From positions 1 to 43,058 of IMG/VR virus record IMGVR_UViG_3300031999_003535: a DNA stretch of 43,058 nt; one strand, written 5' to 3'. The DNA is from a virus. Positions 1 to 43,058 of the stretch are shown in pieces. Each line of letters begins with the position of its first letter. The first letter of the stretch is position 1. The translations under genes and the position numbers were made by a program. The notes beneath the pieces were generated by a model. It was not told the origin of the DNA, did not search any database, and saw nothing but the letters and a program-made list of their open reading frames with translations.

Positions 1-1223
1 CCGGCTGCGGTCGGTGCGGTCTTCGCGAGCATCTGCACGAGCGCGGTGTGGACGAAGCTGGCCGCCATGCCGCCCATGACGAGCTTCTTGGTTTCCACGT
101 CCTTTACCACGTAGCCGGTGGCGACGATGCCCAGCGCCGCGGCCATCGCACTCGCGATGATGCCCTTGTACGGCTGGAGGGCTTCAAACCCAGAAACGGC
201 AGGGGTGGCCGCCGGGGTGGTCGGGGTGGCCGCTGCGGGAGCCGTGCCGATGATCTTGTCCACCACGAAGTCGCTGAGCACCTTGCTGATCGCCTTCTGG
301 GCGACAAACCCGGCGGTGATGAACGCGCCTGCCTTGAGCGCCCCCATCAGCGTTTCCTTCCACTGGTTCTTGCGGAAGGCGTTGCGACCATAGCGACGCC
401 CATTCGCGTTGAGCTTGAGGTGTCGCCTGTACGCGCGCTTGTTGCGACGCAGACTGGTGCGCTTGTTTGCCTTGGCCCGGCGCTTCGGAGCTGCCCGGCG
501 CTTGCGGTTGGGGCTGAGCTTGCGCTTGCGCCAGCCCTTGCGAGCCGCCGCGGCGCGCTTGGCGCTCTTGTTGCGACGCAGACTGGTGCGCTTGTTTGCC
601 TTGGCCCGGCGCTTCGGAGCTGCCCGGCGCTTGCGGTTGGGGCTGAGCTTGCGCCGACCCTTGGCCAAGTTGCGCAGGCTCGCTGCGCGCTGCTTTGCGG
701 TTTGACGGCGCTTCACGCGGCGCTTTCGATTCATGTTGAACATTGCTGCCAGTCTCCTTCGGCGGTTCGCCGCGTAAACTCCCGTGACGAGCTTGCGCGC
801 GCCCGGTTTCTCTCCGTATGCTGCCTCCCCAATCCGGTATCGAACACCCGGGGTTAGCTTGCGTCCCCACGCTGCGCGCGCGGCCTGGGCGGCTTTGATG
901 TTCTGCCTCGCTGCGCGGATCGCCTTTGCGCTGCGATGCCCAGTACCCGCCTTGCCCTTGTTCATGTAGTACATGCCCTGACCTTTCGCTTGCTGTACCC
1001 GTGCCGCGAACTGCGCACGCTCGGTTTCCGTTAGTTGCCTCGCACGCTTCACACGCGCGCTTTGTGAGAGCCCGCTCATGGCGGACCTCGCCGACTTGGC
1101 ACGGCCGTAGGCGCCGCGACCGTTGATCGCCGCAATCGCAGTGACGCCGGGGTTCGGCTTCGCGTAGCCGTACCCCTTCACCTGCTTCGGACTGATCTTG
1201 AATGCTTTGCCTATCGTGGCCAT
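1..1223 (-). CDS. Arg/Lys-rich repeat protein with membrane segments (partial, runs off left edge)
   Basis: At least 407 codons are open from ATG 1223 to the edge, so the C-terminus is missing. AGGAG lies 11 bases upstream of the start. Residues 1-160 are basic. Residues 155-290 are extremely Arg/Lys-rich and carry two copies of a 29-residue unit (RKLSPNRKRRAAPKRR...) 43 residues apart. Residues 292-400 hold three hydrophobic stretches (about 294-312, 353-373, 380-399). The basic part resembles protamine or histone-H1-like DNA-condensing proteins, so binding genomic DNA at a membrane is a reasonable inference, but I recognise no family. M161 (741-743) has AAGGAG upstream and could be an internal start. 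Last gene of the minus operon inside the window, with its own promoter at 1302-1331. Confidence 0.8.
   Translation of the reverse strand, partial: MATIGKAFKISPKQVKGYGYAKPNPGVTAIAAINGRGAYGRAKSARSAMSGLSQSARVKRARQLTETERAQFAARVQQAKGQGMYYMNKGKAGTGHRSAKAIRAARQNIKAAQAARAAWGRKLTPGVRYRIGEAAYGEKPGARKLVTGVYAANRRRRLAAMFNMNRKRRVKRRQTAKQRAASLRNLAKGRRKLSPNRKRRAAPKRRAKANKRTSLRRNKSAKRAAAARKGWRKRKLSPNRKRRAAPKRRAKANKRTSLRRNKRAYRRHLKLNANGRRYGRNAFRKNQWKETLMGALKAGAFITAGFVAQKAISKVLSDFVVDKIIGTAPAAATPTTPAATPAVSGFEALQPYKGIIASAMAAALGIVATGYVVKDVETKKLVMGGMAASFVHTALVQMLAKTAPTAA
438..654 (-). repeat. Two 88-bp direct repeats inside a gene
   Basis: Positions 438-525 and 567-654 are near-identical and offset by 129 bases (43 codons), so the reading frame is kept. 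They encode the duplicated basic unit of the protein at 1-1223. A recent in-frame duplication is the simplest explanation. Confidence 0.9.
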
Positions 1224-1301
1224 CTGCGGACGCACTCCTGCGGCTCTCGCCAGTGCATCCAGCGGCCCGACGGCTCCAACTGGTAGTTTGCGGTGACTCG
1301 G

Positions 1302-1331
1302 AGGCTACCGAGAGCCCTACTCGCAAGTCAA
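1302..1331 (-). promoter_or_regulatory. Predicted promoter for the basic repeat protein
   Basis: TTGACT (1331-1326), 18 bases, TAGCCT (1307-1302). This is the best match to the window's shared promoter form, but here the start codon is 78 bases downstream and has a Shine-Dalgarno site, so the transcript would have a leader. It lies in the 128-base gap between two genes. Confidence 0.55.
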
Positions 1332-1351
1332 GAAATCGGTCGCGGGATCGG

Positions 1352-1660
1352 TTAGGTCGTCTTTTTCCGCGTGAACCACCAGGCTCCGCCGATCAAAACG
1401 AGCGCGCCGACTCCGGCATACATGACCCATGTTCGGCCTTGCTTCTCGGCGAGCAGTGCGTCCCTCACAGCTTGCTCTGGCACGCCCGCGGCTAGCTGGG
1501 CTTTTGCCTTGTCCAAACACTTCTGGTACTCGGCGGAGCCGACTTTGCCCTGACCGACCACGGCGTTGCAGACACCGAACATCGGCATCAGGGTTGCGAG
1601 CGCCCCTTTCATCTTCGTCGTCATCCCCAGCCCGCTTCCGCTCATCGCTGCATACGTCAT
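1352..1660 (-). CDS. Small tail-anchored membrane protein
   Basis: 102 residues from ATG 1660, 7 bases after the previous stop. The N-terminal part has a Gly/Met-rich start (GSGLGM), a short hydrophobic stretch (20-30) and two cysteines that could pair. A single membrane segment (about 78-96) is followed only by TRKKTT. By the positive-inside rule the N-terminus would be outside and the tail inside. A longer reading with 32 extra N-terminal residues exists but would overlap the upstream gene. Family not recognised; it has the architecture repeated along this operon. Confidence 0.78.
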   Translation of the reverse strand: MTYAAMSGSGLGMTTKMKGALATLMPMFGVCNAVVGQGKVGSAEYQKCLDKAKAQLAAGVPEQAVRDALLAEKQGRTWVMYAGVGALVLIGGAWWFTRKKTT

Positions 1661-1667
1661 CTCGTGC

Positions 1668-2708
1668 TCACTTTCTTTTCTGATAGAGGACCAGTGCCGC
1701 AGCAGCGGCTCCCGCCAACACAATGAGTGCCGCGGCTTTTCCGCTCGCGCTCGCAAATGTGCCAGAGCTTGTGACGCTTACGGTCGTGTGCTGCTGTACC
1801 CGCGCCTTGATCGCTTCGGCTGCGATGGCGGCGCGGACTAGCATCTCGGCCGTCGCGAGTGTCTCGTAGAACTGAATCACGATGCCGTCGAGGGACTGTG
1901 CGTACTGGGTGCGCAGTACAGTCGTGCTTGGTACTTTCTGTAAACAGAACGCTTGCTGCACGAGCCCTTGCTGCATTGGTAACGCCGGGTTCAACTTCAT
2001 GCACGGAGCCCGCAACTCCGCCAACCGCCCGTTCACCCACGCATCGGCGGGCGCTGGCATGCCCATGCCGCCCTGCATGCGGGCCATCAAGTTGGGCGGC
2101 TGGATCGGATAGTAGTTTACGTGCTTGGGATCCAGCTCGAACGGCGCGATCCACTTTGTCTCGTGCAGCAAGCCGTTCGCGGCTAGCCGCAAGCGCATCG
2201 GGGTGTCTTTCTCGTATCCCGTGATGGTGATTTCTGTCTCCCCATCATTCTTGTTCCACGTAACAAACCGTTGCGAGTACGCCGGCCCGCCGCCCTGGCT
2301 TCCTTTGCGACTGGGAACCATCTGGTTGTAGAAATCGATCAGCTTCTTGGCGCTGGCCGCGAGGTCCGCGTTCATCTGCGTTTCGAGATCCATCATTTTC
2401 TCGCGCGCAGCGCCGTAGGTAGCGGACTCCCTCCGCCGTTGCAGCGCGGCCCGCTGTGCGCTGTCGTCGCCGAAGATGCTATTCCACACCTTGATTGCTT
2501 CGCCCACGACGCCTTTGGCAATCGGTCCGCACACACCGGGGGGCACTTTGTACGCGGCACAGTACCCGTCTGCTGCACACTCGGCTCCCGTCTTTACGCT
2601 TTGCTCGCGTCCCGCCTTGGTGCTCATGTCCGCGGATTTGAGCTTCTGGCCGCACTTTTCGAGCGTGTCCGCGCCCAGCGCCGTATGCGTAAGTGCGTGG
2701 TACGACAT
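1668..2708 (-). CDS. Large tail-anchored protein of the membrane operon
   Basis: 346 residues. The N-terminus (MSYHALTHTALGAD) is reminiscent of the MSYVxLG starts of two other operon proteins. Residues 19-60 hold several cysteines, 95-130 are likely helical, and 150-200 look beta-rich (QRFVTWNKNDGETEITITGYEKD). Met/Pro-rich loops follow, then a Thr/Ser/Ala stretch and a final membrane segment (about 324-342) with tail QKRK. It is the largest single-anchor protein here, so a major membrane-associated structural protein is possible. No family recognised. Confidence 0.8.
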   Translation of the reverse strand: MSYHALTHTALGADTLEKCGQKLKSADMSTKAGREQSVKTGAECAADGYCAAYKVPPGVCGPIAKGVVGEAIKVWNSIFGDDSAQRAALQRRRESATYGAAREKMMDLETQMNADLAASAKKLIDFYNQMVPSRKGSQGGGPAYSQRFVTWNKNDGETEITITGYEKDTPMRLRLAANGLLHETKWIAPFELDPKHVNYYPIQPPNLMARMQGGMGMPAPADAWVNGRLAELRAPCMKLNPALPMQQGLVQQAFCLQKVPSTTVLRTQYAQSLDGIVIQFYETLATAEMLVRAAIAAEAIKARVQQHTTVSVTSSGTFASASGKAAALIVLAGAAAAALVLYQKRK

Positions 2709-2712
2709 TCGC

Positions 2713-3450
2713 TCAGCCTACGATCCCGTCTTTTTCGATGTCCAGCACGGCGCCCGTGATGACGCAGTGCGCGCCGCTGTCGGTGTAGATGATCAGAAAA
2801 GTCTCCCCAGTCTCGGGATGCTTGGCGGCGCCCAGCGTCGCTCCTGCCACGTCGATTTGGTAGAGGCTCTCGTCGCCAAGTTGCTGTTTGTCGTCATCGC
2901 CGACAAACAGTCGCGCCTGAAAGCCCAGCACCTTGGCAAGCACTGCAAAGTGAGTCGGCATCGGGTCGTTCAGATTGACCTTTGGGCCGACGACGCCTAG
3001 TTCTACACGCGGCCGGTTGTACTCGCGCACGAACCCCGGCGTCACCAGAAGCTGTTGCTTGCCCTCGGCGACGTGTTTGTAGTCCTCGGCTTGCCCGTTG
3101 GTTTTCCACTTGTCCGACGAATACATGACCGCTTCGCACTGGCCAATGTGCTGCATGGTCCGAGGCCACTCCCAAGGCACCTGCTCCTTGTGCTCGGGCT
3201 CGCGATCCATAAACGTGCGCCGCACGTTCCGCGCTTGCGTCAGCTCGGAGGCATTCCGCGTGTAGCGGCGACAGCGGTTCGGCTCGGGCTCGCCGACCTC
3301 AACGATTTCGTAAGCCTGGGCGTACATGGGTACGGACATTTGGGCGTGCACCCACGCTTTCACTTTGGCGATAGCGTGGTCTTCGTCCTCGGCGAAGACG
3401 GTGCGTTCGCCTTCGTAGGTTCCAGCGAGGTAGCGGACGGTGTAGCGCAT
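2713..3450 (-). CDS. Soluble two-domain protein of unknown function
   Basis: 245 residues from ATG 3450, which overlaps the upstream stop by one base (TGATG); longer in-frame starts would run through the neighbouring gene. Residues 1-50 form a compact alpha/beta unit (MRYTVRYLAGTYEGERTVFAEDED). The C-terminal half (about 150-245) looks like a folded beta-rich domain with GAAKHPETGETFLIIYTDSG and ends EKDGIVG. No signal peptide or membrane segment, unlike most neighbours. Function unknown. Confidence 0.8.
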   Translation of the reverse strand: MRYTVRYLAGTYEGERTVFAEDEDHAIAKVKAWVHAQMSVPMYAQAYEIVEVGEPEPNRCRRYTRNASELTQARNVRRTFMDREPEHKEQVPWEWPRTMQHIGQCEAVMYSSDKWKTNGQAEDYKHVAEGKQQLLVTPGFVREYNRPRVELGVVGPKVNLNDPMPTHFAVLAKVLGFQARLFVGDDDKQQLGDESLYQIDVAGATLGAAKHPETGETFLIIYTDSGAHCVITGAVLDIEKDGIVG

Positions 3451-3926
3451 CACTGCTCCCAACCCAGTTCCGAGGGTGCCGGAGGCGCGCGCATCGCTTC
3501 GTTGCTCGCCGCTGGGCGCGGCACCGGGGGCAAAATGAAAAGCCTGGCCGAGTGCGCGTACGGCTTTGCGCTGGGTGAGAGCGCAACCGAATGCGGAGGC
3601 CGCGAGCTGGGCTCGGGCTTCGCGTCGGGCACCGCCAGCTCCTTGCTCGGCAGCTCCGTCGCGCCACGCGCGAGCAAGTATCCCTCGAAGTACCCGGCAA
3701 ACTTCACCTGAGAATCGCGGAGCTGTTTCACCTCGGCCTGGAGGTCTTTTACCTGCCCGGTGAGCGCCTCGTACGCCTTGAGCGCCTTGGGCTCGTCGAG
3801 CGCGAGCTGCTTGGCCGCCGCGGCCTCGTGCCACGACCGCACGCAACCGCCCACGGCCGTCGCTAAGGCTACGACGCCCGCGAGCGTCGCCAGCGTCTTA
3901 CCGACGCGCGTCTCGGGCATCCTCAT
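3450..3926 (-). CDS. N-terminally anchored coiled-coil protein, spanin-like in layout
   Basis: 158 residues from ATG 3926 (ATGA overlap). A hydrophobic N-terminal segment (8-27) ends at Cys28 in AVGGC, so it could be a signal anchor or a weak lipobox. Residues 45-75 are charged and heptad-like (QVKDLQAEVKQLRDSQVK). The C-terminal third is Pro/Ala-rich. An anchor plus periplasmic coiled coil is the layout of phage inner-membrane spanins, but there is no paired Rz1-like gene beside it, so this remains a description only. Confidence 0.75.
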   Translation of the reverse strand: MRMPETRVGKTLATLAGVVALATAVGGCVRSWHEAAAAKQLALDEPKALKAYEALTGQVKDLQAEVKQLRDSQVKFAGYFEGYLLARGATELPSKELAVPDAKPEPSSRPPHSVALSPSAKPYAHSARLFILPPVPRPAASNEAMRAPPAPSELGWEQ

Positions 3927-4249
3927 GGCTTCCACCGCTTCCCAATCCAAAACCCCGCCAGGGCGCCCACGACGAGCATGGCGAGCCCGGAAAAGCTGAA
4001 GCTGAACCCCACGCCGCTTCCCGAGAGGCCCTGCCGTGACAAGCGCATGATCGCGCCCTTCGCAAACGGCCCCGAGCCCACCTTGGTGATCGGGCCATCG
4101 GGAGCGCGTCCGGCGTCGGTGCTGGCGACCCCCAGGTTGCTCACCGGCACCAGTTGGGGGACCGGCATGTCATCGCCCAGGCCACGCCGCTCCGCTGTCG
4201 CGAAGTAGTCGTAGCCTCCGGTGTCTGGACGCCAGCGCGAATAGAACAC
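3923..4249 (-). CDS. Small tail-anchored membrane protein
   Basis: 108 residues from GTG 4249, one base after the preceding TGA. A soluble part without cysteines (1-80), rich in Gly/Ser near its end, is followed by a membrane segment (about 85-102) and the tail GKRWKP. Same topology as its operon neighbours; no family recognised. Confidence 0.75.
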   Translation of the reverse strand: MFYSRWRPDTGGYDYFATAERRGLGDDMPVPQLVPVSNLGVASTDAGRAPDGPITKVGSGPFAKGAIMRLSRQGLSGSGVGFSFSFSGLAMLVVGALAGFWIGKRWKP

Positions 4250-4250
4250 T

Positions 4251-5156
4251 TCACGCCTCCTGAGCTACGTGCCGCGCCTGCTTCATTTTGCCCACGATGG
4301 TCGGCAGGAAGTACACCGCGAGCCCAATCCCAGCGACCAAAGCGGCGTATTTTACGACGTCGTTCCACATTTTCTCGGGACCATTGGCCACGTCGCGGCA
4401 AATGTCCTGCTGCCACTGCGGCAAGTCGCTGCGCGCCATGCAGACGTCCATCATCTTGTTGTACGACCGCAAAGCGAGAATCGCGACGACACACAGTGCG
4501 AGGATCGCGACGACGCTGGCAACGACGACGACCGTGGTCGTCACAGATATCGGCTCGAAGCCCAAGCCTTGCTGGGATGCGAGCTTGTCCTGCTTTGCAA
4601 TCCACGCCTTCGTCATTGCGGACGCTCCCGTCACCAGCCCCTTCTGCATGAGGGGAGGGGGCTCGTCGGGATGCGGAACGAGCACGTCGAGCACGCCGCT
4701 CGATGCGAGCTTCGTAATGCCCTGAAACACTCCCAGGCGATACCGATAGTCGCTCTCTGCGCCGGCCGGCGTCCACTTGCCGAGCGCCTGTAGCGTTGCG
4801 CGCTGGCTCGGGGCGTGAAGGCCAATGCCTGCCGTCGCGGTGATGAATGCTCCGATTAGGAGATTGCGGGCGCTGACGGAGCTGAACGGCGGCGCGAGTG
4901 CTGCGGGTATTTTTGCCCAGTTGCCTTGCAGAGTCTGAAGCACCGCGTCGGCGCGATTGCTGATCTCGTTGCCAATGACCTCGACCGCTGTCTGCACAGC
5001 CGCGCCGTCGATGTCGTTCGGCTCGGGAAGGTTACTGATCACCGTCTCGGCAGCCTTTGCCCAGTTCACGAGGTAGTCGAGCCGCGTCTGCTCGTCGGTC
5101 CCCGGAGGGAGCAATTCCAGCTTGAAGTAGCCAGCAATCTGTTCGAGGCTGGTCAT
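4251..5156 (-). CDS. Multi-pass membrane protein with PPPLMQK motif
   Basis: 301 residues. The N-terminal helical region (1-90) is followed by hydrophobic segments at about 98-113, 207-229 and 270-288. Residues 164-172 (DEPPPLMQK) match a segment of the peptidoglycan-binding-like protein encoded at 5615-6142, suggesting a common partner or a common origin of that piece. Three cysteines lie at 222, 239 and 253. The start is set by ATG after the upstream TAA. Family unknown. Confidence 0.8.
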   Translation of the reverse strand: MTSLEQIAGYFKLELLPPGTDEQTRLDYLVNWAKAAETVISNLPEPNDIDGAAVQTAVEVIGNEISNRADAVLQTLQGNWAKIPAALAPPFSSVSARNLLIGAFITATAGIGLHAPSQRATLQALGKWTPAGAESDYRYRLGVFQGITKLASSGVLDVLVPHPDEPPPLMQKGLVTGASAMTKAWIAKQDKLASQQGLGFEPISVTTTVVVVASVVAILALCVVAILALRSYNKMMDVCMARSDLPQWQQDICRDVANGPEKMWNDVVKYAALVAGIGLAVYFLPTIVGKMKQARHVAQEA

Positions 5157-5159
5157 GCG

Positions 5160-5618
5160 TTAGCGCCTTTGACGGCGGCTTGATTTGCGCTTGTGCCGGG
5201 CGTTGGCAGCCAGTTCCGCGCTGCGTTTCGTCGCCGGCTCGGAGCGCGTCGCGCTCTTTTTGTAAGCCTGATAGGCGAAGTAGAGCCCTGCGGCACCGAG
5301 CGCAATGTAGACCCACTGCGGCACCTGATTGAGCGCGGAGCCCAAGTCGCGACGTAGCGTGCCCATCGGGCGTCCCGATTGCAGGTACGCGCGCATGGCC
5401 GGCGGGGCCTGCTCTGGGGTTGGAACGTGCGCTGGCCCGAGCAACAGCGGCGCTGTGCCGAGCCCGCGCAGTGAGCCAGACTGGTAGTAGCCATCGTCGT
5501 ATGGCGCCCTGAAATTCGACACGTCCTCGTAGCTGCGGTGCACCGCACCGATACCCTGCAATGCAACCGGATCGAACGGCGCTCGGAAATTCGACGTGTC
5601 CGCGTAGGTCCGCTTCAC
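5160..5618 (-). CDS. Tail-anchored protein with duplicated SNFRAP motif
   Basis: 152 residues from GTG 5618 (GTGA overlap). SNFRAP occurs twice near the N-terminus (about 9 and 34), each next to a Gly-rich GIG or GLG turn, so this part looks like a short internal duplication. A membrane segment (about 102-117) is followed by 35 strongly basic residues ending RRQRR. The basic tail would face the cytoplasm or the virion interior and could contact nucleic acid (inference). Confidence 0.78.
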   Translation of the reverse strand: MKRTYADTSNFRAPFDPVALQGIGAVHRSYEDVSNFRAPYDDGYYQSGSLRGLGTAPLLLGPAHVPTPEQAPPAMRAYLQSGRPMGTLRRDLGSALNQVPQWVYIALGAAGLYFAYQAYKKSATRSEPATKRSAELAANARHKRKSSRRQRR

Positions 5619-6142
5619 TTGATCCAGCCCTTCTTCTTTGCGATGACCAAGCCGACCAACGCCAGTCCTCCGACGGCCGCTCCAATCAGAAGCGCGTTCG
5701 ACTTACTCTTGGGCGCGTACATGGCCGCCGCGGCCGAGGGCGCCGTCGCAGCGGCAGCCGGCGCGATGTAGCTGCCGCCGCCGCCTGCCGGCGGATAGGG
5801 GCTGTAGCTCTTGCAGACACTACCTCCGGGGTCCATGTCGGCGTACTTCGCCGCTCCGCACGTGCCGGGCCCGAGCACGCCGTCAGCCTGGATAGCCGGC
5901 TTGCCCTTGGCCTTGAGTGCCGCGTTGAGCGCGCTCTGGAATGCTGCCGTGTCTGCGCTCTTGACTCCCCACGGCATCGCGGTGCCGCCACCGCCACCAC
6001 CGCTACTCGGTGCTGGCGTATAGCTTGTGACTCCACCCGCCTTCTGCATGAGCGGGGGCGGGTCGCTCGACGGCAACATCCAATCGAACAGATCCGTCGT
6101 CATTGTGCCGATGGCGGACGGGCCGCCGAGAATGCCGTTCAT
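5615..6142 (-). CDS. Tail-anchored protein with a peptidoglycan-binding-like domain (paralogue 1)
   Basis: 175 residues from ATG 6142 (ATGA overlap). The N-terminus GILGGPSAIG is shared with the upstream neighbour. PPPLMQK lies at 28-34. Residues 66-100 resemble a PG_binding_1 repeat (AFQSALNAAL...ADGVLGPGTCGAA), with the typical DGxxGPxT turn. After a Gly/Ala/Pro linker a membrane segment (149-167) precedes AKKKGWIK. The two cysteines (C95 and one near 111) could pair. PG_binding_1 domains bind the cell wall; a membrane-anchored wall-binding protein is the inferred role. Confidence 0.82.
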   Translation of the reverse strand: MNGILGGPSAIGTMTTDLFDWMLPSSDPPPLMQKAGGVTSYTPAPSSGGGGGGTAMPWGVKSADTAAFQSALNAALKAKGKPAIQADGVLGPGTCGAAKYADMDPGGSVCKSYSPYPPAGGGGSYIAPAAAATAPSAAAAMYAPKSKSNALLIGAAVGGLALVGLVIAKKKGWIK

Positions 6143-6801
6143 TTGAGCCAGCCCTTTTTCTTGGCGACGTAGTAGCCGAGCACTCCGACCCCTGCGACAG
6201 CTCCTCCGATCATCATCATGTTCGCGGTGCTCATCTTGGGTTTGGCTGGAGGCAGGTATGCCATCGGCGGCGCGGGCTTCACCGCGGGCTTCACGGCGTA
6301 CGTCGGCTTCGGCGGAGCCGTCTCTGTCAGCGTCTTGGTAACTGGGCCGATTGCACAGTCCACCAGGAACCCCGAGCCCACCTTGATCGTCGAGCCACAG
6401 ACGCCTGGCACTCCAATCGACGGGTCGGTCTTGACGGCCCAGGCAGAGGCTCCACAAGTCGTCGGCCCGAGTTGCCCATCCACGTCGATGGGGCAATAGC
6501 CGTACTTCGCGAGCGCGGCGTTGATCTTCTGCTGAAGCGTTGAGACTTGCCCGGTGGTCATCACCGAGGTCATTGCCGACTTGGCCAGCGAAATGCACTT
6601 GCTCTGCGCGGAGTCGATGCACGCGGCGAGCTGACTCTGCGGCCAGCCGCCCTCAAACGCCTGCGAGCCGCAGCTCTGAATCGCCGCGCCAGCACACGCC
6701 TGGTACGTCGTGTTGTTCCAGGTCTGGCCCTTCGGATCGATTATCCCGAGCGCCGAGTCGGTGCCGATGGCGGACACGCCGCCGAGAATTCCGAGTGACA
6801 T
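6139..6801 (-). CDS. Tail-anchored protein with a peptidoglycan-binding-like domain (paralogue 2)
   Basis: 220 residues from ATG 6801 (TAATG overlap). The N-terminus GILGGVSAIG and the C-terminus VAKKKGWLK match the downstream neighbour, so the two are paralogues. Residues 86-121 are PG_binding_1-like (LQQKINAALAKYG...DVDGQLGPTTCGA). Eight cysteines (36, 44, 61, 69, 103, 116, 135, 149) precede the anchor and suggest a disulfide-bonded external domain. A Pro/Lys linker leads to a membrane segment at 194-212. There is no signal peptide, so insertion would depend on the C-terminal segment. Confidence 0.84.
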   Translation of the reverse strand: MSLGILGGVSAIGTDSALGIIDPKGQTWNNTTYQACAGAAIQSCGSQAFEGGWPQSQLAACIDSAQSKCISLAKSAMTSVMTTGQVSTLQQKINAALAKYGYCPIDVDGQLGPTTCGASAWAVKTDPSIGVPGVCGSTIKVGSGFLVDCAIGPVTKTLTETAPPKPTYAVKPAVKPAPPMAYLPPAKPKMSTANMMMIGGAVAGVGVLGYYVAKKKGWLK

Positions 6802-7367
6802 TAGCGCTTCCTCCCAACCATGCGACGCGAGCTTGCGTTCCACACGCGGTTCTCTGCCATCTTCGCCTTCGGCGCTCCGCCGCCCTGCCGGCTCTTGTAG
6901 ACGGCGTAGCCAATGCCGCCGGCTACCGCGAGGCCCAGAACCGCGAGCCCGAGCTTGGTGTTCGTGCTCATGCCGGCCTGCACCGGAACCGGCGCACCCG
7001 GTTGCGGCGGCGTCGCCAAGCCTGGCGGCGTCGGCAGGTTGAGCAGCGGGAACGAAAACTGCGGCTGAGCACCGGGCGGGGGAGCGGACGGAATGACGAC
7101 CGGCGGCGGCGTGTACTGTCCACCACTCGGCGTCGCCATCGTCGGGGGGTACGTCAGGTTGCAATTAGCGAAACAGGCAGTGAGCTGGAAGACGTCCGGG
7201 TGCCCGCTCGGCACGCCGTACTTCGCGTCGCAGCCCGCCGTGCACGCCTGGAGCTTCGCCGCCGTGTCGGCCGCCATCGAGAGCTGGCCGAGGCCGCTGA
7301 TGGCGTTGTTGAAGATGCCGCCGCCTTCGCCGCCGACGCGGAACATCCCGTCTTCTGTGAAGTCCAT
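6801..7367 (-). CDS. Tail-anchored protein with two Cys-x3-Cys pairs and the KMAxNR motif
   Basis: 188 residues from ATG 7367, with AGGAGA upstream overlapping the previous stop. Cysteines 42/46 and 65/69 form a twin CxxxC pattern (CTAGC, CFANC), typical of a disulfide-stapled helical hairpin. A Pro-rich stalk (73-130) leads to QAGMSTNTK (131-138), a membrane segment (138-157), then KMAENR (169-174) and a basic end. The pre-anchor and post-anchor motifs recur in the protein at 10773-11495. No family recognised. Confidence 0.8.
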   Translation of the reverse strand: MDFTEDGMFRVGGEGGGIFNNAISGLGQLSMAADTAAKLQACTAGCDAKYGVPSGHPDVFQLTACFANCNLTYPPTMATPSGGQYTPPPVVIPSAPPPGAQPQFSFPLLNLPTPPGLATPPQPGAPVPVQAGMSTNTKLGLAVLGLAVAGGIGYAVYKSRQGGGAPKAKMAENRVWNASSRRMVGRKR

Positions 7368-7371
7368 GGGG

Positions 7372-7614
7372 TTACTTTCTCCTGCGCCGCAGCCGCTGCG
7401 CAACTTTCCTGCGTGATCTGTTCTTCCTCAGTCGCTTCCGGTCGTAGTGGGTAGCCCAGCTCGCCTCTGACCGCCGCTTCTCCGCCCGCTCCAGGTACAG
7501 CATCGCCGCCGCGGTGCCCAACACGCCCGCCACCATGATCGCGATGATCACCGGGTCGGTCTTGGGCGCGTCTTGCCCGACCGGCCGGAGCTGGAGAGCG
7601 GGCGAGTAGCTCAC
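7372..7614 (-). CDS. Small membrane protein with strongly basic tail
   Basis: 80 residues from GTG 7614, which overlaps the upstream TGA (GTGA). One membrane segment (22-41) is followed by 39 residues with about 16 Arg/Lys, ending RLRRRRK. The longer in-frame reading upstream overlaps the neighbouring gene and is compositionally a shadow. A membrane-tethered nucleic-acid-binding tail is the obvious inference. Confidence 0.75.
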   Translation of the reverse strand: MSYSPALQLRPVGQDAPKTDPVIIAIMVAGVLGTAAAMLYLERAEKRRSEASWATHYDRKRLRKNRSRRKVAQRLRRRRK

Positions 7615-8081
7615 CGCTTGCGGCCTCTCTTGAGCTTGCGTCGAGCGCGGTTCTTTTGATGCGCCTCTGGCTTGCCCAAGCCTTGCACGAGCATCACGGG
7701 GATCGCGATGGGCCAGAACATGCTGCCGAACAGCGCCCAGCCGATGGCCCAGCCCACTGAGTCGTCTCGCCTGTAGCCGTGATAGGCGCCGAGTATCATT
7801 CCGGCGAGTCCGCCGACGGCCTGCACCATCGCCAACGGGCTCGCGTCTTGTCCGAGGCCGTTCGTCGGTTTTGCTGCCCATGGGTAACGCGAGTAGGCGT
7901 CCGGGGTGAAGTCATCAGGCTTGAAGACGCTTTGCGGTGACGGCGCGTAGGGAAACTCGAAGACCGGCCGCGTCCAGATGCCACCGTGGTAGCGCGTCGG
8001 GTACGGATGAACGTGCGCAACGTACGGCGTCGGCACGCCAAGCTGGCCGCCACGTGATTTGATTCCAGGGGGTAGTGCCAT
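7611..8081 (-). CDS. Two-pass membrane protein with basic C-terminus
   Basis: 156 residues. The N-terminal 70 residues are rich in Tyr, His, Pro and Phe and lack cysteine. GLGQ at 75-78 recurs in several operon proteins. Hydrophobic segments lie at 84-100 and 109-132, the second Trp-rich, followed by a Lys/Arg tail (KNRARRKLKRGRKR). Family unknown. Confidence 0.78.
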   Translation of the reverse strand: MALPPGIKSRGGQLGVPTPYVAHVHPYPTRYHGGIWTRPVFEFPYAPSPQSVFKPDDFTPDAYSRYPWAAKPTNGLGQDASPLAMVQAVGGLAGMILGAYHGYRRDDSVGWAIGWALFGSMFWPIAIPVMLVQGLGKPEAHQKNRARRKLKRGRKR

Positions 8082-8088
8082 TGGTTTC

Positions 8089-8532
8089 TTACCTCACCAC
8101 TTCCATCCTACTGAGGCGCATGCGGTGTGCTGCGCGGTCGCTATAGCTTGCCTCCGTCACGAGGTGCTGCGCTCCGTCGGCCGTCCACACCTTGATGACG
8201 CCAGGCCCAACGCTTTGGGGCGCTGTTACTAAATCCGGGCTTCGCGCGCGGCGTAGCCTGTCTTCTTCTTGCCGCTCCTGCCAGTGGGCGTACCTGGACG
8301 GGTCCGGTGTGCGGCCGGTGGCCAACAGGTACTCGGGCCGATAATCGCTCAGCGCCATGAGCGCATCCCGTTGGCTTGCGTCGGGAAAGACGTCCGGCAG
8401 CTCAAGCACCAGGATAGCGACGTCAACGTCCTCCTCGTACCAGAACTTGTTTCCCCACTTCATGCCCTTTGCAACGGCCGCGTCGGACAACCTTTCGGCG
8501 GCGGCCTTTGGAGTAACACTCGCGCGGCTCAC
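8089..8532 (-). CDS. Soluble protein of unknown function
   Basis: 147 residues from GTG 8532 (GTGA overlap with the upstream stop). The first 75 residues look like a small alpha/beta domain (TPKAAAERLSDAAVAKGMKWGNKFWYEEDVD). The C-terminal part contains VIKVWTADGAQHLVTE. No cysteines, signal or membrane segment. Unrecognised; it sits with the next gene as a soluble pair interrupting the membrane series. Confidence 0.75.
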   Translation of the reverse strand: MSRASVTPKAAAERLSDAAVAKGMKWGNKFWYEEDVDVAILVLELPDVFPDASQRDALMALSDYRPEYLLATGRTPDPSRYAHWQERQEEDRLRRARSPDLVTAPQSVGPGVIKVWTADGAQHLVTEASYSDRAAHRMRLSRMEVVR

Positions 8533-9365
8533 GACGCCACCTCGCACTGGCATTCGCCGCCGGGCTCGCAACCCGCTTCCTCGCACAGCTCACACAGCGC
8601 CGGCTCGTCGGGGTCGTTGCTGGCGATTGTCTCGTCGAAACATCCACCGCATTCGCAGTGGACGTAGCCGCCGCTGTTGGCTTTCATTTGCATCGCCTCT
8701 GCGGACGGCGGTAGCCCCAGCCACTCGGCCTCCTCGGAGTCCACCGGGAAGGCAACGTGGAGTCCCGAGCTGTAGCGCGGAGCTTGGAACGAACGAAAGC
8801 GCGCGGGGTCAGTGACGCTGATTAGACGGTAAAGTTTTCCCTTAGCGTACTTGCCTCCAGGGACGTCGCTCACCACCGTCGTCACGTAGTCGTAGTCGAA
8901 CGCCTCGGGCGCACTTGTCCACCATAGCTCGCCCAGCTCCGGTTCCGCTCGCCCAACGGTGTACTCGGACGCGAGGAACACATCATCGCGGAGCTTGCGC
9001 GACGTGAAGTCCTCATGGCCGCCATCGTACTCGTACCGATAGGCGTCGCGGCCTACCCGTGTAAACAACTGTCCGTCCACCCGCATAGACTGGCCAATGT
9101 CCAGCAGCCGCAGACGCTGCACGACTTCGCTGCCGCTGACACTCTGGGCGTTGGGCTCGTAGGCTTCTGGATGCTCTTTGCGCAGAATGGCTTCGTGTTC
9201 GGCGTCGGTGCTGGCGCCTCGTGTCAGCTCCAAGGCGTACTCCCTGGCCTCATCTTTGCGGTTGAACACGCGCAGCACTTGGTCGTGCCACATAACAAAC
9301 CACGCTTGGTTTGGACGCGAGTACACCAAACTCAGAGCGCCGGGGTATTTCTCCGTTTTTGCCAT
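8529..9365 (-). CDS. Protein with Cys-rich zinc-binding-like C-terminus
   Basis: 278 residues. Residues 1-60 contain an aromatic beta-hairpin-like unit (WFVMWHDQVLRVFNRKDEA). The middle is mixed alpha/beta. The last 45 residues hold HCECGGC, CELC, AGC and ECQC, enough ligands for one or two zinc sites. There is no anchor. Binding of nucleic acid or protein through the zinc region is possible but unproven. Confidence 0.78.
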   Translation of the reverse strand: MAKTEKYPGALSLVYSRPNQAWFVMWHDQVLRVFNRKDEAREYALELTRGASTDAEHEAILRKEHPEAYEPNAQSVSGSEVVQRLRLLDIGQSMRVDGQLFTRVGRDAYRYEYDGGHEDFTSRKLRDDVFLASEYTVGRAEPELGELWWTSAPEAFDYDYVTTVVSDVPGGKYAKGKLYRLISVTDPARFRSFQAPRYSSGLHVAFPVDSEEAEWLGLPPSAEAMQMKANSGGYVHCECGGCFDETIASNDPDEPALCELCEEAGCEPGGECQCEVAS

Positions 9366-9368
9366 CGT

Positions 9369-9635
9369 TCACCGCTCCTGCCCAAACGCCGCGTCGTGTG
9401 CGGCCTCAATTTCCCGAAAGAGCCCGGAGTCCGCCGCGGTCTTCATGGCCCCCGCAAGGTTGGCGATCATGCTGAACTGCGCGGACGACAGACCGCTGGC
9501 CTTCGCCACCGCGGACACCGCTTGGCCCAGCTCGGCGAGCGCGCGGTGCTGCATTCGCATCGCCGGGTCGCCTGGAAGCGCCGCTTGCGGCAATTCTCCG
9601 CCACGCGGGTTTGCGGTGTGTCCGTAACGTCTCAT
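9369..9635 (-). CDS. Small helical protein of unknown function
   Basis: 88 residues from ATG 9635 (ATGA overlap with the upstream stop). Predominantly alpha-helical (ALAELGQAVSAVAKASGLSS) with a short polar N-terminus. No membrane segment or cysteine. The longer upstream in-frame reading is a shadow of the neighbouring gene. Confidence 0.7.
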   Translation of the reverse strand: MRRYGHTANPRGGELPQAALPGDPAMRMQHRALAELGQAVSAVAKASGLSSAQFSMIANLAGAMKTAADSGLFREIEAAHDAAFGQER

Positions 9636-10096
9636 TTGTTTGACAGAGCTATTCCTGCCTCGATGCCGAGCCCGAGCGTGCCGAGCAGAATGCTCGCTGC
9701 CACTCCGCCCCATGCGTACTTGCTCTCGCGGCCACGTGGTGCAATCGCCTTGCCCACGTAGTACCCAGACACGCCGCGCACGAGCAGCCCGACTGCCACC
9801 ACGCCGGCCACGATGGCAAGGCTCATCTTGACGGAGGGTTCCTTGGCGGCCTCGGTTACCGCCTCGGTGACTTGGCCGATGCCGCTGAGCAACGGCGACA
9901 TAGCCGTGACCTTGCTGAACGTCGAGCGAGGTCGCTGGTACGCCGGGATGCCGTAGGCAGGCATCATCGTCTGTCCGAGCCCGCTTACCGACTCGGAGAA
10001 ATACTCTCCGATGCCAGCGCTGGGCCAGTGCTGCAACGTCACGGGCTCGCGGATTTCTTGGCCGTTCATGTAGAGGGGAAAGCCGAGCTGGCTCAT
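9632..10096 (-). CDS. Two-pass membrane protein with GLGQ motif
   Basis: 154 residues from ATG 10096 (ATGA overlap). A soluble N-terminal half contains SGLGQ (38-42) and SGIGQ (71-75), a motif seen repeatedly in this operon. Hydrophobic segments at 91-115 and 128-148 are separated by a basic loop (APRGRESKY), so both ends would lie on the same side. No cysteines. Family unknown. Confidence 0.77.
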   Translation of the reverse strand: MSQLGFPLYMNGQEIREPVTLQHWPSAGIGEYFSESVSGLGQTMMPAYGIPAYQRPRSTFSKVTAMSPLLSGIGQVTEAVTEAAKEPSVKMSLAIVAGVVAVGLLVRGVSGYYVGKAIAPRGRESKYAWGGVAASILLGTLGLGIEAGIALSNK

Positions 10097-10773
10097 GTCT
10101 TCTTCTTCTTTCCGGCAAACACCTGATAGAGCGCGCCGATCCCGAGTCCGATGGCTCCGGTGAGCGCGAGCACCTGCCACACCGGCATGCCGGTTGCGGG
10201 CGCGGCCTGGCCGATGGCCTGCGGATTCACGCGCACGTTGACGATTGATTGGTCGGGCATGTTGCGCGCTCGCGAAGCTCCGATGACCGGCTGTGACGGC
10301 GCGTACATGCCGCGTTCAAGGAATGCAATCTGCGCAGCGCTGTCCATGCTGACCGACCCGCCGTTGACGTAGACAACCGGACGCCCGGTCGTCGAGTCGA
10401 TCACTTCGCTCTTGGCGTACATGCGCTCGCGAGCGAGGTAGCCGGGAATGTCGAAGCGCGCAGCGAGCACGCCAGCGTCCGGGTAAATGTTTGGGAGCGT
10501 GCCCGGCGGATCGAAGATGCCGTCGTTCTGCACGTCATCCATCTCGGCCATCACCGCCAGTTCGTTCGCGGCCCAGCCGTGCTCGACGTTCTCGTCCTGC
10601 ACCTCATCCTCGGTGCCAGCGAGTCGGCGCCCGTGCGCCGCGTCAATCTTGCTCTGGTAGTGCGGAGCCGTGCTCGACGTGTAGGTCAGATCGCTGGCCC
10701 GGTTGACGTTGCTCCACATCGAGGGCGGCTTGCCCGTGAACGGCTGGGTGGGATAGCTCGGATACTTGGGCAT
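10093..10773 (-). CDS. Tail-anchored protein with long soluble domain
   Basis: 226 residues. A Pro/Tyr-rich start (MPKYPSYPTQPF) is followed by an acidic helical region (50-85) and a mixed region with RPVVYVNGGSVSMDS. The anchor (about 199-219) is followed by GKKKKT. Cysteine-free, unlike several operon neighbours. The N-terminal overlap is TAATG. No family recognised. Confidence 0.78.
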   Translation of the reverse strand: MPKYPSYPTQPFTGKPPSMWSNVNRASDLTYTSSTAPHYQSKIDAAHGRRLAGTEDEVQDENVEHGWAANELAVMAEMDDVQNDGIFDPPGTLPNIYPDAGVLAARFDIPGYLARERMYAKSEVIDSTTGRPVVYVNGGSVSMDSAAQIAFLERGMYAPSQPVIGASRARNMPDQSIVNVRVNPQAIGQAAPATGMPVWQVLALTGAIGLGIGALYQVFAGKKKKT

Positions 10774-11495
10774 TACTCTGATTCCTTGTAGTTGATCCCA
10801 TCGTAGGCGCGCGCGAGTGCTACTTGTCGTTCCGCGTCGTGCTTGGCTTCCGCCAGGGTACGACCCGTCATCGCAAGATCCTGCTGGCCGTGCGTATAGC
10901 CGCGCACACTATATGTGCCGTCACCGTCGTCCCACAATTTCAGCATGGACTTCGGTGGGACGCCTCGGGTCGTCCACTTTTTGAGAACACGTGGTTCCGC
11001 GTTCCGCCTCATGCGCTTTCGGTTCTGCGCCATCTTCGCCGGCTTGCGCTTGAGCGCCCAGACCACCGCGACGCCGACTACAAGCGCTCCCGCCGCCCAG
11101 AGCAGCTTCGTGTCGCGGCTCATGCCGGCCTGCGTCGCGACGAGCACCCCTCCACCTTGGGTCGCGGCGGCTTGCCGTTGCGCCTCGATCTGCGCGATGG
11201 CCTTTGCAATGTTCCTTGTGAGCGCCAGTTTAGCCTTGGCCTTTGCGTCAGCAACCGCGACGGCGTTAGCCATATTGTTTGCAAGCCGAACCCGCGCGGC
11301 TTCGGCGTCCGAGATGCAGCCCGAAGAGCCATCGGCATGCTGCGCCACCTGATAGCCCGGTCCGCACGTGGTCGTGGCCGTGGCGTTGGTCGCCACGTTG
11401 ACCGTCTTGACCGGGATGCCGGTGGAAGACGTCTTGATGCCACCAGAGGTGGATGCCTCCAGAGAGAAACCGACTCCAAGCGGGACGTAGCTCAT
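10773..11495 (-). CDS. Single-pass protein with coiled coil, QAGMS-TM-KMAxNR cassette and inner domain
   Basis: 240 residues from ATG 11495 (ATGA overlap). N-terminal MSYVPLG matches the upstream neighbour's MSYVSLG. Cysteines 44 and 60 flank a short loop, and 64-112 is a likely Ala-rich coiled coil. QAGMSRDTK (122-130) leads into the membrane segment (131-149), then KMAQNR (154-159). Residues 165-240 form an additional, probably folded domain (LWDDGDGTYSVRGYTHGQQD) on the inner side. The cassette recurs at 6801-7367. Confidence 0.82.
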   Translation of the reverse strand: MSYVPLGVGFSLEASTSGGIKTSSTGIPVKTVNVATNATATTTCGPGYQVAQHADGSSGCISDAEAARVRLANNMANAVAVADAKAKAKLALTRNIAKAIAQIEAQRQAAATQGGGVLVATQAGMSRDTKLLWAAGALVVGVAVVWALKRKPAKMAQNRKRMRRNAEPRVLKKWTTRGVPPKSMLKLWDDGDGTYSVRGYTHGQQDLAMTGRTLAEAKHDAERQVALARAYDGINYKESE

Positions 11496-12184
11496 TCTGC
11501 CGCCTCCCACCGCACTTGGGTGAAGGCGTCGCCACAGCTACCGATCAGGCGTCCGTCCTTCGTGTGTCCGGTCAGCTTGACGGACTCTCCGCACACCGGG
11601 CACAGGTCTGATGCCGGCGGGAGCGTGGGGCGGCGCCGCGCGTTTTTTCTTTGGCGTCGCCGGTTCGGCGCCATCTTCACTGGCGCCGGCTTCTTCATCT
11701 TCTTGTAGACCAGATAGCCGCCGCCGAGCGCGACTAGCGCGAGCAGCCCGACGACTGCGACGTTCATCTTTTTCTCAGGCTCGGGCGGCGGCTCCATCAC
11801 CTCGGGCGGCACGTACGTCGGCGTCACCTGGAGCCCCGGCTTGAATGCTGCGACCACCCGCGGCGATATGGTACTAATCGCTGGCGCTGGCGTCGGCATC
11901 CTGGGAGCGACGGTTGCCGTGTAGACCATGACCGGCGGCGGCGGCGGCGGCGGGCGCATCGGAAAGAGTGCTGCCGTCGGGGTGGGGCAGAGCGGCATCT
12001 GTGCCACCTTGCATGCGTCGATGCCATTCCAGCGCGTGTTGGTCCCGTAGGTAAAGCCCAGCGCGGAGCCAAGCCCCTTCACGTCTGGGATGCGACAGTC
12101 CAGATCCGCTTTTGCTTTCTCGGCAGCGGTGATGCACGACGTGCGCGCCACCATCGTCGTCTGCCCCAGTGATACATAGCTCAT
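11492..12184 (-). CDS. Single-pass protein with Pro-rich stalk and inner zinc ribbon
   Basis: 230 residues. N-terminus MSYVSLG; cysteines 17, 30, 58 and 66 form a candidate disulfide domain, followed by a run of prolines (78-84) and a Pro/Thr stalk to 138. The membrane segment (140-160) is followed by KMAPNR (170-175), an Arg-rich stretch, and CPVCGE with a third Cys at 217, suggesting a small zinc knuckle on the inner side. Several features are shared with the next gene in the operon. Family unknown. Confidence 0.82.
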   Translation of the reverse strand: MSYVSLGQTTMVARTSCITAAEKAKADLDCRIPDVKGLGSALGFTYGTNTRWNGIDACKVAQMPLCPTPTAALFPMRPPPPPPPVMVYTATVAPRMPTPAPAISTISPRVVAAFKPGLQVTPTYVPPEVMEPPPEPEKKMNVAVVGLLALVALGGGYLVYKKMKKPAPVKMAPNRRRQRKNARRRPTLPPASDLCPVCGESVKLTGHTKDGRLIGSCGDAFTQVRWEAAE

Positions 12185-12714
12185 CAGTCGGTTCTCCAGA
12201 TTTTGTGAGTCGTCACCCTGCGCAGCATCTTGGCTTCGTCGGTCCCCGCCACTGGATCACAAATGATCCACTGGTTCGACTTGGGCTCTTTCACTCGCGT
12301 GAACACGTGCGAGTACGCACCCGGTCGGCCGAAGCCCACGATGACCAGCTCGGCGTCGCGCCCGCACTGGCGAGCCATGGTGGCGATCATCTGCGCCATC
12401 TCGTCGCAGTCGCACTGGGACTGGCCCTGCGCCATGATCTCGTCGGCAATGCGCTCAGGGTCTTTGACCCACTCTGTCGTGAGCGGGTCGTTAAGGTAGC
12501 GACACCTCTCGGTGACGAAATTTCGGATGGCTAGGATCTCGCCCAGGTAGTCCTTTGGCTGCACTCCGGCGACCACCTTTTCCGTCAGCGAGCGGACCTT
12601 GACGGAGCGCTCGCCGCGGGGTCCGCGAATGTGGGCCAGCATCGTCTCTATGGTCGTCGCCGGACCACGAAACGGCGCAAGCGTGTGCGGAGGGGTAGCG
12701 GAGAGCGGATTCAA
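12184..12714 (-). CDS. Transglutaminase-fold cysteine enzyme
   Basis: Transglutaminase-like core: QCDCDE (C103 the likely nucleophile, aligning with the usual GDCDD), YSHVF (H136) and ICDPV (D153), in the order Cys-His-Asp. The upstream segment (GVQPKDYLGEILAIRNFV...RYLNDPLTTEWV) matches the helical lead-in of phage transglutaminase-like proteins. Phage members may process or crosslink proteins or act on peptide bonds; the substrate here is unknown. The start is uncertain: no ATG precedes the domain, so TTG 12714 (176 residues) is preferred; the reading frame is open further upstream. Confidence 0.8.
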   Translation of the reverse strand: MNPLSATPPHTLAPFRGPATTIETMLAHIRGPRGERSVKVRSLTEKVVAGVQPKDYLGEILAIRNFVTERCRYLNDPLTTEWVKDPERIADEIMAQGQSQCDCDEMAQMIATMARQCGRDAELVIVGFGRPGAYSHVFTRVKEPKSNQWIICDPVAGTDEAKMLRRVTTHKIWRTD

Positions 12715-12781
12715 CGTACCCGGAAGCCTACTCGCCGCCCTTCGCGGCCCGCAACTTTCCGGTCGCCAGCTCCGCGGCAGC

Positions 12782-13246
12782 CTATTTGCGCCGAAACGGA
12801 AAGCGGGCAATCGCCTGCTTCGGGCTCGCTCCGTTCAGCACGGCCTCGGCGCGCTTCATCACGGTGATCGCCGCCTTGCTGGGCGGCACCTCGTGCCAAC
12901 CTCCCGGCGGCTTGGGATCGCTCGTGATCCATGACTGGTAGCTGCCCAGTTCATGTGGCACCGGAGCGGCAAACTGCTCGGCCGTCACATCGAGCACTTC
13001 GCCGGTCGGCCCTTCCACCCACCAGTGCGGACCAAACTCCGGCGCCACGCTCTTTTTGAGACTGACGGATCGGTAGCCTTTCGCCTTGCCTCCCAGCAGG
13101 TGATAGAGCGCCTCGCTGGCGACGTAGCAGTGCCCGAGAAACTTTCGCTCGCTCAGCTCGGCCGCGCGACGGTACGCCGGCTTGAGCAGCTCCGCGGTGA
13201 GCACGGCCCGCACCGCCACGGCTATCGTGCGCTCGTGCCGCGTCAT
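12782..13246 (-). CDS. Small Cys/His/Asp protein, possible papain-fold hydrolase
   Basis: 154 residues from ATG 13246 (ATGA overlap). GHCYVASEALYHLLGG (C40), GPHWWVEG (H74) and EVLDVTAEQF (D86) give a Cys-His-Asp order and spacing compatible with a small papain-like or NlpC/P60-like catalytic core. The same signature occurs in uncharacterised phage proteins as far as I recall. Activity is not established. Its neighbour has the same catalytic order, so two cysteine enzymes sit side by side. Confidence 0.75.
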   Translation of the reverse strand: MTRHERTIAVAVRAVLTAELLKPAYRRAAELSERKFLGHCYVASEALYHLLGGKAKGYRSVSLKKSVAPEFGPHWWVEGPTGEVLDVTAEQFAAPVPHELGSYQSWITSDPKPPGGWHEVPPSKAAITVMKRAEAVLNGASPKQAIARFPFRRK

Positions 13247-13482
13247 GGTTCCTCCGCTGGCGTGTCTACGTCGAGCATCATTTCGTGCTCGAACCACCAT
13301 ACGTCTCCGAGCTGCTCAGCAATCACGTTGCGCTCGTGTCGGCGCCCGCTGCGGCGCATGCTCCGCTTGGCCGCGGCGCACACTCCGGGCCGCGCCATCC
13401 TCTTGAGGCGCTGACGCCAGTATCGGCTCGCCACGTCCTGTTGCTCGCCCGAGCGCGCTTCGTATCCGACGCTCGGGCGCAT
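13243..13482 (-). CDS. Small protein of unknown function
   Basis: 79 residues from ATG 13482, overlapping the upstream TGA by one base. A basic middle (RYWRQRLKRMAR, KRSMRRSGRRHERN) is followed by an acidic, aromatic end (DVWWFEHEMMLDVD). No membrane segment. The charge split could suit a small nucleic-acid or protein adaptor, but no family is recognised. Confidence 0.68.
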   Translation of the reverse strand: MRPSVGYEARSGEQQDVASRYWRQRLKRMARPGVCAAAKRSMRRSGRRHERNVIAEQLGDVWWFEHEMMLDVDTPAEEP

Positions 13483-13757
13483 CACGCTACCGTTCGTGCG
13501 TGGCACCAGGCCGGGCACTCGTCATTGTGTACCCCTGGCTCGTCGGGCTGGCATTCGCAAGGCCGCGGCGGAAGCGACGGCTCCGGTATCGACGAGCCCG
13601 CGTGCCCGCGGCTCAGGCCAAACACCATGCCGCTCAGCACGTGCCGTGCCCAGCGCACTTGATCGGAGCTGGAGACAACGGTTGTCCCGACGCGCACAAA
13701 CACGCGCCGCTGTGACTTGTTCTCGGCTTCCGATCCCCACCACTCGACCGGGCTCAT
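13482..13757 (-). CDS. Small protein with Cys-rich C-terminus
   Basis: 91 residues from ATG 13757 (ATGA overlap). A beta-like N-terminal half (RRVFVRVGTTVVSSSD) is followed by a Pro/Cys-rich end (RPCECQ...ECPAWCHA), four cysteines with nearby His. A zinc site or disulfides are possible. Unrecognised. Confidence 0.68.
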   Translation of the reverse strand: MSPVEWWGSEAENKSQRRVFVRVGTTVVSSSDQVRWARHVLSGMVFGLSRGHAGSSIPEPSLPPRPCECQPDEPGVHNDECPAWCHARTVA

Positions 13758-16180
13758 CCCGCAGCTCGCTTCACCGCATCCCAAAGCTCACGCAAAAACT
13801 TCTGGCCGTTGCGCCGCACGAGCGGGTTCTGTGAGCCGCCGGGCTGACGTTGGATGGCCGCGGCGATGCGCTCGGGAGTGATCGTCGCGCCGATCTGTTT
13901 GGCCATGACCGGGCCGACCGACTCGACGAACTGCGCCGCAAACTCCTCGGGGCTCGCCCCTTGCTCCAGCGCGCCTTGCAGGACCGGCGTGAACTGGAGG
14001 ATCTGCTCGTCCGAGATGGCGAGGCCGCCCGAGGCCACCGGAACTGGTGCCGGAGGGCGCGGAGCTGTCGCTACCGATTGCATGCGCGGCGGTGGCGCGA
14101 TTGGACGCATGCGCTGCGGCGGCGGGGCCGGCTGCATGGGAGCCGCCATGGGTGGCGCTGGCTCCGCCACTGCTATCGGGTAACGCGGCTCCATGTGCCC
14201 CTCGGTGCCGTGATAGTCGGGACCGTCCTCGGTGCCAAACGCGAGCGCCGCGGGCTGAAATACTTGGCCGTTGCCGCCGTTGAACGCGCGCGACTGATTG
14301 GCGTCCACCATCATCTGGTTGTACTGAGCCGCCTGGACGGCGGCCATCTGGTCTTGGTTTTGCGGTGCGCGCAAGGTCCGCACCGTGTTGCTCGCTGACT
14401 CCATGAGCTGGGGAAGCTGTTGCACCAGATCCATGCCGATGCGGCCCAGCATCGACTTCCAGTCCTTCGGCTCGTCGTCCTCGCTGCCGCCTCCCTTGCT
14501 GAACCCCATCACCTCGGCGACGGTGGTGAACTTCTGGAGCTGCGTGGGCAAGTCTTTGTTGTCTTCGGCTTCCTTTTTGTAGCGCTCCGCTTCCGCTCGC
14601 AGGCGGGTGATCTCCTCGCCCAGTGTGCTGATGCGGTTCTCGTACATGGCTTTCTGCGTTTCGAGGCGCGCTTGCCATGAGTCGTTCTTTGCCGCGATGT
14701 CGCGGTCGTGATTGCGGCGCTCGTCGTCAAGCCGCGCGTTCAGGTGCGTTCGCACGTCCTCGACCTGGCGCTTGGCGTCTTCCTTCGCCTCTGTCACGCG
14801 GCGGTCCGAGCGCTCGGTGCCTTCCCTGATCCGCGCGTCGGCGCGCTCCTCTGCTTCCTTGACTCTCCGGTCAGCACGCTCCTCTGCGTCCTTCGCGCGG
14901 CGCTCGTACGTCTCCGTAGTGCGCGTCACCTCCTGTTGGTGTTGCTTGCTTACGCTCTCGCGGTCCTTGGCCGCCGCTTCGGTCAGCTTCGCAATCTCTT
15001 GGCCGCTGTGGTTGTCGCCCTTCATCACGCCCAGGATGTTGGCAAGCGCTTCTCCCAGCGCCGTCGTCTCACTGGGTCGGGCCGCCTCCGCTTTCGCTTG
15101 CTGCTCCGCGCGCTGCTCCGCGCGCAACCGCTCGACACGCTCTCGCTCTAGCTGGGCGCGGAGCACAGAATCCCTCTCTTGGAATTCGTGTTGCAGCGAC
15201 GCTACGTGCTGTTCGTTCTGCCGCTGCATCATCTCGACCATCGGCGTCAGTGTGCCCGGCATTGCGCTGGCCTGCTGCCGCAGCTCGCGTTCGCGTTCCT
15301 CGCTGCGCGCTTGCACCCGCTCATCGAAGCTGAGCTGCGCCTCGAACATCCTGGCGTCGGCGACGGTCGTCGGTCGGCCGTTGCCGGGGCGGGGTGCATT
15401 GAATCCTGGTCCGTAACGCATGGGCGTTTCCTCGTCCTCGTAATGCTCGTCGTCGAGAATCGTTGCTTGCAGGTTTGGCGGATACGAACCCACCGGCACC
15501 GTCACCGTGATCGGAGCGGTCAGCGCCTTCACGCGCGCTCGCCCGGTGTTTGGATCGAGCATCTGTCCGCGCTTCGGTGGCCCGTACAAGATCAGCGTGT
15601 AGACGCCACCGCCGTAGTCGGCCGCGAAGTCCTCCCGTGTCATGTATCGCGTGATCGAGCGCTGCGTCCCGGCGCACTGCACGCTGCCCCACGTCTTCGG
15701 CGTGCGCCGGTCTACGCTGATGTAGTATTGGCCGTCTCCAATGGGCGCGATGGCAAACAGATCCTCCAGTGTGTGAGGCTTCTGCGCGTCGCCCGCAAAG
15801 TCGGGCACCTCCATCGTGATGCCGTCGTTCAGCTCGTGATTGTCCTCGGGCATCGGCACGGAGTCGCCCAGCGTAAATAGCTTGGTGCGGCGCGCAATGT
15901 CTGGAATCGAGGGCGTGTCGTCTTCAGAATCCGGCGTGGGTTCAGGTGTTGGAGCCCGGCGCGCGTGACGTTTTGCAACGTCGGCGAGCGAAACTGCTGG
16001 CAACTTCGTTTCAGAGGGAGGCCCGTGCAATGCAGCCTCCTCCTCTTGCCTTCGTTTCTCGGCCCGCTTCGTTTCGGCGGCGGCTCGGCCCTTCGCAAGA
16101 TTGGCGAGCTGGTGCTCGCTCATAGTACGCTTGGGCTTGGCCGGCTTGGGCTCTGGGCTCGGCGTGGTGATGTCGGTCAT
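13754..16180 (-). CDS. 808-residue coiled-coil protein
   Basis: Residues 1-110 are charged and Pro-rich. Residues 110-250 look like a folded beta-rich domain (GQYYISVDRRTPKTWG, VYTLILYGPPKRGQ). A very long coiled coil runs from about 270 to 560, Glu/Arg/Lys-rich with tandem KDAEERADRRVKEAEERAD-like units. A Gln/Met-rich helix, a Pro/Met/Ala linker (about 665-730) and a final helical domain (QILQFTPVLQGALEQGASPEEFAAQFVESV) follow. Such proteins are often scaffolds or DNA-organising factors; a tape-measure role cannot be argued without tail genes. Largest gene of the minus operon. Confidence 0.85.
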   Translation of the reverse strand: MTDITTPSPEPKPAKPKRTMSEHQLANLAKGRAAAETKRAEKRRQEEEAALHGPPSETKLPAVSLADVAKRHARRAPTPEPTPDSEDDTPSIPDIARRTKLFTLGDSVPMPEDNHELNDGITMEVPDFAGDAQKPHTLEDLFAIAPIGDGQYYISVDRRTPKTWGSVQCAGTQRSITRYMTREDFAADYGGGVYTLILYGPPKRGQMLDPNTGRARVKALTAPITVTVPVGSYPPNLQATILDDEHYEDEETPMRYGPGFNAPRPGNGRPTTVADARMFEAQLSFDERVQARSEERERELRQQASAMPGTLTPMVEMMQRQNEQHVASLQHEFQERDSVLRAQLERERVERLRAEQRAEQQAKAEAARPSETTALGEALANILGVMKGDNHSGQEIAKLTEAAAKDRESVSKQHQQEVTRTTETYERRAKDAEERADRRVKEAEERADARIREGTERSDRRVTEAKEDAKRQVEDVRTHLNARLDDERRNHDRDIAAKNDSWQARLETQKAMYENRISTLGEEITRLRAEAERYKKEAEDNKDLPTQLQKFTTVAEVMGFSKGGGSEDDEPKDWKSMLGRIGMDLVQQLPQLMESASNTVRTLRAPQNQDQMAAVQAAQYNQMMVDANQSRAFNGGNGQVFQPAALAFGTEDGPDYHGTEGHMEPRYPIAVAEPAPPMAAPMQPAPPPQRMRPIAPPPRMQSVATAPRPPAPVPVASGGLAISDEQILQFTPVLQGALEQGASPEEFAAQFVESVGPVMAKQIGATITPERIAAAIQRQPGGSQNPLVRRNGQKFLRELWDAVKRAAG

Positions 16181-16199
16181 GCTTGTTCCGCCCGGAGCC

Positions 16200-16753
<554 letters not shown>

Positions 16754-16757
<4 letters not shown>

Positions 16758-17407
16758 GTTTTCTCCTCCTCGGTTTGCCCCATCTCTCGTAGCGCGGAAT
16801 TCACATCAAACTGGTCCGCCGCCGCGGTGCGCTCGCGCCCGAGCCTCACCTTCTCCGCGTCGAATGCGTCGAGCTGCTCCGCGCTGGCCTGGTGCTTCGG
16901 CTCGCGCAGTTCGCACGCATACACCTGCGAGTCGCGCACGCTCAGGAAGCCCTCCTCGCTGTTGCGCCGAGCGGTGCACAGGCGGGCCACAAACTTGGCG
17001 TCTGGATCATCTTGGAAGTCGATCATCTGTCGCGCGTAGTGCTTGCATTGGGGCCTGACGGGCTCGACCTCGACGTCGCGTGTGAGCAGCCGGAAGCGGG
17101 TCGCGGTCGCGCGCCACCTGCCGTTTGCGGCGCGATCCACCTGTTCGGGCGACCAGCTCTCCAGCACCCTGCCCCACTCGTCCCTCACCACGAACATCGA
17201 GTAGTCGCCCATGCAGACCAGCGTCTCGGGTGAGAGCGGCGGCGCGTAGGCCATCTGCACCGCGTGCTGGATGGCTGGGCGCGGCATGCCGTCCTCCGGC
17301 GACACCCCGTAGTCCAGCGGGCGCTGCGGGAACGCCTCGTAGACCTCGCTGTCGGCGCGGTCCCCAAAAATGCCATCGCTGTTTCCCCGCGGTTCCTCGT
17401 CGCTCAT
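16754..17407 (-). CDS. Unknown protein, first gene of the long minus operon
   Basis: 217 residues. The N-terminal 45 residues are polar. About 60-115 look like a beta-rich domain (TLVCMGDYSMFVVRDEWGRVLESW) that may fold like a small SH3-type or Hom-like barrel, and 170-210 is charged and helical. No membrane segment. A promoter-like element ends 9 bases before ATG 17407, with no Shine-Dalgarno site, making this the likely head of the 1-17407 transcription unit. Confidence 0.78.
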
Positions 17408-17416
17408 CGCGCGCAG

Positions 17417-17445
17417 AGACTAAGCCTCGCTGACCGTTCGATCAA
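17417..17445 (-). promoter_or_regulatory. Predicted promoter heading the long minus operon
   Basis: TTGATC (17445-17440), 17 bases, TAGTCT (17422-17417), then 9 bases to ATG 17407. The 34-base intergenic gap and the absence of a Shine-Dalgarno site fit a short or absent leader. Confidence 0.5.
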
Positions 17446-17927
17446 CCCCCGGACACGGGTTCTGCTGGCGGCGCTGCCGCCATTTCGGCCTGAACGGGCA
17501 CCACATGGTTCATGTGAAATTCGCGCGTGACCAGCTCGACCGCGGGGTTCAGCTTCGGCATTTGTCCGTTGGTCGCTCGCTGAAATTGCTTCACCAGGCT
17601 TCCGAGCTGACGCAAAAGCATTGCCTGCGCGGCCCCGTGCTCGGTGACCTGGGCGTAGTACAGGCGCATTCGCGCGTCGCGCTCGGCGATCACGCCCTCG
17701 ATGGTCGAAAACAGACCGTTGGCCCGCTGGCGCTCACGCTCGACCGACTCCCGCATGGCGTCGTGGTCGCAAGTGAGCTGCGCGGCGTGCTTCATCGCGC
17801 TTTCGAGCTGCTCGATCACCGCGCGCGCTTCCCCTCGTCCCGCGGCCTCCAGTCCCCTGATCCTCCACTCGCGGTACGTCCACAGACACGCCAGCGCCAA
17901 CGCCACCAGCCAGCCGCTCATCAACAT
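17442..17927 (-). CDS. N-anchored coiled-coil membrane protein
   Basis: 161 residues from ATG 17927, with AGGAG five bases upstream. One N-terminal membrane segment (4-18) is followed by Arg-rich residues and a long helical coiled-coil region (25-115, VIEQLESAMKHAAQL), then a Pro-rich end. Topology is N-in with a large outer helix or the reverse; phage spanins and Rz-like proteins share this layout, but no partner is evident. Confidence 0.78.
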   Translation of the reverse strand: MLMSGWLVALALACLWTYREWRIRGLEAAGRGEARAVIEQLESAMKHAAQLTCDHDAMRESVERERQRANGLFSTIEGVIAERDARMRLYYAQVTEHGAAQAMLLRQLGSLVKQFQRATNGQMPKLNPAVELVTREFHMNHVVPVQAEMAAAPPAEPVSGG

Positions 17928-17968
17928 CGTAGCTCCTCAATCCTCCGTATGATCGGACACTTAGGGTT

Positions 17969-18478
17969 TCACGTGCAACCAATGGGCGCCGTATTTTGAA
18001 GCGCTAGCCTTCTCACCGCAAAGATGGCGCTCGCGGTCGCCAGCACGATCCGGCGGTCCCGGTAGCCTGTCAAGTTGGGCACCTCTTTCCGCACCACTTT
18101 CACCAGCGTGCGCGGGTCCGCCCTGATTCCCGCCAGCAGATCGGAAGCGAGCGGCACCTGCACGATTGGCACGTGGAGAGCATGGCTCACCGCTGCGAGC
18201 AACAGCCTCACCGCCGCCACGTTGTCCGCCGCCTCCAGCGGGTCCGCTGCGGGCCCCACCCCGACGACCGCGGGCACGTAGTGGTCGCACACCACGTCCA
18301 GTATCAAATGGTGCGCGCGACAGCGCTTTGCGGACTCCCAGGCGCTCACAAGGCTGATCCCTCGACCGGACTTCAGCACGTCCGAATCCAACGACTCTCC
18401 CACGCTCGAATCGTCCTCGTACGCGATCACGCTGTATGCGAGCGAGGCAATCCCGGGCGCAATGCCCAGAGCTATCAC
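17969..18478 (-). CDS. RuvC-fold protein lacking catalytic acids
   Basis: 169 residues from GTG 18478. The N-terminus ALGIAPGIASLAYSVI aligns with the first RuvC strand-hairpin (GIDPGxxxxGYxVI), and 85-130 (AAVRLLLAAVSHALHVPIVQVP...GIRADPRTLVKVVRK) aligns with the central helix, next strand and DNA-binding loop. The first Asp is Ala7, the Glu after beta-4 is Leu60 (a neighbouring Asp61 remains), and the C-terminal DxxD helix has no acids (RRIVLATASAIFAV). RuvC resolvases cut Holliday junctions with these acids, so this protein may bind branched DNA without cutting, or be rewired. Fold assignment is by eye. Confidence 0.68.
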   Translation of the reverse strand: MIALGIAPGIASLAYSVIAYEDDSSVGESLDSDVLKSGRGISLVSAWESAKRCRAHHLILDVVCDHYVPAVVGVGPAADPLEAADNVAAVRLLLAAVSHALHVPIVQVPLASDLLAGIRADPRTLVKVVRKEVPNLTGYRDRRIVLATASAIFAVRRLALQNTAPIGCT

Positions 18479-18485
18479 GGCGCGT

Positions 18486-18515
18486 ACCCTACGGCCGCTT
18501 CGGCACGTTGCGCAA
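18486..18515 (-). promoter_or_regulatory. Predicted leaderless promoter of the RuvC-like gene
   Basis: TTGCGC (18515-18510), 18 bases, TAGGGT (18491-18486), 7 bases to GTG 18478. It overlaps the end of the upstream gene. No Shine-Dalgarno site. Confidence 0.45.
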
Positions 18516-18728
18516 GTTGCCGTGCCGGGCGACCGTCAGTCGCCAGCGCCACGGGTGACCTTTTCCGTGGTCCCGAAGCAAGTCATCGCGCTCACGCAGA
18601 GCGTGAGCTTTGGTGTCCCAGGCAAGCCAGACGTATGGGAGGTTTGTTTGCCGGTCTAGGATGACCCAGCCGTCGGCAACCGTCTTTTTGCCGGAGCGCG
18701 CGCCCGCTACTTGGAATCGTAGCTGCAC
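18489..18728 (-). CDS. Small protein of unknown function
   Basis: 79 residues from GTG 18728, overlapping the previous gene by 22 bases. Compact, with a beta-rich core (DGWVILDRQTNLPYVWLAW) and a basic C-terminus (HPWRWRLTVARHGNLR). No cysteine, signal or membrane segment. No alternative start avoids the overlap. Confidence 0.62.
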   Translation of the reverse strand: MQLRFQVAGARSGKKTVADGWVILDRQTNLPYVWLAWDTKAHALRERDDLLRDHGKGHPWRWRLTVARHGNLRNVPKRP

Positions 18729-19003
18729 GAGTCAATCTCGGCGCACGTCTGGATCTTCACGACGCAGCCAGGCCACAGCGTGACCGTTCCGCTCTGCTCG
18801 GCGTGGTTGCACACGGTTTCACACGTCGCGCCCTTCGGCGTCGGCTCGCCCTCGGGACACTTGAGCGCGCGGAGGTGGTCGCACGCGGTCTTGCAGTCGG
18901 CCGGCGTGCCGGCGTCGTGCGGAGCTGGTCCCGGCTGCACCACGTCCTCGCAGTGCGCTGCTACCAGCGTGCAGGCTAGAATCATCGTGACGCTGTTGCG
19001 CAT
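18707..19003 (-). CDS. Exported Cys-rich protein
   Basis: 98 residues with a perfect AGGAGG Shine-Dalgarno site before ATG 19003. A signal peptide (about 1-16) ends at VAAHC, which is a signal peptidase I site or a poor lipobox. The mature part has nine cysteines including CKTAC, CETVC and CSYDSK, implying a disulfide-stapled fold. Similar small Cys-rich secreted proteins occur in phages of proteobacteria as far as I recall. Its role outside the cytoplasm is unknown. Confidence 0.75.
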   Translation of the reverse strand: MRNSVTMILACTLVAAHCEDVVQPGPAPHDAGTPADCKTACDHLRALKCPEGEPTPKGATCETVCNHAEQSGTVTLWPGCVVKIQTCAEIDSCSYDSK

Positions 19004-19012
19004 GCTGTCCTC

Positions 19013-19756
19013 CTAACCAAGCGAGAGCACCCAGATGTCTCGGGTGTCCTCCCACGCCAAATAGTTCTCCGTGAGCCACGCACATCCGGCCTCGCGCCAC
19101 GCTCCGCCCCAACTGTTCGCGACGAGAAAGCGGGTGGGCTCGTAGGCGACGACGCACATGGCGTGACCGCCCGCGATGTTTTCTCCGCGGGGCACATCGA
19201 TCAGCGGCGGGCCACTGTCGGGCAGAAAGCTCTCCGCCACCTGAGTACCAAAGAGCACCGGGTGTCCGCTTGCCACCGCGCGCCGGATGGCGTCGAGCCG
19301 CGTGTCCCCGTCACCGTAGATGCGATAGTAGCCGTGGTCGCCGCGTGCGTCGAAGGCGTTCTGGTACGCGCGCCATCGTGGTCGCACGTTGACCTTGCTG
19401 GCGTCGAAGGGCCAATCGTCCTCGCGCAGCGGACCGAAATACTTCAACGCCTTGAAGGCCGAGCGCAGCCACGTGCCGACGTCTTCGTGCTCGACACCGT
19501 TCTGGGCCCGCGCGTTGAAGTAGTGACCGAGCGCGCTGGTCGGTGCCGTGATCGCGGCGGCGGCGCTCGACTCCTCGACGGCGAAGCCCATTCGCATCGC
19601 CTGGCCGACACAGCTCGACGTGTTGAGCTGGTTTGGGATCGGTGCCATCCACCGTTCGAGCGACGCGCTGGGCGGCGGCGTGGTCGCCAGCCCTAGCGCG
19701 TCATGCAGCCGGTCGCGGGAGTCCTCGGGGTCGGGTAGGTAGCCTAGTCCGCGCAT
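19013..19756 (-). CDS. Papain-like (C1A-type) cysteine peptidase
   Basis: 247 residues from ATG 19756. Peptidase C1A signatures occur in order: Q43 (oxyanion hole), NTSSCVGQA (C49 nucleophile), GGHAMCVVAY (H198) and FLVANSWGGAW (N214). There is no signal peptide and only a short N-terminal extension (PDPEDSRDR), as in phage and bacterial C1 peptidases of about 250 residues. It probably cleaves proteins, for example during virion maturation or in competition with the host. It lies after a lipoprotein and before an exported Cys-rich protein. Confidence 0.9.
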   Translation of the reverse strand: MRGLGYLPDPEDSRDRLHDALGLATTPPPSASLERWMAPIPNQLNTSSCVGQAMRMGFAVEESSAAAAITAPTSALGHYFNARAQNGVEHEDVGTWLRSAFKALKYFGPLREDDWPFDASKVNVRPRWRAYQNAFDARGDHGYYRIYGDGDTRLDAIRRAVASGHPVLFGTQVAESFLPDSGPPLIDVPRGENIAGGHAMCVVAYEPTRFLVANSWGGAWREAGCAWLTENYLAWEDTRDIWVLSLG

Positions 19757-19758
19757 GG

Positions 19759-20202
19759 TCACTTCTTCTTTTTGGCCGCGCTCGCACCGGCCTCGATGGG
19801 GGCGACACGGCCGGCGTCGGGCGACGGAGGCGCTGCGTCCGCTGGCGAGACGGCTCCCGAGCTGGCGTCGCTGGTGGCTCCCGCGTCCGGGTCGATCACG
19901 ACAACCACCACCGTCTTCGTTTTGGCGGCGCTCGCGTCCTCGGGCTCCGCTCCCGCGTCGCGGCCGGCGGAGGCTCCCGCGAGTTGCTGCGCCTTCAGTA
20001 TCTCGCGAATGAACGGATCGAGCACCTCGCGGGTCGCGCAAATGCCTCGCGCGGCGTCCTCGATGCTGATGCCCTGCTTCTCGGAGAAGAACAACGCGCA
20101 GGCGTCCTTCGCAATGTCGTTGATGGTACGGATGACAGGCTTCGCGCCCGCGCAGCCCGTCACCGCAAGTGCAAGCCCCAGCCAAACCAGTCTGATTGAC
20201 AT
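19759..20202 (-). CDS. Lipoprotein with Asp/Ala/Gly-rich linker
   Basis: 147 residues. A classical lipobox (AVTGC, C17) follows an N-terminal hydrophobic segment. The domain at 24-75 is helical with two cysteines (DACALFF, RGICATRE). The rest is a low-complexity DAG/ASA linker with VVVVVIDPDAG and an AKKKK end. The linker style is frequent in Myxococcota lipoproteins, a weak hint at the host. Expected in the outer or inner membrane after lipidation. Confidence 0.82.
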   Translation of the reverse strand: MSIRLVWLGLALAVTGCAGAKPVIRTINDIAKDACALFFSEKQGISIEDAARGICATREVLDPFIREILKAQQLAGASAGRDAGAEPEDASAAKTKTVVVVVIDPDAGATSDASSGAVSPADAAPPSPDAGRVAPIEAGASAAKKKK

Positions 20203-20208
20203 GCCGGC

Positions 20209-20238
20209 AAGCTACCGCTCGTTGTCGCTGCCCTGCAA
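20209..20238 (-). promoter_or_regulatory. Predicted leaderless promoter of the lipoprotein gene
   Basis: TTGCAG (20238-20233), 18 bases, TAGCTT (20214-20209), 6 bases to ATG 20202. The -10 box overlaps the stop codon of the upstream gene. Confidence 0.45.
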
Positions 20239-20523
20239 CTTTTCGGCGAGCGCCGACTTCGCGGCCTGAATCCGCCGCCAGGCGATGTAGCCCCACCCGA
20301 ACACGTCGAGCAGCTCTTGCTCGATCTCCGCGACGGTGGCGTCCACCGGCAGCCCGAAGCTCCGGCCTTGGTAGTCGCGCTCGCCCTGTTCCATTCGCTG
20401 TCGCACGAGGCCGACGTACTCGTCCCACAAAGCGAGGTTGGCAGTTTCTGGCGGTGGTTCGTGGCGGTGCATTGTCCTCACCCACACGGTGTCACGTACG
20501 TCATCGTAAAGCTCGCAAGTCAC
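20212..20523 (-). CDS. Small helical protein, possible NTP-pyrophosphohydrolase-like
   Basis: 103 residues from GTG 20523. GERDYQGRSFGLPVDATVAEIEQELLDVFGWGYIAWRRIQ resembles small phage proteins with a YGDRSF-type lead and an EIEQELLDVxGW helix. The Glu/Asp pattern recalls all-alpha NTP pyrophosphohydrolases, though the protein is shorter than a full MazG domain. The function is therefore tentative. Downstream of the helicase gene but with its own promoter. Confidence 0.7.
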   Translation of the reverse strand: MTCELYDDVRDTVWVRTMHRHEPPPETANLALWDEYVGLVRQRMEQGERDYQGRSFGLPVDATVAEIEQELLDVFGWGYIAWRRIQAAKSALAEKLQGSDNER

Positions 20524-20530
20524 GTGCTGC

Positions 20531-20559
20531 CAATCTCACGCCGCGCTCCCCCGCGTCAA
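20531..20559 (-). promoter_or_regulatory. Predicted leaderless promoter
   Basis: TTGACG (20559-20554), 17 bases, AGATTG (20536-20531), 7 bases to GTG 20523. It fills the gap after the DnaB gene. The -10 box is the weakest of the set. Confidence 0.38.
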
Positions 20560-20563
20560 GTTT

Positions 20564-22051
20564 TCAGACCTCATCCAGCGCGGTGTCAAAGTCTGCTCCT
20601 AGCTCGGCGCTGAGCTGTTCCGTGGCGCCGTTGTAAAAGCGCATGGCGCGGCCTTCAAAGTACAGCGCGATCTCACCCGTTGGCCCATTGCGCTGTTTGG
20701 CGATGTTCAGCTCGACCTCGCCCTTCGCGGCACTCTTGTCGTAGTAGTGCGCTCGGTACAAAAACCACACGGCGTCGGCGTCCTGCTCGATGGCTCCCGA
20801 CTCGCGTAAGTCACTGAGCTGGGGGCGCTTGCTTTTCTGTTGCTCGACGGAGCGGTTCAACTGGCTCAGCGCCAGCACCGGCACGTGTAGCTCTTTCGCC
20901 ATGCGCTTGAGTCCTTGGCTGATGCTCGCCACCTCTTGCTCGCGCGACGCGCCCTTGGTCCGCTCGCCGCGCATGAGCTGCAAGTAATCAACCACGACCA
21001 GTGCTAGCCGCTTCGCCGCCGTCTTGGTGACTCCCAGTTCTATCTCGCGCTGCAACCGGCGCACGCGGCTGCGCAGCTCCAGCACGGTGATGCCGCACGT
21101 GTCGTCGATCCAGAGCGGGAAGTCTTGGAGGCTCTGCGTCGTCGCCGTGATCGCTGACCACTGCTCGCTCGTCAGCCGGCCGGCGCGCACGTCCGACGCG
21201 CTCACTCCTGACTCGGCGCACGCGAAGCGCGTGGCAAGCTGCTCGCGCGGCATCTCCAGCGAAAAGAAGGCAACGCCATTCTCCGACTGCTCCCCTGGCG
21301 CACGTGGGCGCGCGACATTCGCCGCAATGCTCGTGGCCAGCGAGCTTTTCCCCATGCCCGGCCGACCAGCGAGCACGTACAGATCCCCGTCGTACATGCC
21401 GCCGGTCTTGCGATCTAGATCCGTGAATCCACTCGACTGACCCGTGACGCTCACCCCTCGCGCCTGGGCGTCTTGGAGCGCGCGCAGGTTGCGCAGCATG
21501 ATGTTCCCTGCCAGCTCCAGGTGCGCCTCGGTGGTCTGGTGTGCCAGATCCGCGAGCTGGCGTTCAGCTTCCTCCAGTAGCTGCTGCACGCCGTCCGTCG
21601 GCGTGACAAATCCCTCTGCTGCAAACGTCCGGTGGAGAGCGATGGACTGACGCAGGCGCCACTTCTCTCTCACCACCTTTGCGTGCTGAGCGACGTTGGC
21701 GACGCTGGGCGTTGCGTCAGTGACCCTCGCTAGGTACGGCGTGCCTCCGACCTGTGCGAGTCGGTCCTGTTCGCGCAGCACTCCGGCGACCGCAGCGGGA
21801 TCGAATCCCTTGCCCTGCGCCGCGAGCCCAGCGATGGCCTCCCAAATGTAGCGGTGAGCTTGAGAGAAGAACTGCTCGACGCCCAGCACGCTCGCAACCA
21901 GATCGTAATCTTCTGGTTTCAGAAACACATGGCTGATCACGACGGCCTCTAGCTCAACCTCGTGCGGCGGCACACGGTCGGCGTTCCTTGGCACCGCCTG
22001 TTGCTGCGGTGGCCGTGGCGAGGCAACGTCGTTCACGGGCTCAACACGCAT
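20564..22051 (-). CDS. dnaB: Replicative DNA helicase, DnaB family
   Basis: 495 residues from ATG 22051, a 19-base overlap with the loader gene. The N-terminal DnaB domain (about 30-135: EVELEAVVISHVFLKPEDYDLVASVLG) is followed by a linker helix and a RecA-like ATPase with Walker A AGRPGMGKSS (about 228-237), SLEMPREQ (H1a-type), Walker B LVVVDYLQLM (about 350) and QLNRSVEQ. The glutamine and arginine-finger regions look intact. It unwinds the replication fork as a hexamer. Length and motif order are typical. It is loaded by the adjacent AAA+ protein. Confidence 0.95.
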   Translation of the reverse strand: MRVEPVNDVASPRPPQQQAVPRNADRVPPHEVELEAVVISHVFLKPEDYDLVASVLGVEQFFSQAHRYIWEAIAGLAAQGKGFDPAAVAGVLREQDRLAQVGGTPYLARVTDATPSVANVAQHAKVVREKWRLRQSIALHRTFAAEGFVTPTDGVQQLLEEAERQLADLAHQTTEAHLELAGNIMLRNLRALQDAQARGVSVTGQSSGFTDLDRKTGGMYDGDLYVLAGRPGMGKSSLATSIAANVARPRAPGEQSENGVAFFSLEMPREQLATRFACAESGVSASDVRAGRLTSEQWSAITATTQSLQDFPLWIDDTCGITVLELRSRVRRLQREIELGVTKTAAKRLALVVVDYLQLMRGERTKGASREQEVASISQGLKRMAKELHVPVLALSQLNRSVEQQKSKRPQLSDLRESGAIEQDADAVWFLYRAHYYDKSAAKGEVELNIAKQRNGPTGEIALYFEGRAMRFYNGATEQLSAELGADFDTALDEV

Positions 22052-22926
22052 TCGGTAACGGCCTTGTCTTTCAGTCCACCGAGCGATGGGTAGGCGTTGG
22101 CGATCTCTTGGACGTTGCGGAGCGTGGTGATCAGCGTCGAGCGGCGCTGAGCAAAGCGCTCTCGGATCACTGCCTCCATCTCGCGGCGAAACCATTCCGG
22201 TTCGCCGCGCGGGTCAAGCCCATCGAGCACCGCGATGGGCGCGGACATGAGCGCGGACAGCGGCTCCAGCGAGCGGTCGTCAAACGACTCTTTGAGCTTG
22301 CGGATCAGATCCGGCACCAGCGCGTATGCGAGCTGGCGACGCGGGGCCGCTTGCTTTACCGCTCGACACGCGCCGATGGCGAGGTGGCTCTTGCCGGCGC
22401 CGCGAGGCCCGCTTAGCACGAGCCAGGCGTCCGCCATGGGCGCGGTGGCTGCCCACTGGGCGGCGGCCTTCAGCGCCGCCGCCAGCGCGGCGGTGCGCCG
22501 CTCAAACTCCCGCAGCTTTGCGCCCGCCTGGCGCGGGGGCACCCCGCTGTCGATCAGCCGTCGGCGGACCGCGTACTCGGGCCAGCGGTCGCAGACTGGC
22601 GTCGCGAGCTGCCTCTCCTCCCAGCGCGGCTGGCGACCAGGCCGGTAGCAGCTCTCGCCCTCAGCACACGCTCCGCCCTCTGGTGGGCAGCGAGCGCAGA
22701 GCATCAGGCGGCGGTGTGACTCCAGATATGCAGCCTCCGTCTCGCCCAAAAATTCAGTCAGGGTTAAATCCGGGGGGCCATTCGATAGGGAACATGCCTT
22801 TTTCTGTAGCCATTTCAAGGGGCTTCCCTCGATTTCGACTTCCAGGCTTAGTCTCTCGACCTCCGCCCGACGGCCCGTGAGCAGCCTCGTCGTCGCTTCG
22901 CCCAACACGTCCGCTGCGTGGTGCAT
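22033..22926 (-). CDS. AAA+ helicase loader, DnaC/IstB-like, with Cys-rich insert
   Basis: 297 residues from ATG 22926, with GGAG nine bases upstream. C77, C80, C87, C93 and C112 (CARCPPEGGACAEGESC) form a probable zinc-binding element. The ATPase core has Walker A GPRGAGKS (173-180), Walker B IAVLDGLD (231-238) and a sensor-1 region STLITTLRN. The Cys-rich N-terminus followed by AAA+ is the layout of DnaC/DnaI-type loaders. The first 55 codons overlap the end of the initiator gene in another frame, and G/C-ending codons favour the loader frame there. Confidence 0.9.
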   Translation of the reverse strand: MHHAADVLGEATTRLLTGRRAEVERLSLEVEIEGSPLKWLQKKACSLSNGPPDLTLTEFLGETEAAYLESHRRLMLCARCPPEGGACAEGESCYRPGRQPRWEERQLATPVCDRWPEYAVRRRLIDSGVPPRQAGAKLREFERRTAALAAALKAAAQWAATAPMADAWLVLSGPRGAGKSHLAIGACRAVKQAAPRRQLAYALVPDLIRKLKESFDDRSLEPLSALMSAPIAVLDGLDPRGEPEWFRREMEAVIRERFAQRRSTLITTLRNVQEIANAYPSLGGLKDKAVTECVLSP

Positions 22927-23611
22927 GCTTTTTGTCTCCAAAATCAGTGTCTGAAATTGATGAATGACTTGGGTCTGTTAAACCGTTACCCGAACGGTTA
23001 CCTAAACCGTCGGATCCTGATCCTGATCCTGATCCTGATCCTGATCTTGATCTTGATCTCTTATTCTGAGGCAACGGTTGCGGTAACGGTTGCGGTAACG
23101 GTTGCGGTAACGGTTGCGAAGTGCCCCTTTCGTGAAGCTGCACATAGGAAAGACCTTGTTGTTCTGCGAGGTTCTCGATCAGACCAAAGGTGTCTCCCCA
23201 GCGTTGAGCCATCTTTGGAAGGGACAAATCGACCGCGAGTTTGAGCGACGCGACATGGACAAGTTTTAGAGTGCAATCGGGCACATCCCGCCACTGGCGA
23301 TACCAGGCCGTGAGGTAGTTCGGGTTCGGGCAACGGTTGTATCGCGGGCCGTTTGGGATGCGGATCACCCGCACCGTCGGATCAAACTCCACGAGGTTTG
23401 CTGTCACCAGCTCGGCGAGAGCGGCTCCGATCTGCTCGGCCGAGCGCCGTCGAGCGTCGGCAAGCGATGCGACCGAGGCGCTGCGCAGCAGGCCGGGCAA
23501 AGCGGTGCGCAGCGGGCCGGTGAGAAAAGTTACCCAGAGCATTTGGGCGCCGTCCGTCAACGCGGAAAACTTCGCGTCGTCGTGCATGCGCGGGTCGATT
23601 AGCCACGCCAT
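22754..23611 (-). CDS. Winged-helix replication initiator, O/DnaD-like
   Basis: 285 residues. The N-terminus (MAWLIDPRMHDDAKFSALTDGAQMLWVTFL...GLPGLLR-type) and 58-100 match the helix-turn-helix domain of phage replication proteins of the lambda O or DnaD type. After about 160 come four PLPQ repeats and an Arg/Ser-Gly/Ser repeat (encoded by iteron-like DNA), then a tail with EWPPGFNPD. The second domain usual in O or DnaD proteins is absent or reduced. The last 170 bases overlap the loader frame and use few G/C-ending codons, so the tail may be a read-through or a frameshift product. It follows a ribbon-helix-helix gene. Confidence 0.82.
   Translation of the reverse strand: MAWLIDPRMHDDAKFSALTDGAQMLWVTFLTGPLRTALPGLLRSASVASLADARRRSAEQIGAALAELVTANLVEFDPTVRVIRIPNGPRYNRCPNPNYLTAWYRQWRDVPDCTLKLVHVASLKLAVDLSLPKMAQRWGDTFGLIENLAEQQGLSYVQLHERGTSQPLPQPLPQPLPQPLPQNKRSRSRSGSGSGSGSGSDGLGNRSGNGLTDPSHSSISDTDFGDKKHAPRSGRVGRSDDEAAHGPSGGGRETKPGSRNRGKPLEMATEKGMFPIEWPPGFNPD
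22981..22999. repeat. Inverted repeat AACCGTT/AACGGTT at candidate origin
   Basis: AACCGTT (22981-22987), five bases, AACGGTT (22993-22999). The same heptamer is the core of the 12-bp repeats at 23071-23118. It borders an A+T-rich patch (22921-22980, 37 of 60 A/T). Confidence 0.7.
23011..23060. repeat. Eight GATC sites at 6-bp spacing
   Basis: Tandem gatcct/gatctt units give eight GATC sites within about 50 bp. In the initiator gene they are read as Arg-Ser/Gly-Ser codons. Dam-type methylation sites at an origin are known in E. coli oriC; an adenine methyltransferase candidate lies at 27774-28412, but its target is not known. Confidence 0.85.
23071..23118. repeat. Four 12-bp iteron-like direct repeats, candidate origin
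   Basis: Four copies of (g/c)(t/a)aacggttgcg in tandem, the first with one variant base, on the plus strand. They lie inside the replication initiator gene, as the origin does within the O gene of lambda. Each contains AACGGTT. Binding by the initiator is inferred, not shown. Confidence 0.75.
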
Positions 23612-23630
23612 TTCTGGTCCCCCGCGGCGA

Positions 23631-23819
23631 CTACGCCGACACGACGCCAGGCTGGTTTTCGTTTGCTGGCGAGAGGCGGCGGGCTTCGGCCCGAATGAGA
23701 CGGCGCAAGGTGTCCGATTTGGTCAGTTTTTCGTGTGAAGCGACCGTTTCGAGGTGCGCGTAGTCCTCCGGGTCCAGCTCCAGGGTGATGCGCGTTCGGT
23801 CCTTGGTGTCGTCACTCAT
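23631..23819 (-). CDS. Ribbon-helix-helix regulator
   Basis: 62 residues. TRITLELDPEDYAHLETVASHEKLTKSDTLRRLIRAEARRL fits the beta-strand, helix, turn, helix of the CopG/Arc fold. First gene of the replication operon, 19 bases before the initiator. Such proteins usually bind operators as dimers; autorepression of this operon or copy control is the natural inference. A promoter-like element with the start codon 7 bases downstream, which also contains GAGG, precedes it. Confidence 0.85.
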   Translation of the reverse strand: MSDDTKDRTRITLELDPEDYAHLETVASHEKLTKSDTLRRLIRAEARRLSPANENQPGVVSA

Positions 23820-23987
23820 ACAATCCTCAGTAGCGCCGCCGCGATCACGAAGTCAATACGCATGCCGTGTGGATGTTGCGACGCCAGGTGAGAGCCGTCG
23901 TCGAGGCTCGCGAGAGGCTTTGGAAAAAGACTGCGGAAGATTTTGCTTGCCCACGACAACGCGGTGAAATACGAAGTCGGTTCCGCC
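23820..23987. other. Divergent intergenic region
   Basis: 168 bases between the minus replication operon and the plus zinc-finger gene. Besides the promoter at 23827-23856 I see a weak plus-strand candidate (TTGCTT at 23943, TGAAAT at 23965) and no clear Shine-Dalgarno site for ATG 23988. No terminator or tRNA seen. Confidence 0.5.
23827..23856 (-). promoter_or_regulatory. Predicted promoter of the replication operon
   Basis: TTGACT (23856-23851), 18 bases, TACTGA (23832-23827), 7 bases to ATG 23819. GAGG within the spacer to the start may also serve ribosome binding if transcription starts earlier. Confidence 0.5.
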
Positions 23988-24239
23988 ATGAGCAGCTCCG
24001 AAACGCAGCGCCCCGAGCACGCAAACATGCGTCGCTGTTCGAGCTGCGGCGTGCGCCGCGCCACGGTGTTCGATTCCGGCGTGTGCGCCCATTGTGGGCC
24101 CGATCCGACGGGTTGGTGCGCGTGGTGTGGAGCTGACGTCGAGCACCCCGCGGTGTTCTGCGGCTCGACGTGCTCGAACGACCACGCCGCGGATCTGTCG
24201 CCGGCCTGGTGGCTGCGCAGAGCGTCGCAGCCGAGCTAA
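23988..24239 (+). CDS. Small zinc-finger protein
   Basis: 83 residues. CSSC, CAHC, CAWC and FCGSTCSNDH give two or more zinc-binding clusters (treble-clef or ribbon type, GWCAWCGADVEHPAVFCG). Codons end overwhelmingly in G or C, supporting a real gene although it stands alone on the plus strand between minus genes. GTG 23964 or TTG 23943 are alternative in-frame starts. Likely binds nucleic acid or a protein partner; partner unknown. Confidence 0.72.
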   Translation: MSSSETQRPEHANMRRCSSCGVRRATVFDSGVCAHCGPDPTGWCAWCGADVEHPAVFCGSTCSNDHAADLSPAWWLRRASQPS

Positions 24240-24245
24240 GCTCGC

Positions 24246-24782
24246 CTAGTAGTCTGAATCTAGCGTGTTGAGAGCGTTGCGCGCCCAGCCCTCGAACACC
24301 CGCGCATCGAGGGTCACCTCTTGTCCGCTGATCAGCACCGTGCAGCGCAACACGGTTCCTCCACCTGCTGCTTCAGAGCGCCCGCGTCGCGTTGCCATGT
24401 CTGGGCGGGACGCGGTACGAAACACGAGGCTGTTGCCGTTGCCGTCGGTCGCTTTGATTTCTGTCGCCAAAGTGTCGTTGTCGATCATGTCCTTCTCCTC
24501 TAGGGCGCGAAGCGCAACGCCCAGCACCGTGCCAATGTTATCCTCGTCGCTCCGAAGCACGCAGCCCTCGGGACCGTGCCGAGTAACAGCAAGCAACCAC
24601 GACGTCGCGACCGTGCCGCAGTAAGCGCAGAGCACCACCACTGGTGGCTCCGTCGTCGTCGCCCCGCTAAGTGTGTCGAGCACGATCTGAGACGGGCTGC
24701 GCACCACCTTGGGGTAGGGCCGGTCCAGGTCCAGTGGCCTGTTGCGCGCTCTGCGCCGCTTGCTTTTACGTCGCCACTTCAT
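24246..24782 (-). CDS. Unknown basic-start protein
   Basis: 178 residues from ATG 24782. A very basic N-terminus (MKWRRKSKRRRARNR) is followed by VLDTLSG, CAYCGTVA (a half zinc knuckle), a helical segment and a beta-rich end (TVLRCTVLISGQEVTLDARVFEGW). No membrane segment. It converges with the zinc-finger gene and starts divergently from the plus-strand early genes. Family unrecognised. Confidence 0.76.
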   Translation of the reverse strand: MKWRRKSKRRRARNRPLDLDRPYPKVVRSPSQIVLDTLSGATTTEPPVVVLCAYCGTVATSWLLAVTRHGPEGCVLRSDEDNIGTVLGVALRALEEKDMIDNDTLATEIKATDGNGNSLVFRTASRPDMATRRGRSEAAGGGTVLRCTVLISGQEVTLDARVFEGWARNALNTLDSDY

Positions 24783-24803
24783 TCGTCGCTCTTAGGTGGC
24801 GGC

Positions 24804-24832
24804 TTGACGGCTTTTGCGCAAGCAGCTACTTT
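24804..24832 (+). promoter_or_regulatory. Predicted forward promoter
   Basis: TTGACG (24804-24809), 17 bases, TACTTT (24827-24832). No credible start codon follows at the usual 6-9 bases except GTG 24833, which opens only a 48-codon reading frame of ordinary composition. It may drive the gene at 25011 with a leader. Confidence 0.4.
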
Positions 24833-24975
24833 GTGCATCTGAACCTCCTACGGTTCTTCGTCCGTCCCGTTCCCGCCAGCGCCCCTGGACTTCCCTCTGG
24901 GGGCGTTGGTCTTTTGTACGCCAGGCAGAAAGGAGCCGCAAGAGCCGCGTGGACAAAGCCTGACCGGGTTCGCCC

Positions 24976-25003
24976 TTGACAGCCGCGACGGCTCTGATAG
25001 CAC
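24976..25003 (+). promoter_or_regulatory. Predicted leaderless promoter of the plus-strand early genes
   Basis: TTGACA (24976-24981), 16 bases, TAGCAC (24998-25003), 7 bases to ATG 25011. The spacer contains the palindrome GCCGCGACGGC. Confidence 0.48.
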
Positions 25004-25010
25004 TGGCAGC

Positions 25011-25778
25011 ATGCCGCAGCGGCGCAGCTCATTCGTGGACAGCCCGGCGTTCGGGGCACTCGCTCCGCACATACGCATCGAGACGTACGACCGCGACGGC
25101 GGCCATCAGCACCCGCGGAAGCGCATCGAGCTGGGGACGAAAGCACCACCGAGCGCGGTGGCAATGGCACTGACGCTAGAGCTGCCCTGCGTCGCGTGCG
25201 GGCGCAGCATCCATCCGTTTCGCCAGCGCGTCGCCGCCTCGAAGCGGTCGCACCACGTGCACGTGTACTTTGCAGCAGCCTGCCCGCTGGGCATTAGCGT
25301 CGGATGTTCCCGAGGCCGCGAAGCGCGCGACGAGTATCTGAGGGTCGTTGAGGCCGTGAAGGTAACCGCGCCGGATCGAGGCCCGCAGCTCGCGCTGTTC
25401 GAGGCGGAGCCAGAGGCTATTTTCGTGGGCGAAATGGAGGACGAAATGGATGATGCAAAAGAACGGCCGGAACCGGCCGATGTTGATCCGTCCAGCAACC
25501 TCGATTGCGAGCTGAGCATCGCGGAAGCGGCAGCCGGTCTGCCGGCGTACGAAGCCAGCGAGGTGGCCGCGATGCAACAACTGAGTGTGGGGGCAGGGAT
25601 TTTCGACGAGAGCGCGATCTGGAGCGCAGCACAGGACCGGGAGGATCAGCTCATGGGCGCGCTGATCGTGCTGCGCAGCGACGTAGACGCACTGCGCTGG
25701 CGGGTGAATGCGCTCGCGCTGGCGTTGGCCATCGTGATCGCGGTGATCATGGGCTCAACCTATGTGGTGCTGCGATGA
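25011..25778 (+). CDS. Zinc-binding protein with C-terminal membrane anchor
   Basis: 255 residues from ATG 25011. The N-terminus (FGALAPHIRIETYDRDGGHQHPRKRIEL) and CVACGRSIHPFRQR...CPLGISVGCSRG resemble uncharacterised phage proteins I recall. C-x2-C plus a later Cys pair suggest a zinc site. A long acidic linker leads to a membrane segment (about 232-252) at the very C-terminus, an addition not expected for that family. The start is fixed by the promoter placement; upstream in-frame codons lack a start signal. Confidence 0.8.
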   Translation: MPQRRSSFVDSPAFGALAPHIRIETYDRDGGHQHPRKRIELGTKAPPSAVAMALTLELPCVACGRSIHPFRQRVAASKRSHHVHVYFAAACPLGISVGCSRGREARDEYLRVVEAVKVTAPDRGPQLALFEAEPEAIFVGEMEDEMDDAKERPEPADVDPSSNLDCELSIAEAAAGLPAYEASEVAAMQQLSVGAGIFDESAIWSAAQDREDQLMGALIVLRSDVDALRWRVNALALALAIVIAVIMGSTYVVLR

Positions 25779-25790
25779 AAGCGAAAAAGG

Positions 25791-26111
25791 ATGATGGGCC
25801 TCGATGAACTCAACGCCAGCGTCACGAACGCGATTCTGCGCGCGGAAGAACTGCCGCCCGGCTCGTGGGAGGCCCAGCGCGCTTTTTGTAAGGTTACCGA
25901 TCTTGAGGAAGAAATTGCGACCATCGTCGGCGCGCAAACGGTCGAGGGCGCAGCCGCTCGACTTGGCGCGGTCACTGCGGCCCTGAGTGCCGGTGAGCCC
26001 TTGCGGGCAATCCAGCTTGCGGAGCGCTATCTGATGGACGCGCTGAGCGCTGGCGCGCGACTCAGACTCGAAGAGACAATCAAAGATGCCATTGTTAGGG
26101 GGTCAAAATGA
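25791..26111 (+). CDS. Small helical protein
   Basis: 106 residues, start ATG 25791 or 25794, with AAGG just upstream. Alpha-helical throughout (LDELNASVTNAILRAEEL, LRAIQLAERYLMDALSAGARLRLEE). Soluble, no cysteines beyond one. Head of a run of small genes with overlapping ends. Unknown function. Confidence 0.72.
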   Translation: MMGLDELNASVTNAILRAEELPPGSWEAQRAFCKVTDLEEEIATIVGAQTVEGAAARLGAVTAALSAGEPLRAIQLAERYLMDALSAGARLRLEETIKDAIVRGSK

Positions 26112-26536
26112 GCTACCGCTGCCAGTGTACCGGCCAGTGCGGGCACAATCACCAGTGGCTCCCGACGCAGCCGGCGGCCCAGTGCCGAGCGCCGCACGGC
26201 TGCTATGTGCACCGCAGCCGCGACAACCCGAGTTGGTGGGTGCTGGCCACGCAACAAGGCACCGATGATCGGGACCGGCCGGTCGTGAGCTGGGGACTCG
26301 CGTACCCGGACGCCTACGACACGAAGAAGACGATCAGAGTCGAGCTGGTGACCGTAGGTGTGGCCGGCGTGCCGCTCGCACTCTGCCAGCGCTGCAAGCT
26401 GCTCATAGGGAGGAAGGGAAGCTCCGATGACCGACCGACAGACACAAATGAATCTGTTCCTGCCTCCGGCAGAGCCGCCGCCGCGCCAGCCGAAGCCCGA
26501 AAAGCGCGATGCCGAACACGGCGCGTTGGCGCGTGA
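26108..26536 (+). CDS. Small Cys-rich protein, possible zinc binding
   Basis: 142 residues from ATG 26108 (ATGA overlap). CQCTGQCGHNHQW, CRAPHGC and LCQRC provide ligands for one or two zinc sites. The 35 C-terminal residues lie in the overlap with the next gene and have no clear domain, so the functional part probably ends near residue 105. Family not recognised. Confidence 0.7.
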   Translation: MSYRCQCTGQCGHNHQWLPTQPAAQCRAPHGCYVHRSRDNPSWWVLATQQGTDDRDRPVVSWGLAYPDAYDTKKTIRVELVTVGVAGVPLALCQRCKLLIGRKGSSDDRPTDTNESVPASGRAAAAPAEARKARCRTRRVGA

Positions 26537-26849
26537 TCTCGGCATCGCTCGCGTCGAGGCCGCGACCGAGGAGTGGCAAGAGCACGCCGTGGCGACCATT
26601 CGCGTGCTGGCCGGCGAGCGAAGCAAACTGACGACAGACGACGTGTGGGAGCGCCTGGGGCGCGACGCGGAGCTAGAGGGCCGCGCAATGGGCGCGGCGA
26701 TGCGGACCGCGGCGAAGCTCGGATACATTCGCCGGACAGACCGCACCACGAAGTCCGTGCGAGTCGCGTGTCATCGGCGCGACCTGCGGGTGTGGGAGTC
26801 TCTGCTCGAAGCCCGCTGTGCATCCTCGCCGACGCGCTCAGGAAGGTGA
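26427..26849 (+). CDS. Winged-helix-like small phage protein
   Basis: 140 residues from ATG 26427, with GGAGG upstream. TTDDVWERLGRDAELEGRAMGAAMRTAAKLGYIRRTD...RDLRVWESLL resembles a helix-turn-helix-like family of small phage proteins of unknown role, in which a DDVW helix and an AxGAxMRTAA helix recur. It overlaps the preceding gene by 110 bases. Likely DNA-associated (inference). Confidence 0.78.
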   Translation: MTDRQTQMNLFLPPAEPPPRQPKPEKRDAEHGALARDLGIARVEAATEEWQEHAVATIRVLAGERSKLTTDDVWERLGRDAELEGRAMGAAMRTAAKLGYIRRTDRTTKSVRVACHRRDLRVWESLLEARCASSPTRSGR

Positions 26850-26853
26850 AGCC

Positions 26854-27246
26854 GTGAGCAAACTGAGCGCAGAAATACTGGGCCTCAAGATGCGCGGCGA
26901 AGCGCCGGGAACCGTCGAGGTGCTGCTAGCGTTGCAGATCGAAGCTCTCGAAGCATGCTGCGAGAAGGTCAACGCGATCCGAAACAGCATCGTCGGGTGC
27001 CAGCAATTCAACTTCAGTGAGCACGCCTATCCGCTGGTCGCCGCGCTGAACGCCGCCGGATTCGTGGGCGAGCCATACCCCGCCGCGCTCGCAAGCGTCG
27101 GCACGCTGCTTGAGCGCGCGACGAACGCCGAACGCAAGCTGGCGGAGGTGAGGGTGCTCCTCGACTCGTGGCCCAGTGGGGTGATGATGAGCGCCGACGA
27201 GGTTTTCGCCATCCTCGACGCTGACGAGAGCGAGGGGGAAGGATGA
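26854..27246 (+). CDS. Small helical protein of unknown function
   Basis: 130 residues from GTG 26854 with AAGG upstream. Mostly helical (EVLLALQIEALEACCEKVNAIRN, LLERATNAERKLAEVRVLLDS). It ends SEGEG and overlaps the next gene (ATGA). Soluble; a coiled-coil or small scaffold is possible. Family unknown. Confidence 0.72.
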   Translation: MSKLSAEILGLKMRGEAPGTVEVLLALQIEALEACCEKVNAIRNSIVGCQQFNFSEHAYPLVAALNAAGFVGEPYPAALASVGTLLERATNAERKLAEVRVLLDSWPSGVMMSADEVFAILDADESEGEG

Positions 27247-27473
27247 CATACCGTGCCGGCACGTTGGGCCTGTCGCCCATCGGCATACCAGACGACACGC
27301 CGAGAATCGTGTGCGACGGGTGCGGCCTGGTGTACCGAATCGCGGTAGACCGACTACCGCCGAAATGGTTTCTCGACGGGAAGTCACCACGCGGTTGGCT
27401 GCGTGACGTTGACGGGCACGGGGTGCGCCACGATGCGTGCCCAGCGTGCGCGCGGAAGGGGCCAGAACTGTGA
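27243..27473 (+). CDS. Small zinc-ribbon protein
   Basis: 76 residues. CDGCG (24-28) and CPAC (67-70) enclose a WFLDGKSPRGW segment: the two CxxC knuckles of a small zinc ribbon. Phage proteins of this type are often nucleic-acid-associated or RNA polymerase-associated, but no specific role is claimed. Confidence 0.72.
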   Translation: MTYRAGTLGLSPIGIPDDTPRIVCDGCGLVYRIAVDRLPPKWFLDGKSPRGWLRDVDGHGVRHDACPACARKGPEL

Positions 27474-27679
27474 CCCGTCCGACCCTGCGCGCGCTGGCGC
27501 ACGAGAGAGGATGCGATGGCGCCGGGGTGTGGCGCGAGGTCGAGCCTGACTGGGACGCCTGCGCATGGGACGACTATGGCGACCCCGTGATCACGCTGCG
27601 CGCCCCCACCCGTCGCGCCGCCGAAGCCGGCCTCCGTGCCGCACTCGAATCGCTGCCGGTTAGGAAGGTGAAGCCGTGA
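27470..27679 (+). CDS. Small phage protein of unknown function
   Basis: 69 residues from GTG 27470 (GTGA overlap). TRRAAEAGLRAALESL is a helix; DWDACAWDDYGDPVITLRAP a beta-turn region. Neither signal nor metal-binding pattern. Unknown. Confidence 0.65.
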   Translation: MTRPTLRALAHERGCDGAGVWREVEPDWDACAWDDYGDPVITLRAPTRRAAEAGLRAALESLPVRKVKP

Positions 27680-27777
27680 GCGCCACATCGAAGCGCGTGC
27701 TGGCGGGCCACGCGACATTCGAGTACGCCCACACCCTAGCCCGCGAGGTCGAAGCAGGCGGCTCGTGGTCAACGTGA
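27676..27777 (+). CDS. Very small ORF, 33 residues
   Basis: GTG 27676 overlaps the previous stop and carries the duplicated 20-mer start signal; it ends where the methyltransferase begins (GTGA). The product (MSATSKRVLAGHAT...EAGGSWST) has no features. Its start signal and coupled ends support translation, if only as a translational link. Confidence 0.5.
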   Translation: MSATSKRVLAGHATFEYAHTLAREVEAGGSWST

Positions 27778-28412
27778 AGCAGCAAGCCACGTTGTTCGCC
27801 GCCGACGAGCCAGAGGACATTGGCGACGACCTGGACTACTACGAGACGCCGGAGTGGTGCTGGGATGCCGTCGCGCCCATTGTGCGCGCCGCGCTCGACC
27901 GGATGCCCCGGTCGTATCTGATCGAGCCGGCGGCGGGCCGCGGCGCGTTGCTCGGCTACGTGCTGCACAGTGTCGAGGTGTGCGCCGCGCAGGCCATCGA
28001 GCTGCACCCCAAGCGCTTTCGCCAGCTCCGGGCGCAGTGGGAAGCGCTGGCCACGTGTCGGCAAGGCGACTTCCTGAGCATGCAGATCGACGCTCCCGTG
28101 AAGAACCGCCGCGCGCTGGTCGTGCTCAACCCGCCGTACAGCAAGCCGCGCAAGACCATCGGCCAGGAATTCGTCGAGCGGTCACTGAAGCTGGCGACGC
28201 CGAAGGGCATCGTGGTTGCGCTCTTGCCGCTTGCCTTCGCGGCGGGCCAGGGCCGAGCTGCGCTGCACCAGCGCTACGCCAGTTCGATCTACGTGCTCTC
28301 GGAGCGGCCGGGCTTCGGCGGTGAGCACGACACGGGCAGCAAAGACTACGCATGGTTCGTTTGGGATCTTGCGCACCCGAAGCGCGAGTGGGGAGCATTG
28401 GTGAGGCCATGA
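27774..28412 (+). CDS. DNA methyltransferase, NPPY type
   Basis: 212 residues from GTG 27774 (GTGA overlap). Motif I is LIEPAAGRGALL (49-60), the acidic end after strand 2 is QAIELHPKR, and motif IV is NPPYSK (119-124). NPPY indicates methylation of an exocyclic amino group, N6-adenine or N4-cytosine. No target-recognition domain is obvious, and no restriction enzyme lies beside it, so an orphan protective or regulatory methyltransferase is likely. The origin array of GATC at 23011-23060 is a possible but unproven target. Confidence 0.85.
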   Translation: MKQQATLFAADEPEDIGDDLDYYETPEWCWDAVAPIVRAALDRMPRSYLIEPAAGRGALLGYVLHSVEVCAAQAIELHPKRFRQLRAQWEALATCRQGDFLSMQIDAPVKNRRALVVLNPPYSKPRKTIGQEFVERSLKLATPKGIVVALLPLAFAAGQGRAALHQRYASSIYVLSERPGFGGEHDTGSKDYAWFVWDLAHPKREWGALVRP

Positions 28413-29080
28413 TGAAACTGAACGAACTGCGCGACACGAGCTACGAGATCGCCAAGAGCAAGGGCTGGCATGACGACGAGCTGAAGCGCTCCTTCGCCGA
28501 TCTGATGGCGCTGGTGATCAGCGAGCTGGCGGAGGCGCTGGAGGAACACCGGAAGGGCAAGCCGCCGCGGAACATTGAGTACGCCAAAGATGGCAAGGTA
28601 GCCTGCACATACTCGCCCAAAGACGGCACTCCGTCGCCGGCCAGCTACAGCACCGCCCTGTCGCTCGTCGAGTCGGGCCACAAGCCAGAGGGCATCGTCA
28701 TAGAGATCGCGGACACGATGATCCGGCTCGGTGACTGCGCGGGGAAGTACAATTTGGACCTGGGCGAGTGCGACGACGTGCGCTCTGTAAGCGAGATCGT
28801 GAACAGCACCGAGGTCGAGCAGCTTAACGTCGAGGAGCCGCGCTCGTTCGGTGAGTGGTTTTGCGAGATCTGTCATCCCCTATGCGAGCTTGGGATGAAG
28901 CCCCAGGTGGGCGGTTCTCCCCCAGAGTCGCGAGAAATCTGGCTAGGTGTCGCCATCACATCCATCTGTTCGCTGGCGCATTCTCTTGGCATCACCGGCG
29001 AAGAGCTGGAGCGCGCCATCGAGATCAAACACGCCTACAACAGAACCCGAAGCTATCGTCACGGAGGCAAGGTGCTATGA
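28409..29080 (+). CDS. MazG-like nucleoside triphosphate pyrophosphohydrolase
   Basis: 223 residues from ATG 28409 (ATGA overlap). The all-alpha NTP-PPase signature is visible: ISELAEALEEHRKG (E39, E42, E46) then IEIADTMIRLGD (about 99-110), ending KHAYNRTRSYRHGGKVL as in phage MazG-like proteins. These enzymes hydrolyse non-canonical or signalling nucleotides. Longer than the typical 100-130-residue core by an insert near 115-170. Placement with replication-associated genes fits nucleotide metabolism. Confidence 0.82.
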   Translation: MMKLNELRDTSYEIAKSKGWHDDELKRSFADLMALVISELAEALEEHRKGKPPRNIEYAKDGKVACTYSPKDGTPSPASYSTALSLVESGHKPEGIVIEIADTMIRLGDCAGKYNLDLGECDDVRSVSEIVNSTEVEQLNVEEPRSFGEWFCEICHPLCELGMKPQVGGSPPESREIWLGVAITSICSLAHSLGITGEELERAIEIKHAYNRTRSYRHGGKVL

Positions 29081-29535
29081 ATCCTAGCGCCCAGATCGAG
29101 GCCCGCATAGCACTCGACGTGCTGGCCAATCGTGAGAGCAAGCGGCGCAACGGTAAGCAGGCCCGCCGCTACGTGCTGCGCGCGGCGCTGTGCGCGTTCG
29201 CCCAGGCGCGGCGCGACCTGCGCTTCGATGCACAGTTTTGCTATCTGCCGGCGTACGTCAGGATCTGTGACGGCTGGGAACTGTGGGTGCAGCCGCTGGA
29301 GTATCGCAAAGCGGACCCGCCAATCATCGCGCGGCGCGTCCAGCTCGACTGGGGAGGCACAACGCGCGATCTGAACGGGCTCCAGCGCGGGCCGGACTTT
29401 GCGATGCACGCGCTCGGCGCGATGCTCGACGCCGACGCGGAGCTAGAGGCTCTGCTACAGATCATCGAGTCCACCACGGAGCTGGCGCAGGAGCAGCATG
29501 CGAAAAATCAAGCGTCCCGTCGAACTAGACTCTGA
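29077..29535 (+). CDS. Unknown protein with aromatic beta core
   Basis: 152 residues from ATG 29077 (ATGA overlap). A basic helical start (ESKRRNGKQARRYVLRAAL) is followed by YVRICDGWELWVQPLEYR and a helical end (LEALLQIIESTTELAQEQ). The last 38 bases overlap the next gene. No family recognised. Confidence 0.72.
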   Translation: MNPSAQIEARIALDVLANRESKRRNGKQARRYVLRAALCAFAQARRDLRFDAQFCYLPAYVRICDGWELWVQPLEYRKADPPIIARRVQLDWGGTTRDLNGLQRGPDFAMHALGAMLDADAELEALLQIIESTTELAQEQHAKNQASRRTRL

Positions 29536-29695
29536 CGCGCACGGTCGGCTCATGGCTCTGAGCCGGCACACTCGCGTTCCCGCCGCGGAGTACGTGCGAG
29601 AGGGGCTCGACGCGGTGCTGGGCCTGGCGGAAAAACAGCAAACCACCGCGGAGAGCAGCGTGGCCGCTTGGGCCGCCGACCGGAAGTTGGACTGA
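29498..29695 (+). CDS. Ribbon-helix-helix-like DNA-binding protein
   Basis: 65 residues from ATG 29498. VELDSDAHGRLMALSRHTRVPAAEYVREGLDAVL fits the strand, helix, turn, helix of a small RHH protein, as in ParD- or CopG-type regulators. It is the second such protein in the window (the first at 23631-23819) and precedes a promoter, consistent with a regulator at the early/late boundary (inference). No toxin-like gene is adjacent. Confidence 0.72.
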   Translation: MRKIKRPVELDSDAHGRLMALSRHTRVPAAEYVREGLDAVLGLAEKQQTTAESSVAAWAADRKLD

Positions 29696-29717
29696 TGCCA
29701 GGCGAGGGCAGTAGCCT
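29687..29717 (+). promoter_or_regulatory. Predicted promoter of the right-hand operon
   Basis: TTGGAC (29687-29692), 19 bases, TAGCCT (29712-29717), 9 bases to ATG 29727. The -10 box is a perfect match to the shared form, the spacer is long. Confidence 0.45.
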
Positions 29718-29726
29718 TTTGCCGAC

Positions 29727-30827
29727 ATGGCGCAGGACATCATCATCTCGGCCTTCGCAACCCCACCGCAAAGAGCGCAGCGGGAGATTGCTCAACCGCT
29801 CAGTCTGTTCAAGGAGCAACCGCTCCTAATCGACCTAGCAGGCATCGGCTCGGACGTGTGGATGAGCCCGACGGACACGAAGCGTGCCCCGCGCGAGCCA
29901 TGGGGCGGCACGCCGTTTGCTCGCGAGGCGGGCATGTACCGCGAGAAGGGCAGCGGCGGCGACTCGGTGCTGGCCGGGTTGCTCGCCAGCAAAGCTCGGG
30001 GGGTAGAGCCAAGGCGCATCTGCCTGATCGGGTTTAGTGCGGGCGGCACCTTCGTGGGCAACGTGCTCAAGAGCGCCACCGACCGGGCGATGGTGGACAT
30101 GGTGATCTTGCTCGACGCGCTTATGGTGTCGCGCTCGCCCGCAGGGTTTCCGAAGCAGGCACTCCAGCCGTGGGCGGACTACGCGGCCAAGGCAATCTTC
30201 GCCGGCATTCGGTCTGAGCGTGGCACGGGTGCCCGCGATCCGTTTCTGGGTCCGGTGTTCGTATCCGCCCACACGAGCATCAAGCAGTCGGCCGCTCTTG
30301 AAGCGCAGGTTGGCAACACCACGTCGAGCACCGCGGCGGTCATGGACGCGAGCATGAAGGCGGCGAGCGAACTGCCGGAGTACGAGGGCGGTGGGCCCAA
30401 ACATATCGAAACCAACTGGTCGCAGCTCGTGAGCGGCTTTCCGTCGGACGCCTTCCCTCTCACCATCGGAACGCAGCAAGGCGTGCCCGGCCCAAACAAG
30501 ACGTGGACGAGCATGCCGCTGCCGTTGATCAAAGCGGCATGGGGCAACTTCTACGATCTGGACTACGGCGGCACGACGGCAGCCGACCACGTGTTCCAGG
30601 CGTGGCGCGTGCAGAGAGCGATGTTCAACACGTTCCTGGCGCCGCGCTGGAACGCGGACACCAAAAGCCCGTACAGCGTGGCGGGCCTGGGGGATTTCTG
30701 GCGATGCTGTCCTGGCCCTGGCGGCAACTTCGTCCCCCCGGGCTTTTTCCCGACCGGGGTGCCGTACTGGCAGCTCGCATTGGCGCTGGGCCTCGGCGCG
30801 GTCGCAGGAAAAACGCTGCTAGAGTGA
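29727..30827 (+). CDS. Alpha/beta-hydrolase-like serine enzyme with C-terminal anchor
   Basis: 366 residues. GFSAGG (S104) is a classical nucleophile elbow after the strand RRICLIGF; D130 (MVILLDALM) and H288 (TAADHVFQAW) complete a plausible Ser-Asp-His triad. The C-terminus (347-361, YWQLALALGLGAVAG) is a membrane segment, unusual for such enzymes. It may be an esterase or deacetylase acting on wall or surface polymers, fixed to a membrane. No signal peptide. The first gene after the promoter at 29687-29717. Confidence 0.8.
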   Translation: MAQDIIISAFATPPQRAQREIAQPLSLFKEQPLLIDLAGIGSDVWMSPTDTKRAPREPWGGTPFAREAGMYREKGSGGDSVLAGLLASKARGVEPRRICLIGFSAGGTFVGNVLKSATDRAMVDMVILLDALMVSRSPAGFPKQALQPWADYAAKAIFAGIRSERGTGARDPFLGPVFVSAHTSIKQSAALEAQVGNTTSSTAAVMDASMKAASELPEYEGGGPKHIETNWSQLVSGFPSDAFPLTIGTQQGVPGPNKTWTSMPLPLIKAAWGNFYDLDYGGTTAADHVFQAWRVQRAMFNTFLAPRWNADTKSPYSVAGLGDFWRCCPGPGGNFVPPGFFPTGVPYWQLALALGLGAVAGKTLLE

Positions 30828-30849
30828 CAGCGTTGACAGCACTGACAGC
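30825..30849 (+). repeat. Three tandem TGACAGC 9-mers
   Basis: TGACAGC at 30825-30831, 30834-30840 and 30843-30849, exactly 9 bp apart, overlapping the stop codon of the hydrolase gene and containing TTGACA (30833-30838). They lie upstream of ATG 30874. Promoter, operator or protein-binding repeats are all possible. Confidence 0.6.
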
Positions 30850-30873
30850 GTGTGAAAGGATCGGGCTACAAAC

Positions 30874-31395
30874 ATGATGCTCACGACCCCATGGAAGACG
30901 TACAGCGAGGACGGGCGCAAGCACCGCATTCGCGCCACCTACGGCATGGACTACGGCTTTGCACGACGGCACAACCAGGAACCGCACTTCTCACTGACGG
31001 GCGAGATTGATGAGCAGGCGCGCAACAATCGCTGGATGGCCGTGGCCGGCGGCCAGCTTCACAATGAACTGGTCAAGCGCTTCCCCCAGTTCCGCGAGAT
31101 TGCGCACTGGCATTTGATGAGCCCGGCGGGGCCCATGCACTACATGGCCAACGCGAAGTATTGGTGGGAAGCGTGGTCCGGCGAGACACCGGCTAGACAG
31201 CACGACCGGCCGCTCGACTCGTTCGCTGCGACGATTGCGTGGGGAGCGCTTCCCGGCGAGACGGGCTCGGCTGCGCTGGGCACTGCAATGCACCGCCCGT
31301 GGGGCGAGGTGCGTGATTGGCTGGAGGCGCGGCTACCCTTGTTACAGCACGCATTCCGAAGCGACATGCAAGCAATCGGCGTCTGGAAAGGATGA
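30874..31395 (+). CDS. Phage protein of unknown function
   Basis: 173 residues. PHFSLTGEIDEQARNNRWMAVAGGQLHNELVKRFPQFREIAHWHLMSPAGPMHYMANAKYW resembles conserved uncharacterised phage proteins I recall, with a GPMHY motif. AAGGA lies 13 bases before ATG 30874, slightly distant. Soluble. Role unknown. Confidence 0.75.
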   Translation: MMLTTPWKTYSEDGRKHRIRATYGMDYGFARRHNQEPHFSLTGEIDEQARNNRWMAVAGGQLHNELVKRFPQFREIAHWHLMSPAGPMHYMANAKYWWEAWSGETPARQHDRPLDSFAATIAWGALPGETGSAALGTAMHRPWGEVRDWLEARLPLLQHAFRSDMQAIGVWKG

Positions 31396-31401
31396 GTTGT
31401 C

Positions 31402-32091
31402 ATGGGCAAGCAAGAAATCGATTTCAATGACGAGGATGCGGTCCTCGCGGCGATGGCGGCGGAATTGGAGCTGGACGACCTAGCCATCGACGATGGCGGC
31501 CGGGGCTTCAGCTCGTTCGGAACGGACACGTTCTACTTCATTGAGACAAGCGGCGGACGGCGTAGCTGGGTCGTGGCGCGCGACGATGACGCCATGGAGG
31601 AACTGGCGCTGGCCGTGATCAAGCAAGACCTGGAAACACGGCCAGAGCTATTCAGCCGACACCTGATCGAGTCCAACATCAACATCGAGCGTTTGCGTCG
31701 GGATCTGGAGTCGGACACGCACAGCTCCAACTACGATTACTTCAACGACATGAGCGACAGCGAGCTGGAGAGCGAACTGGACAGATCATCTCTGGACCGA
31801 GACGACTACATCACCACGGATGACGAGGGGGACGACGAGCTGGAGCGCGACAAGCTCGTCGAGGATCTCGCCGAGGCGAAGACGGAACGGGATCTCAAAG
31901 ATCCGGTCGCCTACCTGCAAGAAATCTTAGGCGACGAGGACGGCATCAAACAGGCCGCCGAAATTGGCGGTTTCGACATCGACGCGGCAGCGCAAGAGGC
32001 TGTGGACACCGACGGCGCCATTCACTTTCTCGGCTCGTACGACGGCAACTACACGGAGCTGGGCGAGCTGCGCTACTGGCGGGTGGACTGA
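31402..32091 (+). CDS. Highly acidic protein
   Basis: 229 residues. Asp/Glu-rich throughout, with a beta-hairpin-like unit (SFGTDTFYFIETSGGRRSWVVARDDDAMEELA) and an aspartate-laden helical stretch (YFNDMSDSELESELDRSSLDRDDY). A Shine-Dalgarno-like AAGGA lies upstream. Highly acidic phage proteins can mimic DNA or neutralise host DNA-binding proteins, but there is no positive evidence here. Confidence 0.72.
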   Translation: MGKQEIDFNDEDAVLAAMAAELELDDLAIDDGGRGFSSFGTDTFYFIETSGGRRSWVVARDDDAMEELALAVIKQDLETRPELFSRHLIESNINIERLRRDLESDTHSSNYDYFNDMSDSELESELDRSSLDRDDYITTDDEGDDELERDKLVEDLAEAKTERDLKDPVAYLQEILGDEDGIKQAAEIGGFDIDAAAQEAVDTDGAIHFLGSYDGNYTELGELRYWRVD

Positions 32092-32117
32092 ACCAAGGGA
32101 AAGAAGGGAAGGAACGG

Positions 32118-32429
32118 ATGGCGAAGCAGCGTGCAGAAATCTTTGGCAGCCCCGACCGGGCGCTAACTGTGGGTGAGCCGATAGACGCGCTAGCAACGTA
32201 TCCGCGTCGGAGCCGCGTGCTGATTTGGGCGACCGCCACCAAAGATAGCGTGGCGGCCATGAACCGCATGCGGGAGAGCGGCAAGCGGCCCAAGGAGCTG
32301 ATGCCGATGCTCACCCAGGTTGTCGGGCTGATGCGGACGGGAACCAACAAAGACACGCCCGAGCTAGAAACAAGTGAGTGCCTGGAGCTGATCACCCTGC
32401 AACAAGAGCTGGACCGACGGAGCAAGTGA
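32118..32429 (+). CDS. Small helical protein preceding the SNF2 helicase
   Basis: 103 residues. A GGAAGG site lies before ATG 32118. RSRVLIWATATKDSVAAMNRMRESGKRPKELMPMLTQVV is helical and basic. The stop overlaps the helicase start (TGATG), so translation is coupled; a helicase accessory role is conceivable. Unrecognised. Confidence 0.68.
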   Translation: MAKQRAEIFGSPDRALTVGEPIDALATYPRRSRVLIWATATKDSVAAMNRMRESGKRPKELMPMLTQVVGLMRTGTNKDTPELETSECLELITLQQELDRRSK

Positions 32430-35041
32430 TGCTGCACGAACACCCCGACTACGCGCCGAACCGCTACGAGCAAGAGGGCGGCACGCAGATGCTGGCGCAG
32501 CGCTGCATCTTCTGCCAAGTGCAGGGGCGCCCCGGTATCCTGCGCGACCCGGAGAGCATCGAGCGCGGGTGCGGCCCAGTGTGCGCCGCGAAGCACGGGA
32601 TCTATACCGAGGCGGGCCCAGTGGATCAGGAGGCGTTGAAGCATGCGCTCGAAACGGCCCCAGCGCTCATGCGAGAGGCCGTCGAGGGCAAGCTCCCCGA
32701 CGCTCGTAAAGCGGTCAGCGCGGCGATCCACGCTTCGGGCCGAGCTTGGGAAACGGGAGCGGCGGACGCAGCTTCGTACGTCGGAAGTGCAATGGAACTG
32801 TCGAGCGCGCTCGGCTACCCCGGAACCTACGACGCTCTGATGAACGTCGCCATCCTGGGTGTGAAGTACGACGAGCAGGGCAACGTCATCGACAGCGGCA
32901 AGAAGCCGAAGGGGATCGTTCTCAAAGATGCCGGCCAGGGTATGTGGCAACTGGCGTTGCCGTTCCTCAAAGACAACGTGTGGCGGCCGACGCTGGAGGC
33001 GCTGAAGGCTGCCGGGATTCGCAATCGCAAGAACCAGCTAGGCAAGTGGGAGTCCCTGTTCCCTGGCACCGAGATTGGCTGGATCAGAATCCTGAACGCA
33101 ATGGTGCCGACGCTGGCCGGCGCGCTCGGCGTGATGCCCGACGGCGAAATCTTCGTCGTGCCCAACGCGCCATTGCCGCTGCCCGCGCCGCCAGCGCCAG
33201 CTCCACCCAGCGTGGGGGCAGAGAAAGCGGCCAACCCGCCCGAGCCGGGCAAGCTCGACGCCGAGGCACGCGAGGTCCAAGAGGGCGGCACGGTGTTCCT
33301 GAAGGACAAGCCGATGGTCGTGGCCTGGATCAGCAACGACCGGGTGAGAGCGATCTTGCTCACGCCCGAGGCTGCCGCCAGGTCGATGGAGGAGCTTGGC
33401 TTCCTGCATGGGAAACGCTTCGGCGGAGTCAGTGTCGGCATGCGCGAGGTGAAGACCACGCCGGTCACTCAGGCCGAGGTCGCAAGGGTCGAAGAAAAGA
33501 CCGCGGAGCCCATGCCGCCGCCAGCGCCCGATTTTGAGCTGCCCGAGGGCTTGCACCCGTGGCAGCGCGACGGAGCGATTTGGCTCCGCCAGCGCAAGGC
33601 CGGCATTTTGGCGTTCGAGCAGGGCGTCGGCAAGACGGCTACAGCCATCTGCGCTGCGCAGACGCCGATGCTGGTTGTGTGCAACAAGTCGCTGCGGGTC
33701 AACTGGCAGCGCGAGATCAGCAAGCTCTGGCGCCCCGACCTGGCGGTCTACACGATCAGCACGGGCGCCAAGCGCGACCTGGCGAGCTTCAGCGCGGCTG
33801 ACGTCGTGATCGTGAACTACGACATCGTGCACAAGCTCATCGACGACTTCGCCGAAAAGGGCTTTCGCACGATCATCTGCGACGAGTCACAGAAGCTCAA
33901 GGATTTCAAGCTCTCGTGGAAAAAGGACGATAGTGGCCGCTGGCAGCCGCGGCTCGGCGGTTCGCGGCGCGCACAGTCGATCTGGGAAATCGCCCAGCCC
34001 ATCGAGTACCGCTTTATGCTTTCTGGCACGCCGATGGACAACGGGCGTCCGCGAGAGCTGTTTGGTCAGCTCAACCTTGTGTCACCGCGGCAATTCACCA
34101 ACTTCAGGACGTTCTGCGAGTATTTCTGCGGCCCCGACGACGTGTTAGTTAAAGGCGGTCGCAAGGTCCGCACGTATGACGGCGCCACCAACACGCTGGA
34201 GCTACACGAGGCCATCCAAGGCAAGTGCTACATGCGCGTGACCAAGGACGTACTGAACCTCCCGCCCAAAGCCCGCGAGACAGTGCTGCTTTCGCTCGAT
34301 GACGTGACCGCAAAGGAATACAACGCCGCGGCGCGCGATCTGTTGAGCTACATCGAAAAGAACTATGGCTGGGCTGCCATGAACTCGGCGGCCAAAGCGG
34401 AGGCCCTTCGGCGGCTGGGAGTGCTCCGGCGGCTATGCGGAATCGGCAAGGTCGAAGCATTTGCGGAGCAGTGCCGCGACAACTGGGAAGGCTCGCACCG
34501 TCCGTTCCTGGTGTGGGCCTATCACAAAGAAGTGCAGCAAGCGTTGCTGGCCGCGTTCAAGCAGTTCACTGATTGGAAAGTCGGGTCGATTTTGGCGGAG
34601 GACAAGCCGGACGAGCAAACGCGCATGAAAACTCACTTCCAAGATGGGCTGCCAGAGTCTGCGCCGCCCGAGCAGCGCGACTACCTCGACGTACTCGTGT
34701 GCTCTCTCTCGATGGCGCGCGAAGGACACACGCTCACGCGGGCCGAGGAAGCGTATTTCATCGAACGCCTGTGGTCGCCGTTCCACTTGGAGCAGGCCGA
34801 GGATCGCATCCACCGCATCGGCACGAAAAACCAAGTGACGATTTTCTACTACGATGCGCCGGGCACGGTAGACGAAGAAATCGGCGTGATGCTGGATCGC
34901 AAGTTGCGTGCTGGCCGAGAGGTCATCGAGGGCTACACGCTGACCGATGCACAAGTAGCTGACACGTTGTTCGGCAAGACTCGGGAATTGAAACGGAACC
35001 CGAGCAAGCCGACGCAGTGTGACTGGCTCGAAGCGGAGTGA
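32429..35041 (+). CDS. SNF2-family DNA-dependent ATPase with N-terminal zinc element
   Basis: 870 residues. C26, C29, C48 and C52 (CIFC...CGPVC) form a zinc-finger-like unit. A helical region and a Pro-rich linker (about 250-270) precede the SNF2 core: Walker A FEQGVGKTATA (about 395), DESQ box CDESQK (about 484), LSGTPMDN (about 530) and AEDRIHRIGTKNQV (about 790). The usual motif I Asp-Glu is replaced by Glu-Gln. SNF2 proteins translocate on duplex DNA and remodel protein-DNA complexes; phage versions may aid replication or counter host systems. Confidence 0.92.
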   Translation: MLHEHPDYAPNRYEQEGGTQMLAQRCIFCQVQGRPGILRDPESIERGCGPVCAAKHGIYTEAGPVDQEALKHALETAPALMREAVEGKLPDARKAVSAAIHASGRAWETGAADAASYVGSAMELSSALGYPGTYDALMNVAILGVKYDEQGNVIDSGKKPKGIVLKDAGQGMWQLALPFLKDNVWRPTLEALKAAGIRNRKNQLGKWESLFPGTEIGWIRILNAMVPTLAGALGVMPDGEIFVVPNAPLPLPAPPAPAPPSVGAEKAANPPEPGKLDAEAREVQEGGTVFLKDKPMVVAWISNDRVRAILLTPEAAARSMEELGFLHGKRFGGVSVGMREVKTTPVTQAEVARVEEKTAEPMPPPAPDFELPEGLHPWQRDGAIWLRQRKAGILAFEQGVGKTATAICAAQTPMLVVCNKSLRVNWQREISKLWRPDLAVYTISTGAKRDLASFSAADVVIVNYDIVHKLIDDFAEKGFRTIICDESQKLKDFKLSWKKDDSGRWQPRLGGSRRAQSIWEIAQPIEYRFMLSGTPMDNGRPRELFGQLNLVSPRQFTNFRTFCEYFCGPDDVLVKGGRKVRTYDGATNTLELHEAIQGKCYMRVTKDVLNLPPKARETVLLSLDDVTAKEYNAAARDLLSYIEKNYGWAAMNSAAKAEALRRLGVLRRLCGIGKVEAFAEQCRDNWEGSHRPFLVWAYHKEVQQALLAAFKQFTDWKVGSILAEDKPDEQTRMKTHFQDGLPESAPPEQRDYLDVLVCSLSMAREGHTLTRAEEAYFIERLWSPFHLEQAEDRIHRIGTKNQVTIFYYDAPGTVDEEIGVMLDRKLRAGREVIEGYTLTDAQVADTLFGKTRELKRNPSKPTQCDWLEAE

Positions 35042-35077
35042 CGGTTCCGCGCACAACGGAATTGCGCTTCTGAGAAG

Positions 35078-35106
35078 TTGCCCAGCACAGAGCGCGTCGG
35101 TATGGT
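35078..35106 (+). promoter_or_regulatory. Predicted leaderless promoter of the lytic enzyme gene
   Basis: TTGCCC (35078-35083), 17 bases, TATGGT (35101-35106), 7 bases to ATG 35114. No Shine-Dalgarno site. Confidence 0.45.
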
Positions 35107-35113
35107 GCCGCGC

Positions 35114-35755
35114 ATGACAGACCCGACTTTGGTTGCTGGCATCATCGCCGCCGCGATCTCGCTTCCGGGCGTGCGCGACGAAGGACACCTCCAGGCGTAC
35201 GCAGCGGGCACCGCGTGCGCTGTCGAGGCCGCTACGTGCACAGGCGACTGGGCAACGCTCGACTTCTGTCAGCCCGTGTGGCGACGCTCGAAGCGGGAGC
35301 TGGCCGCGCTGCTCGTGGACATCGCGTGGTTCGAGTCTGGACTGATCAAGCGCATCGCCGCGGGGCGCTGTCGGCCGGAGGAGTGCGACGCGGTGAAAAT
35401 GCCCGGCGGTCGCATCCTGCATCGCGCCCGAGGCGTGTACCAGATCCAGTACACCGGAGCAGTCAGCTCGACCGAGTGGTGGGAAATGGTCGGGGTGACG
35501 GATTACAGCTTTTTCGTCGCCAGCTACGCCGCAGCGCGCATGCTCAGCGCTCACGAGCGGAGTTGCAAGAGCGTGTCCGGCGCGATTTCTGGTTTCGCAA
35601 CCGGAGGACGCTGTGGCTGGGGAGGCACGCCTAACCGCTTTGCGGTGTATCAGAAGCTGCTGATCCGGGTTTCCGCGCCGCCCATAGAGAAACCAACGTC
35701 CCCCGTCGAGGTGCCGGCTGCGGTGGCCACCTCGGAAGCGCAAAAGTTTCCCTGA
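35114..35755 (+). CDS. Lytic-transglycosylase-like cell-wall enzyme
   Basis: 213 residues from ATG 35114. AALLVDIAWFESGLIKRIAAG (E74 in WFESG, the expected catalytic Glu), ARGVYQIQYTG, and a C-terminal helix with GAISGFATGGRCGWGG fit a lysozyme-like (SLT) fold; the cysteines are probably disulfide-bonded. The N-terminus is moderately hydrophobic (LVAGIIAAAISLPGV) and may act as an export signal. Such enzymes cleave the glycan strand of peptidoglycan, either as a virion entry enzyme or for release. Confidence 0.78.
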   Translation: MTDPTLVAGIIAAAISLPGVRDEGHLQAYAAGTACAVEAATCTGDWATLDFCQPVWRRSKRELAALLVDIAWFESGLIKRIAAGRCRPEECDAVKMPGGRILHRARGVYQIQYTGAVSSTEWWEMVGVTDYSFFVASYAAARMLSAHERSCKSVSGAISGFATGGRCGWGGTPNRFAVYQKLLIRVSAPPIEKPTSPVEVPAAVATSEAQKFP

Positions 35756-35775
35756 GCTGGGGAAGCGGCTAGGCT
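35747..35775 (+). promoter_or_regulatory. Predicted leaderless promoter
   Basis: TTTCCC (35747-35752), 17 bases, TAGGCT (35770-35775), 6 bases to GTG 35782. The -35 box is weak; the -10 and its spacing to the start match the set. Confidence 0.4.
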
Positions 35776-35781
35776 TTTGGC

Positions 35782-36204
35782 GTGGCACCCGAGTTTGTGG
35801 CGCAGCCGATCAGTGAGTACGAGGGCGAATTTGCCCGGTCGGCTCCCGCGCCCGCCCAAGCTCCGGTCGCGCTCCAGCCCCAGGCGGTCCTGACCCCAGC
35901 GCTATTCACCGCGCCGGCCCCGGGAGGGGCTCCCGAGGCGACCGCGCTGCGCCGCAGAGCTGGCGTCGGCCTGCTGCTGGTCGCCGGAGCCGCCGGAGCT
36001 GGCGCCGTGCTGGCGGGGCCTTGGGGCGCCGGGGCGGGGCTACTGCTGCTGGGAGCTAGCCGCAACGTGCTGCGGGCTCACCGGCTCTGGTCAGCTCCCG
36101 AGGGTCGAGCGGAGGCGTCGCGCAGCGGCACCGTGGCGCTGGTCGGCCTCGGCGTCGGTGGCTACTGTGCCTACCGAGCCTACCAAGCGAGGAACGTGAG
36201 ATGA
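35782..36204 (+). CDS. Multi-pass membrane protein
   Basis: 140 residues from GTG 35782. A Pro/Ala-rich soluble start (20-50) is followed by hydrophobic segments at about 61-78, 80-93 and 116-131, Gly/Ala-rich, then a basic tail (YQARNVR). The ATGA overlap with the next gene ties them together. Small Gly-rich multi-pass proteins occur in the membranes of phages with a lipid layer and among holins; I make no choice. Confidence 0.72.
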   Translation: MAPEFVAQPISEYEGEFARSAPAPAQAPVALQPQAVLTPALFTAPAPGGAPEATALRRRAGVGLLLVAGAAGAGAVLAGPWGAGAGLLLLGASRNVLRAHRLWSAPEGRAEASRSGTVALVGLGVGGYCAYRAYQARNVR

Positions 36205-37058
36205 GCGATGTAGTTCTTGCTGATGCACAGTTCACCCTTGAGAGGGTGCTGCGGCCGTTCGACAATTTTGAGAACGTCTATCAAGGCCAAGAGGCGGGTG
36301 TCCCAATAGCGTTTCCCGGCGTCGTCGATGCCGACGCTGGAACGCCGGGATTCTCACCCTACCTGCTCGCCGGGCTCGAAGTGCCGCTCGGAGCAAAGGT
36401 CCAGATTTGGTTTCCGGTCGTGTCCTACGGCGGCCTGGGCACGGTAGAGCCCCCCGAAATCTTCCCGTACACGTACGGCATCCATTGGCGCATGCGCAAC
36501 GTCGCCGACTTTCGCCGTCGGCGAAAGCCATATCACATCAGCAAGCAGACCGGCGGCGCTCCAGATCCAACGGGTACTCCTGTGGGTTACAGCCCGCAGC
36601 GACTGCTGCTCCCGAGCGCGCTCGAATCCATCCTGTACCAGCAGCCTGAGCCGAGCGGCGCCCCGGCCGTCAGCAACTTGCGCGCGACGACGATCAACGT
36701 GCCGGGTGATGGGATCTTGACGAGCGCGACCGGAGCTGGCCGCCCGTTCTTGCCTCCGGGCACGCCGCCGCCGCCTGGCGGCGGTCCGCCGTTTGGACAG
36801 TTCGAGCAAGGCGTGGCGGACCCCAATTTCAGCGACCAGGCCACGCTCTCAATGTTTCGCACGTACTTCACCATCGCAAAGGGAGACGAGCTGATCATCA
36901 CAGCGTCGCGCACTGACCAGATGATTCTTGGCACCTGGGATTTCTCAGGCATCGACCAGGGGTTCTCGAATTTGTACGGCACGAACGTCGGAGGGCCGCC
37001 CCACCGGGCGTTCCCTGACATGGGCATCTATGTCTGGACGGGGAGCAACCCGTCGTGA
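36201..37058 (+). CDS. Beta-rich protein, possible virion structural protein
   Basis: 285 residues, no membrane segment or cysteines. Beta-strand-like stretches dominate (YLLAGLEVPLGAKVQIWFPVVSYGG, FRTYFTIAKGDELIITASRTDQM, TWDFSG); a Pro/Gly-rich loop (GTPPPPGGGPPFG) lies near 190-205. The mix fits a jelly-roll or adhesin-like structural protein and could be a capsid or spike protein, but no family match is visible. Placement among membrane and cell-wall genes supports a virion role only weakly. Confidence 0.75.
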   Translation: MSDVVLADAQFTLERVLRPFDNFENVYQGQEAGVPIAFPGVVDADAGTPGFSPYLLAGLEVPLGAKVQIWFPVVSYGGLGTVEPPEIFPYTYGIHWRMRNVADFRRRRKPYHISKQTGGAPDPTGTPVGYSPQRLLLPSALESILYQQPEPSGAPAVSNLRATTINVPGDGILTSATGAGRPFLPPGTPPPPGGGPPFGQFEQGVADPNFSDQATLSMFRTYFTIAKGDELIITASRTDQMILGTWDFSGIDQGFSNLYGTNVGGPPHRAFPDMGIYVWTGSNPS

Positions 37059-37068
37059 TGGGAGTGAT

Positions 37069-37419
37069 ATGGACGTTTCCACGCTCGACGCACTCGGAGC
37101 CCTAGTGGGCGCTGCCGCGGCCAGCTTCGGCGCAAGCTGGGTCGCCATCGGGCGTCCGATCAAGAAGCAGCTCGCGGAGTCATCGGAGCCCTTTGCAAAG
37201 GCCGAGTTGCTCACGCATCGAGTCGCTGCGGTTGAGACTGTCATCACCAAGCTCACCGAGCGCGTGGAGCACTACGAAGCTCGCGCGAGTCGCACGGTTA
37301 CGGATGAGGAGTTCGCGACCTACACCAACCACACGACCAAGGCCGTGCAAAACCTCACTGAAAAAGTTGGCCACGTAACGGGAGCGCTAGAAGCATGGTA
37401 TCGCCAGCCGCCAAAGTAG
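37069..37419 (+). CDS. Membrane-anchored coiled-coil protein
   Basis: 116 residues from ATG 37069 with GGAG four bases upstream. A hydrophobic N-terminal stretch (6-28) is followed by a coiled coil (LTHRVAAVETVITKLTERVEHYEARASRTV, QNLTEKVGHVTGAL). The layout recalls spanin-like or phage membrane-linked proteins, close to the holin-like gene two genes downstream. Unproven. Confidence 0.72.
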   Translation: MDVSTLDALGALVGAAAASFGASWVAIGRPIKKQLAESSEPFAKAELLTHRVAAVETVITKLTERVEHYEARASRTVTDEEFATYTNHTTKAVQNLTEKVGHVTGALEAWYRQPPK

Positions 37420-37637
37420 AGTTTCCGCTCGAAGAACCGCCGACGTACCCGGTCAAGCTATCGGGGGGCTCGGTCAAGCGTCGCATCGTGGCCGCGTTCA
37501 GCCAGCAGGTGAGCGCGGAGCACGACGCTCACCACGCGCTCGACAATCTGATCCAACTGGTGCGCCGGGTAGACTCGGTGCCACCAGTTGGAGCGAGCGC
37601 GCAACGCAGGCTCTCGCTGCTAACAGAAGAAGAGTGA
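37395..37637 (+). CDS. Small helical protein
   Basis: 80 residues from ATG 37395, overlapping the previous gene by 25 bases. A helical, His-rich centre (AEHDAHHALDNLIQLVRR) and an acidic end. No membrane segment. Unknown. Confidence 0.62.
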   Translation: MVSPAAKVEFPLEEPPTYPVKLSGGSVKRRIVAAFSQQVSAEHDAHHALDNLIQLVRRVDSVPPVGASAQRRLSLLTEEE

Positions 37638-37644
37638 GGACAGA

Positions 37645-38076
37645 ATGATCCCATGGCTTAGCCACCTGCGCGCGCAGGTAGACGCAATCGACCCGCAGCT
37701 TTGGTTTGCCGCCGTCGCCGTCGCGGTGGGCACCCTGGTGTTCGTGTGGCGCAAGCTCGCTCCGAGCACGTGGGACAAGCTACCCTCGCGCTTCAAGGTG
37801 CTGCCGGCCGCCATTGTCGGCTCATTGCTCACGGCCGGAGCTGGCGCAAATGCGCGCCACATCATCATCAATCTCGTAATTGGCGCGTTTGCGGGCCTCG
37901 CCGCGGCCGGTGGCCACGAGATGGGCGTTCGGCTACTCTCCGGCGCGGGCAACGACCGCAAGAAAGCGATCCCCAAGACGGCCGCCAAGAAGCCTGAGAA
38001 GAAGGCCGCCAAGAAAGCGGACGCCGACGACGCGCCGGAGCCCAAGAAAGACACTGAGGAGGAAGCGGACAAATGA
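37645..38076 (+). CDS. Holin-like membrane protein
   Basis: 143 residues. Three hydrophobic segments (about 18-36, 52-68, 73-90) followed by a highly charged Lys/Glu/Asp tail from about 98 (KKPEKKAAKKADADD...EEEADK). Three segments plus a charged C-terminus is the class I holin layout, though the tail is longer than usual. Cell-wall enzymes lie within 4 kb. Another membrane function is possible. Confidence 0.68.
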   Translation: MIPWLSHLRAQVDAIDPQLWFAAVAVAVGTLVFVWRKLAPSTWDKLPSRFKVLPAAIVGSLLTAGAGANARHIIINLVIGAFAGLAAAGGHEMGVRLLSGAGNDRKKAIPKTAAKKPEKKAAKKADADDAPEPKKDTEEEADK

Positions 38077-38495
38077 GCAGCGACGACTTTGCGGACATTC
38101 GAGGCGTGCTCTCCGGGTTTGGGTGTCTCGGCGGGATGGGCGCTGACGCGCATCACACCGCGCAGCAGAATCGAGCGGAGGACGGCACCGGGATCACCTA
38201 CACCGTGCCGTGCGACAACTGCGGCATCCCCAACGCGATCACAGTGAGCTGGGACGAATTCATCTACGGCCTCGCGCGCCAGGTGCCTCCGGGCTGGAAA
38301 TACGAACCGCGATTTGGAGCGATCCACCCCAACGTCGGCTGCCGGAGTTGCCGCGGCCTGTTGATGATCACGCTGACGCCCGACGAGTGCCAACGGCACC
38401 TCAAGGCCGGCGAAGCCGAGGGCAAGGTCAGCGGGCCCTACATTGCCAATGCCATGGCGACGCTGAAGGCGCGAGGGCAGGGCGTCCGAGGCTGA
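38073..38495 (+). CDS. Zinc-ribbon-like soluble protein
   Basis: 140 residues (ATGA overlap). CDNCG (47-51) and CRSCRG form two CxxC knuckles around WDEFIYGLARQVPPGWKY. The N-terminus is Gly-rich, the C-terminus helical (LKAGEAEGKVSGPYIANAMATLK). Unrecognised. Confidence 0.72.
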   Translation: MSSDDFADIRGVLSGFGCLGGMGADAHHTAQQNRAEDGTGITYTVPCDNCGIPNAITVSWDEFIYGLARQVPPGWKYEPRFGAIHPNVGCRSCRGLLMITLTPDECQRHLKAGEAEGKVSGPYIANAMATLKARGQGVRG

Positions 38496-39029
38496 GTGGG
38501 CGCCGCCGAGTGTCAAGACCTCGCGACGGAGCTGACGGCTGACGACGCTTTTCTGATCGTCGAGCCGTACTACCTCGCGGTGCAGGAGATATTCCTGGCG
38601 GCGGGGCTAATGCTGACGAAGCGCACGCGCCTGTACTGCGCGCCGTGGGTGCATGACAGCCCGCGGCACTTCGCGGCGTGCCGGGACGACGGCCGCGGCG
38701 TCGTGGTCGCGCCCGAACTGGCTGAACTGGACGAAGGCATTGTGCTGGCCGTCATGGCGCACGAACTGGGCCACGCAACGGACTTTCTTTACCCCGGACG
38801 CTACGCGCTCGGGAAAGAGCGCAAGGTGCTAGAGCGCAAGCGAGAGGACTTTACCGATGCGCAGTGGGCGCGGTGGATCAAGAGCTGGGAGAAGCGCGAC
38901 CACGACGCGACCGAGATGACCGCCGACGCCATCGCCGAGGCGGTCACGGGACATCGCATCGGCTACGTCGGCCCGTGCCAGCTCCAGTGCTTCGACGCGG
39001 GCAAAGCTCGGCCGCAGGGGCTGCGGTGA
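38496..39029 (+). CDS. Zinc metallopeptidase-like protein (HExxH)
   Basis: 177 residues from GTG 38496, directly after the upstream stop. AVMAHELGHATDF has the HExxH motif (H89, E90, H93), and E140 or D144 (DATEMTADAIAEAV) may be the third zinc ligand. It lacks a signal peptide. The fold resembles small gluzincin/M78-like peptidases; substrate unknown. Next to the zinc-ribbon gene and ahead of the M23-like gene. Confidence 0.78.
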   Translation: MGAAECQDLATELTADDAFLIVEPYYLAVQEIFLAAGLMLTKRTRLYCAPWVHDSPRHFAACRDDGRGVVVAPELAELDEGIVLAVMAHELGHATDFLYPGRYALGKERKVLERKREDFTDAQWARWIKSWEKRDHDATEMTADAIAEAVTGHRIGYVGPCQLQCFDAGKARPQGLR

Positions 39030-39047
39030 AGACGCGGCACCGGAAAG

Positions 39048-39077
39048 TTGACCCTCCACAACCCGGCACCGTAGCCT
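39048..39077 (+). promoter_or_regulatory. Predicted leaderless promoter of the M23-like gene
   Basis: TTGACC (39048-39053), 18 bases, TAGCCT (39072-39077), 7 bases to ATG 39085. One of the two closest matches to the shared form. Confidence 0.55.
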
Positions 39078-39084
39078 CTGACGC

Positions 39085-39693
39085 ATGTCCTTTCCCGTCG
39101 CCGCGCTCACTTGGGGCGTGTTGGGTTCCGCAGCTCTGTTCCGCGCGCTCTACCACCCGGCGCGTGCCGTGGTCGCTGACGGCTTCGCGGTGCGGTGCGC
39201 CGGAGGCACGCCATGCGTGAACGGCATGACCATCGACTCGTTTTTGGGCAAGGGGCCGGTCTACGCCGGCTCTAGCGGCACGGTGTTCCGCACGACCGCG
39301 AACACCGTCTGCCTCGCGTCCGGCATCGAGCCCACCGTGCTGGTCTACGAGGGCGACCCGAGCAAGGGCGGCATGCAGGTGCAGGTGCAGCCGGGCGAGC
39401 GCGTCACCGTAGGGCAACAAATCGGATTGGCGGAGCGCGTGACGTTCAGCGTCTACGTGCTCTGGCGCAGCCCGGACGGCACGGTCAAAAGCATCCCCAA
39501 CGAACCTGCCGCGTGGCTCGCTACGCACGGCATGAAGGTGTCGCGCAAGCAACGCGCTGGCGGCGGAGTGGGAGCGCAATGGTGCGAGGCGGGGCGCAAG
39601 CTCACTGTGCCGCAGGACGTCGCCCAGTGCGGGCTCAAGCTCGCGGCGCCGGGCGCGTTCATGCTTTTGCCCGTCAGCGCGACGATGGAGTGA
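39085..39693 (+). CDS. Membrane-anchored barrel, M23-like without zinc ligands
   Basis: 202 residues. An N-terminal hydrophobic segment (5-20) is followed by Cys-containing FAVRCAGGTPCVNG. Residues 58-118 (VYAGSSGTVFRTTANTVCLASG...QVQPGERVTVGQQIGLAER) follow the barrel-sandwich pattern of M23 (lysostaphin-type) peptidases and lipoyl domains, but no HxxxD or HxH ligands are seen. It may be a non-catalytic wall-binding barrel. The C-terminal 80 residues are of unknown fold. Confidence 0.65.
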   Translation: MSFPVAALTWGVLGSAALFRALYHPARAVVADGFAVRCAGGTPCVNGMTIDSFLGKGPVYAGSSGTVFRTTANTVCLASGIEPTVLVYEGDPSKGGMQVQVQPGERVTVGQQIGLAERVTFSVYVLWRSPDGTVKSIPNEPAAWLATHGMKVSRKQRAGGGVGAQWCEAGRKLTVPQDVAQCGLKLAAPGAFMLLPVSATME

Positions 39694-39977
39694 TGGAGAT
39701 GAAGACGGTCGTGATCGACTCGTTCGCGCCGCTCGAAGAAGGCTGGCACGGCCGCTGGAAAGCCGAGCTGAGCGAAAAAGACTACGACGAGTTAACAAAC
39801 CTTTGTGACGAGTACGGGGTGCATCTTCTCGTCGCAGCGCTCGCGCAAATTTCCGAAGATCAAGGCTGGATGACGGCTTGGGCGGCTAAGCAAGTTGCCC
39901 AAAGAGCCGCTGACGATTTGCAGGACCAGTGGCAATCCGAAGCTGAGCTAGCAGAAGAACGACGGCGGGACCGCTAG
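39693..39977 (+). CDS. Small acidic helical protein
   Basis: 94 residues from ATG 39693 (TGATG overlap), with ATG 39699 also possible behind GGAG. Helical with LEEGWHGRWKAELSEKDYDELTNLCDEYGV and a charged end. Soluble. Unknown. Confidence 0.68.
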   Translation: MEMKTVVIDSFAPLEEGWHGRWKAELSEKDYDELTNLCDEYGVHLLVAALAQISEDQGWMTAWAAKQVAQRAADDLQDQWQSEAELAEERRRDR

Positions 39978-40274
39978 ATGGAGCACCAAAACGCCCAGCT
40001 TATGTTGGCGGGGGCCTTGGCGGTCGGCGGGTTCGTGCTGGGCAAAGCCGTCGTCGATCACGTGGTGTGGTCGCGCGCGCCCGCACGTGATCTCGACGAA
40101 GATGCGGCCACGTTCGAGGAGGCGCACTACCGCGCCGCCGGATTCCGACGCAGTAGTGAGGTGCCGAATGCCGCCCGCGACATGGCGGCTCTGGCCGCCG
40201 CACTGGTCGGGATGGGCATGCTGCTCGCCACCGTGCCGGAAACAATCGACGAGCTGAAGAAGCTGGGAGAGTAA
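39978..40274 (+). CDS. Two-pass membrane protein
   Basis: 98 residues. Hydrophobic segments at about 8-24 and 66-86; the intervening region carries an acidic stretch (RDLDEDAATFEEAHY) and a basic stretch (RRSSEVPNAARD). Immediately precedes the glucosaminidase gene, where a second lysis membrane protein would be expected, but this is inference. Confidence 0.68.
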   Translation: MEHQNAQLMLAGALAVGGFVLGKAVVDHVVWSRAPARDLDEDAATFEEAHYRAAGFRRSSEVPNAARDMAALAAALVGMGMLLATVPETIDELKKLGE

Positions 40275-40275
40275 A

Positions 40276-41076
40276 GTGAACCACCAAGAGGCACGCGATC
40301 ACGTCGTCGAGGGCTTTCGGCGCACGTTCGGCCACGCCCCCAAGATTGCCGAAGCGCAGATCCTTCAAGGCATCGGCTGGTTGGAAACCCAATACGGCCA
40401 AGGCTGGCGCGGCAACGGCAAAGGCAGCCACAACTGGGGAGCCATTCAGAGCGGACGAACGCCCTGCGACCCCGCCAAGAGCTTCGAGTACACGGACACC
40501 ACTCCGACCAGTTCGGGCACCAGTGTCCCGTACCGCATTTGCTTCCGCAAGTACGCCGACGATGATGCGGGGGCAGCCGACCTGGCGCGCGTGGCGTACC
40601 AGCGACGGCCGACGGTGCTGGTGGCGGCGACGAAGGGCGACATCATGGCAGTGAGCACGGCTATGTATGACACGACCTACTACCAGGGCTTTGGCCCGAC
40701 GCGGGAAGCGCGGATCGCGAACCACCACCGCGCACTGCTAGCCGCGATCCAAAAGGGAGCCCAGGCGCTCGGCGAAGCGATGCCCGACGGATCGGTGCTG
40801 CCGCCGCGTACGCTGCGGCTCCAAACACCGCGCATGTCTGGGACGGACGTCGAGCGCGCTCAGCGTCTGCTCTGCGGCAACGCTGACGCAGCCGAGGTAC
40901 TGGTCGTATTGGCCGGAGAGCAGTTTGGCACGTTCGGTTCCGTCACCGTTAAGATGGCACGAGCTTTCCAAGCGGCACACGCCGGGCTTGCGTGCGACGG
41001 CATTGTGGGTCCGAGGACGTGGGCGGCGCTCGAAGCCAGCGCGGCCGGGCCACCAGCAAAGTGCGATCACCAGTGA
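40276..41076 (+). CDS. Glucosaminidase-like endolysin with peptidoglycan-binding domain
   Basis: 266 residues from GTG 40276 with GGGAG upstream. The catalytic domain has GIGWLETQYGQGWRGNGKGSHNWGAIQ (E37 likely catalytic), as in glucosaminidase/lysozyme-like enzymes; residues about 190-258 are a PG_binding_1 domain (VERAQRLLCGN...ARAFQAAHAGLACDGIVGPRTWAAL). The catalytic-then-wall-binding arrangement is standard for endolysins and virion lysins of Gram-negative phages. No signal peptide, so export would need the holin. Strongest cell-wall enzyme of the window. Confidence 0.86.
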   Translation: MNHQEARDHVVEGFRRTFGHAPKIAEAQILQGIGWLETQYGQGWRGNGKGSHNWGAIQSGRTPCDPAKSFEYTDTTPTSSGTSVPYRICFRKYADDDAGAADLARVAYQRRPTVLVAATKGDIMAVSTAMYDTTYYQGFGPTREARIANHHRALLAAIQKGAQALGEAMPDGSVLPPRTLRLQTPRMSGTDVERAQRLLCGNADAAEVLVVLAGEQFGTFGSVTVKMARAFQAAHAGLACDGIVGPRTWAALEASAAGPPAKCDHQ

Positions 41077-41082
41077 GGCAGC

Positions 41083-42528
41083 ATGCAAACGAACAAGCGC
41101 GCCAAGCTCTCGGTTAAGGCCGGCTCCGAGCCGACGCGCACGAACATCGGCATCGTGGCCGGCGAGCTGGCGCAGGATGCCTTTGGTAAAGGAGTCCGTT
41201 ACGACGCGGCCAACGCACGCTTTCAAGCCGGGCTCCAGCGCGCTGCCGCGGAGCGCGTGTTTGGCAAGTTCGACGCCGCGCAGGCCAAGCTGTTCGACGA
41301 GTCTTACTCTCACCAGCTCCGGCAGTTGTCAGAGCAGACCGGGTTTGGATTCGCGAAGGAGCGTAGCCCCCTCAAGCTGTTTGGGAACCCGAGCAGCAAC
41401 GAAAGCCCCGCTCTCCGCGCCGCGCACGACATCAACCACTTCGCCCAGTACATGGGCGGGTACGACGTGGACATCAAGCCGTCGCACGAGATCCCGCATC
41501 GGGAGCGCTACACCGTGCAGGTCTGGCAGCGCGGGCGGCCACGCAATCACGCGACGCTCATGGGGCAGTTCTGGGTGTATGACAATCACGTCCTGGGATG
41601 GCGCAGCGCCGCGGACCCCGGCCTCGGCCAGTACGTCAAAGAGCTGAGTGCCAAGCTCGGCGAGGTGCAGACGGCGCCGGCACCGCGCCCGCCCGTATTG
41701 CGCCCGCCTGCGCCGGAACCATCACAAACAGAAAGCGACCGCATGATGAGGGAGGACGAGCGAGCCATGCGACGGTACGCAACGGGGATTCGTCGCGAGG
41801 AGCGCCAAGCGGTCAAGAAGCACAAGCGCAACGACGCCTACTCGCCGTTCGCGGAGCAGCTCCCCGGCGGGCGAGCCGCTGGCATGCAGACCGAGGATTT
41901 CGAGCCTGCCGAACTGGAGCGCGGAGCCAAGCACGAGCTGGAGCATACGCAGGTGCCAGGCCAACCGGCGACGCCGGAGCAGTGGCAGCTAGCTCAAGAG
42001 ATCGCGATGGATCACCTCGCTGAAGACGGGACGTATTACCAAATGCTGGCGCAGATCGAGCAGACGCCCAATCGCCGCTCGCGTCACCGCGAAGGCGACG
42101 AATTGGTGATGGGGATGACCGTGAAGTTCACCGGGCCCTGGCTTTTGGCAGGGACGCCTGTGGAAGTGTTGGAAGTGAAAATGCAGCGAGGCCAAGAGCC
42201 GCGCTTGCTGGTCAAGGCGCTCAACCGGGCGGAGCAGAGCTACCGGCTCGAATACTGGGTGGACGAGTCGGCCATCGAAAGCTACGGGGCGATGCAGCCG
42301 AACGCCACGGGCTACTACGTGTGGCCGCTGACGCGGGACCACAAACCGATGGTGGGTGAGGGGCCGTGGGGTCCGTACCCCGAGCTGACCGGGGCCAAGA
42401 CGTTTGCGCGCATCGGCGCGGCGCTGGGCAAACACGACCGAGCGGTCACGGTTGGCCGCGAGCCATCCTCTCCGAGCTTCAAGATCGTGCGCGTTTACGC
42501 GGCGAAAACCGGAGAGCGGCGAGTCTGA
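41083..42528 (+). CDS. Large phage protein with DUF5661-like segment
   Basis: 481 residues, GAGG before ATG 41083. An N-terminal helical region (IVAGELAQDAFGKGVRYD) is followed by a folded part to about 190, a Pro-rich linker, a charged helical stretch and AELERGAKHELEHT...EIAMDHLAEDGTYYQMLAQIE (around 285-330), which resembles DUF5661 (GxKxExEHT...IAxDHLxExPxYYxxL). The C-terminal part is beta-rich. DUF5661 proteins are of unknown function. No membrane segment. Confidence 0.78.
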   Translation: MQTNKRAKLSVKAGSEPTRTNIGIVAGELAQDAFGKGVRYDAANARFQAGLQRAAAERVFGKFDAAQAKLFDESYSHQLRQLSEQTGFGFAKERSPLKLFGNPSSNESPALRAAHDINHFAQYMGGYDVDIKPSHEIPHRERYTVQVWQRGRPRNHATLMGQFWVYDNHVLGWRSAADPGLGQYVKELSAKLGEVQTAPAPRPPVLRPPAPEPSQTESDRMMREDERAMRRYATGIRREERQAVKKHKRNDAYSPFAEQLPGGRAAGMQTEDFEPAELERGAKHELEHTQVPGQPATPEQWQLAQEIAMDHLAEDGTYYQMLAQIEQTPNRRSRHREGDELVMGMTVKFTGPWLLAGTPVEVLEVKMQRGQEPRLLVKALNRAEQSYRLEYWVDESAIESYGAMQPNATGYYVWPLTRDHKPMVGEGPWGPYPELTGAKTFARIGAALGKHDRAVTVGREPSSPSFKIVRVYAAKTGERRV

Positions 42529-42538
42529 CGCAGAAAAC

Positions 42539-42568
42539 TTGAGCGGCCATGGGTCGGCCGGTTAGCCT
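42539..42568 (+). promoter_or_regulatory. Predicted leaderless promoter
   Basis: TTGAGC (42539-42544), 18 bases, TAGCCT (42563-42568), 7 bases to ATG 42576. Together with the element at 39048-39077 the clearest case. Confidence 0.52.
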
Positions 42569-42575
42569 TGCGGGC

Positions 42576-42935
42576 ATGTCAGAAGTCGTCCTTTCCCTCA
42601 CGCCAGAACAGTACGCCCAGCGAGTCAAGGTCGCCGTCGCGGCGGGCGCGCTCGGGGCGACCATCGCCGTGCTCGTCGGCCGGCGCATCACGCGCATCGA
42701 CAACGTGGTGATTGGCGGACTGTTCACCGGCTTTGCGGCGTACCGCGACCCCCGTGGGACAACGACCGGGACAATGATCGTCGCGGCCATCGAGGGAGCC
42801 ATTTGGGGAGCGACCGACCAGTTCGTGCCGAAGCTCAAGGACTACCTCATGCCGCCGCCCGAGCTGCACAAGGGCCTGGTGCCGTCGAGCATGGCACTGG
42901 AGCCAGCCGTGGCCGGCTACGGCCACGGCTACTGA
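42576..42935 (+). CDS. Small Gly-rich membrane protein
   Basis: 119 residues from ATG 42576. Hydrophobic, Gly/Ala-rich segments (about 18-35, 42-56 and 64-80: VVIGGLFTGFAAYRD, TMIVAAIEGAIWG) are followed by a Pro/Leu-rich C-terminus ending GYGHGY. Starts a new transcription unit by its promoter. No family recognised. Confidence 0.7.
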   Translation: MSEVVLSLTPEQYAQRVKVAVAAGALGATIAVLVGRRITRIDNVVIGGLFTGFAAYRDPRGTTTGTMIVAAIEGAIWGATDQFVPKLKDYLMPPPELHKGLVPSSMALEPAVAGYGHGY

Positions 42936-42942
42936 GTTCGCC

Positions 42943-43058
42943 ATGAGCAGCGACGCGCTGTTTGTAACCGAGCTGTCCGAGGATCAGTTTCCGCCGCCCG
43001 GCAAGTACGTCGCGGCCTCGACGACGCAAGCCTACGGCATGCTGACGGCGATGGTCGC
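42943..43058 (+). CDS. Partial protein at right edge
   Basis: ATG 42943, 7 bases after the previous stop; open to the edge (about 38 codons: MSSDALFVTELSEDQFPPPG...YGMLTAMV). No feature recognisable. Codon ends favour G or C, so a true gene start is likely. Confidence 0.6.
   Translation, partial: MSSDALFVTELSEDQFPPPGKYVAASTTQAYGMLTAMV

Follow-up and report, generated by a model that had tools for sequence, protein, structure and literature searches.

The locus

The window is the whole stretch of DNA that was analysed: 43,058 nucleotides of the IMG/VR virus record IMGVR_UViG_3300031999_003535. It is a fragment, and a second contig (the 26-kb extension) brings the total to 69 kb. The first part of the window holds an operon of minus-strand genes, many of them encoding predicted membrane proteins. 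The main features are listed here, with orthologues named by relative (G2, G3 and so on) and SSIP-1 standing for Salisaeta icosahedral phage 1.

3..1187, minus: highly basic, K/R-rich protein (partial, the gene being cut by the edge of the window) with a membrane segment close to the C-terminus
1352..1660, minus: 102-aa tail-anchored protein, SGLG motif, 2 Cys
1668..2708, minus: 346-aa tail-anchored protein, anchor at 323-341, 6 Cys before the anchor
2713..3435, minus: conserved soluble protein within the operon; orthologues in G2, G3, G5, G8, G12
3450..3923, minus: N-terminal segment and VGGC, probable lipoprotein, spanin-like candidate
3923..4249, minus: 108-aa tail-anchored protein, anchor at 84-102; orthologue in G5
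4251..5156, minus: two-segment membrane protein; conserved in G3
5160..5618, minus: tail-anchored protein, weak segment, very basic tail; orthologues anchored
5615..6142, minus: tail-anchored protein, peptidoglycan-binding-like region (named by inspection)
6139..6804, minus: tail-anchored protein, peptidoglycan-binding-like region (named by inspection), 8 Cys
6801..7367, minus: tail-anchored protein, SGLGQ, 4 Cys
7372..7605, minus: 77-aa single-pass protein, basic tail of 40 residues
7611..8081, minus: membrane protein, NGLGQ motif; conserved family-wide
9632..10096, minus: two-segment membrane protein, motifs AGIGEYF and SGLGQ; conserved in G2
10093..10773, minus: 226-aa tail-anchored protein
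10773..11495, minus: single-pass protein, C-terminal domain of 91 residues
11492..12184, minus: single-pass protein, C-terminal domain with CxxC
12184..12810, minus: transglutaminase-like protein, homologue of SSIP-1 gp34; conserved in 6/6 relatives compared
13754..16180, minus: 808-aa coiled-coil protein, weak syntenic match to SSIP-1 gp33; conserved in 6/6 relatives
19013..19768, minus: papain-like (C1) cysteine protease
24906..25778, plus: tail-anchored protein, on the strand opposite to the operon
35782..36204, plus: membrane protein, its gene immediately preceding the 36201 gene; kept in G3, G5, G8, G12
36201..37058, plus: protein E, 285 aa; conserved in four relatives
40276..41076, plus: endolysin-like protein with a peptidoglycan-binding domain

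Membrane anchors

An earlier note on this DNA claimed membrane segments in fifteen of the first twenty minus-strand genes. Re-calling the genes bears this out, with segments predicted in 16 of 20 (3-12184). About 11 of the 20 products have only one segment, at most 45 residues from the C-terminus and followed by a basic tail. That number too was in the note. Of the 19 genes between 1352 and 12184, the hydropathy threshold is reached by 13; 300 composition-preserving shuffles averaged 3.0 and never exceeded 8. A stretch of T4, measured in the same way, has 0 tail-anchored proteins among 75.

In the window's tail-anchored proteins, the residues that follow the anchor carry a net positive charge; among 66 such proteins encoded in the operon regions of six relatives, 64 show this as well. 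The segment of 5160-5618 is weak by Kyte-Doolittle; the anchor is present in its orthologues. Two segments each are found in the products of 4251 and 9632, and those of 10773 and 11492 continue for a domain of 70-91 residues beyond the segment. Conservation is among the highest for the product of 10093..10773 (37-61% from relative to relative), whose anchor is kept in all orthologues read.

The note also held that there are no signal peptides. This needs a small correction for 3450-3923, where the N-terminal segment ends in VGGC, a plausible lipoprotein signal. An even number of cysteines before the anchor, likewise claimed for several of the proteins, is found in all seven of the window that have any cysteine there. 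Family-wide, the count is 15 even to 10 odd, versus 264 to 377 in soluble proteins, which is only suggestive of external disulfides; cysteine parity was dropped as proof of them.

Relatives and genome size

More than 30 related contigs are present in IMG/VR, many of them of 111-182 kb and one of 298 kb. Their operons are of the same type and adjoin an invariant block of three proteins, A-B-C, whose members stay side by side in almost all the family loci examined. The block lies outside the window and its extension, so its presence in this virus is expected from gene order.

Positions 32378-35041 of the window match 956-3550 of the relative G3 (125 kb), and 35078-35755 match 122653-123330. Because the window thus joins the two ends of G3, that contig is essentially complete. 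G3 also encodes a 421-aa homologue of a virion-structural protein from tailed marine phages, which supports a viral identity.

The basic protein at the start of the window has 103 K+R against 10 D+E, and is ~400-860 aa long in family members. In most relatives it is encoded by a large gene just upstream of A, with a gap of 127-923 nt in 6 of 8 loci checked. It is proposed to be a membrane-tethered DNA-binding protein.

The family seems to be previously undescribed, and no description of it was found in the literature. Viral contigs held no match to the operon protein 1668-2708 or the coiled-coil protein, and INPHARED held none to E, A, B or the coiled-coil protein.

Capsid candidates

A and B are encoded by adjacent genes. 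Both are predicted to fold as beta-sandwiches, to which B adds an N-terminal coiled coil. The models are of moderate confidence (pLDDT 64-67). Their best Foldseek matches are mostly jelly-roll viral proteins, among them PBCV-1 MCP, vaccinia D13 and SH1, with an SH1 chain among the weak matches of B; none is significant (best E 0.0067). Searching PDB sequences with A and B profiles gave nothing meaningful.

By hhalign and phmmer, A, B and C have no detectable match to SSIP-1 gp45/gp46, compared as single sequences; no relatives of SSIP-1 were found for building a profile. There is likewise no detectable sequence match to the capsid proteins of P23-77, SH1 or PRD1. Profile comparisons among A, B, C and E were also negative, so that a reading of these four as paralogues by sequence was rejected.

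A-B-C would be the shell proteins. A double-jelly-roll capsid with a packaging ATPase, as guessed earlier, did not materialize: proteins of a single-barrel-like kind are the better fit, and the searches gave no canonical packaging ATPase. The double-jelly-roll, PRD1-type reading was rejected, as P3 and P9 had no match by phmmer.

Comparison with known viruses

The closest known virus is SSIP-1, an isolated bacterial virus which is tailless and has an internal membrane, circular dsDNA, a 100 nm particle of T=49 and two capsid protein types (PMC4958249, PMC6260650, PMC6356626). SSIP-1 is itself an unclassified orphan.

The family's transglutaminase protein matches SSIP-1 structural protein gp34 (hhalign prob 97.7, E 2e-12; phmmer to 9e-11), by way of the transglutaminase domain, a widespread fold. 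The coiled-coil gene upstream matches gp33 weakly (hhalign 57.7%, E 1e-4), in the same gene order. In both viruses the pair is followed by tail-anchored proteins. SSIP-1 has several tail-anchored proteins in all, a lytic transglycosylase among them, and the family has an SLT-domain lytic transglycosylase with a C-terminal anchor in the extension (L005:10027-10695), a domain-level analogy.

SSIP-1 measures 43.8 kb, against ~110-182 kb and one contig of 298 kb in the family. Its gp34 has a C-terminal anchor of its own, which the family copy lacks, and its capsid proteins, as noted above, have no detectable homology to the family's. The gp40 ATPase has no clear counterpart in the family. Conversely, the large K/R-rich protein has no detectable match in SSIP-1; its C-terminal part gives only a hint against gp44 (prob 4.9, E 0.008). 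The GLG motif occurs 8 times in SSIP-1 versus 5.5 expected (59/300 shuffles), so its enrichment there is not significant.

PRD1 (Tectiviridae) also has an internal membrane and many membrane proteins. Its C-terminally anchored transglycosylase P7 matches the family's anchored transglycosylase at 5e-7. Its genome is however linear and 15 kb long, its double-jelly-roll P3 and its ATPase P9 are without match in the family, and most of its membrane proteins are short and have the segment at the N-terminus.

P23-77 (Matshushitaviridae) and SH1/HHIV-2 (Sphaerolipoviridae) resemble the family in having small membrane proteins and adjacent capsid-protein genes, those of the family being the candidates A and B, and P23-77 has 5 tail-anchored proteins by the measure used here. 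These vertical single beta-barrel viruses (Helvetiavirae) differ in genome size (17-31 kb), in having a canonical packaging ATPase where the family has none that could be found, and in the lack of any capsid sequence match.

Where the anchored proteins belong

The operon probably encodes membrane proteins of the virion in a lineage of giant SSIP-1-like phages, which seem to lack a tail and most likely have an internal lipid membrane. Counted for this are the density and position of the anchors, with the same operon type in relatives; the conserved A-B-C block and the jelly-roll leaning of the A and B models; the gp34 homology together with the syntenic gp33 match and the PRD1 P7 match; and the lack of tailed-phage hallmarks in searches with positive controls, the essentially complete G3 included. 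Weighing against it are the non-significant Foldseek matches from models of moderate confidence, the absence of capsid sequence matches and of a canonical packaging ATPase, the widespread fold behind the gp34 match, and the position of A-B-C beyond the window and its extension. The earlier note had offered a virion lipid layer or host-membrane remodelling. This is supported by the missing tailed module, the beta-sandwiches of A and B and the SSIP-1 homologue, while virion location and lipid are what we infer.

Alternatively, the virus could be tailless and its anchored proteins could stay out of the particle, acting in the membrane of the infected cell as an assembly platform, or in remodelling, exclusion of other phages or lysis. 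A few operon members do resemble lysis or lipoprotein genes (3450-3923), and the sequence of many is poorly conserved between relatives. The operon however adjoins the capsid candidates, its first gene encodes the homologue of SSIP-1 structural protein gp34, and the family's anchored transglycosylase has a parallel in a PRD1 virion protein, P7. A purely cellular role is unlikely.

A tailed phage would need head and tail genes that have diverged too far to be found or that the assemblies do not contain. The family shares modular genes with Caudoviricetes (endolysin, helicase, MazG, fibre-like proteins), it has homologues of phage structural proteins, and its contigs are labelled linear. Fibre-type genes, being modular, can be common to different kinds of virus. 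The search for hallmarks covered 27 virus records, one effectively closed, and gave matches in control genomes. Two terminase models (phrog_2, PF03237) had zero true matches in all contigs tested; two weak phrog_2 matches turned out, on reading, to be DEAD-box helicases. Portal (PF04860) and HK97 capsid (PF05065) were found in 0/16, as was the FtsK-type ATPase (PF01580). The ATPases of P23-77, SH1 and PRD1 gave no match as queries, and scans of the G3 proteome list no tailed-phage hallmark or FtsK domain among their families. Nor was a tailed-phage module found in the 26-kb extension or the large family contigs. The tailed-phage reading was rejected on the terminase, portal and HK97 searches, and what is left of it is quite improbable.

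Least credible, and very improbable, is a mobile element that forms no virion, such as a large plasmid, with the anchored proteins as surface or conjugation apparatus: G3 does have a ParB-like protein, an integrase and a helicase, but A has no match in PLSDB, no conjugation family is among the Pfam/PHROG matches listed, and endolysin, fibre-type proteins and the conserved A-B-C are present.

Proposed working and significance

If the operon does encode virion membrane proteins, C-terminal anchors would place these in the inner membrane of the host. They might then gather where the A-B-C shell assembles, possibly via the common G-L/M/I-G peptide, and would enter the particle along with a membrane patch. 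The K/R-rich protein, itself membrane-bound, would tether the genome to this membrane. PRD1 P7 opens the cell wall at entry; the anchored transglycosylase of the extension and the peptidoglycan-binding-like operon proteins may do the same.

The fullest version of this proposal, to which slightly less than an even chance is given, is a lineage of giant tailless, membrane-containing bacterial viruses with genomes 3-7 times larger than those of any known bacterial virus of this architecture. It would have an A-B-C shell, an inner membrane with some 15-25 tail-anchored proteins recruited by a GLG-type peptide, a K/R-rich protein holding the genome, and loading without a recognisable terminase or A32-type ATPase.

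The known bacterial viruses with a jelly-roll shell and an inner membrane that the consulted literature lists have genomes of at most ~44 kb (PMC6260650), and for double-jelly-roll Preplasmiviricota a size under 50 kbp is stated (PMC11071308). If true, genomes of ~125 kb and a 298-kb contig would mean that eukaryotes are not the only hosts of giant membrane-containing viruses, and SSIP-1 would gain its first relatives. The packaging of large genomes without a recognised motor would become testable, as would the sorting of dozens of membrane proteins into one virion. With A-B-C and the transglutaminase protein as markers, metagenomes can be searched for further members, which may at present be wrongly classed there as tailed phages.

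Other observations

The P-loop proteins of the window and G3 are DnaB, DnaC-like and MoxR. G3, like the window, encodes a C1 protease, possibly a maturation protease. Protein E may be beta-rich, judging by its sequence, and is a candidate for a further virion protein. The tail-anchored protein at 24906..25778 has a short motif, DPSSxLDxEL..AEAAAG, that recurs towards the C-terminal end of the basic protein.

Operon of membrane proteins

Genes were called by codon-position G+C and hydropathy. Between 3 and 12184 of the window, twenty lie on the minus strand, and 16 of their 20 products are membrane proteins. About eleven of these are single-pass; their anchor lies at most 45 residues from the C-terminus, and a short basic tail follows it. 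Gene calls, hydropathy, shuffles and a T4 control all bear out the operon of tail-anchored membrane proteins that the earlier note claimed at 1352-12184. The cut-off for a membrane segment was 1.6 on the Kyte-Doolittle scale. In 1352-12184, 13 of 19 genes exceed it, whereas 300 composition-keeping shuffles average 3.0 and go no higher than 8. The same measure, applied to 75 T4 proteins, finds none that is tail-anchored.

The absence of signal peptides, also claimed, holds for the operon generally, with one exception: the product of 3450-3923 is a probable lipoprotein. The even number of cysteines is found within the window, but is not established as a family-wide pattern. By the positive-inside rule, the basic tails favour a cytoplasmic C-terminus. 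Known bacterial tail-anchored proteins, however, can have basic ends too while their bulk is in the cytoplasm.

Outside the membrane segment, the motif G[LMIVF]G occurs 133 times in 152 tail-anchored proteins from seven genomes, where 47 are expected. For 816 soluble proteins the numbers are 241 and 233. The longer form G-x-G-x-[YF]-[FY] is found 9 times in tail-anchored proteins, versus 0.1 expected. The window operon has 15 motifs versus 4.6 expected, a count equalled in 0 of 300 shuffles. A natural guess is that the common motif would be a docking or processing site. A papain-like protease gene lies at window 19013-19768, and there is another in G3, a related contig.

The virus family

The window's record (G000) is a virus record in IMG/VR. 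Contig G001 shares window 31391-43058 (99.95%) and runs 26 kb further to the right; the joined sequence (V) has 69 kb. The MoxR-type ATPase of this extension led to two related contigs of 125 kb each, G2 and G3. V, G2 and G3 have a collinear gene set, which includes the window operon. V follows G3 in descending coordinates, first 46 to 0.9 kb and then 122.6 to 68 kb; the part of G3 between 46 and 68 kb is missing from V. Since the ends of G3 neighbour each other in V, G3 is, on this comparison, essentially complete, and its map circular or circularly permuted. G3 has three tRNA genes and a tmRNA-like match (L021:4505-5667); no tRNA genes were found in the window.

Searches with A and then B, two of three neighbouring conserved proteins (A, B and C), recovered more than 30 contigs; many measure 111-182 kb, and one 298 kb. 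The searches also brought up one contig in a bacterial MAG. The 122.7-kb contig CAUJHX010000182.1 (L049), binned in a Pseudomonadota MAG, belongs to the family; its binning may be wrong, and it does not establish the host.

Search for a tailed-phage module

The earlier note had named a tailed-phage structural module elsewhere in the genome, with none of these proteins in virions, as evidence against its reading. Terminase, portal and HK97 capsid are all unmatched in the family contigs tested. The large terminase family phrog_2, matched by 11 of 14 control genomes, has no match in 15 virus contigs. It was also not found in 12 further virus contigs, where two weak matches were set aside; these were rejected as terminase and read as DEAD-box helicases. 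PF03237 gave 0 of 22, and portal PF04860, HK97 capsid PF05065 and FtsK PF01580 each gave 0 of 16, all with positive controls. In support, a comparison of nearly the whole G3 proteome with Pfam and PHROGs has no tailed-phage module among the top 25 families listed per table. The packaging ATPase that the note asked for was not identified either, which is a real difference or a detection failure.

One G3 protein of 421 aa is homologous to a virion structural protein known from cyanophages and phage HMO-2011, and G3 also carries endolysin-type genes. Together these favour the family being a virus.

Relation to known viruses

Salisaeta icosahedral phage 1 (SSIP-1), which has been isolated, is tailless and contains a membrane; it has a circular 44-kb genome, T=49 and two types of capsid protein (PMC4958249, PMC6260650, PMC6356626). 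For the family protein of window 12184-12810, the SSIP-1 match is gp34, an annotated structural protein with a transglutaminase domain and a C-terminal anchor; phmmer values go as low as 9e-11, and hhalign gives 97.7% (E 2e-12). The adjacent gp33 weakly matches a family coiled-coil protein (E 1e-4), with the order kept. SSIP-1 further encodes several tail-anchored proteins, and a lytic transglycosylase that is anchored as well. Apart from SSIP-1 itself, tblastn with gp34 in INPHARED gives two weak matches and nothing else, so gp34 is not a common phage component. The capsid proteins of SSIP-1, P23-77, SH1 and PRD1 have no sequence match in the window's family. Judged by sequence, SSIP-1 would be the closest known virus, through one strong and one weak gene, and transglutaminase domains are widespread.

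Candidate capsid proteins

A (250 aa), B (316 aa) and C (291 aa) open the G3 stretch absent from V, directly after the gene of the basic protein, the K/R-rich membrane protein whose gene stands first in the window. They are adjacent in nearly all loci examined, and A is 80% identical between G2 and G3. From gene order, we infer that the window's own virus has them too. INPHARED has no match to A or B, and PLSDB none to A.

AlphaFold2, given alignments of 24 sequences, produced moderate models. A is modelled as a beta-sandwich (pLDDT 64, pTM 0.64), and B as a long N-terminal helix with a beta-sandwich (pLDDT 67, pTM 0.54). Foldseek finds no significant match for either. The best non-significant matches are largely viral jelly-rolls: circovirus, PBCV-1 and IBDV for A; PBCV-1 MCP, vaccinia D13 and an SH1 chain for B. 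Influenza hemagglutinin heads and jelly-roll domains of enzymes are also among the matches. We read this as a putative jelly-roll-type fold in both A and B.

In two distant relatives, one of them the 298-kb contig, gene A is split after RERVHQP (L108:7233-8754, L106:8246-9703). Both inserts encode a LAGLIDADG-like protein, and the one in L108 weakly matches a group I intron (E 0.0055, under the Rfam gathering score).

Proposed working

The earlier note offered a lipid-containing virion or membrane remodelling. The first is best supported: the operon proteins would be virion membrane proteins, and A-B-C would form the protein shell into which they are sorted along with a patch of membrane. The K/R-rich protein, with 103 K+R versus 10 D+E in the V copy, would hold DNA at the membrane, and anchored wall-active proteins would serve entry. 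In the main rival account, the virus would likewise be tailless, but the operon proteins would act in the host membrane only.

Other genes

Further features of the window and its relatives
Window 18707-19003, minus: small 10-cysteine protein, probable lipoprotein signal, 55% identity in G3
Window 24906-25778, plus: the lone plus-strand tail-anchored protein; a 29-residue stretch (65%) in common with the C-terminal part of the G3 basic protein
Window 29727-30827, plus, and L005:4961-5767: two related lipase/alpha-beta-hydrolase-like proteins, each with a C-terminal membrane segment
Window 42943 to right end (complete at L004:354-2918): 854-aa protein with GHKL/HSP90-like ATPase domain, kept in G2, G3 and relative G12
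L005:5914-8869: MoxR-type AAA ATPase adjoining a VWA/metallopeptidase-domain protein, kept in G2, G3, G12 and G13
L004:8276-12994, in the extension: 1572-aa glycine-rich protein with collagen-like repeats, then more fibre-like proteins

The 10-cysteine protein recalls Myxococcota surface proteins, a possible host hint. The GHKL/HSP90-like protein is unusual for a phage. The MoxR-VWA pair could be an assembly chaperone. In G2, the VWA/metallopeptidase gene (118508-121033, minus; L015-L016) encodes 841 aa, versus 414-465 aa in relatives; by eye, the extra length looks like an intein-like insertion.
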